Shown one piece after another: positions 1 through 56,917 of a stretch of DNA of 56,917 nt; position 1 is the stretch's first letter, and every line of letters starts with the position of its first letter. This DNA is from Carboxylicivirga caseinilyticus (lineage in GTDB: Bacteria > Bacteroidota > Bacteroidia > Bacteroidales > Marinilabiliaceae): NCBI GenBank assembly GCA_025499705.1, contig JAFMVE010000040.1, forward strand, positions 1 to 56,917. The letters run 5' to 3'. Below the pieces are notes generated by a model. It was not told the origin of the DNA and made no database searches. It saw only the letters and a list, made by a program, of their open reading frames with translations. The position numbers and the translations under genes were made by a program.

Positions 1-148
1 ATACCCAGTCATTGGTAAATTTGGTTGATGAGTTTGAGAAAAAGCCAGAGTTGTGCTGTTCAATTCTTAACTTTAGGTTTTGAGTTTGACCAATATAAAA
101 TCTGTCAAATTTCTCAGAATAAATTATATAAACGTGGTATTTGACCAT
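1..148 (-). CDS. GIY-YIG nuclease domain protein (3' part cut by window edge)
   Basis: The minus-strand frame from ATG at 148 reads 49 codons to the window edge without a stop. The translation begins MVKYHVYIIYSEKFDRFYIG and continues with QTQNLKLRIEQHNSG. This is the first half of a GIY-YIG fold: VYIIYS and FYIG are the two signature strands, and the Arg in LKLRIEQHNSG is the expected catalytic helix residue. Small one-domain GIY-YIG proteins of this UvrC-like family are usually 80-100 aa and common in Bacteroidota, often beside tRNA or rRNA genes; their role is mostly unknown. It lies just after the tRNA-Phe terminator, on the same strand. The C-terminal half is outside the window. Confidence 0.8.
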   Translation of the reverse strand, partial: MVKYHVYIIYSEKFDRFYIGQTQNLKLRIEQHNSGFFSNSSTKFTNDWV

Positions 149-160
149 GACTAAAAATAC

Positions 161-198
161 AAAAAAAAAAGGTTGACTTCTTTCGAAATCAACCTTTT
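161..198 (-). terminator. Rho-independent terminator of the tRNA-Phe operon
   Basis: Read on the minus strand, AAAAGGTTGATTTC pairs with GAAGTCAACCTTTT (14 bp with one G-U pair) around a GAAA loop, and a run of ten T follows. It sits a few bases after the second tRNA-Phe. Confidence 0.85.
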
Positions 199-201
199 AA
201 G

Positions 202-274
<73 letters not shown>

Positions 275-276
275 TT

Positions 277-381
277 GTTATTTCTACCGAAGTAAAAATA
301 ACGAACAATAACCCTTTACCCTTTAATATTAGTTCTGTCCTCACAGAACTAACAAACCCTAAAATCAGTCTCTCAAGACTG
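277..381 (-). other. tRNA spacer made of three tetraloop hairpins
   Basis: The spacer between the two tRNA-Phe copies contains three short hairpins in a row. At 277-302 an 11-bp stem (one G-U pair) closes a TTCG loop on the minus strand. At 331-350 an 8-bp stem pairs AGTTCTGT with ACAGAACT. At 366-381 a 6-bp stem pairs CAGTCT with AGACTG. None is followed by a T-run, so they are unlikely to be terminators. They may guide processing of the tRNA precursor (inference). Confidence 0.55.
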
Positions 382-382
382 G

Positions 383-455
<73 letters not shown>

Positions 456-513
456 ATTCTTTAAAAATCCCCATTTTTCGGGGCTTTCAGGAGCATTTCG
501 TTCAAATGCGGTG

Positions 514-544
514 CAAATATACGGAAAGATTCTTTACTACAAAA
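514..544 (-). promoter_or_regulatory. Promoter of the tRNA-Phe operon
   Basis: On the minus strand, TTTTG (544-540) is followed by an 18-nt spacer and TATATTTG (521-514). This matches the Bacteroidota -33/-7 consensus TTTG and TAnnTTTG. The expected start of transcription is near 507, about 50 nt before the first tRNA. Confidence 0.7.
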
Positions 545-606
545 TCATTTTTGAAAAATTACTTTTTCTTTTTTTGATGAGGTGTGCTAATTTACTTGAT
601 ATTTAG

Positions 607-614
607 TAATTTTG
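607..614 (+). promoter_or_regulatory. -7 box TAATTTTG before the M16 peptidase
   Basis: TAATTTTG is an exact match to TAnnTTTG, 18 nt before ATG 633. It overlaps an in-frame TTG at 612, so that TTG should lie upstream of the mRNA start and is unlikely to be the start codon. No clear -33 box was found. Confidence 0.55.
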
Positions 615-632
615 CGCCTCATAAATTTTTTA

Positions 633-1853
633 ATGGAATATCAGAATTTCACTTTGCCAAATGGCATTCGCATAATTCATAAGCAGGATAAGTCACATGT
701 AGGGTATTGTGGGTTGATCATAAATACCGGATCGAGAGATGAGGAAGAAAAAGAACATGGTATGGCTCATTTTATTGAGCATGTTGTGTTTAAAGGTACC
801 AAAAAAAGAAAGGCTTATCATATTTTAAGCAGGTTGGATGACGTTGGAGGAGAATTAAACGCTTATACAACCAAAGAAGAGACATGTATTTACGCCTCTT
901 TTCTGAAACAGGATTTTCAACGAGCCATTGAATTAATTCATGATATTACTTTTAATTCGGTTTTTCCGGCTAAAGAACTGGAAAAAGAGAAAGAGGTGAT
1001 TGTTGATGAGATTAATTCATATAAGGATAGTCCGGCTGAATTGATATATGATGAATTTGAAGAAATGGTGTTTGCCAATGATCCAATGGGTAGAAATATA
1101 TTAGGTACGCCTAAACATTTGAAGTCATTTGGAAAAAAACACATTCAGCAGTTCATTGATCGTAATTACAATACCGATCAGATGGTGTTTGCCAGTGTTG
1201 GTAATGTATCATTCAAAAAAATTGTAGCCTGGGCTGAAAAATATCTGGGTACAGTACCTACAAATCTGAGACAGTACAATCGGCCTGAGGTGTGTAAGTA
1301 TATTCCTAAATCTTTGACAATTGAAAAGGATACCCATCAAAGTCATGTAATCATCGGGAATGTTGCTTACGATTTTAATAACCCCAGTCGATTACATCTT
1401 CATTTGTTGAATAATTTATTGGGTGGGCCTGGAATGAATTCAAGATTGAATATGGCATTGCGCGAAAAAAATGGAATTGCATATAATGTTGAGTCGAGTT
1501 ATACACCTTATTATGGAACCGGAATTTTTTCGATATACTTTGGAACCGATCCGGAAAATCTTTATCGTTCCTTTTCAATTATTGACAGAGAGTTAAAGAA
1601 ATTAAAAACGAAAGAATTAGGATCGCTGCAACTTCATAAAGCTATAAGGCAATTAAAGGGACAGATGGCTATTTCGGCTGACAATCGTGAAAACCTGATG
1701 TTGAATATGGGTAAAAGCTACCTTTTGTACGATCAGGTCGATAGTCTGTATGATGTGTATAAGAAAATTGATTCAATCACAGCTAAAGATTTGCTCGATA
1801 TAGCCAATGAGATACTGGCAGATAATCAATTGTCGTATTTAATTTATCAGTAG
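633..1853 (+). CDS. M16 family zinc metallopeptidase
   Basis: The 406-aa protein matches the short bacterial M16B peptidases (processing-peptidase-like). The N-terminal half carries the inverted zinc motif HFIEH (two His ligands plus catalytic Glu), followed by the downstream ELNAYTTKEET segment expected to supply the third ligand. The C-terminal half has the inactive-domain signature GGPGMNSRLNMALREKNGIAY. No signal peptide is visible, so it is probably cytoplasmic. ATG 633 is chosen over an in-frame TTG at 612 because that TTG forms part of the -7 box. An O-methyltransferase starts 2 nt after the stop, so the two are cotranscribed. The physiological substrate cannot be read from sequence. 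Confidence 0.9.
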   Translation: MEYQNFTLPNGIRIIHKQDKSHVGYCGLIINTGSRDEEEKEHGMAHFIEHVVFKGTKKRKAYHILSRLDDVGGELNAYTTKEETCIYASFLKQDFQRAIELIHDITFNSVFPAKELEKEKEVIVDEINSYKDSPAELIYDEFEEMVFANDPMGRNILGTPKHLKSFGKKHIQQFIDRNYNTDQMVFASVGNVSFKKIVAWAEKYLGTVPTNLRQYNRPEVCKYIPKSLTIEKDTHQSHVIIGNVAYDFNNPSRLHLHLLNNLLGGPGMNSRLNMALREKNGIAYNVESSYTPYYGTGIFSIYFGTDPENLYRSFSIIDRELKKLKTKELGSLQLHKAIRQLKGQMAISADNRENLMLNMGKSYLLYDQVDSLYDVYKKIDSITAKDLLDIANEILADNQLSYLIYQ

Positions 1854-1855
1854 AA

Positions 1856-2500
1856 ATGGATTATTCTATAGAACTGGAACAATATATTTTAGATCATATA
1901 GACGAGGAAAGTGATGTATTAAAAGAGCTTAATCGTCAGACCCATATAAAGATGCTACAGCCACGTATGTTGAGTGGTCATGTTCAGGGACAGATTCTGA
2001 AGATGTTGGTGCAGATGATTGCTCCGTTAAATGTACTTGAAATTGGAACATTTACAGGTTATTCTGCTATCAGTATGGCACAAGGTCTGGAAAAAGAAGG
2101 AGCACATATCGATACCATTGAAATTAATGATGAACTCGAGCCATTTGTTGTTCCTTTTCTTCAAAAATCAGGTTTTGATAAAAAAATCACCATGCATATT
2201 GGGGACGCCTTGGATGTTATTCCAAAGCTTGAAAATAAATATGATTTAGTATTTATGGATGGTGACAAACGCGTCTATCCACAGTATTACGATTTAGTTT
2301 TTGATAAATTGAATCCTGGTGGCTATATTCTGGCAGATAATATATTATGGGATGGTAAAATAGTTCAGGAATTAAAAAAGAATGACCGTTATACTAAAGG
2401 AATTCTTGAGTTTAATAATAAGGTTAAGAACGATAGCAGGGTTGAAAAAGTAATACTGCCAATACGCGATGGAATTTTTATGATTCGGAAAAAAGCCTAA
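1856..2500 (+). CDS. SAM-dependent O-methyltransferase, caffeoyl-CoA OMT-like (YrrM/TrmR type)
   Basis: This is a class I methyltransferase of 214 aa. The SAM-binding motif I is LEIGTFTGYSAISMA, the acidic end of beta-2 is TIEIND, and the metal/active-site region is FMDGDKRVYPQYYD followed by LADNILWDG. These are family 3 O-methyltransferase features, including the Asp and Asp-Asn divalent metal ligands. Known bacterial relatives methylate catechols or, as TrmR, 5-hydroxyuridine in tRNA; which applies here is not determined by the sequence. It starts 2 nt after the M16 peptidase stop codon, which indicates translational coupling. Confidence 0.88.
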   Translation: MDYSIELEQYILDHIDEESDVLKELNRQTHIKMLQPRMLSGHVQGQILKMLVQMIAPLNVLEIGTFTGYSAISMAQGLEKEGAHIDTIEINDELEPFVVPFLQKSGFDKKITMHIGDALDVIPKLENKYDLVFMDGDKRVYPQYYDLVFDKLNPGGYILADNILWDGKIVQELKKNDRYTKGILEFNNKVKNDSRVEKVILPIRDGIFMIRKKA

Positions 2501-2548
2501 ACTTTTTTAGGTAGAATATGTTTTCATCTAACATTAACCATTGAAATT

Positions 2549-3043
2549 ATGAAAACTGCAATTTTTTACGGTTCATCACTTGGAAATACTCATTTTGTTG
2601 CTGAAAAAATTCAGATGCAATGGCCGGATGCTGATTGCAGATCGGTTATTGATTTGCGAAGTGATGATATTCTGAAATATGATTTTATTATTTTAGGAAC
2701 ATCTACCTGGGGAGTGGGTAATTTACAGGATGACTTCGAACTTTTTGTTGATTTATTATTGTCACTCGACCTGAGAGATAAAACTTTTGCTCTTTTTGGA
2801 TGTGGAGATCAACAAACCTATCCCGATACTTTTTGTAATGGCATGGGTAAGCTTTATCATCTTATTGACGTAAAAGGGTGGAAGATTATTGGAGATTGGT
2901 CAACTGATGGGTACGATTTTTCTGAATCAGAAGCAGTGATTGATGATCGTTTTGTTGGTCTTGCTTTGGATGAAGATAATGAACCGGATATGAGTGATTA
3001 CCGAATAAAGCATTGGGTTGCTAAATTACAGCAAGAGTTGTAA
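2549..3043 (+). CDS. fldA: Flavodoxin (long-chain)
   Basis: A small soluble FMN electron carrier of 164 aa, typical of long-chain flavodoxins. The phosphate-binding loop is GSSLGNTHFVAEKI near residues 9-22. The isoalloxazine-contacting loops are GTSTWGVGNLQDDFE (near 53-67) and FGCGDQQTYPDTFCNGMGKLY (near 86-106). It probably replaces ferredoxin under iron limitation or serves low-potential reductions (family knowledge). It lies 48 nt after the O-methyltransferase on the same strand and ends tail to tail, with no gap, against a minus-strand gene. Confidence 0.93.
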   Translation: MKTAIFYGSSLGNTHFVAEKIQMQWPDADCRSVIDLRSDDILKYDFIILGTSTWGVGNLQDDFELFVDLLLSLDLRDKTFALFGCGDQQTYPDTFCNGMGKLYHLIDVKGWKIIGDWSTDGYDFSESEAVIDDRFVGLALDEDNEPDMSDYRIKHWVAKLQQEL

Positions 3044-3295
3044 TCAGGTGATTAATTTGTCAAGGTCCTGTTTTTCAAAAAGAGTAGGATAGTCTTCTAG
3101 AAAGTTTTCCATAACGATACGCATAACGGCCTCTCTCATAAATTTAGACTTATTGCCAATTTTGTACTTTTTGCAGTAAATTTCTATTGCCTGGTTCTCT
3201 TTGTCGTTCAGTAAAAAGGTGGCCTTGTGTTTTCTAATCAAAGCCTTATCGCGATTTAATATAGCTAATTCCTTCTTCTTGTCTATTTTAGTCAT
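3044..3295 (-). CDS. Small ribbon-helix-helix-like protein, function unknown
   Basis: An 83-aa basic protein. The core KATFLLNDKENQAIEIYCKK followed by YKIGNKSKFMREAV resembles a ribbon-helix-helix DNA-binding fold: a short beta strand, a helix, a G-N-K-S-K turn and a second helix. MetJ/Arc- and MobC-like proteins look similar, but no partner gene (toxin or relaxase) is present. It is convergent with flavodoxin: its stop codon complement starts at the base after the flavodoxin stop. The coding potential is reasonable because the reading frame is intact and the composition protein-like, but the assignment rests on fold resemblance only. Confidence 0.6.
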   Translation of the reverse strand: MTKIDKKKELAILNRDKALIRKHKATFLLNDKENQAIEIYCKKYKIGNKSKFMREAVMRIVMENFLEDYPTLFEKQDLDKLIT

Positions 3296-3442
3296 GCACT
3301 CATTCGCTTATGCTTCACAAAAATAGTAAAATACCTGCTATCTGAAAATTTCAATCGCTTTACCTGCCAGCAGAAATCCGACACCTGTGGTTTTTGAGTC
3401 AATAAATTTATTTTTGGAGTTTAAAAATTAAAAAATCAAACT

Positions 3443-3450
3443 TAAATTTG
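3443..3450 (+). promoter_or_regulatory. -7 box TAAATTTG before yebC
   Basis: An exact TAnnTTTG match 34 nt before ATG 3485. An imperfect -33 element (TTT at 3420-3422) lies upstream at plausible spacing. Confidence 0.5.
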
Positions 3451-3484
3451 CATTTTTATTTAATACATCATTAATAATATATAA

Positions 3485-4195
3485 ATGGGACGCGCATTTG
3501 AATATCGTAAGGCCACCAAGTTAAAGCGCTGGGGAACGATGGCCAAGACTTTTACAAAGATTGGAAAGCAAATTACAATGGCTGTTAAGCAAAGCGGCCC
3601 TGACCCGCAAAGTAATTCTCGTTTGCGTGTGTTAATGCAAAATGCCAAGGCTGCCAATATGCCAAAGGATAATGTGGAAAGAGCTATAAAAAAAGCTACT
3701 GCACATGATTCAGGTGATTTTAAAGAAATTGTTTACGAAGGATATGGACCATTCGGAACAGCTTTTATGGTTGAAACTGCTACTGATAACACTACCCGTA
3801 CTGTAGCTAATGTTAGAAGTTACTTTAATAAATATGGAGGTTCGTTAGGAACAACTGGCTGTGTTGACTATATGTTTGAACACCAGTGTAACTTTAAAGT
3901 AGTTATGAAGGAGGGAATAGATCTGGAAGAGCTGGAACTGGAAATGATCGATTGTGGTATTGATGAGATTTTCGAAGATGAAGGATCTATCATGATTTAT
4001 GGTGGTTTTGAATCATTCGGACCGATACAGAAATATCTGGAAGAAAATGGGTTTGAAATCGAAAAGGCTGAATTTGAGCGTATTCCTCAGGATACAAAAG
4101 AATTAACTGAAGAGCAAATGGTTGAAATTGATAAACTCTTAGCTAAATTTGAAGAAGACGATGATGTAACTAACGTTTTCAATAATATTAAGTAA
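3485..4195 (+). CDS. yebC: YebC/PmpR family protein (TACO1-like)
   Basis: The 236-aa protein starts MGRAFEYRKATKLKRWGTMA and continues with a motif-rich N-terminus (FTKIGKQITMAVKQSGPDPQSNSRLR, split here at FTKIG / KQITMAVKQ) and ANMPKDNVERAIKKA, all diagnostic of YebC/TACO1. The acidic middle and C-terminal domains (EGYGPFGTAFMVE, DDDVTNVFNNIK) complete the three-domain fold. Members were described as transcriptional regulators, and mitochondrial and bacterial homologues act on ribosomes during translation of difficult sequences. It is transcribed alone, with its own -7 box and a strong terminator immediately after. Confidence 0.95.
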   Translation: MGRAFEYRKATKLKRWGTMAKTFTKIGKQITMAVKQSGPDPQSNSRLRVLMQNAKAANMPKDNVERAIKKATAHDSGDFKEIVYEGYGPFGTAFMVETATDNTTRTVANVRSYFNKYGGSLGTTGCVDYMFEHQCNFKVVMKEGIDLEELELEMIDCGIDEIFEDEGSIMIYGGFESFGPIQKYLEENGFEIEKAEFERIPQDTKELTEEQMVEIDKLLAKFEEDDDVTNVFNNIK

Positions 4196-4216
4196 GTTAT
4201 CACTCAAAATATTTTG

Positions 4217-4251
4217 AAAGGCGGTAATCGAAATTCGGTTATCGCCTTTTT
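4217..4251. terminator. Bidirectional terminator between yebC and the wHTH gene
   Basis: AAAGGCGGTAATCG pairs with CGGTTATCGCCTTT (14 bp, two G-U pairs) around a 5-nt loop. A T-run follows on the plus strand and an A-run precedes it, so it can end both convergent transcripts. It overlaps the stop codon of the minus-strand gene. Confidence 0.8.
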
Positions 4252-4846
4252 ATAGATAATCAATCATGTTGAGTTGAATCAGTTCATTGATGATGTCTAT
4301 AATTTCATTCATGTTTTCGTTTGGGATAGATGCTTTGTCTGAAATTTCTTCAATCGTTAAATACTGTCCGTCGGGGAAAGGCAGGTTGTAAAGAAAAAGT
4401 CCCTGGTGGGTTGTCAGGTGAATTTTCTTTTCTTTTCTATTTCTGTTTGAGCCAGAAACAATGGTAACACTACTGAATAATTTACCATTCCTTGCCAATG
4501 AAAATTGCATACCTGCATTTTGTTTTTCCCGAATTCTTACAGTTTTTATCCATTCAGTTTCTGTGTTACCAAACTCTTCCTCCAAATCGAGAGTAAATTG
4601 TATTTTGCTATGTGCTAGTTCGTAACGAAAGTATGGTCTTTTGCCTTCGTTCACCTCTTTTTTCGATAATATTTCAAGTTCAGACAAGGCCTCCAGAAAT
4701 TCCTGTATTGTTTGAATGTGAAGTCCCAGTCTGGAAGCTGCTTCAGATGCAGATATCGTTTTGTAATTTATTAATAACCTGAATATGTCTTTTGCAAAAC
4801 TCTTCGAAAGGTAATTGCCTAATATGGCCGCTTTTTCAAATTTCAT
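4250..4846 (-). CDS. Winged-helix DNA-binding protein, unknown role
   Basis: This 198-aa protein is not one I recognise by name. Residues about 15-65 form a helix-turn-helix: FRLLINYKTISASEAASRLG then LHIQTIQEFLEALSELEIL, a winged-helix pattern like ArsR/MarR-type domains. The C-terminal stretch (LTIEEISDKASIPNENMNEI) suggests a second HTH-like unit. Between them lies a basic beta-rich segment. It starts 2 nt after the stop of the membrane-protein gene at 4849-5673, so the two form one operon. Three 16-bp-spaced repeats upstream of that operon are candidate binding sites for this protein (inference). Confidence 0.6.
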   Translation of the reverse strand: MKFEKAAILGNYLSKSFAKDIFRLLINYKTISASEAASRLGLHIQTIQEFLEALSELEILSKKEVNEGKRPYFRYELAHSKIQFTLDLEEEFGNTETEWIKTVRIREKQNAGMQFSLARNGKLFSSVTIVSGSNRNRKEKKIHLTTHQGLFLYNLPFPDGQYLTIEEISDKASIPNENMNEIIDIINELIQLNMIDYL

Positions 4847-4848
4847 AA

Positions 4849-5673
4849 TTAGGAAAATAAACCAATTTTTACCGAATTTAATCTGTCTAAAATTCTAACC
4901 TTACTGCCATTCATATAAAAATCGGCAAATGTTATCATTAATTTACCTAATGATTCACACAGGTTATCAAAGGCAAGATCATCCCTGTAATCCAGATAAT
5001 CTTTTTGAGAGATATGAACTGATACTTCACCATCAAAATCAAAAGCTATCCAGGTTTCTTTTAAATAATCGAATCCTGGGTTATATAAAATGGGATATTC
5101 TTCACCCATCTTAACCGGAACTAATACTATTCTGTTGGATTCAACATAGGTCATGCAAACCAGTATTTTTTTCAGGTAGTTTCCAAAATCTATCAAATCA
5201 TATTTCGAATAGTTAACCTTGCCTGCTGGACGTGGCCTCTCTGTGTAGGAAGCGGAGCCTTCTTCAACATCCCATGCAGCTAATTCCATTATTTCCCTTC
5301 CTCTGTATTTAAGTTTTTTCTGAAAAACAAGATACATCAGCCAAAACAAGAAAATGTATACAAAAAGTAATCCCAGTTTAAATTCAATATTGAAGGATGG
5401 GGCAGGACCATTTAAATTTTCAGGCACCTGAATTGAAAGCATTACCAGACCAAGGGTAAGTAAATAGAAGGTACTTATCAGTAAATAGTAATTGTTTGTT
5501 TTATAAAACGACCAAAATCCGAAGAGAAATGCATAAATAATCATAAGAATTCCCAGGATCTTAAATGCTGTTTGGAGGTTAAAAACAATCAAACAAAAAA
5601 AGAAAACAATAAACGATACGATGGCAGGTACTAATCCTTTAATACTTCTGTCTGGTTTTAACTTGCGTGTCAT
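4849..5673 (-). CDS. Membrane protein with four N-terminal TM helices, unknown function
   Basis: A 274-aa protein with four hydrophobic segments in the first half (about residues 14-32, 34-54, 62-80 and 96-115). A soluble C-terminal domain of about 150 residues follows and contains KYDLIDFGNYLKKILVCMTY and WIAFDFDGEVSVHISQKDYL. I do not recognise the family. The hydrophilic half probably faces the cytoplasm, because Lys/Arg-rich KKLKYRGRE follows the last helix. It is the first gene of a two-gene unit with the wHTH protein 2 nt downstream, a layout that fits membrane sensing coupled to a regulator, though nothing proves this. Confidence 0.6.
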   Translation of the reverse strand: MTRKLKPDRSIKGLVPAIVSFIVFFFCLIVFNLQTAFKILGILMIIYAFLFGFWSFYKTNNYYLLISTFYLLTLGLVMLSIQVPENLNGPAPSFNIEFKLGLLFVYIFLFWLMYLVFQKKLKYRGREIMELAAWDVEEGSASYTERPRPAGKVNYSKYDLIDFGNYLKKILVCMTYVESNRIVLVPVKMGEEYPILYNPGFDYLKETWIAFDFDGEVSVHISQKDYLDYRDDLAFDNLCESLGKLMITFADFYMNGSKVRILDRLNSVKIGLFS

Positions 5674-5697
5674 GACTTTATAATTTAAAAATTATAA

Positions 5698-5736
5698 ACT
5701 ATATTATTAATGAACTATATAAATTTAATACTATAT
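5698..5736. repeat. Three ACTATAT direct repeats with exact 16-bp period
   Basis: ACTATAT occurs at 5698-5704, 5714-5720 and 5730-5736, so the starts are exactly 16 bp apart. The flanks are AT-rich and only loosely similar. The block lies 25-63 bp upstream of the start codon at 5673, in the expected promoter region of the membrane protein/wHTH operon. It may be an operator array. Confidence 0.6.
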
Positions 5737-5892
5737 GATTAGTCTTGTCAATATATAATTAGAGTTATTTAGAGTTGAAAAATTATTTAGAATAATTTTA
5801 AAGAAGGTGTCAGAATATGAGATAAGTCCTAGGATGTTCTGTTTGATATTCTTAATTTTCAGGTTTTAGAAATAACAAGTAAACCAAATAAT

Positions 5893-7263
5893 ATGCAAGA
5901 CTTAAAACAATACATTGAAGATAATAAACAACGGTTTCTGGATGAACTGTTTGAATTAATTCGTATACCTTCAATTAGTTCCATTGCTGATCATAAACCT
6001 GATATGATGAAGGCTGCGGAACAATGGAAAAAGATATTGCTGGATGCGGGTGCTGATAAGGCAGAAATAATGGAGACAGAAGGGAATCCGGTTACTTATG
6101 GAGAAAAGATTATTGATCCTTCGTTTCCAACTGTAATGGTTTATGGTCATATGGATGTAATGCCGGTTGATCCAATCAGCTTATGGGATACACCGCCTTT
6201 CGAACCTGAAGTACGCAATGGTAAAATCTATGCACGGGGTGCAGATGATGATAAAGGGCAAGCGTTTATGCATGCAAAAGCTTTTGAATATTTGGTTAAG
6301 ACCAATCAGTTGAAATGTAATGTTAAGTTTTTAATTGAAGGCGAAGAAGAGGTAGGATCTCCAAATCTCCCAAAGTTTTGTGAAACAAATAAGGATATGT
6401 TGAAATCAGATGTTATACTGGTTTCAGATACAGGAATGATAGCGCCGGATGTTCCTACGATTACAACCGGACTTAGAGGATTGGCATATTGGGAGGTTGA
6501 AGTTACCGGTCCAAATCGTGATTTACATTCAGGATTATTTGGTGGTGCTGTGGCCAATCCAATTAATGTGCTGGCTCGTATGATTACTCAAATGGTTGAT
6601 AAGAATGGACATATAACCATACCTGGTTTTTACGATGATGTAATTGAGGTATCTACTGAAGAAAGAGCTTTGATGGCAAAGGCTCCGTACAATCAGGAAG
6701 AATATAAAAAGGCCCTTGATGTTAAAGAACTTTATGGAGAAAATGGTTATACAACCAATGAACGCACGGGCATTCGTCCTTCTTTTGATGTATGCGGTAT
6801 TTGGGGAGGCTATACCGGTGAGGGTGCAAAAACCGTATTGCCATCAAAAGCCTATGCAAAAATTTCCTCGCGTTTGGTTCCCGATCAGGATCATGAGAAA
6901 ATTGCCGATCTCTTTATCAATCATTTCGAATCGATAGCTCCGGATTATGTAAAAGTTAAAGTGAAATCATTACATGGGGGACAGGCTTACGTTTGTCCGA
7001 TTGATGTGCCAGCATATAAGGCTGCAGAAAAAGCATGCGAGACAGTATTTGGAAAAAAACCAGTGCCTGTTCGTAGTGGAGGGTCTATTCCAATCATATC
7101 AACTTTTGAACAAATTCTTGGTGTAAAATCTGTATTAATGGGATTCGGGTTGGAATCTGATGCCATTCATTCTCCAAATGAGAATTTTTCGTTGGAACAA
7201 TTTTACAATGGCATTGAAACAATTCCTTATTTCTATAAATATTTTGCAGAAATGAATAAGTAA
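5893..7263 (+). CDS. M20 family dipeptidase
   Basis: The 456-aa zinc peptidase belongs to the M20 carnosinase/CNDP-type dipeptidases. The first zinc site is YGHMDVMPVDP (His86; catalytic Asp88), the bridging Asp lies in GADDDKG (near 119), and the base and ligand Glu pair is EGEEEVGSPN (151-152). Further ligands lie in VSDTGM and, near the C-terminus, in AIHSPNENF. A dimerisation lid domain is inserted around residues 200-340 (DLHSGLFGGAVANP). There is no signal peptide, so it is cytoplasmic and probably cleaves dipeptides for amino-acid recovery. It is a single-gene unit followed by two stacked terminators. Confidence 0.93.
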   Translation: MQDLKQYIEDNKQRFLDELFELIRIPSISSIADHKPDMMKAAEQWKKILLDAGADKAEIMETEGNPVTYGEKIIDPSFPTVMVYGHMDVMPVDPISLWDTPPFEPEVRNGKIYARGADDDKGQAFMHAKAFEYLVKTNQLKCNVKFLIEGEEEVGSPNLPKFCETNKDMLKSDVILVSDTGMIAPDVPTITTGLRGLAYWEVEVTGPNRDLHSGLFGGAVANPINVLARMITQMVDKNGHITIPGFYDDVIEVSTEERALMAKAPYNQEEYKKALDVKELYGENGYTTNERTGIRPSFDVCGIWGGYTGEGAKTVLPSKAYAKISSRLVPDQDHEKIADLFINHFESIAPDYVKVKVKSLHGGQAYVCPIDVPAYKAAEKACETVFGKKPVPVRSGGSIPIISTFEQILGVKSVLMGFGLESDAIHSPNENFSLEQFYNGIETIPYFYKYFAEMNK

Positions 7264-7277
7264 GTTATAATTTTTAT

Positions 7278-7301
7278 CCCTTTAATTAAAAAAGGGTTTT
7301 T
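7278..7301 (+). terminator. Terminator 1 after the M20 dipeptidase
   Basis: CCCTTT pairs with AAAGGG around a 7-nt A/T loop, followed by five T. The stop codon is 15 nt upstream. Confidence 0.65.
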
Positions 7302-7323
7302 GAAATTATTCTAATAATATTTG

Positions 7324-7365
7324 AAAGTCATCTATCTGTTTTATAGGGTGGATGACTTTTTATTT
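7324..7365 (+). terminator. Terminator 2 after the M20 dipeptidase
   Basis: AAAGTCATC pairs with GATGACTTT, and the stem can extend inward by four pairs including G-U. The tail is T-rich. Together with the hairpin at 7278 it insulates the glutamine synthetase promoter region. The remaining sequence (7366-7526) is AT-rich with no further recognisable feature. Confidence 0.6.
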
Positions 7366-7526
7366 ATAAAAGAAATGAATTTATAATGTTGGTTTAATTA
7401 CGGGGTTATTTCTTTATTCTTTCAAAAAAATATCTGTTTTGCTTGTAAAATGAAGCTTTTTTATATTGAAAAATAAAAAATTATCAAATTTGACCCTAAA
7501 AATGATGGTGATATGATAAAAAAATC

Positions 7527-7534
7527 TATTTTTG
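7527..7534 (+). promoter_or_regulatory. -7 box TATTTTTG before glutamine synthetase III
   Basis: An exact TAnnTTTG match 32 nt before the start codon; no convincing -33 box. The predicted leader is about 25 nt. I found no nitrogen-regulator site that I could name. Confidence 0.55.
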
Positions 7535-7566
7535 CTCCTGCTAACTCGATAAAAAATTAAGCGAAT

Positions 7567-9756
7567 ATGGCAAAACTTAGATTTCAAGCTCTTGGTGAGT
7601 TAATGAACAGGGAAGCAAAGCAAGTTGTGTTCCCATCGGCAAAGGCAACCGATTACTATGGAGAATTAGTATTTAACATGGATGCCATGTCAAAGTATCT
7701 TGGTAAAGATGCTTATAAAGCAGTAAAAGTAGCAATTGATAAGGGAGAATCAATTGACCGTAAGGTTGCTGATACTGTAGCTTCAGGTATGAAAGCTTGG
7801 GCAATGGAGCGTGGTGCTACACACTATACTCACTGGTTCCAGCCATTAACAGATGGAACTGCTGAAAAGCATGATGGTTTTATTGATTATGGGGACAATG
7901 GTAATATGATTGAGTCGTTCTCAGGTAAATTATTGGCTCAGCAAGAACCAGATGCATCTTCATTCCCATCAGGTGGTATTCGTCAAACTTTCGAAGCTCG
8001 TGGGTATACAGCTTGGGATGTTTCTTCTCCTGCTTTTATTGTAGGTACTACTCTTTGTATTCCTACTGTATTTATTTCTTTTACAGGTGAAGCATTAGAT
8101 TATAAAACACCATTCTTAAAAGCTCTTTCTGCAGTAGATAAAGCTGCTGTTGGTGTAGCTCAATATTTTGATAAAGATGTTCGTAAGGTTCACACAAACC
8201 TTGGATGGGAGCAAGAGTATTTCTTGATTGATACTGCTCTTTACCAAGCTCGTCCTGACCTTATTGCAACAGGTAGAACATTAATGGGACACTCTTCTGC
8301 AAAAGATCAGCAGTTAGATGATCATTATTTTGGTTCTATTCCAGAGCGTGTTTCTAAATTCATGATTGAATTAGAAATTGAAGCTCACCGATTAGGAATT
8401 CCTGTAAAAACTCGTCACAACGAGGTGGCTCCAAACCAGTTTGAGGTAGCTCCTATATTTGAAGAAGCTAACCTGGCTAACGACCACAACTTGTTGTTGA
8501 TGGACTTGATGAAGCGTGTTGCTCGTCACCACAAATTTGAAGTTCTTCTTCACGAAAAACCATTTGCCGGAATCAATGGTTCAGGTAAACACAATAACTG
8601 GTCATTATCTACTGACACAGGAGTAGTTTTGATGGCTCCGGGTAAAAATCCAAAAGGAAACCTACAGTTCTTAACATTCGTTGTAAACGCTATTGCGGCA
8701 GTTTATAAGAGTCAGGATTTGTTGCGTGCATCTATCCTTACTTCTTCAAACAGTCACCGTTTAGGAGCTAACGAAGCACCTCCTGCAATTCTTTCAGTAT
8801 TTACAGGTTCACAGATAGCTGATACATTAGATAATCTTGCTGAGAAAATTACTGATCAGAAGATGACTCCGGATGAGAAAACAGCCCTTAAGTTGGGTAT
8901 TGGTCGTATTCCTGAAATTCTTCTTGACAATACAGATCGTAACCGTACTTCTCCATTTGCCTTCACAGGTAACCGTTTTGAGTTCCGTGCGGTTGGTTCT
9001 TCATCTAACTGTGCTGCTCCTTTAACAGCTTTAAGTGCTGCAATGGCTCTTCAATTGGAAGAATTTAAGAAAGATGTTGACGAGTTAATAGCTAAAGGTG
9101 TTAAGAAAGATGAAGCTATTTTCCAAACTATCAAGAAGGTTATTCTTGAGTCTAACCCTATTCGTTTTAACGGAGACGGTTATTCAGATGAATGGAAAGA
9201 AGAAGCTGCTAAGCGTGGTTTAACAAATATCACTTCAGTACCTGAATCATTAACTAAGTATCTGGATGCTAATAGTAAGAAGATTCTTTGTGAAACAGGT
9301 ATTATGTCTGAGCGCGAGTTAGAAGCTCGTGTTGAGGTTGAGATGGAGAAATTCATGAAGAAGATTCAGATTGAATCTCGTACCTTAGGTGATTTAGCTA
9401 TCAACCATATTGTACCAACTGCTGTTGCTTATCAAACTGAATTAATTCACAACGTTCAAGGTATCCGTGATATCTTTTCAGAGAAAGAATTCAATGAATT
9501 AGCAGCTGCCCGTAAAGAGTTGATCAGAACTATTTCAGGACACATTACGGCTATTAAAGCAAAAGTGGCTGAAATGACTGAAGCTCGTAAAAAATGTAAT
9601 GTTATTGAGTCTGAGACAGAAAAAGCATTTGCTTATGACAAAGAAGTTCGTCCTTACTTAGAAAACATTCGTTACCATATCGACAAATTAGAATTAATAG
9701 TAGACAACGAAATTTGGCCATTACCAAAATATCGTGAACTATTATTCTCTAGATAG
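7567..9756 (+). CDS. glnN: Glutamine synthetase type III
   Basis: At 729 aa this is the large GSIII form of Bacteroidota and some cyanobacteria, which makes glutamine from glutamate, ammonia and ATP. Recognisable segments are TRHNEVAPNQFEVAPIFEEA, NDHNLLLMDLMKRVARHHKF, LLHEKPFAGINGSGKHNNWS (active-site loop) and FTGNRFEFRAVGSSSNCAAP. The C-terminal helical extension (ELEARVEVEMEKFMKKIQIE onward) is special to type III. Codon choice is richer in CGT, TTC, AAC and CAC than in neighbouring genes, as expected for a highly expressed enzyme. It is monocistronic, between its own -7 box and a strong terminator. Confidence 0.97.
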   Translation: MAKLRFQALGELMNREAKQVVFPSAKATDYYGELVFNMDAMSKYLGKDAYKAVKVAIDKGESIDRKVADTVASGMKAWAMERGATHYTHWFQPLTDGTAEKHDGFIDYGDNGNMIESFSGKLLAQQEPDASSFPSGGIRQTFEARGYTAWDVSSPAFIVGTTLCIPTVFISFTGEALDYKTPFLKALSAVDKAAVGVAQYFDKDVRKVHTNLGWEQEYFLIDTALYQARPDLIATGRTLMGHSSAKDQQLDDHYFGSIPERVSKFMIELEIEAHRLGIPVKTRHNEVAPNQFEVAPIFEEANLANDHNLLLMDLMKRVARHHKFEVLLHEKPFAGINGSGKHNNWSLSTDTGVVLMAPGKNPKGNLQFLTFVVNAIAAVYKSQDLLRASILTSSNSHRLGANEAPPAILSVFTGSQIADTLDNLAEKITDQKMTPDEKTALKLGIGRIPEILLDNTDRNRTSPFAFTGNRFEFRAVGSSSNCAAPLTALSAAMALQLEEFKKDVDELIAKGVKKDEAIFQTIKKVILESNPIRFNGDGYSDEWKEEAAKRGLTNITSVPESLTKYLDANSKKILCETGIMSERELEARVEVEMEKFMKKIQIESRTLGDLAINHIVPTAVAYQTELIHNVQGIRDIFSEKEFNELAAARKELIRTISGHITAIKAKVAEMTEARKKCNVIESETEKAFAYDKEVRPYLENIRYHIDKLELIVDNEIWPLPKYRELLFSR

Positions 9757-9774
9757 TTTTAAAATACTACAAAT

Positions 9775-9812
9775 AAAAAACGCATCGAGATTTATCTTGA
9801 TGCGTTTTTTTA
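9775..9812. terminator. Strong terminator after glnN
   Basis: AAAAAACGCATC and GATGCGTTTTTT form the main stem, and the inner AGAT/ATCT segment can pair further. The A-run and T-run on either side make it usable by both glnN and the convergent elbB. Confidence 0.85.
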
Positions 9813-9828
9813 TGGTTTAAATTAAATA

Positions 9829-10485
9829 TTATATCATTTCAAGAGTTGCCTTTACAACATTTTCGGCTCCTTCGGCAATTTGAATAATGTTAGCATCAAG
9901 CATATAGCATGGTGTTGTTGCAATTTTATTAACAGTGTCAATAACAACTTCTCCATGGTTAGTTGGTTTGTGTATGGCTCCCATTTTTTCTATTGCATCA
10001 GCAGTTCCTTTATCTTCGCCAATTGTTACTTCAATTTTTCCTAATGCTTTGGCAACTACGGCAGGTGCAATACATAAGGCACCAATAGGTTTTTTTGCAG
10101 CATGAGTTTCCTTGATGACTCTCATTGTTTCTTCTTCAACACTACTTTCAGCTCCTTCAAAAGCAAAGGTGCTTAAGTTTTTAGCTGCTCCAAACCCTCC
10201 TGGCATTAGTATGGCATCAAAATCTTCAGCTTTATAGGAATCTAGAGGTTGAATAGCGCCTCTTGCTATTCTGGCTGCCTCAATCATTACATTGCGTGTC
10301 TCATTCATTTCGTCACCAGTAATATGATTGACCACGTGGTGCTGTTGAATATCAGGAGCGAATATTGTGTATTCGGCTCCGTGTTTAGCAATGGCTAACA
10401 TGGTAAATACTGATTCGTGTATTTCGGCACCATCAAAAACACCGCAACCAGAAAGTATAACAGCTATTTTTTTTGTATCTGACAT
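9829..10485 (-). CDS. elbB: ElbB-like DJ-1/PfpI superfamily protein (glyoxalase-like)
   Basis: A 218-aa protein of the ElbB/ES1 group. It begins with KKIAVILSGCGVFDGAEIHE, the group signature. MPGGFGAAKNL forms the oxyanion region, and GALCIAPAVVAKAL contains the nucleophilic-elbow Cys. E. coli ElbB has weak glyoxalase activity and was linked genetically to isoprenoid synthesis; the physiological role is unsettled. It is convergent with glnN and divergent from the ThpR gene, with a 75-nt intergenic region. Confidence 0.93.
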   Translation of the reverse strand: MSDTKKIAVILSGCGVFDGAEIHESVFTMLAIAKHGAEYTIFAPDIQQHHVVNHITGDEMNETRNVMIEAARIARGAIQPLDSYKAEDFDAILMPGGFGAAKNLSTFAFEGAESSVEEETMRVIKETHAAKKPIGALCIAPAVVAKALGKIEVTIGEDKGTADAIEKMGAIHKPTNHGEVVIDTVNKIATTPCYMLDANIIQIAEGAENVVKATLEMI

Positions 10486-10560
10486 GTTTTGTATTTTTAG
10501 TATTTGATATAAAATTACAATTTTTTGTTTCTAAGATCGCATAAAATACAAACCTGTTCA

Positions 10561-11142
10561 ATGAAAAGTAAAGATGATAATGATCGTAGAATATTTATAG
10601 GGGTACCTGTTCTTTTAGAACCTGATTTCATTAAAGACTTTTCTATTCTTAAAAACGACCTGAGAAAAAACAAAATATCATGGGTTAAAAACCATTTAAT
10701 GCACATCACAATTCGTTTTATTGGTGATATATCGCAAGATAAAGTGATGAAGTTAAAAGATGATTTTGTTCGATTTACTATTGATGACAAATTTGATTTA
10801 AATACAGGAGGAATTGGCGTTTTTGAATCGAACAGAATTCCAAAAGTTATCTATGTGAATGTCATTTATCATGCACCTTGGATCAAACTAAATTCAGAAG
10901 TGAATAAAATGCTTGAAAAGTATAATATTGCTTCTTCCGATAAGCAATTTACTCCTCATCTAACTTTAGGAAGAGTTAGGTTAATAAAGGATAGTAGGTC
11001 ATTTCAATTAATCAAAAACAAGTTTCAACCCGGATTTAAGTTGAAGCAGAAAGATCTTAGACTTTGTTTGTATCAAAGTATACTTACAAATGATGGACCT
11101 GTTTACGAGATATTGAAATCGGTACCGTTAATTAATCTTTAA
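10561..11142 (+). CDS. thpR: RNA 2',3'-cyclic phosphodiesterase (LigT/ThpR)
   Basis: A 2H-phosphoesterase of 193 aa. The two catalytic HxTx motifs are HITI (in LMHITIRFIGDI) and HLTL (in TPHLTLGRVR), about 80 residues apart as usual. The N-terminus RRIFIGVPV is typical of LigT. The enzyme opens 2',3'-cyclic phosphates on RNA ends and may act in RNA repair or decay. I use ATG 10561; an in-frame TTG at 10525 would add 12 unconserved residues. The gene overlaps the convergent pseudo-amylase gene by 11 bp at the 3' end. Confidence 0.9.
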   Translation: MKSKDDNDRRIFIGVPVLLEPDFIKDFSILKNDLRKNKISWVKNHLMHITIRFIGDISQDKVMKLKDDFVRFTIDDKFDLNTGGIGVFESNRIPKVIYVNVIYHAPWIKLNSEVNKMLEKYNIASSDKQFTPHLTLGRVRLIKDSRSFQLIKNKFQPGFKLKQKDLRLCLYQSILTNDGPVYEILKSVPLINL

Positions 11143-12976
11143 GGTGTAAGATTAATATTGACTTTGGTTCGACCAGTAAGTTTGTAAAATCATCGAACGT
11201 TGATTCGCTCACAATATCATATCCTTTTGAATATTGACCAAGGATCTCGCTGTATTTTTTATTGTCGATTCTGATAGGTTCTTCCGTATTGTTGAAAAAA
11301 ACAAATGCTGCTATACTGTCCTTTTGTCTGTAATATGCATATGTTCCATCTTCAGGTGCAAATTGAATAAACTTACCAGAAAACAGTGATTTATTTTTAT
11401 TTCTCCAGTTGATTGCTCGTACGGCAAAATTGTAAAATTCATTTTCTTGCGGCGAGAAGCCTCTTTGTTCAATTCCGTTTTGACTATCTCCGTCCCAACC
11501 TCCCGGGAAATCTTTACGAACAAATCCTTTTCCTTTATTAATTGATCCGTCAAGGAGCCATTCTGTTCCATACAAAACACTGGGAATACCCCGGGTTGTT
11601 AGAACATAACCCAACATCATTATGGATTGGTCAAGTTCTTTATCTGCGTTGGAAAACAGGCGGGATAATTGATGATTATCTGCCATCACAATATTACCGA
11701 ATGGATTCAGGTATTTATGATCCTGAGTTAATATTGAATACATTTTCTGAAGACCCTCATTATTTTCATTGAAAACAGAAAATGCATCAGCAAGAGAATT
11801 GGCAACCGGATAATCTGTAATGTGTACCTGTTGTTTATTGAATCCTGAAGATAGGGCAATTTCCTGCCAAAAATTCAAATTTGTATCGGTAGGAGAGTGA
11901 TCAGAAATGATTGAGAGATTAGGATATTCATTATGAATAGCTGTAAACAATACCTTTAAAAAATCAGGTGTATTCCGATTGATTTCATAAATCTTTAATA
12001 CGTCGGCATTTGAAGTCTCAATCCACCAAATACAGTTTTGAATTAAAAGGTTTTGTAAATTCTTATCACTTTGATTCAAAACAGGCATGTTTAATTCCTG
12101 CCAGGTACCAAAGGCAATATTTTTATCGTATTCAGATGAGTAAGGATCTGTTGAAATTACCTGGTGACTGGATTCATACTTATATTCCGATTTATGAAAG
12201 AACGATTTATAGGGTGGTTTCTGACTCCAGGGATGATATTTACCTAACTGGTGCAACACCATCGTTTTAATTACCTTCAGATTATTCTGATGAAATTTCT
12301 GAATCAGGTTTATGTAATCTGAATTATTTCCTAATCGTTTATCAATATTGTAATTGTCTGTAATCCCATTTCTTTGGTATGACATCGTCATTAGGTTACT
12401 TTCAAAAACCGGAAGAAGGTCAACGCAAGTAAAACCCATATTTGAAATGTAATTAACTGCCTTTGAGATACCTGCTAAGTCACCGCCATGCACTCCCACT
12501 GGATTTAATCGATCGTTGACTTCAAAATACCCATTGATTTTATCATTTTTACTATCACCATTAACAAAACGATCGGGAACAATCTGGTATATGATATCCT
12601 CGCTGGTTAACGATTGTTGTGTATAAGGTAATCTGTCTGATAATTGAAATTCGAAAGATCCTGTATTTGCTTTTGAATCTCTGAATAGAATAGGAATTTT
12701 GCCCGGACTAGCCTGGTTTGATATTTCAATTTCAATAAACAGGTATTCGGTATTATCACCAGAATAAGTTCTGATTAATTTAACTCCGGGATAGTTAATA
12801 GTTGCAATTGCATTACCACTGAAAGGAGCATTTGCTATTAGGGTAACTGTATTATTTTTCATTCCTGTCCACCAGTTGGAAGGAGTGACTGTAACATCAA
12901 TATTTTTTCCAAAAACAAGGGTTGAAAAAAATATTGAAATTAGAGTTATGATGGTTTTTCTCTCTATTCGACTCAT
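11132..12976 (-). CDS. GH13 neopullulanase/SusA-like protein without catalytic residues (pseudoenzyme)
   Basis: This intact 614-aa frame has a signal peptide (MSRIERKTIITLISIFFSTL) and the architecture of Bacteroidota cyclomaltodextrinase/neopullulanases. The N-terminal domain carries NWWTGMK (35-41), the barrel has YQIVPDRF, HGGD and RGIPSVLYGTE, and the family loop GFVRKDFPGGWDGD and the C-terminal domain are present. Yet the four GH13 motifs are degenerate. Region I Asp/Asn/His are Thr238/His242/Gln243. Region II Arg and the nucleophile Asp are Lys328 and Tyr330. The acid/base Glu is Asp359. Region IV Asp of NHD is Gln436. Hydrolysis is therefore not expected; a periplasmic glycan-binding or regulatory role is possible (inference). 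ATG 12976 is chosen over 13072 because it puts the signal peptide first. A terminator-like palindrome separates it from malP. Confidence 0.88.
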   Translation of the reverse strand: MSRIERKTIITLISIFFSTLVFGKNIDVTVTPSNWWTGMKNNTVTLIANAPFSGNAIATINYPGVKLIRTYSGDNTEYLFIEIEISNQASPGKIPILFRDSKANTGSFEFQLSDRLPYTQQSLTSEDIIYQIVPDRFVNGDSKNDKINGYFEVNDRLNPVGVHGGDLAGISKAVNYISNMGFTCVDLLPVFESNLMTMSYQRNGITDNYNIDKRLGNNSDYINLIQKFHQNNLKVIKTMVLHQLGKYHPWSQKPPYKSFFHKSEYKYESSHQVISTDPYSSEYDKNIAFGTWQELNMPVLNQSDKNLQNLLIQNCIWWIETSNADVLKIYEINRNTPDFLKVLFTAIHNEYPNLSIISDHSPTDTNLNFWQEIALSSGFNKQQVHITDYPVANSLADAFSVFNENNEGLQKMYSILTQDHKYLNPFGNIVMADNHQLSRLFSNADKELDQSIMMLGYVLTTRGIPSVLYGTEWLLDGSINKGKGFVRKDFPGGWDGDSQNGIEQRGFSPQENEFYNFAVRAINWRNKNKSLFSGKFIQFAPEDGTYAYYRQKDSIAAFVFFNNTEEPIRIDNKKYSEILGQYSKGYDIVSESTFDDFTNLLVEPKSILILHLKD

Positions 12977-13058
12977 GGTTAAAATAGGTTGAAGCACTTT
13001 TTCAATATAATCATTATGAGTGAAAAAGTAAATGATATTCCCCGGTGCAATATTAATA

Positions 13059-13086
13059 AAAAAAGGAGTCAATTGACTCCTTTTTT
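13059..13086 (-). terminator. Perfect palindrome/terminator between malP and the pseudo-amylase
   Basis: GGAGTCAATTGACTCC (13065-13080) is flanked by A6 and T6 and gives a perfect 28-bp palindrome. Read on the minus strand, it lies 57 nt after the maltose phosphorylase stop and about 80 nt before the next start. It probably ends or attenuates the MFS-pgmB-malP transcript. Confidence 0.8.
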
Positions 13087-13142
13087 CTCGAATTGCGTTG
13101 AATTTATGACGCTTTGATACTATTATTCATTAATAAGATGCT

Positions 13143-15455
13143 TTATCCTACATTTATTTCAACAGTTTGCTGAGGCTCAACTTTTATTAATTGATTGTAC
13201 AAATACATTTCAACAGGATTGTTTGAATGGGATGCTACAGCAACCTTTTCTTTGGAAACAATTACTTCCAGGTCATTATTCATGAAGGTAATGCGGAAAG
13301 CATATTTTTTCCATTGACCAGGTATTACCGGATTAAGATAAAGTTTACCATCATAAACTCTTTTGCCACCAAAACCTTCAACAACCGACATCCAGGTCCC
13401 GGCCATGGATGTTATGTGCAGGCCTTCATGTGCTTCGTGATTGTAATCGTCAATATCCAGGCGCGAAGTGCGTAAATACATTTCATATGCCTTATCGATC
13501 ATGCCAATTTTTGCTGCCAGAATAGAGTGAACACAAGGCGACAGAGATGATTCATGAACCGTCCTTGGTTCGTAAAATTCGAAATTCCTTTTAATGGTTT
13601 CCAAATCAAACTGTTCTTCAAGTACATAAATACCCTGAAGTGTGTCAGCCTGTTTGATATAACAACTACGAAGAATTCTGTCCCACGACCAGTGTTGGTT
13701 GATTGGGCGTTGTTTTGGATCCAGATCTTTCACAAGGATATGCTCCTTATCCATGTATCCGTCCTGCTGCATGAAAACATTTAATTCTTCATTGAAAGGG
13801 AAATACATTTTGTCAACTATATCTTTCCACTTTGCAGTTTCTTCTTCTGTTTTGAACTTTGTTTTGTCAACAATTTGGTTAAAAGCATCAATATTATTCT
13901 TCTTAACAATTTCAATGGCTTCTGAAGTATACTTCATACACCAGGTTGCCATTTTATTGGTGTACCAGTTGTTATTGATATTGTTTTCGTATTCGTTGGG
14001 TCCGGTAACTCCAAGCATTACATACTTTTTCTTTTCACCCGACCAGTTAACTCGCTGACTCCAGAATCGTGATATACCAATCAATACTTCCAGCCCGTAC
14101 TCTTCAAGATATTTGAAATCGTTGGTGTGACGAATGTAGTTGTGAATTGCAAAAGCAATGGCTCCATTTCGGTGAATTTCTTCAAAAGTAATCTCCCATT
14201 CATTATGGCACTCTTCTCCATTCATGGTTACCATCGGATAAAGAGCGGCACCATCTTTAAAACCAAGCTTTCCAGCATTTTCAATGGCTTTGTCTAGCTG
14301 CTTATAACGGTAAATAAGTAGATTACGTGTTACGTTTGAAGGTGCTGTTGAAACAAAGAAAGGAATGCAATAAGCTTCTGTATCCCAATAGGTGCTACCT
14401 CCGTATTTTTCTCCTGTAAATCCTTTCGGACCAACATTTAATCGTTCGTCTTCGCCTGTATAAGTTTGATTTAGATGGAAAATGTTGAAACGAATACCTT
14501 GTTGAGCTGCAATATCACCTTCTATTTTGATGTCGCTATGAATCCATTTCTGTTTCCATTCATTTTTATGAGCCTCAAATAATTTATCAAATCCTTTATC
14601 AAATCCAGCCTTGGTAGATTTTTTTGTGGCAACCAGAATATCGTTTTTACTGTAATTTAACGAGCTGGTTACTCCAGCGATTTTCTCAATTGTAAATTGC
14701 TCACCTTCTTTAATTACTTTTTCAAAACGGTTTCCTACCCAGGCTTCTTTTTTTAGAATTTCGGGTTTGATACTGATTTCTACTCCCTGAATGAAGGTTT
14801 TAACCATCATGCCAAATCCAGCCCTAAAACCCAGCTTTTTTGTTTCAGTCACCAGGTAAGCTTCGCCCGGATGTGCTTCCATTTCTAGTAGATTCCAGAA
14901 TTTTTCATCGTAATTGGAATCTTCGTTTTCTACATCTCCATCAAGATATGGAGTGAATGATATTTTACCTTCAAAATTAAGAGGAGTAACCGAATAGCGA
15001 ATGGCACCAACTTCTGTATCGGCCATACTAAGAAAACGTTTAGCTACCACAGCAACTTTTTTGCCATCATCCATTATGGCTGTGAACTCTCTTAAAAGGT
15101 AACCTTCCTGCATATTCAGAACTCTTCTGAAATTTTCTGTTTTACAGGTGTATAAATCCAGAAAGTGGCCATCAATCTGAACGTCAATACCAATCCAGTT
15201 TGGACTATTTAATACCTTGGCAAAATACTCAGGGTATCCGTTCTTCCACCAACCAACACGAGTTTTATCAGGGTAATAAATGCCAGCCACATAGCTGCCT
15301 TGTAATGTGGGGCCGGTATAGGTTTCTTCAAAATTAGCTCTTTGTCCCATCTTTCCATTGCCAAGACTGAAGATACTTTCTGATGATCTGTGATGTTCAG
15401 GTTTAAAACCCTCTTCTATAATGTTCCACTCATCGTGAATTAAATATTCTATCAT
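13143..15455 (-). CDS. malP: Maltose phosphorylase, GH65
   Basis: A 770-aa inverting GH65 phosphorylase: maltose plus phosphate gives glucose and beta-glucose-1-phosphate. The N-terminal domain begins MIEYLIHDEWNIIEEGFKPE, with SIFSLGNGKMGQRANFEE typical of the family. The barrel holds GGSTYWDTEAYCIPFF, MVTMNGEECHNEWEITFEEI and GVTGPNEYEN; Glu488 in the last corresponds to the catalytic acid of the Lactobacillus enzyme. The C-terminal jelly roll follows (HEAHEGLHITSMAGTW). It is cytoplasmic, without a signal peptide. The beta-phosphoglucomutase gene 68 nt upstream in the same operon consumes its product, which supports the maltose assignment over trehalose or kojibiose. Confidence 0.93.
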   Translation of the reverse strand: MIEYLIHDEWNIIEEGFKPEHHRSSESIFSLGNGKMGQRANFEETYTGPTLQGSYVAGIYYPDKTRVGWWKNGYPEYFAKVLNSPNWIGIDVQIDGHFLDLYTCKTENFRRVLNMQEGYLLREFTAIMDDGKKVAVVAKRFLSMADTEVGAIRYSVTPLNFEGKISFTPYLDGDVENEDSNYDEKFWNLLEMEAHPGEAYLVTETKKLGFRAGFGMMVKTFIQGVEISIKPEILKKEAWVGNRFEKVIKEGEQFTIEKIAGVTSSLNYSKNDILVATKKSTKAGFDKGFDKLFEAHKNEWKQKWIHSDIKIEGDIAAQQGIRFNIFHLNQTYTGEDERLNVGPKGFTGEKYGGSTYWDTEAYCIPFFVSTAPSNVTRNLLIYRYKQLDKAIENAGKLGFKDGAALYPMVTMNGEECHNEWEITFEEIHRNGAIAFAIHNYIRHTNDFKYLEEYGLEVLIGISRFWSQRVNWSGEKKKYVMLGVTGPNEYENNINNNWYTNKMATWCMKYTSEAIEIVKKNNIDAFNQIVDKTKFKTEEETAKWKDIVDKMYFPFNEELNVFMQQDGYMDKEHILVKDLDPKQRPINQHWSWDRILRSCYIKQADTLQGIYVLEEQFDLETIKRNFEFYEPRTVHESSLSPCVHSILAAKIGMIDKAYEMYLRTSRLDIDDYNHEAHEGLHITSMAGTWMSVVEGFGGKRVYDGKLYLNPVIPGQWKKYAFRITFMNNDLEVIVSKEKVAVASHSNNPVEMYLYNQLIKVEPQQTVEINVG

Positions 15456-15523
15456 ATTGTAAGTTTTTAAGGTTTATCTGTTGATTAAAATTGTATAAAC
15501 ACTTAAATCAATTCTTATCGATC

Positions 15524-16180
15524 TTAATTTTCGAGGCTCAGTAATTTATTATAATCCATTTGATGTAATCCGTCAATTACAATGTCAGCTTTACCTAATA
15601 CATCAGTTGAACCAATTCCTACGCACTTCATTTTACCTGCTTTTGCAGCTTCAACACCAGCTTCAGCATCCTCAAAAACAACACATTCTTCTGGCTTAAC
15701 ATTTAGTTCTTCAGCTCCTTTTAAGAATACTTCTGGATCTGGTTTGGCTTGTGATACTTTTGTGCCATCGATGATAGCTTCAAACAAATAGGTGAGTTCC
15801 AGTCGATCCAGAATAGTCATTGCATTCTTACTGGCTGAACCTAAGGCTATTTTTATACCTTTTGTTTTTAATTCTTCCAGAAATGATTTGGCTCCGGGAA
15901 GGATTTCATCTGGTTGCATTTTTAAAATGAAGGTTCGGTAGTTTTCATTTTTTTTGTCGGCAAAGCGAATCTTTTCTTCTTCAGAAAGAGTTACACCTCC
16001 AATTTCTAATAATATCTCAAGAGAAGTCATCCGACTAACTCCTTTTAATCTTTCATTGTCTTCTTCAGTAAAGTCAAATCCAAGTTCCTTAGCAAGTTCA
16101 CGCCAGGCAATATAATGATACTTGGCTGTGTCCACAATTACACCGTCTAAGTCAAATAGACAAGCTTTTATCTTTCCCAT
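15524..16180 (-). CDS. pgmB: Beta-phosphoglucomutase
   Basis: A HAD-superfamily mutase of 218 aa that converts beta-glucose-1-phosphate into glucose-6-phosphate. Motif I is FDLDGVIVDT (nucleophile Asp10, acid/base Asp12), followed by the beta-PGM-specific cap sequence KYHYIAWRELAKELGF and ERLKGVSRM. Motif II Ser lies in ALGSASKNA, Lys in SQAKPDPEVF and motif III in VVFEDAEAGVEAA. It lies between the MFS transporter (14 nt) and malP (68 nt) and completes the phosphorolytic maltose pathway. Confidence 0.95.
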   Translation of the reverse strand: MGKIKACLFDLDGVIVDTAKYHYIAWRELAKELGFDFTEEDNERLKGVSRMTSLEILLEIGGVTLSEEEKIRFADKKNENYRTFILKMQPDEILPGAKSFLEELKTKGIKIALGSASKNAMTILDRLELTYLFEAIIDGTKVSQAKPDPEVFLKGAEELNVKPEECVVFEDAEAGVEAAKAGKMKCVGIGSTDVLGKADIVIDGLHQMDYNKLLSLEN

Positions 16181-16194
16181 AATTTCGTTTTGAT

Positions 16195-17595
16195 TTATGA
16201 CTGCAACTGATTATTCGTTTTTACAAAGTTTACGGAGATAGCACCAAGTATCATACTGATCCCTGCTATTACTATCATTGAGATGGCTTCACCATCGAAC
16301 CAATATTTAATGATTGGTCCGGCTATCAATCCGCTTATAATCTGTGGACCGGCAATGGTGAAATTAAAAATACCCATAAAAACACCCATTTTATCGGCAG
16401 GTATAGAGTCCGATAAAATAGCATACGGCATTGCCAGAATAGCGGCCCAGGCAATACCAATTCCTACCATTGGGAGCAACCACATTACGGCACTTGATGG
16501 AACATCTACTTGAGTAAATAATAAGTTTAAGTGAACTAAATCTCCTCCTTTTAAAAAGAATGTTGAGATATAGGCAATTCCACCAATAAGTAATGCAAAA
16601 CCGTATATTGTCTTTCTGCCAAATTTATTGGCAAGGTTTGACATTTGAGTTGAAAAAATGGCTGCAAAGAGACTATAGCCGGCAAATAAAATACCTACCC
16701 AATCTCCCGCATCCTGAGCTCCTTTGGTAGCACTCTCACCAATTGCTTCACCCCAAACATGCTGAGATACTGCCGGCGTTGTATACACCCACATAATGTA
16801 AAGTGCAAACCAGGAGAAGAACTGAACAACTGCCAGTTGAATCATTGTTTTAGGAGTTATTTTCAACAACCTAAAAAATCCAACAAAGCCTTTGTACTGC
16901 GGATCTGTTTCATTTGAATTATCCAGCCCTTTATATTCTGCATATTCTTCAGGAGGATATTCTTTTGTCTTTATAACTGTCCATATTACTGAAAGAAGCA
17001 AAACACTTCCTCCAATGTAAAAGGACCAAATTACAGAAGGTGCAACAGTTCCAGGGGCAGAAGTATTGGCAATGTTTAGACCATTGGTTAAAATAAAAGG
17101 AAGAATGGATCCCAATACAGCACCGGCATTTATCAAAAAGCTTTGAGTTGAATAACCCAGGTTTCTTTGTTCTGATGGAGTCATGTCAGCCACTAAAGCA
17201 CGGAAGGGTTGCATCGTAATATTGAATGATCCATCCATTAGAGCAAACATTAGCAAACCAAATAATAAGACTGGCATAAAGGCTACAACTGCTGATGCAT
17301 TGGGCATCAAAAACATTGAGACTGCCGCCACAATTGCACCCCCTAAAATATAAGGGCCACGTCTTCCAAAACGGTTCCATGTTCTGTCGCTGGCTGAACC
17401 AACAATTGGTTGAACAACCAAACCCATTAATGGGGCAGCTATCCAGAATAAAGGTAAAGAATGTAGGTCTGCTCCTAAATTTGAAAGAATTCGACTAACA
17501 TTGGCACTTTGAAGTGCAAATCCCATTTGGATTCCCAGGAACCCAAAGCTCACATTCCAAATCTGCCAGAATGATAGTTTTGGTAATTTCTTCAT
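16195..17595 (-). CDS. MFS maltose/sugar transporter (SLC45-like)
   Basis: A 466-aa inner-membrane carrier with about 12 TM segments. The start MKKLPKLSFWQIWNVSFGFL and the loop 2-3 motif SDRTWNRFGRRGPYILGG resemble SLC45/sucrose-symporter-type MFS proteins frequently found in Bacteroidota maltose loci. It probably imports maltose or short maltodextrins from the periplasm with protons (inference from context). It is the first gene of the minus-strand operon with pgmB and malP, with a long leader from the presumed -7 box at 17841-17848. Confidence 0.88.
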   Translation of the reverse strand: MKKLPKLSFWQIWNVSFGFLGIQMGFALQSANVSRILSNLGADLHSLPLFWIAAPLMGLVVQPIVGSASDRTWNRFGRRGPYILGGAIVAAVSMFLMPNASAVVAFMPVLLFGLLMFALMDGSFNITMQPFRALVADMTPSEQRNLGYSTQSFLINAGAVLGSILPFILTNGLNIANTSAPGTVAPSVIWSFYIGGSVLLLSVIWTVIKTKEYPPEEYAEYKGLDNSNETDPQYKGFVGFFRLLKITPKTMIQLAVVQFFSWFALYIMWVYTTPAVSQHVWGEAIGESATKGAQDAGDWVGILFAGYSLFAAIFSTQMSNLANKFGRKTIYGFALLIGGIAYISTFFLKGGDLVHLNLLFTQVDVPSSAVMWLLPMVGIGIAWAAILAMPYAILSDSIPADKMGVFMGIFNFTIAGPQIISGLIAGPIIKYWFDGEAISMIVIAGISMILGAISVNFVKTNNQLQS

Positions 17596-17799
17596 GTTAT
17601 TTATTTATCAATGTTCACGATTTCAAATTGATTTATAATTTGTGCAAGTTAGGATGATCAATTACTAAATTGATAGCCTTGAATGACAAATGTGTAATAA
17701 ATCAATTACGAATTACATTCACCAAATACTTTTCGTGATTTTAATTGTTGGAAATTTCAACAGAATATTATACCGTTCTCAAAACTGATGTTTTAAGTT

Positions 17800-17836
17800 A
17801 AAGGTATTAGCAGGTAAGTTACTTTCACATAAATCC
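17800..17836 (+). repeat. Element A, copy 1: AAAGGTATTAGC ... CATAAATCC
   Basis: AAAGGTATTAGC (17800-17811) and CATAAATCC (17828-17836) recur in the same order and strand before susC (19621-19654), with 16 rather than 13 bp between them. It differs from the LacI operator and could be a second regulatory site shared by the two operons. Confidence 0.5.
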
Positions 17837-17840
17837 GATA

Positions 17841-17848
17841 CAAATGTA
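17841..17848 (-). promoter_or_regulatory. -7 box TACATTTG of the MFS-pgmB-malP operon
   Basis: An exact TAnnTTTG match on the minus strand. It predicts a leader of about 240 nt, which is long. No good -33 box was found, compatible with activator dependence. Confidence 0.45.
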
Positions 17849-17928
17849 ATCAATATGTATAAATAAGAATTGAAAATTTGTTGCGGTTGTTTTCTGTAAG
17901 ATGGTAATTTACAGTGTAAATACAGATT

Positions 17929-17940
17929 GCAAACGATTGC
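17929..17940. promoter_or_regulatory. LacI-family operator O1 of the MFS operon
   Basis: GCAAACGATTGC is a near-perfect dyad with central CG, the standard LacI/GalR operator form. Its centre lies 90 bp upstream of the -7 box centre at 17844. Confidence 0.8.
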
Positions 17941-17993
17941 GGAAATTGTAATTCTTTTTGATTTTATTGTTAATTAAATGATCTGCTGATTTT

Positions 17994-18005
17994 GCAAACG
18001 ATTGC
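17994..18005. promoter_or_regulatory. LacI-family operator O2 of the MFS operon
   Basis: A second exact GCAAACGATTGC, 65 bp from O1 and 155 bp from the -7 box centre. It is preceded by TTT as in other copies. Confidence 0.8.
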
Positions 18006-18154
18006 GAAATTGTGCAAAAACACATTCAAGTGATATTATTTAATAAGTAGAATAGAAAAGTATAGACTATATCTCAGTTCTGATCATTAGAAAGGCTAAT
18101 GCAGAATTAAAGAACAGTTTCGAAAGGATTAACTGTTATGATTGAATATTTATA

Positions 18155-19183
18155 TTAGATTGTTTTTCCTAGTTGAGAGGATGTTCTTTCTACTAGTTCA
18201 GGTGTAAATATTTTGGTTTCAAACTCACTTTCAATGGCTGTTTCTTCGATATGGCCAATCAACAGGTTCATGGCAGCCTGACCGATAACATATCCTTTTT
18301 GTTCTACAGTAGTTAAAGGTGGATAAGCAATATCGGCAATAGGTCCGTCCCCAAATCCTACAACAGCAATGTCTTTAGGTACATTGTATCCATTCCGTTG
18401 CAGTACCTGCATGGCAGCAATGGCAGTACTGTCATTTACAGCAAATATTCCATCAATGTCACTGGCAAGACTAATAATTTCATCTTCCTTTGCAAATACA
18501 GATTCCCTGGTGTCACACTTTACTACGAGCTGATCATTGCATTGAAGCTGATGCTCTTTTAATGCGCTACAATAGCCCTCTTTTCGGTTCTTACCAATTA
18601 ATAAATGTTGCGGAGCAGATAGGTGCATTATTTTTTTACATCCTTTACTAATAAGGTGCTTAGTAGCTATGCGGGCACCTTCAAAATCATCAGCAATCAC
18701 TCTGTCTGTTGAGATGGCTTCGCAAATGCGGTCGAAAAAAACGATCGGGATTCCATTGTCTCTTACATTTTGAAAATGAGAGAATTCATGAGTGTTTTTG
18801 CTCATTGATACTAATATGCCATCTACCCGGTTGTCAATTAATGCCTGTAAATCAATTACCTCCCTTTGATAATTTTCGTTGGTTTGGCAAATGATGGCAT
18901 TATAACCTTTACTATAAGCAATGTCCTCGATACCACTAATCACTGTTGAAAAGAAGTGGTGCACTATTTCAGGTATCACAATACCAATAGTATTGGTTTT
19001 GCTACTTCTTAAACTTAATGCCAGGGCGTTAGGGCGATAATTTACTTTCTCGGCAAATGTCTGAACCAGTTGTTTTGTTTTTGGACTAATATCTGGATGA
19101 TCTTTTAATGCCCTGGAAACAGTTGATGGGGAAATCCCAAGAACTCTTGCAATATCTTTAATGGTTATCGGATGTGATTTCAT
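18155..19183 (-). CDS. LacI family transcriptional regulator of the maltodextrin locus
   Basis: A 342-aa LacI/GalR protein. The N-terminal HTH is ITIKDIARVLGISPSTVSRA followed by the hinge YRPNALALSLRSSKTNTIGI (about residues 6-60). The periplasmic-binding-protein-like sensor domain includes DGILVSMSKN, PIVFFDRI, GIFAVNDSTAIAAMQVL and the C-terminal FTPELVERTSS. It sits between the two divergent sugar operons and has matching GCAAnCGnTTGC sites on both sides, so it is their likely regulator. The effector is probably maltose or a maltodextrin (inference). Operators placed far upstream of the -7 boxes favour activation. An inverted repeat TTAAGGA-gta-TCCTTAA (19201-19217) lies just upstream of its start. 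Confidence 0.92.
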   Translation of the reverse strand: MKSHPITIKDIARVLGISPSTVSRALKDHPDISPKTKQLVQTFAEKVNYRPNALALSLRSSKTNTIGIVIPEIVHHFFSTVISGIEDIAYSKGYNAIICQTNENYQREVIDLQALIDNRVDGILVSMSKNTHEFSHFQNVRDNGIPIVFFDRICEAISTDRVIADDFEGARIATKHLISKGCKKIMHLSAPQHLLIGKNRKEGYCSALKEHQLQCNDQLVVKCDTRESVFAKEDEIISLASDIDGIFAVNDSTAIAAMQVLQRNGYNVPKDIAVVGFGDGPIADIAYPPLTTVEQKGYVIGQAAMNLLIGHIEETAIESEFETKIFTPELVERTSSQLGKTI

Positions 19184-19425
19184 ATAGTATACTTGGACAA
19201 TTAAGGAGTATCCTTAATAATGCTCAAAAGCTAAAGATAATAAATTTGCCTAATTTTCTTTGAGATATTAGGCGGTTTACTGTTCGAAGAGTAAAAAAGA
19301 TTTGAAATTTATGTTTGTTAAACAATGTTAATCATTACAAAGCTCTGAATTCCTTCATAGAATCTCTTTGATTTTATATTGTAAACATGAAATGTTGAAT
19401 GAGTTTTTTATAGAGCCCTTTCTTT

Positions 19426-19437
19426 GCAATCGTTTTC
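19426..19437. promoter_or_regulatory. LacI-family operator, distal, before susC
   Basis: GCAATCGTTTTC matches the reverse form of the operator (GCAATCGTTTGC) at 11 of 12 positions. It lies 153 bp upstream of the susC -7 box centre. Confidence 0.65.
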
Positions 19438-19489
19438 GATAGATTAGTGTAAAAAAAGAAAACATGTTTTATATCATAAAAATGATTTT

Positions 19490-19513
19490 GCAATCGTCAT
19501 CGCAAACGGTTGC
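19490..19513. promoter_or_regulatory. Double LacI-family operator, proximal, before susC
   Basis: Two abutting 12-mers: GCAATCGTCATC (19490-19501, weaker, 9 of 12) and GCAAACGGTTGC (19502-19513, 11 of 12). Their centres lie 89 and 77 bp upstream of the -7 box. The spacing from the distal site is 64 bp, as in the MFS operon (65 bp). Confidence 0.7.
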
Positions 19514-19580
19514 AGAAGCTTTAAAAGGAAAATATTGTTTTCTGATGTTAAAAAATGTTTACTTTCTCATCAAATCTTTC

Positions 19581-19588
19581 TATGTTTG
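19581..19588 (+). promoter_or_regulatory. -7 box TATGTTTG of the susCDEF-amylase operon
   Basis: An exact TAnnTTTG match. An imperfect -33 element (TTT at 19558-19560) sits at about the right distance. The predicted leader is about 120 nt. Confidence 0.55.
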
Positions 19589-19620
19589 TAATGTTATTTC
19601 AATACGATAAACACTGTTTT

Positions 19621-19654
19621 AAAGGTATTAGCGCAGTTGCTAACTCATAAATCC
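19621..19654 (+). repeat. Element A, copy 2, in the susC leader
   Basis: AAAGGTATTAGC (19621-19632) and CATAAATCC (19646-19654) repeat the element found at 17800-17836. Confidence 0.5.
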
Positions 19655-19714
19655 ACCGAAATCCTTTAAAGCGGATATCAAATGTTTATTAATAATCAAG
19701 AAAATCTATGTTTT

Positions 19715-22654
19715 ATGAAAAAACAGTCTAATTTGTTTAAGTTACTGTTTCTTTTTCTGGCATTATTTAGTTTTCTGAATATAAATGCACAGGAAATGAC
19801 TGTTACAGGTGTTGTAACAGATGCAAGTGATGGTATGCCTTTACCTGGTGTTACTGTAGCAGTAAAAGGTACCACAACCGGAACAATTACTACTCCGGAT
19901 GGAGCATATACATTGAAAGTCAGCAAAGGACAAACTCTTGTTTTCTCATTTATTGGATATAAAAATGTTGAAACAATTATTGAAAGTCAGTCTCAGATTA
20001 ATATTGCTTTAGAAGAAGATGTTATTGGGATGGATGAAGTGGTAGTAATTGGTTATGGAACTGTAAAAAAAGATGATGCTACAGGTTCTGTTGTTGCCAT
20101 TAGCTCAAAGGATTTTAATAAAGGTAATATCACTTCTCCACAAGATCTGTTAGTTGGTAAAGCTTCTGGTGTTTCAATTACTTCAAGTGGAGGTGCTCCT
20201 GGAAGTGGATCTACGATTCGAATCAGGGGAGGTTCTTCATTGAATGCTTCCAATGATCCATTGATAATTATCGATGGTGTACCCATTTCAAATGATAATG
20301 TAAGTGGAAGTTCTAATATTTTATCATTCATCAACCCAAATGATATTGAAACCTTTAACGTATTAAAAGATGCTTCTGCAACAGCAATTTATGGTTCCAG
20401 GGCATCAAATGGTGTAATTATCATTACTACCAAACAAGGAAAAAAAGGACAGAATTTAAAATTCTCATACAGTGGTAATGTAGCAGTATCAACACCTATA
20501 AATTATATAGATGTTTATTCTGGAGATGAATTCAGACAAATTGCATGGGATAAAAGAGAATTGTTTGATGAAGAGGTATATAACCTTTTAGGATCTGCTA
20601 ATACAGACTGGCAAAAAGAAATTTTCAGAACAGCTATTTCTACAGATCATAATGTAAGTGCATCGGGAGCCTTTAAAAATCTTCCTTATCGTGTGTCTAT
20701 TGGTTATACAGACCAACAAGGTATTCTAGAGAATACAGATATGCAAAGATTTACCGGATCATTAAACCTGAATCCCTCCTTCTTTAATAATTCTCTAAAA
20801 TTAAATGCTAATGCAAAAATTATGAGCACTAAGCATAATTTTGGTGACGAAGGTGCTATTGGTTCAGCTATTAATATGGATCCGACTCAATCAATTAAAG
20901 ATGGTAATGCCGATACTGATGGATATTTTCAATGGCCTACATATGGAGCTAATTTAGGTACTCCAAACCCTGTTGAACAGGCAATGGCAGTTGACAATAA
21001 ATCAGATATCTTACGTTTTGTTGGTAACGTTCAGTTTACATACGAATTACCATTTTTATCAGGTTTAAAAGCTAATTTAAATTTAGCAACTGATTATGCA
21101 GATGGTACAGGACATAATAACAGACCTGTAACTTCACCATCGACATTAACAACGCCATTTACTGGAAAATTAAATACTTATAATAGTACAGTAAAGAATA
21201 ATCTTTTAGATTTTTATTTAGGCTATAATAAGATTCTTAATGAAAATCACAGATTGGATGCGACTGCAGGTTATTCTTGGCAACATTTCGAAAGAGAAGG
21301 AGATAGTTATACTGAAGGTATTGCTGATAATGTGGCACCTGTTACGGATTCTTACATAACAGAAAATTATCTTGTTTCTTTCTTTGGTCGTGCTAACTAT
21401 ACTTTAAAAGAGAGATATTTATTGACAGGAACAGTTCGTTATGATGGTTCTTCTCGTTTTGCAAATAATCCATGGGGCTTGTTCCCATCAGCAGCATTTG
21501 CATGGAAAATTAAGGAGGAGTCATTCTTGCAGGATGTTGATTTTATTTCAGATATGAAACTTCGTCTGGGCTGGGGGGTTACTGGTCAACAAGATATTGG
21601 AAGCGATTATCCGGCGCAAGCTCTATATAGAGAAGCAAGAGAAGGTGCATATTATATGATTAATGGACAATGGTTGCCTACGTTACGTCCAGACTCATAT
21701 GATCCGGATATTAAGTGGGAAGAGACAACAACTCAGAATATTGCTTTGGATTTTGGTTTCATGAATAATAGGCTTAGAGGTTCTGTTGATTTGTACAAAC
21801 GTGTTACTGAAGATTTGTTAAATGAAGTAACCATTCCTAGTGGTAGTAACTTCTCAAATACATTGCTAACAAATGTTGGTAGTTTAGAAAACCGAGGAGT
21901 AGAAGTTTCTTTGGATTGGGTTGCTATTTCAACTCCGGATATGTCATTGAATATTGGAGCTAATTTCACTTATAATAAAAACGAAATTACCAAGTTACTT
22001 TTAACTGATGATCCTGATTATATTGGAATCCTTTATGGAGATGCCTTTACAGGACAGAAACAAGTAACAAGAGTGGGAGATGCTGCATATTCTTATTTTG
22101 TAAATAAGCAAGTATACGACACCAATGGTAATCCAATTGAAGGTATGTATGTAGATATATCAGGTAATGGAGGAACTGTTAACGGTGATAATGAAGACAA
22201 GTATTTATATCATAATCCAGCTCCTGATTATTTATTAGGATTCTCATTCCGTTTCAACTATAAAGACTTTGATTTATCGGCATCAACAAGAGCTAATATT
22301 GGCAATTACGTTTATAACCAGGTTGCTGCCGGAGCATCATATGATCAAATGCAACAAATTGGTTATTGGAAAAATATGCCAAAATATCTAAGTGAAACTC
22401 AGTTTGTAAAACGACAGTTTACCAGTGATTATTTTGTTGAGAATGCTTCATTCTTTAAGGTTGATAATATTAGTGCGGGTTATAATTTTAAAGCTTTACA
22501 AGATAAACTTGATTTAAGATTAAGTTTTACGGTTCAAAACCTCTTGACGATTACAAATTATTCCGGACTTGATCCTGAAGTAAATGGCGGTATAGATAAC
22601 AATTTCTATCCAAGACCTAGAACTTTCACTTTAGGGTTAAATATGAACTTCTAA
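19715..22654 (+). CDS. susC: SusC/RagA family TonB-dependent outer-membrane transporter
   Basis: About 979 aa from ATG 19715, which places the signal peptide (MKKQSNLFKLLFLFLALFSF, then NINAQ) at the very start; the longer form from 19682 would add 11 residues. After cleavage comes a carboxypeptidase-D-like domain (VTGVVTDASDGMPLPGVTVA). The TonB box/plug region follows (MDEVVVIGYGTVKKDDATGS; IRIRGGSSLNASNDPLIIID), then the 22-strand barrel ending in TFTLGLNMNF with terminal Phe for BAM insertion. It is the channel for maltodextrins delivered by SusD, powered by TonB. It is the first gene of the plus-strand operon, with SusD 19 nt downstream. Confidence 0.96.
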   Translation: MKKQSNLFKLLFLFLALFSFLNINAQEMTVTGVVTDASDGMPLPGVTVAVKGTTTGTITTPDGAYTLKVSKGQTLVFSFIGYKNVETIIESQSQINIALEEDVIGMDEVVVIGYGTVKKDDATGSVVAISSKDFNKGNITSPQDLLVGKASGVSITSSGGAPGSGSTIRIRGGSSLNASNDPLIIIDGVPISNDNVSGSSNILSFINPNDIETFNVLKDASATAIYGSRASNGVIIITTKQGKKGQNLKFSYSGNVAVSTPINYIDVYSGDEFRQIAWDKRELFDEEVYNLLGSANTDWQKEIFRTAISTDHNVSASGAFKNLPYRVSIGYTDQQGILENTDMQRFTGSLNLNPSFFNNSLKLNANAKIMSTKHNFGDEGAIGSAINMDPTQSIKDGNADTDGYFQWPTYGANLGTPNPVEQAMAVDNKSDILRFVGNVQFTYELPFLSGLKANLNLATDYADGTGHNNRPVTSPSTLTTPFTGKLNTYNSTVKNNLLDFYLGYNKILNENHRLDATAGYSWQHFEREGDSYTEGIADNVAPVTDSYITENYLVSFFGRANYTLKERYLLTGTVRYDGSSRFANNPWGLFPSAAFAWKIKEESFLQDVDFISDMKLRLGWGVTGQQDIGSDYPAQALYREAREGAYYMINGQWLPTLRPDSYDPDIKWEETTTQNIALDFGFMNNRLRGSVDLYKRVTEDLLNEVTIPSGSNFSNTLLTNVGSLENRGVEVSLDWVAISTPDMSLNIGANFTYNKNEITKLLLTDDPDYIGILYGDAFTGQKQVTRVGDAAYSYFVNKQVYDTNGNPIEGMYVDISGNGGTVNGDNEDKYLYHNPAPDYLLGFSFRFNYKDFDLSASTRANIGNYVYNQVAAGASYDQMQQIGYWKNMPKYLSETQFVKRQFTSDYFVENASFFKVDNISAGYNFKALQDKLDLRLSFTVQNLLTITNYSGLDPEVNGGIDNNFYPRPRTFTLGLNMNF

Positions 22655-22673
22655 TAGATAAATTTAGGTAGAT

Positions 22674-24296
22674 ATGAAAAAATATATAATATCAAGCATT
22701 TTACTTTCAGTATTGTTAATTACGTCATGTGTTAATGATCTGGATGTTAAGCCGAAAGATGAAAATGTTATTCTTTCTGGTAATTTAGGAGATGATCCTT
22801 TGTATATGCAGCAAGCCTTAGCCAAAGTATACGCAAGTTTTAACCTGGCTGGTCAAGGAGGAAGTGGAGACTTTGGTGCAGACATTTCAGCATCTGATGA
22901 TAATTTCTTTACAACAATGAGAGCATTATGGAATTTGCAGGAAATTACAACAGATGAAGCAATTTGTGCCTGGGGTGATGTTGGTATTGCAGATTTAAAT
23001 ACACAAACATGGAGTGCTTCCAATCCGTTTTTAACAGCTCTGTATCAAAGATTAAGTTTAAGTATAACTTATGCCAATGATTTTATTATTCAGGCAGGTA
23101 AAACTGATGTGGAAAATAAGGATCAATACATTGCTGAAGCTCGATTTCTAAGGGCAATGGCCTATTATTGGTTGATGGATCTTTTTGGAAATCCTCCTTT
23201 CACAACTGAAGCTGATGGAGTAGGTAAATTTTATCCTCAGCAAATAAAAAGAGCTGATTTATTTAATTATATAGTTACTGAATTAAAGGAGATTGAGCCT
23301 GATTTAGCTGAACCAGGAACAGTTTATCCTCAAGCAGATAAAGCTGCTGCATGGATGCTTTTGGCACGTACATATTTAAACGCAGAAGTCTTCACCGGGA
23401 CTGCCAAATGGGATAGTTGTAAAATTTACACAACTAAGGTTATTGATAGTAATGTTTATGATTTGGCTGATGACTATCGTCAGAATTTTAGTGCAGATAA
23501 TGATTTTCCACGTAACCCTGAAATGATTTTTGCCTGGGCAGTTGACGGTGTTAATGCTCAAGGATATGTTGGTACTACATTCTTAATTGAATCAAGTAGT
23601 GATGCAGTTTATATCCGTGCAGAAGATTATCATGGTCTTACTGAAAATACTAACTGGAATGGTAATAGATCAAGAAAAGATTTCATGAATCTTTTAGTTG
23701 ATACAATTGCAACTTATGGAAATGTAGCTATTCCAGCTGATGATGCAGAATTTAGTCAGGCAGCTGATGGAAGAGTTTATTTAAAACAAAAAAGAGCTAT
23801 AAATATTCCTTCACCTTCTGCAAGTGGCGATTATGGTATTGGTGTTTATAAATTCACGGCTACTAACCATGATGGAACACAGGCAGATAACTACCATCCT
23901 GCATATGCATCAACAGATTTCCCTGTTTTCAGATTGGCAGATGCTTATTTGATGAGAGCTGAATCTAATCATAATTTGGGTGAGGATGGTTTGGCAGCAA
24001 CAGATATTAATGTTGTAAGAGAAAGAGCATATGGTGATGAATCTGGTAATATCTCAGCTTCAGAAGTTACAGATAGATTCATTCTTGATGAAAGAGGAAG
24101 AGAATTCTATTATGAAGCTCAGAGAAGAACAGACCTTGTTCGATTTGGACAATTTACAAACGGAGACTATTTGTGGCAGTGGAAAGGTAATTCTTACAAT
24201 GGGGCAATTGTGGACTCATATAGAGATATCTTCCCAATTCCAGCTGAAGAAACAGCTGCGAATCCAAATATTGATCAAAATGATGGTTACAACTAA
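22674..24296 (+). CDS. susD: SusD/RagB family starch-binding lipoprotein
   Basis: A 540-aa outer-membrane lipoprotein. The lipobox LLITSC gives Cys19, followed by the family's conserved beginning. SusD signatures are AEARFLRAMAYYWLMDLFGN (TPR-like helix), ADKAAAWMLLARTYLNAEVF, and near the C-terminus FPVFRLADAYLMRAESNHNL and ILDERGREFYYEAQRRTDLV with the final DIFPIPAEE. It forms the hinged lid over SusC and captures the sugar. The context of two amylases and SusE/F indicates maltodextrin as the ligand. Confidence 0.96.
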   Translation: MKKYIISSILLSVLLITSCVNDLDVKPKDENVILSGNLGDDPLYMQQALAKVYASFNLAGQGGSGDFGADISASDDNFFTTMRALWNLQEITTDEAICAWGDVGIADLNTQTWSASNPFLTALYQRLSLSITYANDFIIQAGKTDVENKDQYIAEARFLRAMAYYWLMDLFGNPPFTTEADGVGKFYPQQIKRADLFNYIVTELKEIEPDLAEPGTVYPQADKAAAWMLLARTYLNAEVFTGTAKWDSCKIYTTKVIDSNVYDLADDYRQNFSADNDFPRNPEMIFAWAVDGVNAQGYVGTTFLIESSSDAVYIRAEDYHGLTENTNWNGNRSRKDFMNLLVDTIATYGNVAIPADDAEFSQAADGRVYLKQKRAINIPSPSASGDYGIGVYKFTATNHDGTQADNYHPAYASTDFPVFRLADAYLMRAESNHNLGEDGLAATDINVVRERAYGDESGNISASEVTDRFILDERGREFYYEAQRRTDLVRFGQFTNGDYLWQWKGNSYNGAIVDSYRDIFPIPAEETAANPNIDQNDGYN

Positions 24297-24307
24297 AATC
24301 TTGAAAA

Positions 24308-25348
24308 ATGAATAAATCAATTATATTTTTATTATTAGGCTTGTTTACCTTCTTTGTTAGTTGCGAGAAGGATGGAGATAAGGTTGTTATACTTGAGTCT
24401 CCTGTTCCGCCGGCATTAACAAGTATGCCTGATTTGAGCCTTTCCCGTGATAAGGGAGGAGATATTTTAAAATTTGCTGCAACACCTGTAGATCCTGGTT
24501 TTGTTGCTTCTGCTAACTATTATTTAGAAGCAGCAGTGGCTGGAACTGGCTTTGCTGAAATCATTTCTATTTATTCAGGAACCAGTGTTGATGATATTAC
24601 AATTTCTGTTAGTGAATTAAATACAATATTATTAAAGCATTTTCCTGAGGACCAGACTTCATCTGTAGATTTTAGATTAAGAAGTCAATTGGTTGTTGAT
24701 GCAGGCACTGGAGCTCCTGGTACCGGAACTGATCCTTTCGAATATATTTCAGAAACTGTAACAGAAGATGTTAGCATATTTGGGTTTATGCGACTTGATT
24801 TTATTGATTCAGGTATGGATCAAAAAATCACTTCCCCATTAAGCAATGGAGTCTATACCGGATTTGCAAAATTATCTACTGATAATGCATTTAAATTATT
24901 TGATCCAGAAACAAGCATTACATACGGAGGAAGTGCTGGTACATTGGTAGAAGACGGAAATGGCATTGTAGTAGATGAAACTGGTTGGTATAATTTTACA
25001 GCTGATATTGTAGGAATGACTTATAATCCAGAACCTTATTTCATAGGTATAATTGGCTCGGCTACTCCTACCGGTTGGGATTCTGATACTGATATGGATT
25101 ATGATCCTGCTAAAGGGTATTGGTACATTAATATTGACCTTATTGGAGGTGAGTTTATTAAGTTTCGTATGAATGATGGTTGGTCATGGAATATGGGACT
25201 GGCAGAAGGTGTAACCGGTGGTTTATCAGGAGCACTGCAACAAGGAGGTGTTGGAAACGATATCCCTGTTCCTGAAACTGGCAACTATACTGTAATCTTT
25301 ACGATATTAAGTGATGATGCGGGTACCTTTGAATTAATTAAAAACTAA
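24308..25348 (+). CDS. susE: SusE-like starch-binding outer-membrane lipoprotein
   Basis: A 346-aa lipoprotein (lipobox TFFVSC, Cys19). The N-terminal part (VPPALTSMPDLSLSRDKGGD) is the SusE-type Ig-like domain. The C-terminal part contains a starch-binding module with the repeat GIIGSATPTGWDSDTDMDYD, then WYINIDLIGGEFIKFRMNDGWSWNMG; the Trp residues are likely sugar-stacking. The same module occurs twice in the next gene. It starts 11 nt after susD and helps hold starch chains at the cell surface. Confidence 0.9.
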   Translation: MNKSIIFLLLGLFTFFVSCEKDGDKVVILESPVPPALTSMPDLSLSRDKGGDILKFAATPVDPGFVASANYYLEAAVAGTGFAEIISIYSGTSVDDITISVSELNTILLKHFPEDQTSSVDFRLRSQLVVDAGTGAPGTGTDPFEYISETVTEDVSIFGFMRLDFIDSGMDQKITSPLSNGVYTGFAKLSTDNAFKLFDPETSITYGGSAGTLVEDGNGIVVDETGWYNFTADIVGMTYNPEPYFIGIIGSATPTGWDSDTDMDYDPAKGYWYINIDLIGGEFIKFRMNDGWSWNMGLAEGVTGGLSGALQQGGVGNDIPVPETGNYTVIFTILSDDAGTFELIKN

Positions 25349-25356
25349 ATCGTAGT

Positions 25357-25381
25357 GCTGCCTATCTTATTAGGCAGCTTT
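25357..25381 (+). terminator. Hairpin between susE and the susF-like gene (partial terminator)
   Basis: GCTGCCTA pairs with TAGGCAGC around a 6-nt loop, followed by only three T. It is probably a processing or attenuation element that lowers downstream expression, not a full stop. Confidence 0.5.
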
Positions 25382-25394
25382 AAAACCGATTATT

Positions 25395-27239
25395 ATGAAA
25401 AGAAAATCTTTAAATATACTAGCTGTATTAATCTCTTTTTCACTGGCTTTTGTTGCTTGTGAAAAAGATGACCAGGTAAAGCTTGATGCCCAGATGGAAT
25501 CTTGGAAAATTGATGGTATTACATCAACATCTGCTGAATTAAGTGGTATGGTTGTTGCTCAAGGTGATGGTTTTACTGAATTTGGTGTTTGTTGGAATAC
25601 TTCTGAAAATCCTACAATAGATAATTCAAGTCAGGAAGCAGATGAAGTAGATGGAGCTGTTTACTGGGTAACTGTAACAGGTTTAGATCATTTAACCAAA
25701 TATTATTACAAGGCTTATGTGGTTCAGAGCGACGGTTCTGTTTTGTATGGTGAGCAAAAATCATTTACCACTTTGGCAAATATAGCAACAGTAACATTGA
25801 GCGATGAAGCAAATCTTACTGATAGAACTGTTGACCTAACAGGAAATGTAACTTATGATGGTAAAGCTGAAGTTACAGCTAAAGGTTTCTGTTGGTCAAC
25901 CGAAGCTAACCCAACAGTAGCTAGTGATACTGTTCTAGTTGGAGCTGGTACAGGAGAATTCTACTACAGTATTATAGATTTAATGCCAAGTACTACCTAC
26001 TATGTTAAATCATATGCAATAAACAGTGTTGGTGTAGCTTATAGTAGTCAAATCAGTTTTACTACATCTGTCGGTGTTCCGGTTGTTGAAACGAACGATG
26101 TTTCAAATGTGACAAAAACAACAGCATCAGTAGCCGGTGAAGTTATTCATAATGGAGGAAGTGATATTTCTGAGAGAGGTTTTGTATATGGTTTAACTGA
26201 AAATCCAACAGTGGCAGACACTAAGTTGGTTGATGCAGAAGTGACTGTAAGTACAATGTCTGTCGATATTGATGGACTTGAGCCTGGTGTAACCTATCAT
26301 GTTAGGGCTTATGCTATTAATAGTACAGGAACTGCTTATGGTGATAATGTTGAGTTTACAACTGTACCAGATATTATTACTTGGTACCTTCCAGGAAGCT
26401 ATGTTACTGCCAGTTATCCTGTTGGTGGTTATGACAATTGGTCACCAGAGAGTTCTCCGTACGTGCAGAATACATTATCAGTTGGTGATAAGTTAGAAGG
26501 TTATGTATATCTAGGAGTAGATAACAGCGAATGGAAATTTGCAACAGACAATACATGGTCAACCAACTATGGTGATGATGGTGCTGATGGAACACTTGAA
26601 GCAGGTGGAGCAAATATTGTTTCTGCTATGGGTTATTACAAAATAAATGTTGACTTATCTGTCTCACCTTACACATATACTGCTGTTAAAACTGATTGGG
26701 GCGTAATTGGTGATGCAACACCTGGTGAATGGGGAACAAGTACAGATCTTACTTATGATGCTGCTTCACAGACTTGGAGAGGTGTGGTTCATTTGAAAGC
26801 TGGAGGATTTAAATTCCGTGCCAATAATGCTTGGGATTATAATTATGGTAGTAGTGACGGTGTTAATCTTGTATCAGGTGGCGATAATATTACCAATGAC
26901 GTAGAAGATGATTATGATTTCACTCTTGACCTAAGTAATCCAAATGAATATACCTATACCGCTTACCGCTGGGGTATTATTGGTGATGCTACTCCTGGAG
27001 GATGGGATACAGATACAAATATGAGCTGGGATTCAACCAATAAAGTATTTACTGTAACAGCTGATTTATTGGGAGGAAAGCAATTTAAGTTTAGAGCTAA
27101 TGACGGTTGGACTGTTAATTTAGGTGGTTCATTAACTGCTCTTGAGCAAGACGGAAGTAATATTGACATTGCTGAGGATGGTAACTATACTATCACTCTA
27201 AATACAATGACTAATGTTGCTACAGTTGTTAAAAACTAA
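25395..27239 (+). CDS. SusF-like surface lipoprotein with three FN3-like and three starch-binding modules
   Basis: A 614-aa lipoprotein (lipobox LAFVAC, Cys22). Residues about 35-127, 130-223 and 228-325 are three fibronectin-III-like repeats, each with a G-F/V-C/Y-W signature (FGVCWNTSENPTI; GFCWSTEANPTV; GFVYGLTENPTV) and ending in Y-Y-V-K/R-A/S-Y-A. Three SusE/F-type starch-binding modules follow (about 328-430, 435-520 and 522-614). The last two share GDATPGxW...KFRAN.A/GW with SusE. The FN3 array would act as a stalk that lifts the binding modules off the membrane (inference). Classical SusF has Ig-like domains instead. It lies 46 nt after susE. Confidence 0.88.
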   Translation: MKRKSLNILAVLISFSLAFVACEKDDQVKLDAQMESWKIDGITSTSAELSGMVVAQGDGFTEFGVCWNTSENPTIDNSSQEADEVDGAVYWVTVTGLDHLTKYYYKAYVVQSDGSVLYGEQKSFTTLANIATVTLSDEANLTDRTVDLTGNVTYDGKAEVTAKGFCWSTEANPTVASDTVLVGAGTGEFYYSIIDLMPSTTYYVKSYAINSVGVAYSSQISFTTSVGVPVVETNDVSNVTKTTASVAGEVIHNGGSDISERGFVYGLTENPTVADTKLVDAEVTVSTMSVDIDGLEPGVTYHVRAYAINSTGTAYGDNVEFTTVPDIITWYLPGSYVTASYPVGGYDNWSPESSPYVQNTLSVGDKLEGYVYLGVDNSEWKFATDNTWSTNYGDDGADGTLEAGGANIVSAMGYYKINVDLSVSPYTYTAVKTDWGVIGDATPGEWGTSTDLTYDAASQTWRGVVHLKAGGFKFRANNAWDYNYGSSDGVNLVSGGDNITNDVEDDYDFTLDLSNPNEYTYTAYRWGIIGDATPGGWDTDTNMSWDSTNKVFTVTADLLGGKQFKFRANDGWTVNLGGSLTALEQDGSNIDIAEDGNYTITLNTMTNVATVVKN

Positions 27240-27253
27240 ATAATACTTTTTAC

Positions 27254-27285
27254 AAGGTAGTCCCATCAAATGGGGCTGCCTTTTT
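27254..27285 (+). terminator. Terminator between the susF-like gene and the amylases
   Basis: AAGGTAGTCCCAT pairs fully with ATGGGGCTGCCTT (13 bp, two G-U pairs), loop CAA, followed by five T. Amylase expression beyond it depends on read-through or an unseen promoter. Confidence 0.75.
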
Positions 27286-27324
27286 GCTTTTTAAAGTGCC
27301 ATAGAACCTAGTAAAAGAACAGAC

Positions 27325-29199
27325 TTGAAAAGACAAATACTATATATTGTTTTCTTTAATTTGTTATTTATGGACCTATCATCTCAAGTCATACTTCAGG
27401 GATTTTACTGGGACGTACCCGTGAAAAGCGAGGTGAAGGAAGGTATATGGTATTCTCATCTCGAAGAAAAATTAGACTATCTTCAGAAAATTGGTGTCAC
27501 TGCTATATGGTTACCTCCACCGTCAAAGGGGAATTGGGGAATCTATGATATGGGGTATGGAATTTACGATCATTACGATTTGGGAGAATACGATCAGATT
27601 GGAACCATTAGTACCCGGTTTGGAACCCGTGAAAGCTTAAATAAATTAATTGAAAGTGCTCACAAGCATAATATCGAAGTGTATGCTGATGTGGTTTTAA
27701 ATCACATGTATTCATTTCAGAATAAAGATTTGGAACCTAATCCAATCATAAAAAATTATCTTCTTAACCGAAAGAAGAAAACTGCCGGTTATCCGGTTAA
27801 TGAATTAAGGTTTGGTTTGGATCTAAAACAAAATCAAACCATAACCATTCAAATGAGTAATCCAATTTATCCTAAAAAAATATCAGGATACAGACTTAAG
27901 GTCTCGGACGATCCATCAATGAATAATGCCAATAAAAAATTTCATCCCATATTGACAAAGAATACTGCTTTTGGATTTTGGGAAGGAATTGTTGATGGAG
28001 AAGAAAAAATCGAGTTTAAGATATATCAGAATCCGCAAATGAAATTATGGTTGCAGTTGGAAGTGTTGAATGAAAACATGAGCTGGGGAGATCAAACCAA
28101 TGGATTAACCATTTCATCTATTGCTGATGAACATGGTGAGGAGCTCGAATGGAATCCATTTTCATTTACAGGTATACAACCTGCTTCCGGTAAAATGAAA
28201 TGGAATTATTCTGATTTTCATCCTTCAGACAAGAATGATTATATAATGAACTACCCCGATACGGGTGGAATTGTTGCCAACTCAAAATTGTTTGGTCACG
28301 ATTTTAATCACCGGAGTGAAAATGTTCAGGAACAATTAACTACTTGGGGAAAATGGTTATTGGACCAAGTAAAATACGATGGGGTAAGGCTTGATTTTGT
28401 AAATGGTATCGAACCTGATTTTATTAGAAGCTGGACAAATAATGTAGTAAGGGACTCAGCTTTTTGTGTGACAGAATTCTTTACCTATTCTGTAAATCAA
28501 ATAGCAGATTGGAATAAGTTGGTTAATTCAGATAATAATGCCAAAGTGAAATCATTTGATTTTCCATTGAAAAAGGCATTGACTGAAATGTGTAATGATT
28601 CGATGGGTAAATTTGATATGAGTAGGCTGGTTAATGCAGGTTTAATCTCAAAATTATCAACTGATAAGATCATCACCTTTGCTGAAAACCATGACACAGG
28701 TAAAGAACATGATAAATGGATCAAGAAAGACTGGATACTGGCTTATTCATACATTCTGTTTCATCAACCCACACCGTGTTTGTTTTATTCTCATTTATTT
28801 CCTACCAGGCAGAATGATTTTAACAATAAAAAGCATGCTGTAATGGTGGATGGGTGTCTTCCTGAGAAAATAGAACAGTTAATCAGGGTGAGGTCAGTTT
28901 TGCAAGGGGAAAGTATTGTTGATTCTGCATTGGTTAATAAGAATCGTTATGTGGTAACCCGGGAAGGTATTGACAATTACAGGGGAGCCATTTTAATTTT
29001 AAATACTTCAGCAGAGGATGATGTTAAGTTTAAAATGGAATCATTCTTGAAGGACCATGAATTATTGGTAAATGTTTTGAATCCTGATATGAAGGTACTG
29101 GTCACTAATCAGACCTTTACTCAAAAACATATTGAAAGAGGTGCGTCTTTATGGATGCCAGTAACAGATTATGAAAAATTATTTAATATATCGAAATGA
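27325..29199 (+). CDS. GH13 alpha-amylase, periplasmic or lipid-free secreted, with inserted domain
   Basis: A 624-aa amylase with all four GH13 motifs: ADVVLNH (Asp122, Asn126, His127), DGVRLDF (Arg355, nucleophile Asp357), CVTEFF (acid/base Glu384) and FAENHD (Asp457). It resembles AmyA-like alpha-amylases (VILQGFYWDVP start). Between motif I and the end of domain B there are about 200 residues; residues about 155-275 look like an inserted beta-rich domain (FGLDLKQNQTITIQMSNPIY onward), in a position comparable with the CBM58 insertion of SusG. The start is TTG at 27325: it is the only start that keeps the signal peptide (KRQILYIVFFNLLF), and an upstream in-frame stop lies at 27292. It overlaps the next gene by 4 nt (ATGA). 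Confidence 0.88.
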   Translation: MKRQILYIVFFNLLFMDLSSQVILQGFYWDVPVKSEVKEGIWYSHLEEKLDYLQKIGVTAIWLPPPSKGNWGIYDMGYGIYDHYDLGEYDQIGTISTRFGTRESLNKLIESAHKHNIEVYADVVLNHMYSFQNKDLEPNPIIKNYLLNRKKKTAGYPVNELRFGLDLKQNQTITIQMSNPIYPKKISGYRLKVSDDPSMNNANKKFHPILTKNTAFGFWEGIVDGEEKIEFKIYQNPQMKLWLQLEVLNENMSWGDQTNGLTISSIADEHGEELEWNPFSFTGIQPASGKMKWNYSDFHPSDKNDYIMNYPDTGGIVANSKLFGHDFNHRSENVQEQLTTWGKWLLDQVKYDGVRLDFVNGIEPDFIRSWTNNVVRDSAFCVTEFFTYSVNQIADWNKLVNSDNNAKVKSFDFPLKKALTEMCNDSMGKFDMSRLVNAGLISKLSTDKIITFAENHDTGKEHDKWIKKDWILAYSYILFHQPTPCLFYSHLFPTRQNDFNNKKHAVMVDGCLPEKIEQLIRVRSVLQGESIVDSALVNKNRYVVTREGIDNYRGAILILNTSAEDDVKFKMESFLKDHELLVNVLNPDMKVLVTNQTFTQKHIERGASLWMPVTDYEKLFNISK

Positions 29200-31982
29200 A
29201 TAGGATTTACTTTTTAGGAATATTGATATGGTTGGCACAAGTTGTGAGTGCGCAGGTAGTAACTTCAAATCCTGCGATTCCGGTTGAAAGTGATCAGGTG
29301 ATAATTACCTTTTATGCTGATCGGGGAACAGCCGGATTAGAAGGTTATACAGGCGATATTTACGCTCATACAGGTGTTATTACCGATAAAAGTACAAGCG
29401 ATACCGACTGGAAATATGCGAAAGCAGACTGGGGTGTGAATATAGCCGACTGTAAACTTACTCAGATTGGTTCGAATCAATATACCTTAACAATTTCACC
29501 TACTATCAGGCAGTTTTATGGTGTGCCCGATGGAGAAAAGATCCTGAAGATGGCCTTTGTTTTTCGAAGTGCAGATAGTTCACTCGAAGGAAAAGATACA
29601 GGAGGAGGTGATATTTTTGTAAGTGTTTCAGATGCCGAGTTAGGGGTTGCAATTGAATCACCGGTGGATAAAAGTTTGGTGCCTGTTGGTGATGATGTTG
29701 TGGTGAGTGTTAACTCTATTTTGAGTGAACAATTGACATTATTTATTAATGATGTTGAAATTACATCTACTGCCGGAACTTCAATTTCTTATACCATATC
29801 AGGTGTTAGTGAGGAGCAATATCATATCAGAGCTGTAGCCACTTCTGGTGCAAATTCAGTTGAAGATAATGTGACTTTCTATACCAGAGATACGCCAATT
29901 AATGAAGCAAGACCTGCCGGTCTGAGAAGAGGAGTTAATAGAATTGATGATAATTCTGTGACTGTACTTTTGTATGCTCCTTATAAGGAGTATGTGTACT
30001 TAATGGGTGATTTTAATGATTGGACACCTATGAATGATTACCTGATGAAGAAAGATGGTGATTATTTTTGGCTGACGCTTACCGGCCTTACTTCTGGAGA
30101 AGAGTATGCTTATCAATATTGGATGGATGATGATTTAAAGATTGCCGATCCTTATACCAATAAAGTACTTGATCCATGGAATGATGGGTATATTGGTTCA
30201 GATATCTATCCTAACTTAAAAGCTTATCCTGAAGGTAAAACAAGTGGAATAGTGAGTGTTTTTTCAACTTCAGCTGATGATTTTCAATGGGATGCTACAG
30301 GTTTTAATGCTCCGGATAGACAATCATTGGTGGTATATGAACTTCTGATTCGTGATTTTACAGCTAATCAGGATATAAAGACAGTAACCGATACTTTAAG
30401 TTATCTGAAAAGACTAGGTGTTAATGCCATTGAATTGATGCCGTTCAATGAATTTGAAGGAAATGACAGCTGGGGTTATAATCCATCATTTTATTTTGCA
30501 ACAGATAAAGCCTATGGAACGGTTAATGATTACAAGGCATTTATAAATGAATGTCATAAAAATGGAATAGCTGTGATTATGGACATGGTATTGAATCATT
30601 CTTTTGGTCAATCACCATTTGTTCAAATGTATTTTGATGGCGACAAACCTACTGCTCAAAATCCCTGGTATAATGTTGAGCATAACATGAAAAATCCGGA
30701 TGCTCAATGGGGATACGACTTTAATCACGAAAGCCTTGAAACACAAGCTTTGGTTGACAGTATCTGTTCTTTCTGGATGAGTGAATACCAGATAGATGGT
30801 TTCCGATTTGATTTTACCAAAGGTTTTACAAACACTGTAACACCAGCCACAGGTGATAATAGTTGGGCCAGTAATCGGGATGACAGTCGGATTGCAATAT
30901 TGAAACGGATGTCAAACGAAATATGGAAGAGGAAATCTGATGCGTATGTAATCTTTGAACATCTTTCAAATAATGATGAGGAAACAATTTTGGCCAATCA
31001 CGGAATAATGCTTTGGGGAAATGCGAATCATGATTACAATGAAGCGACCATAGGATATGATTCTGATTTAAGCTGGACTTCATATGAAAACAGGGGTTGG
31101 AACGAACCTCAGGTGGTTAATTACATGGAAAGCCATGATGAAGAAAGATTGATGTATAAAAATCTATTATACGGAGCCTCTGAAGGTGATTATAAGGTTG
31201 CAAATAAAACCACGGCTTTAAAACGTGTGGAAGCAGCTGCAGTTATCTTTTTTAGTACCCCCGGACCTAAAATGGTTTGGCAATTTGGTGAATTAGGATT
31301 TGACTTAAGCATCAATCGCTGTACTGATGGATCAGTAAGTAATGATTGCCGATTGGCACAAAAACCGCCGGTTTGGCAATATCAGGACGATGAAGATAGA
31401 GCACGTTTATTTAATGTCTTTAAGCGTATGATTGACATGAAAACCGGTGAAGAGGTTTTTAATACGAGCGATTTTACAATGGATGTTTCGGGATCAGTAA
31501 AAAAGATTTCTCTGAATCTATCCGGTTCAGATGTAAGAGTAGTTTCTAATTTTGCATTAACTGCTCAAACGACCAGTATCAATTTTAGCTCAACTGGTTG
31601 GTGGTATAATGTAATATTGGGAGATAGTATTAATGTAACAAATACAGATGTTCAACTTACATTTCAGCCAGGTGAATATGTAGTTTACAGTCAGAAGAAA
31701 TTAACCGGGTTTGATACAAATACATCAATTGATGATGATGTTAATGCATCTTCAAAAATCAATTGTTATCCAAATCCATTTACTGAGTCGGTACAGATAG
31801 AAACAAACATGACAGGTGAGAAGCTTCTGGAAATTTATTCAATCTCTGGTGCTTGTATAAAAAAGATTCCCTTTCAGGAAGACAAGATGAGAATCAATCT
31901 CAGTGAATTATCCATTGGTCAGTATATAATTCGAATAACAAATGGGAGTGAAGTAATTCACTCGAAGGTTTTCAAATACTAG
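29196..31982 (+). CDS. Cell-surface alpha-amylase, GH13 with T9SS sorting domain
   Basis: A 928-aa multidomain amylase. It has a signal peptide (to about residue 20), a beta-sandwich with YTGDIYAHTGVI (about 25-145), an Ig-like domain (about 150-230), a CBM48/E-set domain with MGDFNDWTPM (about 250-345) and a catalytic barrel (about 370-780). Catalytic motifs are complete: IMDMVLNH (Asp463), DGFRFDF (Arg537, nucleophile Asp539), VIFEHL (Glu588) and ESHDEE (Asp648). The C-terminus (about 855-928) is a type A T9SS sorting domain: NCYPNPFTESVQIE and, at the end, ITNGSEVIHSKVFKY. The protein is therefore exported and probably anchored on the surface, where it starts starch breakdown. It is translationally coupled to the previous amylase by ATGA overlap. 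Confidence 0.93.
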   Translation: MNRIYFLGILIWLAQVVSAQVVTSNPAIPVESDQVIITFYADRGTAGLEGYTGDIYAHTGVITDKSTSDTDWKYAKADWGVNIADCKLTQIGSNQYTLTISPTIRQFYGVPDGEKILKMAFVFRSADSSLEGKDTGGGDIFVSVSDAELGVAIESPVDKSLVPVGDDVVVSVNSILSEQLTLFINDVEITSTAGTSISYTISGVSEEQYHIRAVATSGANSVEDNVTFYTRDTPINEARPAGLRRGVNRIDDNSVTVLLYAPYKEYVYLMGDFNDWTPMNDYLMKKDGDYFWLTLTGLTSGEEYAYQYWMDDDLKIADPYTNKVLDPWNDGYIGSDIYPNLKAYPEGKTSGIVSVFSTSADDFQWDATGFNAPDRQSLVVYELLIRDFTANQDIKTVTDTLSYLKRLGVNAIELMPFNEFEGNDSWGYNPSFYFATDKAYGTVNDYKAFINECHKNGIAVIMDMVLNHSFGQSPFVQMYFDGDKPTAQNPWYNVEHNMKNPDAQWGYDFNHESLETQALVDSICSFWMSEYQIDGFRFDFTKGFTNTVTPATGDNSWASNRDDSRIAILKRMSNEIWKRKSDAYVIFEHLSNNDEETILANHGIMLWGNANHDYNEATIGYDSDLSWTSYENRGWNEPQVVNYMESHDEERLMYKNLLYGASEGDYKVANKTTALKRVEAAAVIFFSTPGPKMVWQFGELGFDLSINRCTDGSVSNDCRLAQKPPVWQYQDDEDRARLFNVFKRMIDMKTGEEVFNTSDFTMDVSGSVKKISLNLSGSDVRVVSNFALTAQTTSINFSSTGWWYNVILGDSINVTNTDVQLTFQPGEYVVYSQKKLTGFDTNTSIDDDVNASSKINCYPNPFTESVQIETNMTGEKLLEIYSISGACIKKIPFQEDKMRINLSELSIGQYIIRITNGSEVIHSKVFKY

Positions 31983-31989
31983 CGATAAC

Positions 31990-32020
31990 AAAAAGGTGAG
32001 TCAACAGATTCACCTTTTTA
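31990..32020. terminator. Bidirectional terminator at the end of the starch operon
   Basis: AAAAAGGTGA pairs with TCACCTTTTT around a 10-nt loop, with A- and T-runs on both sides. It overlaps the stop of the convergent sugar transferase gene. Confidence 0.8.
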
Positions 32021-33439
32021 TTTTCCTTCACCGCTAATCAATGTTTTAAGGGTGTAAATAATTATTTTAATATCTATCCAAAGCGAGAGATTATGGATGT
32101 ATAAAATATCGTAGTTTAAGCGCTGAATCATCTGCTCAATATTTTCTGCATAGCCGTATTTTACCATTCCTAATGAAGTAATACCCGGTCTGCATTGAAG
32201 TATTTCACTGTATTGAGGGGCTTTTTTAGATATTTCATTAATAAAATAAGCTCTTTCGGGTCGTGGTCCAACAATTGACATCTGACCAATTAAAACATTC
32301 AAAAATTGCGGAGTTTCGTCAATTCTCCATCTTCTTAAAAATCGTCCGAATGAAGTCACACGAGAATCATTTATAGATGATAAAGCAGGCCCATTCACTT
32401 CGGCATCAATAATCATGGATCTGAATTTGATTATCTTGAATGGTTTTCCGTTCTTTCCAATGCGTTCCTGATTAAAGAAGACGGGGCCTTTTGAACTTTT
32501 TTTAATTCCCCAGGCTATAAATGGAAAAAATGGAATAAGCATTAGTAAGCCAATAAGTGCAATAACAATATCTATAATGCGTTTAATGAATTCTTGCCAA
32601 ACCGGCATTTGTTTTCTGGATACAGCAATAAAAGGTGGAGCAACCAGGGATTCGATTCTGGCAAATCCTTTCACTATTGATTCCATATCAGGGACCAACT
32701 TGATGGAAATATCCTTCATTTTGGCAACAGAAATAAGGTTGGTGACCATTTTTTCTTTTGTTGAAGGAACTGCAATAATTATTTCGTCTGGTTGGTGTTC
32801 ATTAATTAGTTTCTCGGCTTCATAATAACTTAATGCAGTATCATTTGTCTTGTTTAGTATATCATCAATTTTTATTACATCCGTTATTTTATTCCCGCTT
32901 AGATTACCTAATTGCAATAGTTCGGAATATGTATTTTTCAATACGCCATTTGATCCGATTAAGAGAGTTTTTAGTCCCCAGTAACCTTTATGCATTAATA
33001 TCCTGAGTACTAAAATTAAAAGTATATGAGGAATATTTATACTAATGAGGGTAGTGATAAATAAACCTAAAAAAGTATTCCAAACGTTGGCAAAAGAAAA
33101 GAGGTTGTAAAAGCCATAGAAATATACAAATAAGCTTAAGAATGAGATTCCTATTCCACTAAATGTTTTTGAAATATGATTGGAAATGGAGAGATTGATT
33201 CGATTACGGTATAAACCAGACAAATAAAGAATGAAAAGTATATAACCAACTAATAATATAATTACTTCATTCTGATTAAGTAAGGCTTGAGTCGACTGAG
33301 CAAAATGGGTTGAAAAACTTGGTAATTCACTTTTGAGAGTCTTAACGGAAAATGTTGAAGACAAGATAATTATAATGATATCGGTAACTAAAAAATATAA
33401 ATTAATAGATTTTTTAGATATGTTTGAAATGACCCCCAT
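32018..33439 (-). CDS. Polyprenyl-phosphate sugar-1-phosphate transferase (WcaJ/WbaP type)
   Basis: A 473-aa membrane enzyme that begins exopolysaccharide or O-antigen synthesis by moving a sugar phosphate from a UDP-sugar to undecaprenyl phosphate. It has four N-terminal TM segments and a CoA-binding-like middle domain (LKTLLIGSNGVLKNTYSELL). A fifth hydrophobic stretch (IDIVIALIGLLMLIPFFPFI) precedes the catalytic domain with FFNQERIGKNGKPFKIIKFR, RRWRIDETPQFLNVLIGQMS and IVGPRPERAYF. No other capsule gene is nearby in the window, so the sugar is unknown. It is monocistronic, convergent with the starch operon and divergent from pcm. Confidence 0.92.
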   Translation of the reverse strand: MGVISNISKKSINLYFLVTDIIIIILSSTFSVKTLKSELPSFSTHFAQSTQALLNQNEVIILLVGYILFILYLSGLYRNRINLSISNHISKTFSGIGISFLSLFVYFYGFYNLFSFANVWNTFLGLFITTLISINIPHILLILVLRILMHKGYWGLKTLLIGSNGVLKNTYSELLQLGNLSGNKITDVIKIDDILNKTNDTALSYYEAEKLINEHQPDEIIIAVPSTKEKMVTNLISVAKMKDISIKLVPDMESIVKGFARIESLVAPPFIAVSRKQMPVWQEFIKRIIDIVIALIGLLMLIPFFPFIAWGIKKSSKGPVFFNQERIGKNGKPFKIIKFRSMIIDAEVNGPALSSINDSRVTSFGRFLRRWRIDETPQFLNVLIGQMSIVGPRPERAYFINEISKKAPQYSEILQCRPGITSLGMVKYGYAENIEQMIQRLNYDILYIHNLSLWIDIKIIIYTLKTLISGEGK

Positions 33440-33491
33440 AAAATGCTTAACGAATGTTGATGCAAAATATTTCGGGAAAGTTAAAAAAAAT

Positions 33492-33499
33492 TAATTTTG
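33492..33499 (+). promoter_or_regulatory. -7 box TAATTTTG directly before pcm
   Basis: An exact TAnnTTTG match only 6 nt before ATG 33506. The expected transcription start is about at that ATG, so the mRNA may be leaderless or start at ATG 33512. An imperfect -33 box TTCG lies 18 nt upstream. Confidence 0.5.
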
Positions 33500-33505
33500 C
33501 CAACT

Positions 33506-34153
33506 ATGGAGATGTTGGATTCTTTTAGGCATAAGGGCATGCGTCAACGATTGGTGCAGGAACTTGTTAGGAAAAATATTACAGATAATAAGGTATTGGA
33601 AGCAATTGGGAGGGTTCCCCGTCACTTGTTTCTCGATAGTAGTTTTGTTTCATTTGCATATCAGGATAAGGCGTTCCCTATTGCAGCAGGGCAAACTATA
33701 TCACAACCATACACTGTTGCTTTGCAATCTCAATTACTAAATATATCTGCAGGAGAAAAAGTATTGGAAGTTGGTACTGGTTCTGGGTATCAGGCCGCTG
33801 TGTTAATTGAAATGGGAGTGAAACTCTTTTCAATAGAACGACAAAAAGAGTTATTTACTCGATCTACTCATTTGTTAAAACAAATTGGTTACAGCGGACG
33901 TTTTTTTCTTGGTGATGGTTATGAAGGACTCTCGTCATTTGCTCCCTTTGATAAAGTGATTGTTACAGCTGGGGCACCTTTCTTACCTGAAAAGCTATTG
34001 CTTCAAATGAAGATTGGTGGCATTATGGTAATACCACTTGGTGATAAAAAACAAGTGATGACTCGTATTACAAGGCTTAGCGAGGATGATTTTGAACAGG
34101 AGCAAATTGGAGAATGTGCATTTGTACCCATGTTAAAAGGAACAGTAAATTAA
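33506..34153 (+). CDS. pcm: Protein-L-isoaspartate O-methyltransferase
   Basis: A 215-aa SAM-dependent enzyme that methylates isoaspartyl residues so that damaged proteins can be repaired. The family beginning is MRQRLVQELVRKNITDNKVL with GRVPRHLFLDSSF and the substrate loop GQTISQPYTVALQ. SAM motif I is LEVGTGSGYQAAVL, post-I SIERQ, and the terminal motif is FDKVIVTAGAPFLPEKLLLQ. I use ATG 33506; an in-frame TTG at 33497 is part of the -7 box, and ATG 33512 is also possible. An MBL-fold hydrolase follows after 12 nt in the same operon. Confidence 0.93.
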   Translation: MEMLDSFRHKGMRQRLVQELVRKNITDNKVLEAIGRVPRHLFLDSSFVSFAYQDKAFPIAAGQTISQPYTVALQSQLLNISAGEKVLEVGTGSGYQAAVLIEMGVKLFSIERQKELFTRSTHLLKQIGYSGRFFLGDGYEGLSSFAPFDKVIVTAGAPFLPEKLLLQMKIGGIMVIPLGDKKQVMTRITRLSEDDFEQEQIGECAFVPMLKGTVN

Positions 34154-34165
34154 AAATGTAATAAT

Positions 34166-34807
34166 ATGATTAAAGTTGAAACTCTGCCAATTAATATGTG
34201 GCAGGAGAATACATATATTCTTTCTGATGAAACCAAAGAGTGTGTTATCATTGATCCGGGGTGTTTAACCGCTGAAGAGCGTAAATATGTAGCTGATTTT
34301 ATTGATTCTAATGGATATACTCCGGTAAAATTATTGCAGACACATCTACATCTCGATCATGTTTTTGGCTCTGCTTTTATTGCCGAAAAGTTCAATCTTG
34401 GAATGGAAGCCAATGCCGGAGACGAATTTCTGATAGATCAGACAGTTACTTATGCACAGCAATTTGGGGTTGAGGTTGATAAAAATCCACCTGCAATATC
34501 AAATTACCTTAACGAAGGGGATGAAGTTACGTTTGGCAATTCTGTATTAAAGGTTATTGAAGTACCCGGACATTCACCGGGAGGAATTACCTTTTACAGT
34601 GAGCAGGATAAAATTGCCATTGTTGGCGATTCCATCTTTACTGGGAGTATTGGCAGAACCGATTTACCCGGAGGTGATTTCGATACATTAGTTGGTAATC
34701 TGAAGAATAAAATTCTTACCCTGGATGATGAAGTTCAGTTATTTCCAGGACACGGACCATCAACAACGGTAGGAAAAGAAAGAACAACTAATCCATTTTT
34801 GGTTTAA
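34166..34807 (+). CDS. MBL-fold metallo-hydrolase (glyoxalase II-like)
   Basis: A 213-aa metallo-beta-lactamase-fold enzyme. The zinc motif THLHLDH gives His60, His62, Asp64 and His65. More ligands are His in VPGHSPGG, Asp in IVGDSIFTGSIGRTD and His in LFPGHGPST. It resembles the short YcbL-type glyoxalase II or thiol-ester hydrolases; the substrate is unknown. No signal peptide. It lies 12 nt after pcm, so both are probably cotranscribed. Confidence 0.9.
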   Translation: MIKVETLPINMWQENTYILSDETKECVIIDPGCLTAEERKYVADFIDSNGYTPVKLLQTHLHLDHVFGSAFIAEKFNLGMEANAGDEFLIDQTVTYAQQFGVEVDKNPPAISNYLNEGDEVTFGNSVLKVIEVPGHSPGGITFYSEQDKIAIVGDSIFTGSIGRTDLPGGDFDTLVGNLKNKILTLDDEVQLFPGHGPSTTVGKERTTNPFLV

Positions 34808-34944
34808 AATCCGACTAAGGAGATATGCTTTTTTCGGCCTTGTCGACTAAATAAATGGCAAATGTCATTGAATTTTACCCAATTTCTTCTTCTATTTGGG
34901 TTGTGATTTAAATGAAGTAATACCTAATTGATAAATAACAAAAT

Positions 34945-37809
34945 ATGGCAACCGATAAGTTTGTCTCTCGTCACATTGGTCCAAGAGAATACGAAATCAG
35001 TACGATGCTCGATCGTATTGGAGTTTCATCTGTTGATGAATTAATTGACCAAACCATTCCTGCATCTATTCGATTGGAAAAACCTTTGAATATTAGCAAA
35101 GGATTAACAGAACGTCAGTATTTTAGAAAGATTCATGATATAGCTCAGTTGAATAAAGTTTACAATACTTATATCGGGATGGGCTATTACGATGTTATTA
35201 CCCCTGCTGTAATATTGCGTAATGTGCTTGAGAATCCTGTTTGGTATACTTCGTACACTCCCTACCAGGCAGAAATTTCACAAGGACGATTAGAGGCACT
35301 TTTAAATTTCCAGACAGTAGTAACTGAAATGACGGGGATGGAAATTGCCAATGCTTCGCTATTGGATGAAGCCACTGCTGCTGCTGAGGCCATGATTATG
35401 CTTTATAATTCAAGAAGCCGTAAACAGGTTAAAGAAGAGGTAAATACTTTTTTTGCCGATGATAATTTGTGGCCTCAAACCAAGGAGGTATTGATCACAA
35501 GAGCAAAACCTTTAGGTATTGATCTGCAGTTTGGAAGTATCAATGAGTTTACCTGTGATGGAAATGTTTTTGGTTTATTGGTTCAGTATCCAAATTCAAA
35601 TGGATTAGTTGATAATTATAAAGAAATTACACAGCAGGCTCATGAAAATGATTGTCGGGTAGCGGTAGCTGCTGATTTACTCTCTCTTGCTTTGTTAACT
35701 CCTCCGGGCGAGTGGGGTGCAGATATTGTGTTGGGAACAACTCAACGTTTTGGTATTCCAATGGGTTATGGAGGTCCCCATGCTGCATATTTTGCCACCA
35801 GAGAAGAATTAAAGCGTCAGTTACCGGGGCGTATTATTGGTGTAACAAAAGATGCCAATGGTCGTCGTGCATTACGTATGGCTTTGCAAACACGAGAGCA
35901 ACATATCAAGCGCGAACGTGCTACTTCCAATATTTGTACGGCACAGGCTTTGCTTGCAACCATGGCCGGATTCTATGCTGTTTATCATGGTAAAGAAGGT
36001 ATCACCCGTATTGCTGAGCGTGTTCATTCTATTGCTTTTCAGATAGCACAGGAAGTTGAAAAACTGGGATACAAGCAGGTGAATAGTGAATTTTTTGATA
36101 CAATTCGTATTGCTCTGCCTGAAGGTGTTAAGATTGAGTATATTGAAAGATACAGCCTGAAATTGGAAATGAACTTCCGCTATTTCGATAATGGTGATGT
36201 GGGAATTAGTATTGATGAAACAACTAACCTGGATGATATTAACTGGATTGTTGAGGTTTTTGCCAAAGCTGCCGGTAAAGAAGTGCCAAGAATTAGTGAG
36301 ATAGGAGAAGAAAGTAATGTCAAGGATGATTATAAGAGAACATCTGATTTCTTAATTCAGGATATTTTTAAAAAGTATCACTCAGAAGCGGAGATGGTGC
36401 GCTACATCAAAAAACTGGAACGTAAAGATATTTCATTGACTCATTCAATGATTTCTTTGGGATCGTGTACCATGAAGTTGAATGCTGCCACTGAAATGTT
36501 ACCATTAAGCTGGATTGAGTTTAATGGATTACATCCTTTTATTCCAAAAGATCAGGCTGCAGGTTATCATTTAATGATGGATGAGTTGCGTCAGGATCTT
36601 TCTGAAATTACAGGATTTGCGGATGTAAGCCTTCAGCCTAATTCTGGTGCTGCAGGTGAGTATGCAGGGTTAATGGTTATCCAGGAGTATCACCGAAGTC
36701 GTGGAGAAGAGCAGCGTATTGTTTCTCTCATTCCTTCATCGGCACACGGAACCAACCCGGCAAGTGCTGTAATGGCCGGAATGAAGGTGGTTGTGGTGAA
36801 ATGTGATGATAAAGGTAATATCGATGTTGAAGATTTACGTGCGAAAGCTGAAGAAAACAAAGATGTATTATCTTGTTTGATGGTAACCTATCCTTCAACT
36901 CATGGAGTGTTTGAAGAATCAATCATTGAAGTTTGCCAGATTATACATGACAATGGTGGTCAGGTATACATGGACGGTGCCAATATGAATGCGCAGGTTG
37001 GATTTACCAGTCCCGGACGTATTGGAGCCGATGTTTGTCATTTGAACCTGCATAAAACCTTTGCCATACCTCATGGAGGAGGAGGACCTGGAGTGGGTCC
37101 GATTGGAGTAGCGGCTCACCTGGTTGAGTTCCTTCCTCAGCATCCGGTTGTTGATAATGAACGAAAAGGGATCACTGCAGTAGCAGCAGCACCTTGGGGT
37201 AGTGCAAGTGTATTGCCTATTACCTATGGATATATTAAAATGCTGGGTGCCGAAGGATTGCGCAAATCCACTGAAATGGCTATTCTGAATGCCAACTATA
37301 TAGCTGCATCACTGAAAGATGATTATGGTATTTTATATACAGGAACCAATGGTCGTGTTGCGCATGAAATGATATTGGAATGCCGTCACTTTAAAGCTTC
37401 ATCTGGTATTACAGAAACGGATATTGCAAAGCGTTTGATGGATTATGGTTACCATGCTCCCACATTATCTTTCCCTGTTCATGGAACATTAATGATTGAA
37501 CCAACTGAAAGTGAGTCATTACAGGAGTTGGATCGTTTTATATCAGCTCTGAAATCCATTTATTCTGAGATAAAAGAGGTTGAAAGTGGTAAAGCTGATA
37601 AAGAAGATAATGTGTTGAAAAATGCTCCGCATCCGGCTTATAAAGTAGTTGCTGATGAGTGGACTCATTCATATGGAAGAGAAAAAGCAGCTTATCCATT
37701 GGAGTGGATTCGTGAAAATAAATTTTGGATTGATGTTGCACGGGTAGATGATGCTTATGGCGACAGAAATCTGGTGTGTAGTTGTGCTCCAATAGAAAGT
37801 TATATCTAA
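34945..37809 (+). CDS. gcvP: Glycine dehydrogenase (decarboxylating), P-protein, single chain
   Basis: A 954-aa PLP enzyme of the glycine cleavage system; it decarboxylates glycine and loads aminomethyl onto the H-protein lipoate. The N-terminal half begins KFVSRHIGPREYEISTMLDR, with PYQAEISQGRLEALLNFQTV. The active site is in the C-terminal half: LNLHKTFAIPHGGGGPGVGP with the PLP Lys at about residue 704. It is the fused (alpha plus beta) form, as in E. coli and eukaryotes. The T, H and L genes are not in the window. No glycine riboswitch could be seen in the 137-nt upstream gap, only a weak ACCCAA/TTGGGT hairpin. Confidence 0.97.
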   Translation: MATDKFVSRHIGPREYEISTMLDRIGVSSVDELIDQTIPASIRLEKPLNISKGLTERQYFRKIHDIAQLNKVYNTYIGMGYYDVITPAVILRNVLENPVWYTSYTPYQAEISQGRLEALLNFQTVVTEMTGMEIANASLLDEATAAAEAMIMLYNSRSRKQVKEEVNTFFADDNLWPQTKEVLITRAKPLGIDLQFGSINEFTCDGNVFGLLVQYPNSNGLVDNYKEITQQAHENDCRVAVAADLLSLALLTPPGEWGADIVLGTTQRFGIPMGYGGPHAAYFATREELKRQLPGRIIGVTKDANGRRALRMALQTREQHIKRERATSNICTAQALLATMAGFYAVYHGKEGITRIAERVHSIAFQIAQEVEKLGYKQVNSEFFDTIRIALPEGVKIEYIERYSLKLEMNFRYFDNGDVGISIDETTNLDDINWIVEVFAKAAGKEVPRISEIGEESNVKDDYKRTSDFLIQDIFKKYHSEAEMVRYIKKLERKDISLTHSMISLGSCTMKLNAATEMLPLSWIEFNGLHPFIPKDQAAGYHLMMDELRQDLSEITGFADVSLQPNSGAAGEYAGLMVIQEYHRSRGEEQRIVSLIPSSAHGTNPASAVMAGMKVVVVKCDDKGNIDVEDLRAKAEENKDVLSCLMVTYPSTHGVFEESIIEVCQIIHDNGGQVYMDGANMNAQVGFTSPGRIGADVCHLNLHKTFAIPHGGGGPGVGPIGVAAHLVEFLPQHPVVDNERKGITAVAAAPWGSASVLPITYGYIKMLGAEGLRKSTEMAILNANYIAASLKDDYGILYTGTNGRVAHEMILECRHFKASSGITETDIAKRLMDYGYHAPTLSFPVHGTLMIEPTESESLQELDRFISALKSIYSEIKEVESGKADKEDNVLKNAPHPAYKVVADEWTHSYGREKAAYPLEWIRENKFWIDVARVDDAYGDRNLVCSCAPIESYI

Positions 37810-37833
37810 AGAAATAAAGAATTGACACTAATC

Positions 37834-37865
37834 AATCCCGTTGCCTTGGCAGCGGGATTTTTTTA
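37834..37865 (+). terminator. Terminator after gcvP
   Basis: AATCCCGTTGCC pairs with GGCAGCGGGATT (one T-G pair) over a tight loop, followed by a run of T. Confidence 0.8.
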
Positions 37866-37941
37866 TTCTCAAAAAGAGGAAACTTTATCAGATGAGAGGC
37901 GTATCAAAACACCAGATATCAAATAATAATTGAAATAAGAG

Positions 37942-38958
37942 ATGAGAAAAATTTACTTGTTTTTTGTAATGCTAATTGCCACAACTTCGGCTGTAACTGC
38001 CCAATCCCTGGAAAAGGTTTTTGAAGGAAATAAAGACTTTGAACAGGTTAGTTCTATCAAGGTGAACGGTGACTTTTGTAAGGTTGAATTTGTAAAAGGA
38101 GATAAGGTTAATGTTACTGCTGAATTAAGTGCCAATAAACAATTAGATGGTTATGCTGTATCCATGGATTTAGCTGCTGGAGTGTTAACGGTTAACGTTA
38201 ATAAACCTGAGTCTGGATGGAGTTCTCATTCCGGTTTTGTAACTGTAACCATGCCTGATGGAATGAATCTGGAAGTGGTAACAAGTTCGGGATATATCAA
38301 CCTGGCTGATTTTAAAAATACAAATCTGAAAGCTGAATCAAAATCAGGTAAAATTGTAGTTATTAATCTTCAGGGAAGTGCTGATTTATCAACAAAATCG
38401 GCCACAATAACAGTTGATAATATTACCGGTGAAGTGGCTACTTCAACTAAAGATGGTAATCAGACTGTAACGAATGTAAAAGGTAATGCCAAAGTTGTTG
38501 CCTATAACGGTAGTTTGATAATTGAAAATATTGAAGGTGCTTGCAGTGCTGAAACCACTGATGGAGCATTAACTCTGAAAAATATTAAAGGTCAAATGCG
38601 CATGAAAACCAACTCCGGTTCCATGAAATTATCTGATTCGGAAGGTACGATTACAACCACTTCAGGTGCAGGATCACTGAATTTCTTTAATGTTCAAGGT
38701 GTGTTTGATATCAATTCAGGCAAGGGTGATGTAATTGGGGCAAGGGTGAAATTTACTGAGTCATCGAGTATTAAAACGACAGAAGGTAAGATTAAGTTTA
38801 AGTTAGAAAATAGTAAAGAAGAATTATCATTTGCCTGTGTGTCAGAGAAAGGAATGATGGTAGTTTATGGTAAGGCAAAGAAGAAAAAGGTGAATGAAGG
38901 TAAAGGTTCGATTGTAATTACCACTTACAGTACAACAGGAGCTCAGAATTATTATTAG
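37942..38958 (+). CDS. Secreted DUF4097/GIN-domain-like beta-helix protein
   Basis: A 338-aa exported protein with signal peptide MRKIYLFFVMLIATTSAVTA (cleavage near AQ). The rest is made of short beta repeats about 18-20 residues long rich in Gly, Ser, Thr and Lys (for example TSSGYINLADFKNTNLKAES, TKSATITVDNITGEVATSTK), typical of DUF4097 or head-GIN domains with a right-handed beta-helix. Such proteins often sit near anti-sigma or stress genes, but the neighbours here give no hint. No sorting domain or lipobox is visible. It is a single-gene unit. Confidence 0.75.
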   Translation: MRKIYLFFVMLIATTSAVTAQSLEKVFEGNKDFEQVSSIKVNGDFCKVEFVKGDKVNVTAELSANKQLDGYAVSMDLAAGVLTVNVNKPESGWSSHSGFVTVTMPDGMNLEVVTSSGYINLADFKNTNLKAESKSGKIVVINLQGSADLSTKSATITVDNITGEVATSTKDGNQTVTNVKGNAKVVAYNGSLIIENIEGACSAETTDGALTLKNIKGQMRMKTNSGSMKLSDSEGTITTTSGAGSLNFFNVQGVFDINSGKGDVIGARVKFTESSSIKTTEGKIKFKLENSKEELSFACVSEKGMMVVYGKAKKKKVNEGKGSIVITTYSTTGAQNYY

Positions 38959-38981
38959 AACGATTAAATATTGAAGCACAC

Positions 38982-39019
38982 AAAGGCTGATTCGGATATG
39001 TCGAGTCAGCCTTTATTTT
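38982..39019 (+). terminator. Terminator after the DUF4097-like gene
   Basis: AAAGGCTGATTCG pairs with CGAGTCAGCCTTT (one T-G pair), followed by a T-rich tail. Confidence 0.8.
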
Positions 39020-39043
39020 TCATGATTATTTGCAAGTAAGATC

Positions 39044-39074
39044 AAAAAAAAAGACCAGCTATTAATAGCCAGTC
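39044..39074 (-). terminator. Terminator of the PASTA-rluD-ddl operon
   Basis: On the minus strand GACTGGCTAT pairs with ATAGCTGGTC (two G-U pairs), then nine T. It lies 24 nt after the ddl stop codon. Confidence 0.8.
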
Positions 39075-39097
39075 TCCTTCGTGTAAGTATTTCAGTT

Positions 39098-40078
39098 TTA
39101 TTTTCTGGCAATCTGATCTTCGATGATTTCGGTAAATACATCTTTAATATTCAATCCGGCGGCTGCAATCTGCTGAGGAATAAAACTTGTAACAGTCATA
39201 CCTGGTGTTGTATTCACTTCAAGCAAAAATATTTTATTGTCTGATATAATATAATCAACCCTTACAATTCCTTTACAACCCAAAATGTCGTAGATGAGAG
39301 AAGAGATTGACTGGATTCGGTCTCTTACTTTATCTTCAATACGTGCAGGAGTGATTTCTTCAACTTTATTAGCTGTATATTTGGCTTCAAAATCGAAGAA
39401 CTCATTCTTACTCACAACTTCGGTAACAGGAAATCTAACTTCATTTTCAAGAGTTTTATAAAGACCACAGGTTACTTCCATACCTGATATAAACTGCTCA
39501 ATAATTACCTCGCTACTTTCACTAAAAGCTTTTTCAATGGCCGGAACCAATTCTTTGCCTTCTTTTACCTTAGAAACACCAAAGCTCGACCCACCGGCAT
39601 TCGGCTTTACAAATAATGGTAATCCTAGCTGCTTGATGATGTCAGGAGCATTGTAACTGTGTCCTTTGCGAAGAAGGACAGAATCGGCAACAGCCACACC
39701 AAATCCTTTCAGGTAGGTGTTGCATGTAAATTTGTTAAATGAGATAGCAGCAGCTTCCACATCACAGGTGCTGTGTGGAATACCCAGCATCTTCAAATAA
39801 CCTTGCAGTAATCCGTCTTCGCCAGGTGTGCCATGAATGGTGATATAAGCACAATCAATTGATACCTCAGAGCCATTCATCTGAAAACTGAAGTCATTTT
39901 TATCAATGGGATACTCAGTTCCATCAACCACAGCACACCATTTTTCTTCTGTGATTAAAATTGGGTAGCGATTGTATTTTTCTTCATTAATAAATGAAAA
40001 AACACCTTCTTTACTCTTTTCAGATACTACAATTTCTGAAGAGTAACCGCCATAAACGATGCCAATATTCTTCTTCAT
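39098..40078 (-). CDS. ddl: D-alanine--D-alanine ligase
   Basis: A 326-aa ATP-grasp ligase that makes the D-Ala-D-Ala dipeptide for peptidoglycan. The N-terminal motif is IGIVYGGYSSEIVVSEKS; HGTPGEDGLLQGYLKMLGIP holds the substrate loop. LPLFVKPNAGGSSFGVSKVK is the ATP-grasp loop, and the metal site is FLLEVNTTPGMTVTSFIPQQ. It is the third gene of the conserved Bacteroidota order PASTA protein, rluD, ddl (gaps of 3 and 17 nt), and its terminator follows. Confidence 0.97.
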   Translation of the reverse strand: MKKNIGIVYGGYSSEIVVSEKSKEGVFSFINEEKYNRYPILITEEKWCAVVDGTEYPIDKNDFSFQMNGSEVSIDCAYITIHGTPGEDGLLQGYLKMLGIPHSTCDVEAAAISFNKFTCNTYLKGFGVAVADSVLLRKGHSYNAPDIIKQLGLPLFVKPNAGGSSFGVSKVKEGKELVPAIEKAFSESSEVIIEQFISGMEVTCGLYKTLENEVRFPVTEVVSKNEFFDFEAKYTANKVEEITPARIEDKVRDRIQSISSLIYDILGCKGIVRVDYIISDNKIFLLEVNTTPGMTVTSFIPQQIAAAGLNIKDVFTEIIEDQIARK

Positions 40079-40095
40079 GTTATTATTATTGGAAC

Positions 40096-41145
40096 TTAAT
40101 CAAGATCGCGTCCGGCAGTGTAGTCTCTCCATTTTTCGATGGCCTGAACCATGTCATCAGGTAGCTCAGAGTCGAACGACATAAATTCTTTTGTTGTTGG
40201 ATGCACAAAACCTAGTGTTTTAGCATGAAGTGCCTGCCGGGGCAGGATGTTAAAACAGTTTTGTACAAATTGCTTGTATTTGGTAAAAGTGGTCCCCTTT
40301 AATATCTGATCCCCTCCATATCGCTCATCATTAAAAAGTGGATGACCAATGTGCTTCATATGAACCCTTATCTGGTGAGTTCTTCCGGTTTCTAAACGAC
40401 ATTCAACCAGTGTTACATACCCCAAACGTTCCAGAACTGTATAATGTGTTACTGCCGGCTTACCTCTTTCTCCATCCTCAAAAACAGCCATCTGTTTTCT
40501 GTCCTTCAGACTTCTGCCAATATTACCAACGATTGTTCCTTCATCTTCTTTGGGTTGCCCCCAAACAATGGCACGATAAGTTCTTTTAGATGTTTTTTCG
40601 AAGAACTGACGAGCCAGAAAATTCTTAGCATGTTCTGTTTTGGCAATTACCAAAAGACCAGATGTATCTTTATCAATACGGTGAACCAAGCCGGGGCGAG
40701 GGTCCTGCGAATTAAAAAGAGGCAAATCTTTCAAGTGATAAGCTAACGCATTAACCATGGTTCCGGTATAGTTTCCGTGTCCCGGATGAACAACCATTCC
40801 AGGCTTTTTATTAAGAACAATCAGGTCATCGTCTTCATAAATGATATCCAGTGGAATGTTCTCAGGTATGATTTCGATTTCACGCGGAGGATACGACATT
40901 ACGATGGTAATAACCTCGTTAGCCTTTATCTTGTAGTTAGCCTTTACGGGATTGTCATTTACTCTAATATTACCTGCAGCAGCAGCTTCCTGTATTTTAT
41001 TTCTCGATGCATTTTCTATTCGATTAACCAAAAACTTGTCAATGCGCAGAGGTTTCTGACCTGGGTCAGCAACAAAGCGATAATGTTCGAATAATTCGTT
41101 ACTCTCTTCAAATTCTTCAAATTCGTTCTGAATCTCCTCAGCCAT
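40096..41145 (-). CDS. rluD: 23S rRNA pseudouridine synthase, RluD family
   Basis: A 349-aa pseudouridine synthase. An S4 RNA-binding domain (KPLRIDKFLVNRIENASRNK; IRVNDNPVKANYKI) is followed by the catalytic domain. The catalytic Asp158 lies in HRIDKDTSGLLVIAKT, and the second conserved block is LVECRLETGRTHQIRVHMKH. E. coli RluD modifies helix 69 of 23S rRNA; family level is certain, exact sites less so. An acidic tail (MAEEIQNEFEEFEESNELFE) precedes the S4 domain. The gene starts 3 nt after the PASTA protein. Confidence 0.93.
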   Translation of the reverse strand: MAEEIQNEFEEFEESNELFEHYRFVADPGQKPLRIDKFLVNRIENASRNKIQEAAAAGNIRVNDNPVKANYKIKANEVITIVMSYPPREIEIIPENIPLDIIYEDDDLIVLNKKPGMVVHPGHGNYTGTMVNALAYHLKDLPLFNSQDPRPGLVHRIDKDTSGLLVIAKTEHAKNFLARQFFEKTSKRTYRAIVWGQPKEDEGTIVGNIGRSLKDRKQMAVFEDGERGKPAVTHYTVLERLGYVTLVECRLETGRTHQIRVHMKHIGHPLFNDERYGGDQILKGTTFTKYKQFVQNCFNILPRQALHAKTLGFVHPTTKEFMSFDSELPDDMVQAIEKWRDYTAGRDLD

Positions 41146-41148
41146 AAT

Positions 41149-42030
41149 CTAAAACTCCTCAATGTTATCACCTGCAGGTTTTTCAATAACAGGTGGATCA
41201 ATTTTAATACTTTCAATTAAAAGACTATCGGTTGATAAAGTATCAGGTAAGATTTTTGATGAATCTGTACTCAGCCACACATCAATAGAAGATCCCAATG
41301 GAATACGTGATCCGTCTTCTGATATTGGTTTTTGTTTCCAAATGAATGCAAACAGCGAATCGTCGGGTGTTACCACTGTACTATCGAAAATGGTTGAGCC
41401 TAAATTTAGCGAAACAGAAACCAATAAATGGCGGGCTTCGTCGGCTGCCAAGCCTGTCAGATCAGGAATGTTTGTTTTTTTATCACTCAAGCCTTGTCCA
41501 AGCAAAAGGTCAATTACAGATCCCTTTTCAATTGAGGTTCCGGGTTCAATCGGTTTTCCTTTATAATGTTGCCCCAACACTTCGTTGGTATACTCACTTG
41601 GTATATAAATTAGTTCACCGGTTTTAAGTCCATATGATTCTAGAATAGCTTTAGCGCTTCGCAATGAATAACTGGTTAAGTTAGGAACCTGAACTTTTTC
41701 TGCTGAGTAGGCATTAATAGTAAAGTGGATGGTTCTGTTCTTTTTAACTTCAGTGCCGGCTTTAGGCAATTGTTCAACAACTGCTCCCGGCGTAAATCCT
41801 GTGATGTGAACAGAATCGATTATGTTAAATCGAAAATCTTTCTCTTCCAGTAATTGCTCAAATTGTTCCTGGGTAAGTCCTGTGCAATCAGGCACTGGTT
41901 GTGTTACGCCGTGATGTGTATAAATATTAAGGCTAATAAATGTACCAATCAGCAAAAGGGCTATTACACCAATTGCAATACCAAGGTTTTTAAGAAATAC
42001 TTTGCTGATAAGAAATTTTAGAAATGGCAT
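41149..42030 (-). CDS. PASTA domain membrane protein
   Basis: A 293-aa protein with one TM segment near the N-terminus (LGIAIGVIALLLIGTFISLN) and three periplasmic PASTA domains. They run from about 38-108 (PVPDCTGLTQEQFEQLLEEK), 110-182 (VQVPNLTSYSLRSAKAILES) and 187-258 (NIPDLTGLAADEARHLLVSV). PASTA domains bind peptidoglycan or muropeptides. Unlike Firmicute forms there is no kinase domain. Its place beside ddl suggests a cell-wall role. A low-complexity tail ends the protein. It is the first gene of the operon. Confidence 0.9.
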   Translation of the reverse strand: MPFLKFLISKVFLKNLGIAIGVIALLLIGTFISLNIYTHHGVTQPVPDCTGLTQEQFEQLLEEKDFRFNIIDSVHITGFTPGAVVEQLPKAGTEVKKNRTIHFTINAYSAEKVQVPNLTSYSLRSAKAILESYGLKTGELIYIPSEYTNEVLGQHYKGKPIEPGTSIEKGSVIDLLLGQGLSDKKTNIPDLTGLAADEARHLLVSVSLNLGSTIFDSTVVTPDDSLFAFIWKQKPISEDGSRIPLGSSIDVWLSTDSSKILPDTLSTDSLLIESIKIDPPVIEKPAGDNIEEF

Positions 42031-42088
42031 TTATTCACTGGTTTTTATTGAACATCCACAGCCTTTGGTGTGAAAGGATGTGTTTATT

Positions 42089-42132
42089 ATCGGTAACCGA
42101 TGTTCAAAAGTAATACAAAAAATGTAATCAAA
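42089..42132 (-). promoter_or_regulatory. Promoter of the PASTA operon with a palindrome at the start site
   Basis: On the minus strand TTTG (42132-42129) and TACTTTTG (42112-42105) fit the -33/-7 boxes with a 16-nt spacer, slightly short. The perfect dyad ATCGGTAACCGAT (42089-42101) covers the expected transcription start and may be an operator. Confidence 0.5.
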
Positions 42133-42154
42133 CGTTGTGTAAACCAAAGGGCAT

Positions 42155-42195
42155 AAAAAAAGTAAAGAATCCAAAACAGGATTCTTTACTTTTAA
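42155..42195 (-). terminator. Terminator of rpmH
   Basis: AAAAGTAAAGAATCC pairs perfectly with GGATTCTTTACTTTT, loop of about 6 nt, then seven T on the minus strand. Confidence 0.85.
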
Positions 42196-42222
42196 ATATT
42201 TTGAAGTATGCTTTCAGCTCAA

Positions 42223-42381
42223 TTAAGCTTTGTGTCTTCTCTCGCTGGAAACAGTTAATTTCTTTCTTCCTTTAGCTCTTCTTGAAGCTAATACTTTACG
42301 ACCATTAGCTGTTGCCATTCTCTCACGGAATCCGTGCTTGTTACGTCTCTTTCTGTTAGAGGGTTGAAATGTCCTTTTCAT
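42223..42381 (-). CDS. rpmH: 50S ribosomal protein L34
   Basis: A short frame of 52 aa between the PASTA operon and rsm[21 protein letters not shown], then [20 protein letters not shown] and a [13 protein letters not shown] tail. This is the classic L34 sequence (TFQPS, GFRxRMAT, GRKVLxxRRAKGRxxL). The only oddity is the few extra residues at the C-terminus, which are usual in Bacteroidota. It has its own -33/-7 promoter (42437-42467) and a perfect terminator, so it is a highly expressed single gene. Confidence 0.98.
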
Positions 42382-42436
42382 CGTTTTGTATTTTTATCTA
42401 TACGACTTTATGCCTTTATCTTCGTTTTTCGGACTG

Positions 42437-42467
42437 CAAAAATAATTGAATTTTTTATCTTCCAAAA
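42437..42467 (-). promoter_or_regulatory. Promoter of rpmH
   Basis: TTTTG (42467-42463), 18-nt spacer, TATTTTTG (42444-42437) on the minus strand: the same geometry as the tRNA-Phe promoter. The predicted leader is about 50 nt. Confidence 0.75.
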
Positions 42468-42512
42468 GAAAATCAGGAATTTTATCTCAATGATTTAACT
42501 CTTTTTTTAGAA

Positions 42513-43133
42513 TTACATCGAAAGATGAATGATTTTCTTGGTTTCAAAAAATTCTTCTTCAAAATAATTACTTAAGGGAGTTACCGAAACCCGTTTTTTA
42601 AATTCATTTAACTCCTGATCGAAATCACCTCCTTTAAGATAGATAATTCCATTGGTAATTGCATTTTTATTATTAGGTAATATTTTGTTTCTACAGAGAT
42701 TTACAAATGCTGGAAAAGCTGTTACAGCCCGGCTAATGATGAAATCATATTGATCTGGATGATTCTCAACACGCACTTGTTGGGCATTTACATTTTTTAA
42801 TCCCAATTCTTCAGCAACCGCAGCAACAACCTTAATCTTTTTTCCTATTGAATCAATCAGTTGAAACTGGCATTCGGGAAACATAATAGCTAAAGGAATT
42901 CCCGGGAAACCTCCACCTGTTCCTACATCTAAAATACGGGTGCCATCGGTGAATTGAATAAACTGTGCAATTGCTAATGAGTGTAATACGTGCCTTTCGT
43001 AAAAGTGATCCATGTCTTTACGGGAAATAACATTGATCTTAGTATTCCATTCTTCATAAATTTTACCCAATAACCCTATCTTTTCCCTCTTTTCTTTATC
43101 TAAAAGAGGAAAGTACTTATCTATCAACTCCAT
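42513..43133 (-). CDS. rsmG: 16S rRNA (guanine527-N7)-methyltransferase
   Basis: A 206-aa SAM enzyme. RKDMDHFYERHVLHSLAIAQ is the RsmG N-terminal signature, ILDVGTGGGFPGIPLAIMFP is motif I, and RVENHPDQYDFIISRAVTAF is the catalytic region. It methylates N7 of G527 in 16S rRNA. The gene follows the sigma factor after 16 nt on the minus strand, so GT2, sigma factor and rsmG form one operon. Confidence 0.97.
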   Translation of the reverse strand: MELIDKYFPLLDKEKREKIGLLGKIYEEWNTKINVISRKDMDHFYERHVLHSLAIAQFIQFTDGTRILDVGTGGGFPGIPLAIMFPECQFQLIDSIGKKIKVVAAVAEELGLKNVNAQQVRVENHPDQYDFIISRAVTAFPAFVNLCRNKILPNNKNAITNGIIYLKGGDFDQELNEFKKRVSVTPLSNYFEEEFFETKKIIHLSM

Positions 43134-43149
43134 TATTTTCTGAATGGTA

Positions 43150-43758
43150 TTAGCCTAATTTAATATCCGAATTTTTTAAGGTGTTAAACAGTAATTCACG
43201 AGCTCTGAAAAGTTGTGCTTTAACTGTTCCAAGTGGTAAATCAAGCTCTTCTGCAATTTCTTCGTACGAAAACTCTTTGAAATACCTTAATTCAATTAAG
43301 ATGCGATAACGAGGTTTAAGTTTTTTCACAACCGTACGCATCAGAACCTTTTTCTGTTCTTTAATAAGATTTTCTTCCGGGTCAGGAGTTTCATCTTTTA
43401 AATGAATAGGTTGGTCGTTTTCTTTGTCCTCGGTTATTCCACCATCAATTGAAACCAGATTATTTCTCTTTTTTCTAAGAAAATCAATGCAATTATTGGA
43501 TGCAATTTTAAACAGCCAGGTACTAAAGGCGTAATTTGGTGAGTACTGATGAATATTTTTAAAGGCTTTACCAAATGCTTCAATGGTCAGGTCTTCGGCA
43601 TCACTTTTATTATTGACCATTTTTAAAAGCATGAAATAGATGGCATCTCTATATCGTCCCATCAACTCAGCAAAAGCTTTTTGATTGCCTTTTACTGCGC
43701 TATCTACCAATTCTAAATCATATTTTGCCTTGTCCGATAGATTAGGATTTATTTCCAT
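43150..43758 (-). CDS. RNA polymerase sigma factor, ECF-like sigma-70 family
   Basis: A 202-aa sigma factor with region 2 (about residues 22-95: FAELMGRYRDAIYFMLLKMV, DAEDLTIEAFGKAFKNI, FSTWLFKIASNNCIDFLRKK) and region 4 (about 135-195: LKPRYRILIELRYFKEFSYE, EELDLPLGTVKAQLFRAREL). The linker carries a 40-residue acidic stretch (DKENDQPIHLKDETPDPEEN). No anti-sigma factor gene is adjacent, so it may not respond to an envelope signal. It overlaps the end of the GT2 gene by 10 nt. Confidence 0.92.
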   Translation of the reverse strand: MEINPNLSDKAKYDLELVDSAVKGNQKAFAELMGRYRDAIYFMLLKMVNNKSDAEDLTIEAFGKAFKNIHQYSPNYAFSTWLFKIASNNCIDFLRKKRNNLVSIDGGITEDKENDQPIHLKDETPDPEENLIKEQKKVLMRTVVKKLKPRYRILIELRYFKEFSYEEIAEELDLPLGTVKAQLFRARELLFNTLKNSDIKLG

Positions 43759-44888
43759 TTCTTCTTGTTTGCACTAAAAATGTTTTGAAGCCACACACTT
43801 CCTATAATTAATGGGATAACCGCATCAAATAACAAACTTGAGATAAATAGTTTTTCCTCACTTAATGCCTTGCCAGCCTTAGCCAGAACTATATATTGAA
43901 CAATAATTCTTGACAAAATTAACCCCAGACTGACAGGTACAAAAATATGAAAAAAAAGTGAACAAATACCTAGCACCCAAAATATTTGCCTGCTTAAAGG
44001 CTCAAGGGTAAGCCACCATTTGATTTTAAATTTATAGTGTTTTGATGTGGTTAAATGTCTTGATTTTCGTGTTATCCATTCGCCAAAATCAGCTGGCGGT
44101 ACTGAGATTGTTTGACTGTAGCGCGATATAGCAACCGATGTGTTACTTTCGGTAGCACACTCTTTTATAAATAAATCGTCATCACCCGATGCAATATTTA
44201 AATATTGTCTGAAAACATTTGATTTCTGAAAGAGAGACTTTTTATAGGCCAGATTTCTTCCAACTGCCATAAATGGTTTTTTGCGAAGAGCAAATCCCAT
44301 GTATTGTGCGGTATTGAAAAATGTTTCGTAGCGAAGGAAAAGGTTGAAGAGTGACTTTTTCTTTTCAAACCGTCCATATCCAATTACAATCTCTTTTGAA
44401 TCGGTAAACTCACTACTTAACTCCTTCAGCCATTGATCTGATTCAGGGTAGCAATCTGCATCCGTAAATACCAGATGTTCATTTTTAGCAGCTTTTACAC
44501 CTAAAGTCAGGGCTAGTTTCTTGCCTTGATAAAACTGTTTGTTCTCTGGTATGGTTGTATAATAAAGGTTTTTATAGTCTTTCTTTAATTCTGCCAAAAT
44601 CATATCAGAATCATCGCTGGAAGCATCATTAACCACTACAACTTCAAATTCAGGGTAATCCTGTTTAAGAATTAGAGGAAGAAATTGTTTTAGATTGCGG
44701 GCTTCATTTTTTGCACAAATGATTACTGAAAGTGCAGGTTTATGAGAAGAAGTAACAGATGGTTTTACAAATGCCACTTTTAACATAAACCATAGATAAT
44801 AAAATATCTGTATTACCCAACTTAAGCCAAGCAAGCTTATAAAAATAATCTCAAAATTTATATTCACCGTCCTGTATTGTTTCTTCAA
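43749..44888 (-). CDS. Family 2 glycosyltransferase, membrane bound
   Basis: A 379-aa GT-A fold transferase. One TM helix at the N-terminus precedes the catalytic domain (LSVIICAKNEARNLKQFLPL, VVVNDASSDDSD, LVFTDADCYPESDQWLKEL, the last with the metal-binding DAD). Later motifs are GDDDLFIKEC and RKSRHL in place of the QxxRW box. Two or three TM segments end the protein (WVLGICSLFFHIFVPVSLGL onward). The donor and acceptor are unknown. The start is uncertain: 44888 is TTG, and GTG at 44867 is an alternative; no ATG lies nearby in frame. It is the first gene of the operon with the sigma factor and rsmG. Confidence 0.85.
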   Translation of the reverse strand: MKKQYRTVNINFEIIFISLLGLSWVIQIFYYLWFMLKVAFVKPSVTSSHKPALSVIICAKNEARNLKQFLPLILKQDYPEFEVVVVNDASSDDSDMILAELKKDYKNLYYTTIPENKQFYQGKKLALTLGVKAAKNEHLVFTDADCYPESDQWLKELSSEFTDSKEIVIGYGRFEKKKSLFNLFLRYETFFNTAQYMGFALRKKPFMAVGRNLAYKKSLFQKSNVFRQYLNIASGDDDLFIKECATESNTSVAISRYSQTISVPPADFGEWITRKSRHLTTSKHYKFKIKWWLTLEPLSRQIFWVLGICSLFFHIFVPVSLGLILSRIIVQYIVLAKAGKALSEEKLFISSLLFDAVIPLIIGSVWLQNIFSANKKKWK

Positions 44889-44999
44889 ATTTGCAATAAT
44901 TTTTTACAATCTTCGACGCAAGAGATTTATTTTTTAGCCGAAATATTTAAATGATTATAAAAAATGCCTGTTTATCAACTAGTCTCTTGTTGAGTTTCG

Positions 45000-45007
45000 T
45001 ATATTTG
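45000..45007 (+). promoter_or_regulatory. -7 box TATATTTG before tgt
   Basis: An exact TAnnTTTG match, giving a leader of about 65 nt to ATG 45078. No -33 box at the expected distance. Confidence 0.5.
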
Positions 45008-45077
45008 CAGCCCTTTTTTGAATAAAGTAGTAACTTGAGAAATGATTTCAGGTTATTTGTTTGTAAAATAGTAAGAT

Positions 45078-46208
45078 ATGAAATTTGAGTTGCAGCATAC
45101 TGATCCAAAATCCAGTGCAAGAGCCGGTAAAATAACGACAGATCATGGTGAGATAGAAACACCTATTTTTATGCCTGTTGGAACAGTTGGTTCGGTTAAA
45201 GGCGTTCATTTTCGTGATTTACATGAGGATGTTCAGGCTCAGATAATCCTGGGTAATACCTATCATTTGTATCTGCGTCCAGGGTTGGATGTTTTACGTG
45301 CTGCAGGAGGACTACATAAATTTAATGGTTGGAATAAACCAATTTTAACTGATAGTGGAGGCTATCAGGTGTTTTCGTTGAGCGACAACCGAAAACTAAC
45401 AGAAGAAGGAGCTGTGTTCAGGTCGCATCTGGATGGATCGAAACATTTATTTACTCCTGAAAATGTTGTAGATATTCAACGTACTATTGGCGCAGATATT
45501 ATTATGGCTTTAGATGAATGTCCTCCTGGAGATTCAGATTATAAATATGCCAAGCAATCAATGGAGTTGACTCATCGTTGGTTAAAAAGAGGTATTGATC
45601 GTTTCGATTCTACAGAACCTTACTATGGACATTCACAAACTTTTTTCCCAATTGTACAGGGTGCAGGCCATCGTGATCTGAGGACTCAATCTGCCGAATT
45701 TATTGCCGAACAAAATCGTGAAGGTAATGCCATTGGAGGATTGGCAGTAGGTGAGCCAACTGAGGTGATGTACGAAATGGTAGAGCTGGTAAATGGTATT
45801 CTGCCCAAAGATAAACCCAGGTATTTAATGGGAGTAGGTACGCCTGCCAATCTTCTGGAAAATATTGCTTTAGGTGTAGATATGTTTGACTGTGTCATGC
45901 CAACACGAAATGGCCGTAATGGTATGTTATTTACATCGGAAGGAATACTGAACATGAGAAACGAGAAGTGGAAAGATGATTTTTCACCAGTTGATCCAAA
46001 CGGAACTTCATTCGTTGATCATCACTATACCAAAGCTTATTTGCGCCATTTATATGTTTCGAAAGAAATGCTGGCCGCTCAAATTGGAAGTATGCATAAT
46101 CTTACCTTTTATTTATGGTTGGTTAAAGAGGCCCGAAAGCATATAATTGCAGGTGATTTTGCAAGTTGGAAAGAAATAATGGTGAAAAAGGTAACAACCC
46201 GATTGTAA
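45078..46208 (+). CDS. tgt: tRNA-guanine transglycosylase (queuine/preQ1)
   Basis: A 376-aa enzyme that exchanges G34 of tRNAs for preQ1. Motifs are IFMPVGTVGSVKGV, ILGNTYHLYLRPGL, LTDSGGYQVFSLSDNRKLTE (base Asp92), PIVQGAGHRDLR, IGGLAVGEP and MFDCVMPTRNGRNGMLF (nucleophile Asp271). The Cys-x-Cys-x2-Cys zinc site expected near residues 309-314 is absent (Gly309, Ser311, Asp314), although His340 of the site is kept. I believe this loss is clade-wide in Bacteroidota but could not check it. An LptF/G permease follows on the same strand after 104 nt. Confidence 0.96.
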   Translation: MKFELQHTDPKSSARAGKITTDHGEIETPIFMPVGTVGSVKGVHFRDLHEDVQAQIILGNTYHLYLRPGLDVLRAAGGLHKFNGWNKPILTDSGGYQVFSLSDNRKLTEEGAVFRSHLDGSKHLFTPENVVDIQRTIGADIIMALDECPPGDSDYKYAKQSMELTHRWLKRGIDRFDSTEPYYGHSQTFFPIVQGAGHRDLRTQSAEFIAEQNREGNAIGGLAVGEPTEVMYEMVELVNGILPKDKPRYLMGVGTPANLLENIALGVDMFDCVMPTRNGRNGMLFTSEGILNMRNEKWKDDFSPVDPNGTSFVDHHYTKAYLRHLYVSKEMLAAQIGSMHNLTFYLWLVKEARKHIIAGDFASWKEIMVKKVTTRL

Positions 46209-46312
46209 ATTCACATTTGGTCAGAGGCTTGTTTTTTAACTTTTTATTACACATTTTTTTTGTTCTTTTGTATTAGGCTCAATAGAGGCGTTGTTAAACT
46301 AAAACCGACGTT

Positions 46313-47395
46313 TTGAAGAAACTGGATCTATATATTCTCAAAAAATTTCTTGGGACTTTCTTTTTTGCAATTTTATTGATTATTAGTATTTCAGTTGTAT
46401 TTGATATCACTGAAAAGGTTGATGATTTTATTGATAAAAGTCCATCGTTACATGCAATAGTATTTGATTACTATAAAAACTTCATTCCATATTTTGCCAA
46501 CTTATTTACACCTCTTTTTGTATTTATAGCTGTAATCTTTTTTACATCAAAGATGGCTTATCAGACTGAGATAATTGCCATATTGTCAAGTGGTGTGAGT
46601 TTTAGGCGAATGATGTTTCCTTATTTTATGGGGGCAGCTATCATTGCTATTTTTTCGTTCATATTAGGTGGATATATTATTCCTCCTGCCAATAGAACAA
46701 GGTTAAAATTTGAGGCAACTTATATTAAAGATAAGAAGGAAGTTGGGTTGAGTAATATTCATATGCAGATTGAACCTGGTTTATTCGTTTTCTTAGGTAA
46801 ATATTATTCGTATCAGGAGAAAGGAGATTATTTTAATCTGGAGAAATACGATCAGAAAAAGTTATTGTCCAAGCTGTCAGCACGAACTGTAAAGTTTGAT
46901 ACTGCTACTGGTAAATGGCACTTAAGTCAGTATATGATTCGTGAATTTAAAAACGATATAGAGCAGGTCATTTCTAAAGGCAGAGAGTTGGATACTTTAA
47001 TTCCGAATATGAAACCGGCAGATTTCAAAGAAGAAAGAAAGTATTTTGAGATGATGACCAATCCTGAACTAAATAGTTATATTGAAGAACAAACCGCCCG
47101 TGGAGTAGGAAACCTGGAAGAGTTTTATATTGAAAAGTATAGAAGAATAGCTTCACCTTTTAGTGCATTTATACTTACCCTTATTGGTGTTTCATTGGCT
47201 TCCCGAAAAGTCAGGGGAGGAATGGGATTGCACATCGGGGTTGGCATTGGTTTAAGTTTTTCGTATATTTTGTTCATGACTATTTCAACCACCTTTGCCA
47301 TTAACGGTAATATGAACCCCTTATTAGCCGTTTGGATACCTAATATTCTGTTTGCTATGATCGGAATATACCTCTATTACAGAGCACCAAAATAG
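46313..47395 (+). CDS. LptF/LptG family LPS export permease
   Basis: A 360-aa YjgP/YjgQ permease that forms the inner-membrane part of the LPS transport machine with LptB. It has three N-terminal TM segments (FFFAILLIISISVVFDI; YFANLFTPLFVFIAVIFFTS; MFPYFMGAAIIAIFSFILGG), a periplasmic beta-jellyroll-like domain (about 125-260) and three C-terminal TM segments (IASPFSAFILTLIGVSLASR; GIGLSFSYILFMTIS; WIPNILFAMIGIYLYY). The start codon is TTG 46313, because in-frame TAA lies at 46295 and no ATG occurs before the first TM helix. It is a single LptF/G type here; the partner is elsewhere. Confidence 0.9.
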   Translation: MKKLDLYILKKFLGTFFFAILLIISISVVFDITEKVDDFIDKSPSLHAIVFDYYKNFIPYFANLFTPLFVFIAVIFFTSKMAYQTEIIAILSSGVSFRRMMFPYFMGAAIIAIFSFILGGYIIPPANRTRLKFEATYIKDKKEVGLSNIHMQIEPGLFVFLGKYYSYQEKGDYFNLEKYDQKKLLSKLSARTVKFDTATGKWHLSQYMIREFKNDIEQVISKGRELDTLIPNMKPADFKEERKYFEMMTNPELNSYIEEQTARGVGNLEEFYIEKYRRIASPFSAFILTLIGVSLASRKVRGGMGLHIGVGIGLSFSYILFMTISTTFAINGNMNPLLAVWIPNILFAMIGIYLYYRAPK

Positions 47396-47560
47396 TTGGT
47401 GTTAAGTTGATTAATGAAGATATGTAACATTCGGAATATGTTTAAATGAATGTTTTCCTTTTGTTAAAAAAATAAAATTAGTAATTATGCACCCTGAAAA
47501 ATTATTGATCAGGGTAATGTTTGTCTTGGTTAATAGTAGGTTAAATCAAATTATTGGATT

Positions 47561-49105
47561 ATGTCATTGAAAAAACACATCCTTGACCTTCGTAAAAGAA
47601 AGGAACAAGTTCAAAAGGGTGGTGGCGACAAAGCCATTGAAAAACAGGTGGCGAGAGGAAAACAAACTGCTCGTAACCGAATTTTGGCACTTTTGGATAG
47701 AGATTCTTTCACCGAGTACGATCTTTTTGTAGAACATGAAGCTCGTGACTTTGGTATGGACAAAAAACAGCTTCATGGAGATGGAGTAATTATTGGAACA
47801 GGTACTATTTATGGTGCTCCAATCTGTATTTATGCCCAGGATTTTACCGTAGAAGGAGGTTCTTTAGGATTAATGCATGCCCGTAAGATTACGAAAATTA
47901 TGGATCACGCTCTGAAAATGCGTGTGCCTTGTGTTGGTATCAACGATTCAGGTGGTGCCCGTATTCAGGAAGGTGTGAATGCTTTGGCTGGTTATGGTGA
48001 AATTTTCTATCGTAATACCCTGTCTTCAGGTGTGATTCCTCAGATTTCTGTTATATTAGGCCCTTGTGCCGGAGGTGCTGTTTATTCACCAGCATTGACC
48101 GACTTTGTATTTGTTGTTGATAACATTTCGAAAATGTTTATCACCGGACCAAGTGTAATAGAATCTGTTTTGGGTGAGAAAATCTCAATGGAAGATTTGG
48201 GAGGAGCTCGTGTACATGCTGAAACAACAGGTAATGCGCATTTCTTCTCAAATAGTGAAGATGAGTGCTTTGAGCAAATTAAGAAGCTTATCACTTTTAT
48301 TCCTTGGAGTAATACTAAGAGAGCGAAAACATTCCCTCCAAAACCACCTAAGTTTACAGGTAATATCGAAGATCTTATTCCAGCTGATCCACGTCAGCCT
48401 TATGATGTTCGTGATGTTATTAAAGCGATTGTTGATGACTCAGACTTCTTTGAAATTCAGGAGCTTTGGGCTGCCAATATAGTAATTGGTTTCGGTCGTT
48501 TGAATGGTGAAACAGTAGGTTTTGTTGCTAACCAACCATTGGTATTAGCTGGTGTATTGGATTGCGATAGCTCAGATAAAGCTGCTCGTTTTATCCGTTA
48601 CTGTGATGCATTTAATATTCCAATTGTGACCTTGGAAGATATGCCAGGATACTTGCCAGGTGTTGACCAGGAGCATGCCGGTGTGATTCGTCATGGTGCT
48701 AAAGTTCTTTATGCTTATTCTGAAGCTACTGTACCTAAGGTAACAGTTATCTTAAGAAAAGCATATGGTGGTGGTTACATCGCGATGAATTCACGTCACT
48801 TGGGTGCTGACTTTATGTTTGCATGGCCAACAGCTGAGATTGCTGTAATGGGACCAGAAGGTGCTGCTAATATTATCTTTAGAAAAGAGATTGAAGAAGC
48901 GGAAGATAAAGATGTAATGCGAGCTAAGAAAGTGGAAGAGTACAAGGAGAAATTTGCGAATCCATTTGTTGCTGCAGCTAAAGGTTACATTGACTCTGTA
49001 ATTGAGCCAAGCGAAACACGTGACTTGCTGCTTCATGCTATTGAAGTTTCAGCACATAAAGACGATCACCGTCCAGCTAAAAAACACGGAATTCCACCAT
49101 TTTAA
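47561..49105 (+). CDS. Acyl-CoA carboxylase carboxyltransferase subunit (PccB/MmdA-like)
   Basis: A 514-aa crotonase-fold carboxyltransferase. Two halves hold the acyl-CoA and biotin sites: LMHARKITKIMDHALKMRVP with GINDSGGARIQEGVNALAGY and GPCAGGAVYSPALTDFVF in the first, and VTLEDMPGYLPGVDQEHAGV, AYGGGYIAMNSRHLGADF and AEIAVMGPEGAANIIF in the second. It resembles propionyl-CoA carboxylase beta and methylmalonyl-CoA decarboxylase alpha; sequence alone does not separate them. Codon use is biased like glnN, suggesting high expression. The biotin carrier gene follows 11 nt later; no biotin carboxylase or sodium-pump subunit is in the window. Confidence 0.93.
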   Translation: MSLKKHILDLRKRKEQVQKGGGDKAIEKQVARGKQTARNRILALLDRDSFTEYDLFVEHEARDFGMDKKQLHGDGVIIGTGTIYGAPICIYAQDFTVEGGSLGLMHARKITKIMDHALKMRVPCVGINDSGGARIQEGVNALAGYGEIFYRNTLSSGVIPQISVILGPCAGGAVYSPALTDFVFVVDNISKMFITGPSVIESVLGEKISMEDLGGARVHAETTGNAHFFSNSEDECFEQIKKLITFIPWSNTKRAKTFPPKPPKFTGNIEDLIPADPRQPYDVRDVIKAIVDDSDFFEIQELWAANIVIGFGRLNGETVGFVANQPLVLAGVLDCDSSDKAARFIRYCDAFNIPIVTLEDMPGYLPGVDQEHAGVIRHGAKVLYAYSEATVPKVTVILRKAYGGGYIAMNSRHLGADFMFAWPTAEIAVMGPEGAANIIFRKEIEEAEDKDVMRAKKVEEYKEKFANPFVAAAKGYIDSVIEPSETRDLLLHAIEVSAHKDDHRPAKKHGIPPF

Positions 49106-49106
49106 C

Positions 49107-49112
49107 AGGAGG
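49107..49112 (+). promoter_or_regulatory. Shine-Dalgarno sequence AGGAGG before the biotin carrier gene
   Basis: A full AGGAGG, 4 nt before ATG 49117. Strong Shine-Dalgarno sites are rare in Bacteroidota, and the other genes here have none as clear. It lies in the 11-nt gap after the upstream stop codon. Confidence 0.7.
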
Positions 49113-49116
49113 TTTT

Positions 49117-49443
49117 ATGGCAAAACAAAAAATAGAAGGATTGGTCGATTTTGCTATACTTAGTATGAAGTATAAGACAAAATTAACCAAGAAATTCGAA
49201 AACCGTATTGTTTACGAAGATCCAAATCCAAATAACATTTTGTCCTACATACCCGGAACAGTTAATGAAGTGTTTGTGAAAGTGGGTCAGGAAGTTAAAG
49301 AAGGAGAATCATTAATGATTCTTGAAGCAATGAAAATGAGAAATCAGATTGCCATGCCTTTTGATGGAAAGGTGAAAGCCATTCATGTAAAGGAAGGTGA
49401 CAGGATACCAAAGAATCATCTCATGATTGAGATTGAAGAATAA
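49117..49443 (+). CDS. Biotin carboxyl carrier protein of the acyl-CoA carboxylase
   Basis: A 108-aa protein. The C-terminal 70 residues are a biotinyl domain with the motif EAMKM (biotin Lys73), preceded by IPGTVNEVFVKVGQEVKEGE and followed by PFDGKVKAIHVKEGDRIPKN. The N-terminal 40 residues are a basic linker. It carries CO2 on biotin to the carboxyltransferase encoded just upstream. The small free carrier fits methylmalonyl-CoA decarboxylase-type or multi-subunit acyl-CoA carboxylase complexes. A strong terminator follows directly. Confidence 0.93.
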   Translation: MAKQKIEGLVDFAILSMKYKTKLTKKFENRIVYEDPNPNNILSYIPGTVNEVFVKVGQEVKEGESLMILEAMKMRNQIAMPFDGKVKAIHVKEGDRIPKNHLMIEIEE

Positions 49444-49444
49444 G

Positions 49445-49472
49445 AAAAAAGCTGCCTTGTGCAGCTTTTTTT
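49445..49472 (+). terminator. Terminator after the carrier protein gene
   Basis: AAAAAAGCTGC pairs with GCAGCTTTTTT around a 5-nt loop, followed by T. The stem starts 2 nt after the stop codon. Confidence 0.85.
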
Positions 49473-49506
49473 ATATCGATTTTTAAACTGATAATTCTAT
49501 ACTGAA

Positions 49507-50325
49507 TTATTTCAGTTTTCCTTTCCAAACAAAATAAGATGGATCTACCAAGAATGTTGGCTCCTCTTTGAATAATCCAAAAACACTCGATCCACTACCA
49601 GACATTGCAGCGTAGACAGCTCCTTTTGAATATAGTAGGTTCTTTATTTCTTCAATTTCCGGATGTTTTTCGAATACACTTTTTTCAAAATCGTTTTTTA
49701 TAACTGTTTTCCACTCTTCTATTGGAAGCAGAATGTCTTTATGTAACGAACGTGTTGGTTTGTCAGGTATAACACCGGCATATGCTTCAGGCGTGCTAAC
49801 ATGTATAGGAGGCTTAATCAAATAAAGAAAATACTTATTTAGATTTATTTGAATTGGATTAAGTATTTCGCCAATACCTGTTGCGAAGGCTTCTTTGTTA
49901 TCGATGAAAAAAGGAACATCCGCACCCAGACCTGAAGCTTTGGTTTTAAGTTCCTCTTTGCTTAGTCCTAAATCAAACATTGAGTTCAGCATATTAAGCA
50001 TAAATGCAGCATCAGAAGATCCACCTCCCAACCCGGCTCCAAAAGGTATTGCCTTATGCAAATGAATCTCAATGGGTGGTATATGATAATCTTTTTTAAT
50101 CAGATTCAGAGCTTTTACACAAATATTACTTCCAGCGGCAGCATCTACTTTTATTCCTGAATTAAAGAGTTCATATTCAGTTTCTAAATTCTTATTGATA
50201 ATTATCTCCAAAGCATCACATAAGGGGATTGGATAAAAAACTGTTTCGAGATTGTGGTACCCATCCGATCGTTTTTCAACCACGTTAAGACCGATATTTA
50301 TTTTAGCATTCGGGAATTGAATCAT
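49507..50325 (-). CDS. ispE: 4-diphosphocytidyl-2-C-methyl-D-erythritol kinase
   Basis: A GHMP kinase of the MEP isoprenoid pathway, 272 aa from ATG 50325, where the conserved start MIQFPNAKINIGLNVVEKRS lies (Lys8 site). A longer frame from 50370 adds 15 unconserved residues. The ATP loop is IPFGAGLGGGSSDAAFML (about 93-110), with GLGADVPFFI and the C-terminal YAAMSGSGSSVFGLF. It phosphorylates the 2-hydroxyl of CDP-methylerythritol. It is convergent with the carrier gene and divergent from dnaB. Confidence 0.95.
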   Translation of the reverse strand: MIQFPNAKINIGLNVVEKRSDGYHNLETVFYPIPLCDALEIIINKNLETEYELFNSGIKVDAAAGSNICVKALNLIKKDYHIPPIEIHLHKAIPFGAGLGGGSSDAAFMLNMLNSMFDLGLSKEELKTKASGLGADVPFFIDNKEAFATGIGEILNPIQINLNKYFLYLIKPPIHVSTPEAYAGVIPDKPTRSLHKDILLPIEEWKTVIKNDFEKSVFEKHPEIEEIKNLLYSKGAVYAAMSGSGSSVFGLFKEEPTFLVDPSYFVWKGKLK

Positions 50326-50472
50326 CTGTATTGTTTTTGGCAAAATAAATGAATTCTGAAACAATATCATTATTTTTAAATAGTTTCGAATTTATTTGTT
50401 TGGGAATGAAGTGATATCATTTTTAATCCAATATAGTTGGTGATATGCTTTAAGTTTCTCGGATGTGATTAG

Positions 50473-50480
50473 TATATTTG
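50473..50480 (+). promoter_or_regulatory. -7 box TATATTTG before dnaB
   Basis: An exact TAnnTTTG match 33 nt before ATG 50513; no clear -33 box. Confidence 0.5.
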
Positions 50481-50512
50481 TTCCCCGCTTTTTAATTCTC
50501 TAAAAATAATTA

Positions 50513-52048
50513 ATGGCTAAACAACAGTTTAATAAGAATGCATTGATGAACAGTGAGCTCGGTAAATTACCTCCTCAGGTACTTGATTTAGAGGAAGCTG
50601 TTTTAGGAGCTCTTATGCTTGAGAAAGATGCCTTTGTGCAAATTTCGGAGCTTTTAAAGCCAGAGCATTTCTATAAAGAAGCTCATCAATTCATTTATCA
50701 GGCCATTATGAATTTGGAGGCTCACGAGCAACCTGTTGATATGTTAACAGTTACTCAGGAATTAAAACGTCTGGGCAAACTTGAAGAAGTTGGTGGTGCA
50801 TTTTATGTGTCCCAACTAACGAGTAAGGTAGCGTCAGCAGCTCATATTGAGTTTCATGCTCGTATCATCTGGCAAAAGTTTCTTCAACGTCAGATGATAC
50901 AAATTTCAAGCGATTTGCAAACCAAAGCATACGATGACGCTATTGATGTAAATGATTTGTTGGAAGAGGCTGAAAGTACCTTCTTTATGCTTTCTCAGGG
51001 TAGTATGAAGCGCGAAGCGGTTCAGATCAACCCTGTTATACAGGAAGCCATTGACCGTATTAAAGTGGCCGCTTCAAGAGGAGATGGATTAAGTGGGGTT
51101 GCCTCAGGATTCACAGCTCTCGATAGAATTACTTCCGGATGGCAGGGCTCAGCTTTGATTATTATTGCCGCTCGTCCTGCAATGGGTAAAACTGCTTTTG
51201 TATTATCCATGACACGTCAGATGGCATTAAATCATAAAATTCCGGTAGCTATTTTTTCACTGGAGATGTCAAACGTGGAATTGGTTAACCGTTTGGTAGT
51301 TTCTGAAACAGAATTATCGGCTGATAAAATTAAGAAGGGTAATTTGGCACCATATGAATGGGAACAACTTGATCATAAAATTCAGAATTTAATTGATGCA
51401 CCTATTTATGTTGATGATACTGCGGGTTTATCCGTTTTTGAGTTGAGGGCAAAATGTCGCAGACTAAAAAAGCAGCACAATATTCAGTGTATCATCATTG
51501 ACTACCTTCAGTTGATGAATGCCAGTGGGATGAGTCCCGGTAACCGTCAGGAAGAGGTAAGTATCATTTCAAGATCTTTAAAAGGGTTGGCCAAAGAACT
51601 CGATGTACCTGTTATTGCACTATCACAGTTGAATCGTGGTGTGGAATCACGTGCAGGTAATGAAGGTAAGCGACCTCAGTTATCCGATCTTCGTGAATCG
51701 GGTGCGATTGAGCAGGATGCAGATATGGTGTGTTTTATTCATCGACCCGAATATTATCGTATCACTGAGGATGAACAAGGTAACTCACTGATTGGTATGG
51801 CTGAAATTATTATTGCTAAGCATCGTGCCGGACCTACTGCTGATGTTCGCCTTCGCTTTAGATCAGAGTTGGCAAGATTTCAGGATGTGGAAGAGGATAT
51901 ATTTAATGATGAAGGTTTTGGACAGCAACCAGCCGCGCATAGCTTGCCTTCAAAAATGAATGCAGAAATGGATGATGGAGGAGGAGCTACTCATTTACCA
52001 GACTTCCCGGATATGAGTGCTGGCTTCGACAAAGATATGCCATTTTAA
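50513..52048 (+). CDS. dnaB: Replicative DNA helicase DnaB
   Basis: A 511-aa hexameric helicase. The N-terminal domain (LPPQVLDLEEAVLGALMLEK; about 20-125) binds primase. The RecA-like domain (about 185-460) has Walker A AARPAMGKTAFV (near 219-228), Walker B IIIDYLQLM and the DnaB motif VIALSQLNRGVESRAGNEGK with RESGAIEQDADMVCFIHRPE. The tail (about 470-511) is acidic and Pro/Asp-rich, ending DKDMPF, like the SSB-type tip DxxPF. This last point is only a resemblance. It stands alone, divergent from ispE. Confidence 0.97.
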   Translation: MAKQQFNKNALMNSELGKLPPQVLDLEEAVLGALMLEKDAFVQISELLKPEHFYKEAHQFIYQAIMNLEAHEQPVDMLTVTQELKRLGKLEEVGGAFYVSQLTSKVASAAHIEFHARIIWQKFLQRQMIQISSDLQTKAYDDAIDVNDLLEEAESTFFMLSQGSMKREAVQINPVIQEAIDRIKVAASRGDGLSGVASGFTALDRITSGWQGSALIIIAARPAMGKTAFVLSMTRQMALNHKIPVAIFSLEMSNVELVNRLVVSETELSADKIKKGNLAPYEWEQLDHKIQNLIDAPIYVDDTAGLSVFELRAKCRRLKKQHNIQCIIIDYLQLMNASGMSPGNRQEEVSIISRSLKGLAKELDVPVIALSQLNRGVESRAGNEGKRPQLSDLRESGAIEQDADMVCFIHRPEYYRITEDEQGNSLIGMAEIIIAKHRAGPTADVRLRFRSELARFQDVEEDIFNDEGFGQQPAAHSLPSKMNAEMDDGGGATHLPDFPDMSAGFDKDMPF

Positions 52049-52162
52049 TAAATTATTAGCTAAGCAGCTTTTCATCTTTTTAGTTGTCTTTAGTTTGGTT
52101 GTGCATAATCAATGAAAAATTATATTTTCATTGATAAGAATTTTATTCTTAGACCCCAAATT

Positions 52163-53023
52163 ATGAAAGAAAACAGACCTATAGCTGTAATTACCGGACC
52201 AACAAGCGGTATTGGTGAAGCTTTTACCTACAAATTGGCAGATGAAGGTTACGATTTAGTTTTGGTTGCAAGGCATGAAGCTAAACTGAAAAAGCTTGCT
52301 GAGTCAGTTGAAAACAAATATGGAGTTGCTGTCCGAAAGATTGTAGCAGACTTATCCTTAAACAAAGATATTGAGAGGGTAGAGAAAGAACTTACCTTGT
52401 TAGACAGAATCGATTTACTTATTAATAATGCGGGCTTTGGTGTTGGTGGTTATTTTATTGAAGTACCATTGAGTAAGCAGATGGATATGCTAAATGTTCA
52501 TCTTCATAGTACTATTAGATTTAGTCGAGCTGTAATACCAGTTATGGCAAACCAAAAAGTAAAAGGGAATATTATTAATGTAGCTTCCTTTTCAGTTTTT
52601 ATTGATGTGCCTGGCAGTGTTATGTATAGTACTACAAAATCAGCAGTTGTACATTTTTCGAAGACTTTACAATATGAGGTGAAGGATTATAATATTAAAA
52701 TTCAGGCACTTTGTCCGGTTTTTACGCCTACTTCCTTTCATAAATCTATAAATCGGGATTTAGAATTTATGAAGAATATACCAGATTTCTTTTGGACACC
52801 AAAGGAAGATGTTGTCTTAAGTTCGTTAAAAGCCCTTAACTCTTCAAAAGTCATTTGTATTCCAGGTAACTTCAATCGTATCATATACTGGTTTAATAAG
52901 CAACCATTATTTTCTCAATTAATTCATAAAATAACATTGAAATTAAACGGTAGAACGAAAATGCCTGATTTAAAAAATAAAGTGAAAAAAAGGAAGGTTA
53001 ATGAACTCGTAGAAGTAGATTGA
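52163..53023 (+). CDS. Short-chain dehydrogenase/reductase (SDR)
   Basis: 286 aa from ATG 52163, which begins 8 residues before the cofactor motif; an upstream ATG at 52112 adds 17 hydrophobic residues that look non-coding. The Rossmann motif TGPTSGIG (11-18) prefers NADP, with VARHEAK after beta-2. NNAG (88-91), catalytic Ser142 (NVASFS), Tyr155 and Lys159 (YSTTK) are intact. The C-terminal hydrophobic/basic extension (NRIIYWFNKQPLFSQLIHKI) may touch membranes. Substrate unknown; similar to the YqjQ/DltE-type SDRs that act on lipids or ketones. Confidence 0.88.
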   Translation: MKENRPIAVITGPTSGIGEAFTYKLADEGYDLVLVARHEAKLKKLAESVENKYGVAVRKIVADLSLNKDIERVEKELTLLDRIDLLINNAGFGVGGYFIEVPLSKQMDMLNVHLHSTIRFSRAVIPVMANQKVKGNIINVASFSVFIDVPGSVMYSTTKSAVVHFSKTLQYEVKDYNIKIQALCPVFTPTSFHKSINRDLEFMKNIPDFFWTPKEDVVLSSLKALNSSKVICIPGNFNRIIYWFNKQPLFSQLIHKITLKLNGRTKMPDLKNKVKKRKVNELVEVD

Positions 53024-53029
53024 AATATA

Positions 53030-53052
53030 AAAAGGCGCCATTAGCGCCTTTT
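53030..53052. terminator. Bidirectional terminator between the SDR gene and rlmD
   Basis: AAAAGGCGC pairs with GCGCCTTTT around loop CATTA, with A- and T-runs on both sides. Confidence 0.8.
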
Positions 53053-53055
53053 GTT

Positions 53056-54465
53056 TTATCTTCTTTCAAGTAAAACAACATTCTCAACATGATGAGTATG
53101 TGGGAACATATCTACCGGTTGTATTTTTGTAACCTTATATCGCATGTCAAGCATATTGATATCTCTTGCCTGTGTGGCCGAATTACAGCTAACGTAAACA
53201 ATCCGATCGGGTGCTGAATTTAAGATGGTTTGCACAACATCAGCGTGCATCCCGGCTCTGGGAGGATCAACTATCATCACATCAGGATGACCATTTTTAG
53301 TCAAAAAATCATAATTCAAAACATCTTTCATATCACCGGCAAAAAAGCTGGTGTTCTCGATGTTATTGATTTTCGAATTCTCTATTGCATCTTCAATGGC
53401 CTCTGGAACATATTCAACTCCAACAACTTTTTTAGCCTGTCTGGCTACAAAATTGGCAATGGTTCCTGTTCCGGTGTATAAGTCATATACTACTTCATTG
53501 TTTTTAATGTCAGCAAATTCGCGCGTAACCTTATACAATTCATATGCCTGTTCTGAATTGGTTTGATAAAATGATTTAGGACCAATCTTAAATTTAAGTC
53601 CTTCCATTTCTTCAAATATATGATCGCGACCATAAAACAATTCAATTTGTTGATCTGTGATCGTATCGTTTGCCTTTGAATTGATCACATACTGCAACGA
53701 GGTGATTTGTGGAAAGGTTTCTTTGAGGTGTTCCAATAATTTCAATCGGTTTTCTTTATCCTCGTGAAACAGAGTAAGAATAACCATTATCTCTCCGGTT
53801 GAGGATGTTCTGATAATTAATGTCCTCAGGAATCCTTCCTGTTTCTTAAGATCAAAAAAAGTAAGGTTGTTTTCAAATGCAAACTTTTTAATCTCCAAAC
53901 GAATTTGGTTGGAAGGATCTGACTGTAGGTGACATTTGTTAACGTCAATTACCTTATCAAACATGTTTGGGATATGAAAGCCAACACCATTGCGCTGTAG
54001 GTTCTCATCACCCGAACTCATTTCCTCTGCTGATAACCAACGATTATTAGAAAAAGTAAATTCCAGTTTATTTCGATAAAAATCAGTTTTTGCCGATGCT
54101 TTAATAGGCATTGATACCGGCAACTCAACTTTGCCAATTCGTTGCAGGTTGTTTAAAACTTCCCGCTCCTTATATTTTAACTGGTGCTCATAGGGTAAAG
54201 CCTGCCATTTGCAACCTCCACAAACACCAAAATGTTCACAGATTGGTTCTGTTCTTATTTCACTGTACTTATGAAAATGAACAGGATAGCCTTCGTAGTA
54301 ATTTTTACGTTTTTTAGTTACCTGCACATCAACTATATCGCCTGGAATAGCTTTCTGTACAAAAACCACGCGGTCTTCAATTCGGCATAATGCTTTTCCT
54401 TCGGCTGCTACATCGGTTATTTCAACCTGTTTTAGCAATGGTTTATTTTTTCTTGATCTTCCCAC
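53056..54465 (-). CDS. rlmD: 23S rRNA (uracil-C5)-methyltransferase RlmD/RumA family
   Basis: A SAM-dependent RNA methyltransferase of 469 aa. The TRAM domain is at the N-terminus (EITDVAAEGKALCRI), and the Fe-S motif is CEHFGVCGGCKW with a later Cys in VNKCHLQ. The methyl domain has FYQTNSEQAYELYK, YDLYTGTGTIANFVARQA, GVEYVPEAIEDA, VDPPRAGM and catalytic Cys in YVSCNSATQARD. A longer frame begins with TTG at 54489, but that TTG ends a TACTTTTG -7 box; I therefore use GTG 54465, giving the usual start VGRSRKNKPLLKQ. Uracil position (1939 or 747) is not read directly. Confidence 0.9.
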   Translation of the reverse strand: MGRSRKNKPLLKQVEITDVAAEGKALCRIEDRVVFVQKAIPGDIVDVQVTKKRKNYYEGYPVHFHKYSEIRTEPICEHFGVCGGCKWQALPYEHQLKYKEREVLNNLQRIGKVELPVSMPIKASAKTDFYRNKLEFTFSNNRWLSAEEMSSGDENLQRNGVGFHIPNMFDKVIDVNKCHLQSDPSNQIRLEIKKFAFENNLTFFDLKKQEGFLRTLIIRTSSTGEIMVILTLFHEDKENRLKLLEHLKETFPQITSLQYVINSKANDTITDQQIELFYGRDHIFEEMEGLKFKIGPKSFYQTNSEQAYELYKVTREFADIKNNEVVYDLYTGTGTIANFVARQAKKVVGVEYVPEAIEDAIENSKINNIENTSFFAGDMKDVLNYDFLTKNGHPDVMIVDPPRAGMHADVVQTILNSAPDRIVYVSCNSATQARDINMLDMRYKVTKIQPVDMFPHTHHVENVVLLERR

Positions 54466-54486
54466 AATGTCAATTATTTTCGGGCG

Positions 54487-54494
54487 CAAAAGTA
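54487..54494 (-). promoter_or_regulatory. -7 box TACTTTTG of rlmD
   Basis: An exact TAnnTTTG match on the minus strand, 21 nt before GTG 54465. Its final TTG is in frame and explains the spurious longer frame. Confidence 0.55.
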
Positions 54495-54613
54495 ATTAAA
54501 AATGAGATAAAATTCGTTAAGGTTATTAATTTCTGATTCAATAATCAATCATGGTTTAAATACGATTGTACATGTTATTGGCATAATCAAAAGTAAAAAA
54601 GAGTAGAAAAAGG

Positions 54614-54636
54614 AAACCCCGCATTTTGCGGGGTTT
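54614..54636 (-). terminator. Hairpin after the small gene at 54640-54831
   Basis: AAACCCCGC pairs with GCGGGGTTT around a 5-nt loop. The T-tail is better on the plus strand, but no plus-strand gene lies upstream; on the minus strand a T-rich tail (TTTCCTTTTT) follows, 3 nt after the stop codon. Confidence 0.6.
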
Positions 54637-54639
54637 TTA

Positions 54640-54831
54640 TTATTGTTCCTCGAAAGGATTGGATTCAAAACTGTTTTGTTCAAGTTGTTGATCTGTTTGA
54701 GCAGCTTGCCCTCTACCTGGACCTCCTGGAGCAGTATTGTTATCAGTCATCATAACCAAGGAAATTTCATTGTCAATTTCGAAAGTTACCATTTCAGGTT
54801 TGCAATATGTCCTTTTACTTTTTCTTTTCAT
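54640..54831 (-). CDS. Small 63-aa protein with EISLVMM motif, function unknown
   Basis: A short protein: a basic start (MKRKSKRTYCKPEM), then VTFEIDNEISLVMMTDNN, then a Gly/Pro turn (TAPGGPGRG) and a Gln/Asn/Glu-rich tail. I recall similar small proteins (Y.KPE, I-D-x-E-I-S-L-V-M-M, then Pro/Gly) in Bacteroidota, but have no name for them and no function. It lies 19 nt downstream of a T9SS cell-surface protein gene on the same strand, has its own -7 box and a hairpin right after. The layout would suit a small peptide that is processed or exported, but no signal peptide or core motif proves this. Confidence 0.6.
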   Translation of the reverse strand: MKRKSKRTYCKPEMVTFEIDNEISLVMMTDNNTAPGGPGRGQAAQTDQQLEQNSFESNPFEEQ

Positions 54832-54841
54832 AATAACAGTT

Positions 54842-54849
54842 CAAAGATA
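54842..54849 (-). promoter_or_regulatory. -7 box TATCTTTG directly before the small gene
   Basis: An exact TAnnTTTG match in the 19-nt gap between the T9SS gene stop and ATG 54831. The predicted leader is only a few nucleotides; no -33 box was found. Confidence 0.45.
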
Positions 54850-54850
54850 G

Positions 54851-56917
54851 TTATTTTATTAAAAGTTTTTGAGAAAAGACTTTTTCTTTAGAAATTATTT
54901 TAACAATGATCAATCCACTGTTTGAAACTGTTATTTTATTTGTTGTATTAGAATATAGAGTATTATTTAATATTATTTTACCAGTAGGATCATAAATTTC
55001 AAGGCTTGGATCAATTAAATCTGGAAGTTCTATATAAATGTTTTTATGGTCGTTATAAATATTGATTTGTTCATCATTCGATTGTGAAATTGACGTTGCA
55101 GTGTTATTAAAGTGTATTACAAATCGATTTTCATAAGTTCCTTTTTCTGTGAAAAAACTGTAAGTATCGCCACTTAATAGGACTGTTTCAGACGAGTTCA
55201 CTTTATCTTCCAATACTATTTCTGCATTCTCAATATTATTGAATTTCACTATATCAATACTGTAAGTGCCAGCGGATGGAGCATAGTATCCAAGATCAAT
55301 TGATTGATTTTTTAGTTGCTCTGGAATGGTGTTGATTGCTATAGGTTTATCATTTAACAGAGAATATAGTTCCAGTATGGATTGGTTATAATCCATAAAC
55401 TTTTTATCTGAAATGTAATTACCAGATCCAATTGTTGCATTCGGATTAAATGCAATAAGTGTTTCATCCTTAATTCCATCCTTATTTACCCCTGCCAGTT
55501 TTAATGAAGGAACTTGTGTTTTAGATGATTTTAAATAGGTGTAATTATAGCTTCTTTGAGCTGATTTTGGAATTATTACACTTCCCTGAGTTTGAGCCTC
55601 ATTAACTTGAACCCAAACTGCGTGCATGCTTGGCAGAATAGTTGGGTAATCTGAATTTAAATTAACATCACCTGATTCATTTATTATACCTAGTAATCCA
55701 GTGTCGTTCAATCTAAATTGAAAGTGATAATTCATATTATCACTGATGTCGAGAGAATTTAAATCAATTGCACATGGGTAAGGATTACCAAGAAGATTCC
55801 ATCCATAGTTGTTATATGGAGAAGTTTCTCTATAGCAATTAAAAATGTATGATTCGTTAGTGTTAACTGTGCCTGAGAAAATTAATTCTGTGCCGGATGT
55901 ACTCCAAACAACATATCCTTCTCCGGGATTATAGGGATCTGTAACACCCATCTGAACCCATTTGGTATTAGGTACAAATTTAAAAGACTGTCCATTTACC
56001 CCAACGTTCTCAGGTGTTGCACTTGTAACAGGACTTGAGATATAATAATCAAATGGTTCAGAACTTATGGTTTGATGTATTTTAACTTCTGCAGATGATG
56101 TATTTAAAGTTCCATTATTAAATAATATGCCATTACCAACAGTTTGATTGTTAGAAGAATTAAGCTCTAATAAGTTATTTACTGTCAAACTTCCAATGCT
56201 AGTGATCTCAAGAGATGCCCCTTCTTCAATAATAACTGAATTAAATGTTGCATCAATATCAATAGTAGGCATTAAACTGGCAGACTGTTGTATAATAGCA
56301 CTGAAATTGCCAAGAGGAAGTGCTGAATTCCAATTGCCATCATCTGTTATATCAGTAGAGATTGCACCTGTCCAATATCTGAATCTGTCAGTTGTAAAAT
56401 TCGAAACTGTAGATGTAACTTGTTCTATATTACCCGTAATGCTCTCAATGGCTGCGATATCTATCGTATAACTTGTGAAAGAAAGAAGATTGTCATTTGG
56501 TGTAATGATTATTTGATCTTTATTTGTGTTTATCTTAGCCGAATATGGTACGCTTAATCCACCTTGAGTAAAAGTGATAATATCTGCTAGGTTTGAATCA
56601 TTCAATTCAGTTCCATCTAATTTCTGAACAGGTAAGTCAAAGTCAACAATGATTGGATCTGTAATATTTACCTGAGTTGCTCCATTTGTAGGGGTAATGG
56701 TTGAAACTGGGGCAGATATAACAGCGGTAAATCTCCATTGATTCACATCACTGATACCTTGGAAAGGTACACTGGTCGCTTGAGATACAATAAACCCTGG
56801 ATCAATTGTAATATAATATATGGCACCTTCAACGAAATCGTTATGATTAACGTAAAGAGTCGTGCCTGAAGTTGTAGCATTTGCGTTACTTGTAGCAAAA
56901 GAAGCAAATTCAGTTCC
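54851..56917 (-). CDS. Cell-surface protein with Ig-like domain and T9SS sorting domain (5' part cut by window edge)
   Basis: The frame is open from the right window edge to 54851 (688 aa visible), so the N-terminus and signal peptide are outside. An SbsA-type Ig-like domain comes first in the visible part (STITPTNGATQVNITDPIIV; ends near SITGN). A long beta-rich region follows with repeated Asn/Thr/Ser-rich strands (GWNLLGNPYPCAIDLNSLDI, a block common in Bacteroidota surface proteins). The C-terminus is a type A T9SS sorting domain (LEIYDPTGKIILNNTL; final KVFSQKLLIK). It is exported to the cell surface; ligand unknown. The GTG at 56746 is not the real start. The small 63-aa gene follows. 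Confidence 0.88.
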   Translation of the reverse strand, partial: GTEFASFATSNANATTSGTTLYVNHNDFVEGAIYYITIDPGFIVSQATSVPFQGISDVNQWRFTAVISAPVSTITPTNGATQVNITDPIIVDFDLPVQKLDGTELNDSNLADIITFTQGGLSVPYSAKINTNKDQIIITPNDNLLSFTSYTIDIAAIESITGNIEQVTSTVSNFTTDRFRYWTGAISTDITDDGNWNSALPLGNFSAIIQQSASLMPTIDIDATFNSVIIEEGASLEITSIGSLTVNNLLELNSSNNQTVGNGILFNNGTLNTSSAEVKIHQTISSEPFDYYISSPVTSATPENVGVNGQSFKFVPNTKWVQMGVTDPYNPGEGYVVWSTSGTELIFSGTVNTNESYIFNCYRETSPYNNYGWNLLGNPYPCAIDLNSLDISDNMNYHFQFRLNDTGLLGIINESGDVNLNSDYPTILPSMHAVWVQVNEAQTQGSVIIPKSAQRSYNYTYLKSSKTQVPSLKLAGVNKDGIKDETLIAFNPNATIGSGNYISDKKFMDYNQSILELYSLLNDKPIAINTIPEQLKNQSIDLGYYAPSAGTYSIDIVKFNNIENAEIVLEDKVNSSETVLLSGDTYSFFTEKGTYENRFVIHFNNTATSISQSNDEQINIYNDHKNIYIELPDLIDPSLEIYDPTGKIILNNTLYSNTTNKITVSNSGLIIVKIISKEKVFSQKLLIK

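Follow-up and report, generated by a model that had tools for sequence, protein, structure and literature searches.

A degenerate, probably non-catalytic GH13_46-type protein group in a family of Bacteroidota

An amylase-like gene beside the maltose operon of Carboxylicivirga caseinilyticus raises the question of what a protein does when its reading frame is intact but its catalytic residues have been replaced. We addressed this question in a window of 56,917 nucleotides (the whole stretch of DNA that was analysed) and in related genomes.

Gene and protein architecture

The original prediction placed an intact frame of 614 aa at positions 11132 to 12976, which proved exact. The ORF is on the minus strand, with an ATG at 12976, a TAA at its low end and no internal stops.

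11132..12976, minus strand: degenerate GH13_46-type (cyclomaltodextrinase/SusA-like) pseudoenzyme, 614 aa, frame intact (ORF, Pfam, 1h3g alignment, family alignment, codons)
12905..12976, minus strand: hydrophobic Sec-type leader without Cys, approximately residues 1-24 (sequence; end judged by eye)

Pfam finds the domains Cyc-maltodext_N (PF09087), Alpha-amylase (PF00128) and Cyc-maltodext_C (PF10438) in that order. The PF00128 profile scores 79.3 bits (cut-off 22), placing the protein in GH13, and both Pfam and Foldseek support the Flavobacterium-type architecture of GH13_46, i.e., domain N, TIM barrel and domain C. In NCBIfam, no named-enzyme model scores above its cut-off for the window protein. 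The predicted model (pLDDT 94.6, pTM 0.92) was matched by Foldseek to 1h3g, the GH13_46 cyclomaltodextrinase of Flavobacterium sp. 92, with TM 0.91/0.93 and an rmsd of 2.5 over 597 columns.

The protein resembles this enzyme and the SusA neopullulanase over its full length, with the same three-domain order, about 30% identity, an export leader, Trp pairs in domain N and the barrel, and a whole-chain fold (TM about 0.9) that rests on the predicted model. Unlike them, it has lost the triad, the Asp-Asn-His of motif I, further invariant pocket residues and the MPDLN motif.

Loss of the active site

At the canonical GH13 positions, as located by alignment to 1h3g, the window protein reads THQKYDNHQ, versus DNHRDENHD in the enzymes. 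The following changes were established from alignment and codons.

12248..12265, minus strand: motif I, T238..H242-Q243 replacing D..N-H
11987..11995, minus strand: motif II, K328-I-Y330 replacing R-x-D; Tyr330 is private to this genome
11900..11902, minus strand: motif III, D359 replacing the acid/base Glu
11669..11677, minus strand: motif IV, N-H-Q436 replacing N-H-D
12368..12376, minus strand: Q201-R202-N203 replacing H-G-Y; residue 202 is basic in 28/28 members of the group described below
12419..12421, minus strand: D186 replacing Trp; Trp in 188/188 other rows, acidic in 27/28 members

The codons are ACG (T238), CAC (H242), CAG (Q243), AAG (K328), TAT (Y330), GAT (D359) and AAT-CAT-CAA (N434-H435-Q436), and every one that was checked between T238 and Q436 agrees with the earlier reading, including TAT for Tyr330 and CAA for Gln436. 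Motif IV retains its Asn and His, and Glu to Asp at 359 is a conservative change. In GH13 numbering, positions 201-203 are contacts of subsite -1, and R162, W186, H201 and Y203 are among the residues that hold glucose there in the enzymes.

Two further conserved regions are affected. The MPDLN motif (CSR-V) reads MPVLN in the window protein; its Asp299 occurs in at most one of the 28 members versus 187 of 188 other rows, and Phe293 of this region is also lost in members. The Glu that follows the proton donor in CSR-III of GH13_46 is absent (SDHS), which is a weak mark because many intact rows also lack it (GETW, GEAW).

A single group within the family

Orthologues occur in 11 of 14 genomes of the genus and in 28 of 71 genomes of the family (own genome included in both counts), representing 12 of 21 genera and including the named strain C. 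linearis FB218. All 28 are degenerate, and the degenerate protein is more than a chance event in one genome. The string DNHRDENHD is found in none of the members versus 187 of the 188 other subfamily rows, which contain near-copies (184 groups at 99% identity). No member has the triad of Asp, Glu and Asp together.

It had been proposed to look for the same substitutions in relatives, and most are indeed common to group members. Of 88 positions at which at least 95% of 128 intact rows have one residue, 23 are lost in the members. These include most catalytic residues as well as R162, W186, H201, G202 and Y203; individually, H201 is kept in one of the 28 members, Y203 in two, and W186 and R162 in none. 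Scaffold residues W35, W36, N144, H163, G165, D166, the pair W317-W318, R439 and E472 are present in every member. Gln131 is also found in all 28 and is Leu in 185/188 others; we rejected it as a mark of the group, as 1h3g also has Gln at that position.

The claim that every catalytic residue is gone holds for this genome, but not for the group. The nucleophile position, 330, is Asp or Glu in 26 of the 28 members (Tyr in the window, Cys in G047), and the motif-IV Asp is retained in four. In the 10 other Carboxylicivirga orthologues, codon 330 is GAT, GAC, GAA or GAG, and GAT to TAT is a one-base change. Tyr330 is thus no part of the ancestral loss, and sequencing error may account for this one residue. 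A frameshift or sequencing error behind the old losses was rejected because the frames are open in all 28 members.

In an unrooted tree, all 28 members lie on one side of one branch (SH-aLRT 100), and an earlier tree with 26 members gave the same single group. A long-branch artefact is unlikely because the group was recovered at 100/100 with 23 members after the three longest rows were left out (again unrooted), and because members in seven genera share an ElbB neighbour. The tree gives no sign that the gene arose recently by tandem duplication of the operonic enzyme; a common clade with five operonic enzymes of the family is not rejected (p-AU 0.309).

The degenerate form was absent from the 87 loci (27 + 60) inspected in the order outside the family, all of which are intact. 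This survey searched 393 genomes, of which 207 matched at E <= 1e-100. Beyond the order, 38 of a sample of 42 loci outside the group were used. Rows dropped before counting were L057 (three stops in the matched stretch), L067, L070 and L071 (partial or not extracted), L123 (motifs identical to L122), L032-L034 (same loci as L004, L007 and L006) and the weak matches L003 and L026-L031. Fragments in G021, G028, G042, G055 and G068 were left unclassified in the counts.

Selection on the protein

We estimated dN/dS with our own Nei-Gojobori count in 22 comparisons, among which two pairs, G000-G002 and G000-G013, approach saturation. The four pseudoenzyme pairs that yielded a ratio gave 0.06-0.105, and two pairs with a dS of 0.28 gave 0.100 and 0.063. 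Saturation of synonymous sites left six comparisons without a ratio, namely four of the eight pairs of pseudoenzymes and the two gcvP pairs. The expectation of a dN/dS well below 1 was therefore borne out wherever it could be computed, and the original view that the gene is not decaying is supported by these ratios and by the substitutions that relatives share. Catalytic motifs have been lost while the frame and the predicted fold are conserved, as in a pseudoenzyme. Since many related bacteria retain the protein under natural selection, it probably has a job other than cutting starch.

Genomic neighbourhood

The gene lies between an ElbB-type gene and a maltose operon.

9829..10485, minus strand: ElbB-type glyoxalase, next to the gene or one gene away in seven genera (neighbour)
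13058..13087, minus strand: terminator-like hairpin with a 13-pair stem and a T run, downstream of the GH65 stop and ahead of the pseudoenzyme ATG (sequence)
13143..15455, minus strand: GH65 (maltose phosphorylase-like), last gene of the maltose operon (neighbour)
15524..16180, minus strand: beta-phosphoglucomutase (bPGM; neighbour)
16195..17595, minus strand: MFS sugar symporter (neighbour)
18155..19183, minus strand: LacI-type regulator (neighbour)

The location of the gene in the maltose locus, as originally described, is correct by position, given that GH65 adjoins, with the hairpin in between. A counterpart of the hairpin precedes the gene in all 11 Carboxylicivirga carriers, and the pseudoenzyme gene seems to be transcribed on its own, although there may be read-through from the operon past the hairpin. 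GH65, bPGM and MFS genes are alongside in all 11 of these carriers, and LacI in the nine whose contig reaches that far. Maltose-operon genes are also close by in G029 and G017, but none were seen in seven of the nine other genera with readable surroundings.

A protein-contact role and its alternatives

The original prediction of a non-enzymatic protein is, judging from the sequences, very likely correct, in view of the shared substitutions and low dN/dS. On balance, we favor an exported, soluble, non-catalytic descendant of GH13_46 that is family-wide, has a plugged pocket and acts by protein contact in the periplasm. Hydrophobic leaders were found by hydropathy window in all 26 members checked of the group of 28. 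The old pocket would be filled by a polar network consisting of an acid at 186, a base at 202 and Lys or Arg at 328 (27/28), and we infer a salt bridge between 186 and 202. Such a network would close the barrel to glucan. The protein would then work by contacting another protein as a scaffold, stabiliser or regulator. The contact could be made, for instance, by the N-domain, which participates in oligomers of the Flavobacterium enzyme (excerpt of PMC9781549).

Some observations count against this protein-contact role. A purely structural role would not call for the acid that most members keep at the nucleophile position. Of the three domains, it is the N-domain, where the contact is proposed, that has the lowest mean pairwise identity among members (0.304; barrel 0.410, domain C 0.333). 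In addition, the gene always adjoins the maltose operon in the genus, and terminator-like sites are not enriched in the region (5 versus 5.5 in shuffles).

An unlikely alternative is a lectin-like periplasmic protein that no longer cleaves alpha-glucans, but binds maltodextrin in its cleft or domain N and thereby aids uptake or sensing. The operon neighbours in the genus and in G029 and G017 fit this role, as does the FPGGW loop, which is mostly intact (G492 in 26/28 members, W494 in 25/28). Moreover, docking pointed to possible cyclodextrin binding by domain N of the Flavobacterium enzyme (excerpt of PMC9781549), and the inert D331N variant of SusA retains one of two acarbose sites (excerpt of PMC11633381). 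However, H201, Y203, W186 and R162 are lost, as are Asp299 and Phe293 of the MPDLN region. The maltodextrin-binding role advanced in the original prediction is further weakened by the hairpin ahead of the gene in 11/11 carriers and the missing maltose neighbours in most other genera with readable surroundings; signalling or a scaffold function, which it also named, may still apply.

That the protein pairs, in the manner of ISA2, with an intact GH13_46 enzyme made by the same bacterium is quite improbable. GH13_46 enzymes assemble as dimers or as dimers of dimers (excerpts of PMC9781549 and PMC11633381), and ISA1-ISA2 is a precedent (excerpt of PMC3787081). By hand tally, an intact GH13_46 gene is also present in 24 of the 28 carrier genomes, and it adjoins the pseudoenzyme gene in G029. 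However, an active partner is not always present: G009, G030, G026 and G027 (100%, 95%, 92% and 86% complete, respectively) have no intact full-length match. The association is weak because 30 of 43 family genomes without the pseudoenzyme also have intact enzymes (fragments not counted). The intact Carboxylicivirga copy, furthermore, groups in the tree with Lewinella and Chitinophagaceae enzymes, apart from the operonic enzymes of the family.

It is equally doubtful that the protein is a re-purposed enzyme whose new active site uses the remaining acids E/D186, E/D330 and D359. These positions do tend to stay acidic (27/28, 26/28 and 22/28 members), and BmaN1 illustrates that activity in GH13 can survive a change to the triad (excerpt of PMC5347038). 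However, BmaN1 lost the transition-state Asp alone, and the acid set is never invariant, given Tyr330 in the window, Cys330 in G047 and six rows without D359.

Decay towards loss has practically no chance, because, although the protein diverges 1.3 to 3.8 times as much as the intact paralogue in five genome pairs compared for both and Tyr330 is one further private loss, the 28 full-length members, drawn from 12 genera, are all free of internal stops and dN/dS is low.

Relation to other GH13 proteins

The rBAT and 4F2hc (SLC3) ectodomains also have the GH13 fold in a non-enzymatic, stabilising role (excerpt of PMC8537225). Unlike the protein studied here, they are vertebrate, membrane-anchored and covalently bound to a transporter, and we claim kinship only at the GH13 level. 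A second comparison is the plant isoamylase ISA2, which we take to lack the catalytic triad. It is a non-catalytic GH13 partner beside an active homologue (excerpt of PMC3787081), but it is a stability-dependent subunit of ISA1, whereas four of the 28 carriers here have no intact subfamily partner. The aberrant-triad alpha-amylases related to BmaN1 likewise have an altered motif-IV Asp (excerpt of PMC5347038). However, BmaN1 is active and has the Asp and Glu of its triad; the present group has also lost the Glu and motif I.

In print, we found GH13 pseudoenzymes of animals (rBAT, 4F2hc) and of plants (ISA2); the present group is bacterial, with at least 28 diverged members. Among the papers listed by searches of an open-licence library, no title or abstract opening described such a group. 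In the paper that defined GH13_46, an intact catalytic triad is selection criterion iii (excerpt of PMC9781549), so proteins without a triad could not have entered that set. It is conceivable, although we propose it tentatively, that throughout an environmental Bacteroidota family a periplasmic starch enzyme became a non-catalytic adaptor or receptor with a GH13 fold, its pocket plugged and its partner something other than a carbohydrate. Such a prokaryotic counterpart of rBAT/4F2hc could have been overlooked because GH13_46 was assembled from intact-triad sequences. The group is sharply set off from its active relatives and has at least one named host strain; both the loss of an entire active site and the gain of another role are open to direct testing in it. 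As Pfam labels the protein an amylase, annotation by profiles would tally it among the starch enzymes.

A degenerate group of GH13_46 descent

The pseudoenzyme is encoded by one open frame, in which the codons cited in the original prediction agree with the bases:

11132-12976, minus strand: pseudoenzyme gene, 614 aa, ATG start, TAA stop, 0 internal stops

A genus search, own genome included, found the orthologue in 11 of 14 Carboxylicivirga genomes. The ten others share 35 to 71% identity with the window protein, and the carriers include Carboxylicivirga linearis (matched gene in NZ_JAGUCO010000007.1). A profile search of 71 family genomes yielded 17 further orthologues (L106-L119, L121, L186 and L201), bringing the total to 28 genomes and 12 of the 21 genera sampled in the family. 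The pseudoenzyme is a group and no accident of one genome.

The active site can be written as nine letters, at positions 238, 242, 243, 328, 330, 359 and 434-436. Outside the group this string is DNHRDENHD in 127/128 other GH13_46 rows and 60/60 further rows from the order, i.e., 187 of 188 rows (184 groups at 99% identity). The catalytic losses originally predicted for the window protein are mostly shared by its relatives: none of the 28 members has DNHRDENHD. The motif I Asp is replaced by T, S or N, the motif I His by Q, K or E, and the motif III Glu by D, A, S or T, each in 28/28 members. The motif II Arg is retained in 7/28 and the motif IV Asp in 4/28. At the nucleophile position, 16 members have Glu and 10 have Asp. 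Given these 26 acids, the predicted Tyr330 is no part of the old loss but a late change on top of it, private to this genome. The sole other member without an acid there has Cys (L201, G047:C1:128585-130363). The sole exception among the 188 outside rows, L205 (G031:C3:14075-15880), has an intact triad with Gln at 243 in place of the motif I His (DNQRDENHD).

Of 88 positions at which at least 95% of 128 intact GH13_46 rows have one residue, 23 are marked lost in the group, catalytic ones included. W186 has become Glu (21), Asp (6) or Asn (1), and G202 is now Arg (19), His (6) or Lys (3). A putative salt bridge between the acid at 186 and the base at 202 would occupy the former sugar position. 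R162 is replaced by Ile or Val, and Phe293, Asp299 of MPDLN, H201 and Y203 are also lost; the last two are presumably His80 and Tyr82 in Taka-amylase numbering, which hold glucose at subsite -1. All 28 members retain the N-domain Trp pair, D135-R136, N144, H163, G165, D166, D277, W317-W318, R439, E472, R525 and Y546, and 26/28 retain N139 and D145. N139, N144, D145 and D166 are similar to the residues that bind calcium in related enzymes. The simplest reading is that the scaffold was kept while the pocket was dismantled and refilled.

As far as sequence can tell, the protein behaves like a pseudoenzyme. ISA2 is a GH13 protein without the catalytic triad. GH13 pseudoenzymes are a known kind, with ISA2 (PMC3787081) and rBAT/4F2hc (PMC8537225) as examples. 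Among the literature matches listed, none describes this bacterial group. Section 2.1 of the paper defining GH13_46 admits intact-triad sequences only (PMC9781549). The pseudoenzyme is of GH13_46 descent, yet lacks both this triad and the MPDLN mark.

Predicted fold

The N-terminal leader is hydrophobic and without Cys, and is followed by the three Pfam domains of Flavobacterium-type cyclomaltodextrinases in the same order. The nearest solved structures by sequence are the Flavobacterium sp. 92 cyclomaltodextrinase (1h3g, E 1.6e-97), SusA (9fyz) and 9dcq. The first two belong to GH13_46 (PMC9781549), which is also named in the structure title of 9dcq. A model built with an alignment of 70 relatives as input has a mean pLDDT of 94.6 and a pTM of 0.92. 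It matches 1h3g along its full length, with TM 0.91/0.93 and an rmsd of 2.5. The fold is therefore predicted to be intact.

Origin and selection

In an unrooted tree of 72 rows, a single branch (SH-aLRT 100) separates all 28 members from the other rows; the 26 members then known were set apart likewise in an earlier unrooted tree of 109 rows. Because several rows are long, a 57-row unrooted tree was built minus the three longest; it supports the group at 100/100. Being unrooted, the trees show this separation, and the group probably has one origin. Independent positional support for one origin comes from an ElbB-type gene that adjoins the pseudoenzyme or lies one gene off in 5/11 Carboxylicivirga carriers and in six genera besides Carboxylicivirga (G029, G014, G040/G041, G030, G049 and G017).

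The gene order in genome G029 is LacI, MFS, bPGM, GH65, intact enzyme, pseudoenzyme, LigT-like gene, ElbB. In none of the 11 Carboxylicivirga carriers is the pseudoenzyme separated from GH65 by an intact enzyme; ten of them have one elsewhere, amid other genes, and these cluster with Lewinella and Chitinophagaceae sequences in the tree. The pseudoenzyme may or may not be a tandem copy of the operonic enzyme; a common clade with five operonic enzymes of the family is not rejected (p-AU 0.309).

L076, a GH13_46 gene from a contig with the label Williamsia (Actinomycetota), clusters with Sphingobacteriaceae and Bacteroidales rows, so this record is probably contaminated or mislabelled. GH13_46 matches in two adjacent pieces (G021:C161:9561-11377 and G042:C37:109947-111717) are perhaps frameshifted genes or assembly errors.

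Purifying selection on the pseudoenzyme is clear. In the two closest pairs (dS 0.28), dN/dS is 0.100 (G006-G007) and 0.063 (G041-G040), compared with 0.050 and, at dS 0.73, 0.021 for the intact paralogue in the same respective pairs, and 0.030 for GH65 in G006-G007. Relative to the intact paralogue, selection is relaxed by a factor of about 1.7 to 3. Rough values at dS >2 are 0.075 for the window versus C. linearis, where ElbB at 0.079 is not lower, and 0.105 versus G013; synonymous sites are saturated in 4/8 pseudoenzyme pairs. The range of 0.063-0.105 is well under 1, in line with the original prediction.

Genomic surroundings

In the window, 166 bases separate GH65 from the pseudoenzyme, and contain the following element:

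13087-13058, minus strand: terminator-like hairpin, 13-pair stem and T run

The region has five terminator-like sites against a shuffled mean of 5.5, so the lone window hairpin is weak by itself. The case is stronger because all 11 Carboxylicivirga carriers have a comparable hairpin at that spot with changed stem letters. The stems are perfect in ten, and that of G009, read by eye, has one G-T pair. A hairpin directly precedes the pseudoenzyme in G029; none was found before it in G017.

The original prediction placed the protein in the maltose locus. The two do stand side by side throughout the Carboxylicivirga carriers, but with the hairpin between them. Neighbourhoods of about 10 to 20 kb were readable in 9/11 other genera (g5 and g21 were too short; genomes G047 and G050 were left out), and just two of the nine (G029 and G017) have maltose-operon genes nearby. 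In the other seven, no matches to the window's maltose genes were seen within these stretches. Among the genes beside the pseudoenzyme there are gcvP, ElbB and, by the annotation of G014, those for a TPR protein and a prolyl oligopeptidase. The pseudoenzyme is thus not simply a maltose gene, which weakens a function in maltodextrin uptake.

Two further features of the window are:

10525-11142, plus strand: LigT-like (2H phosphoesterase) gene, converging on the pseudoenzyme and overlapping its 3′ end by 11 bases; also at this spot in G029, G014 and G041

19682-31982, plus strand: starch-type utilisation locus with SusC, SusD and SusE/F-like genes and two GH13 genes, one hit twice by the amylase profile, in stretches apart from each other, the other carrying CBM48 plus a type IX sorting tail

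Possible roles

Most likely, the pseudoenzyme would be an exported, non-catalytic protein that works by contact with another protein. GH13_46 enzymes form either dimers, like SusA and BoSusA (PMC11633381), or loose dimers of tight dimers involving domain N (PMC9781549). Of the group's domains, however, N is conserved least, which counts against this reading. Less probably, the protein could bind sugar somewhere other than the old -1 site, or could have gained a new catalytic site. The pseudoenzyme is probably not bound to pair with an intact GH13_46 enzyme, since such an enzyme is absent from G009 (completeness rating 100%) and from three carriers of lower completeness, and is common in family genomes without the pseudoenzyme (30/43, versus 24/28 with it; hand tally, fragments left aside).
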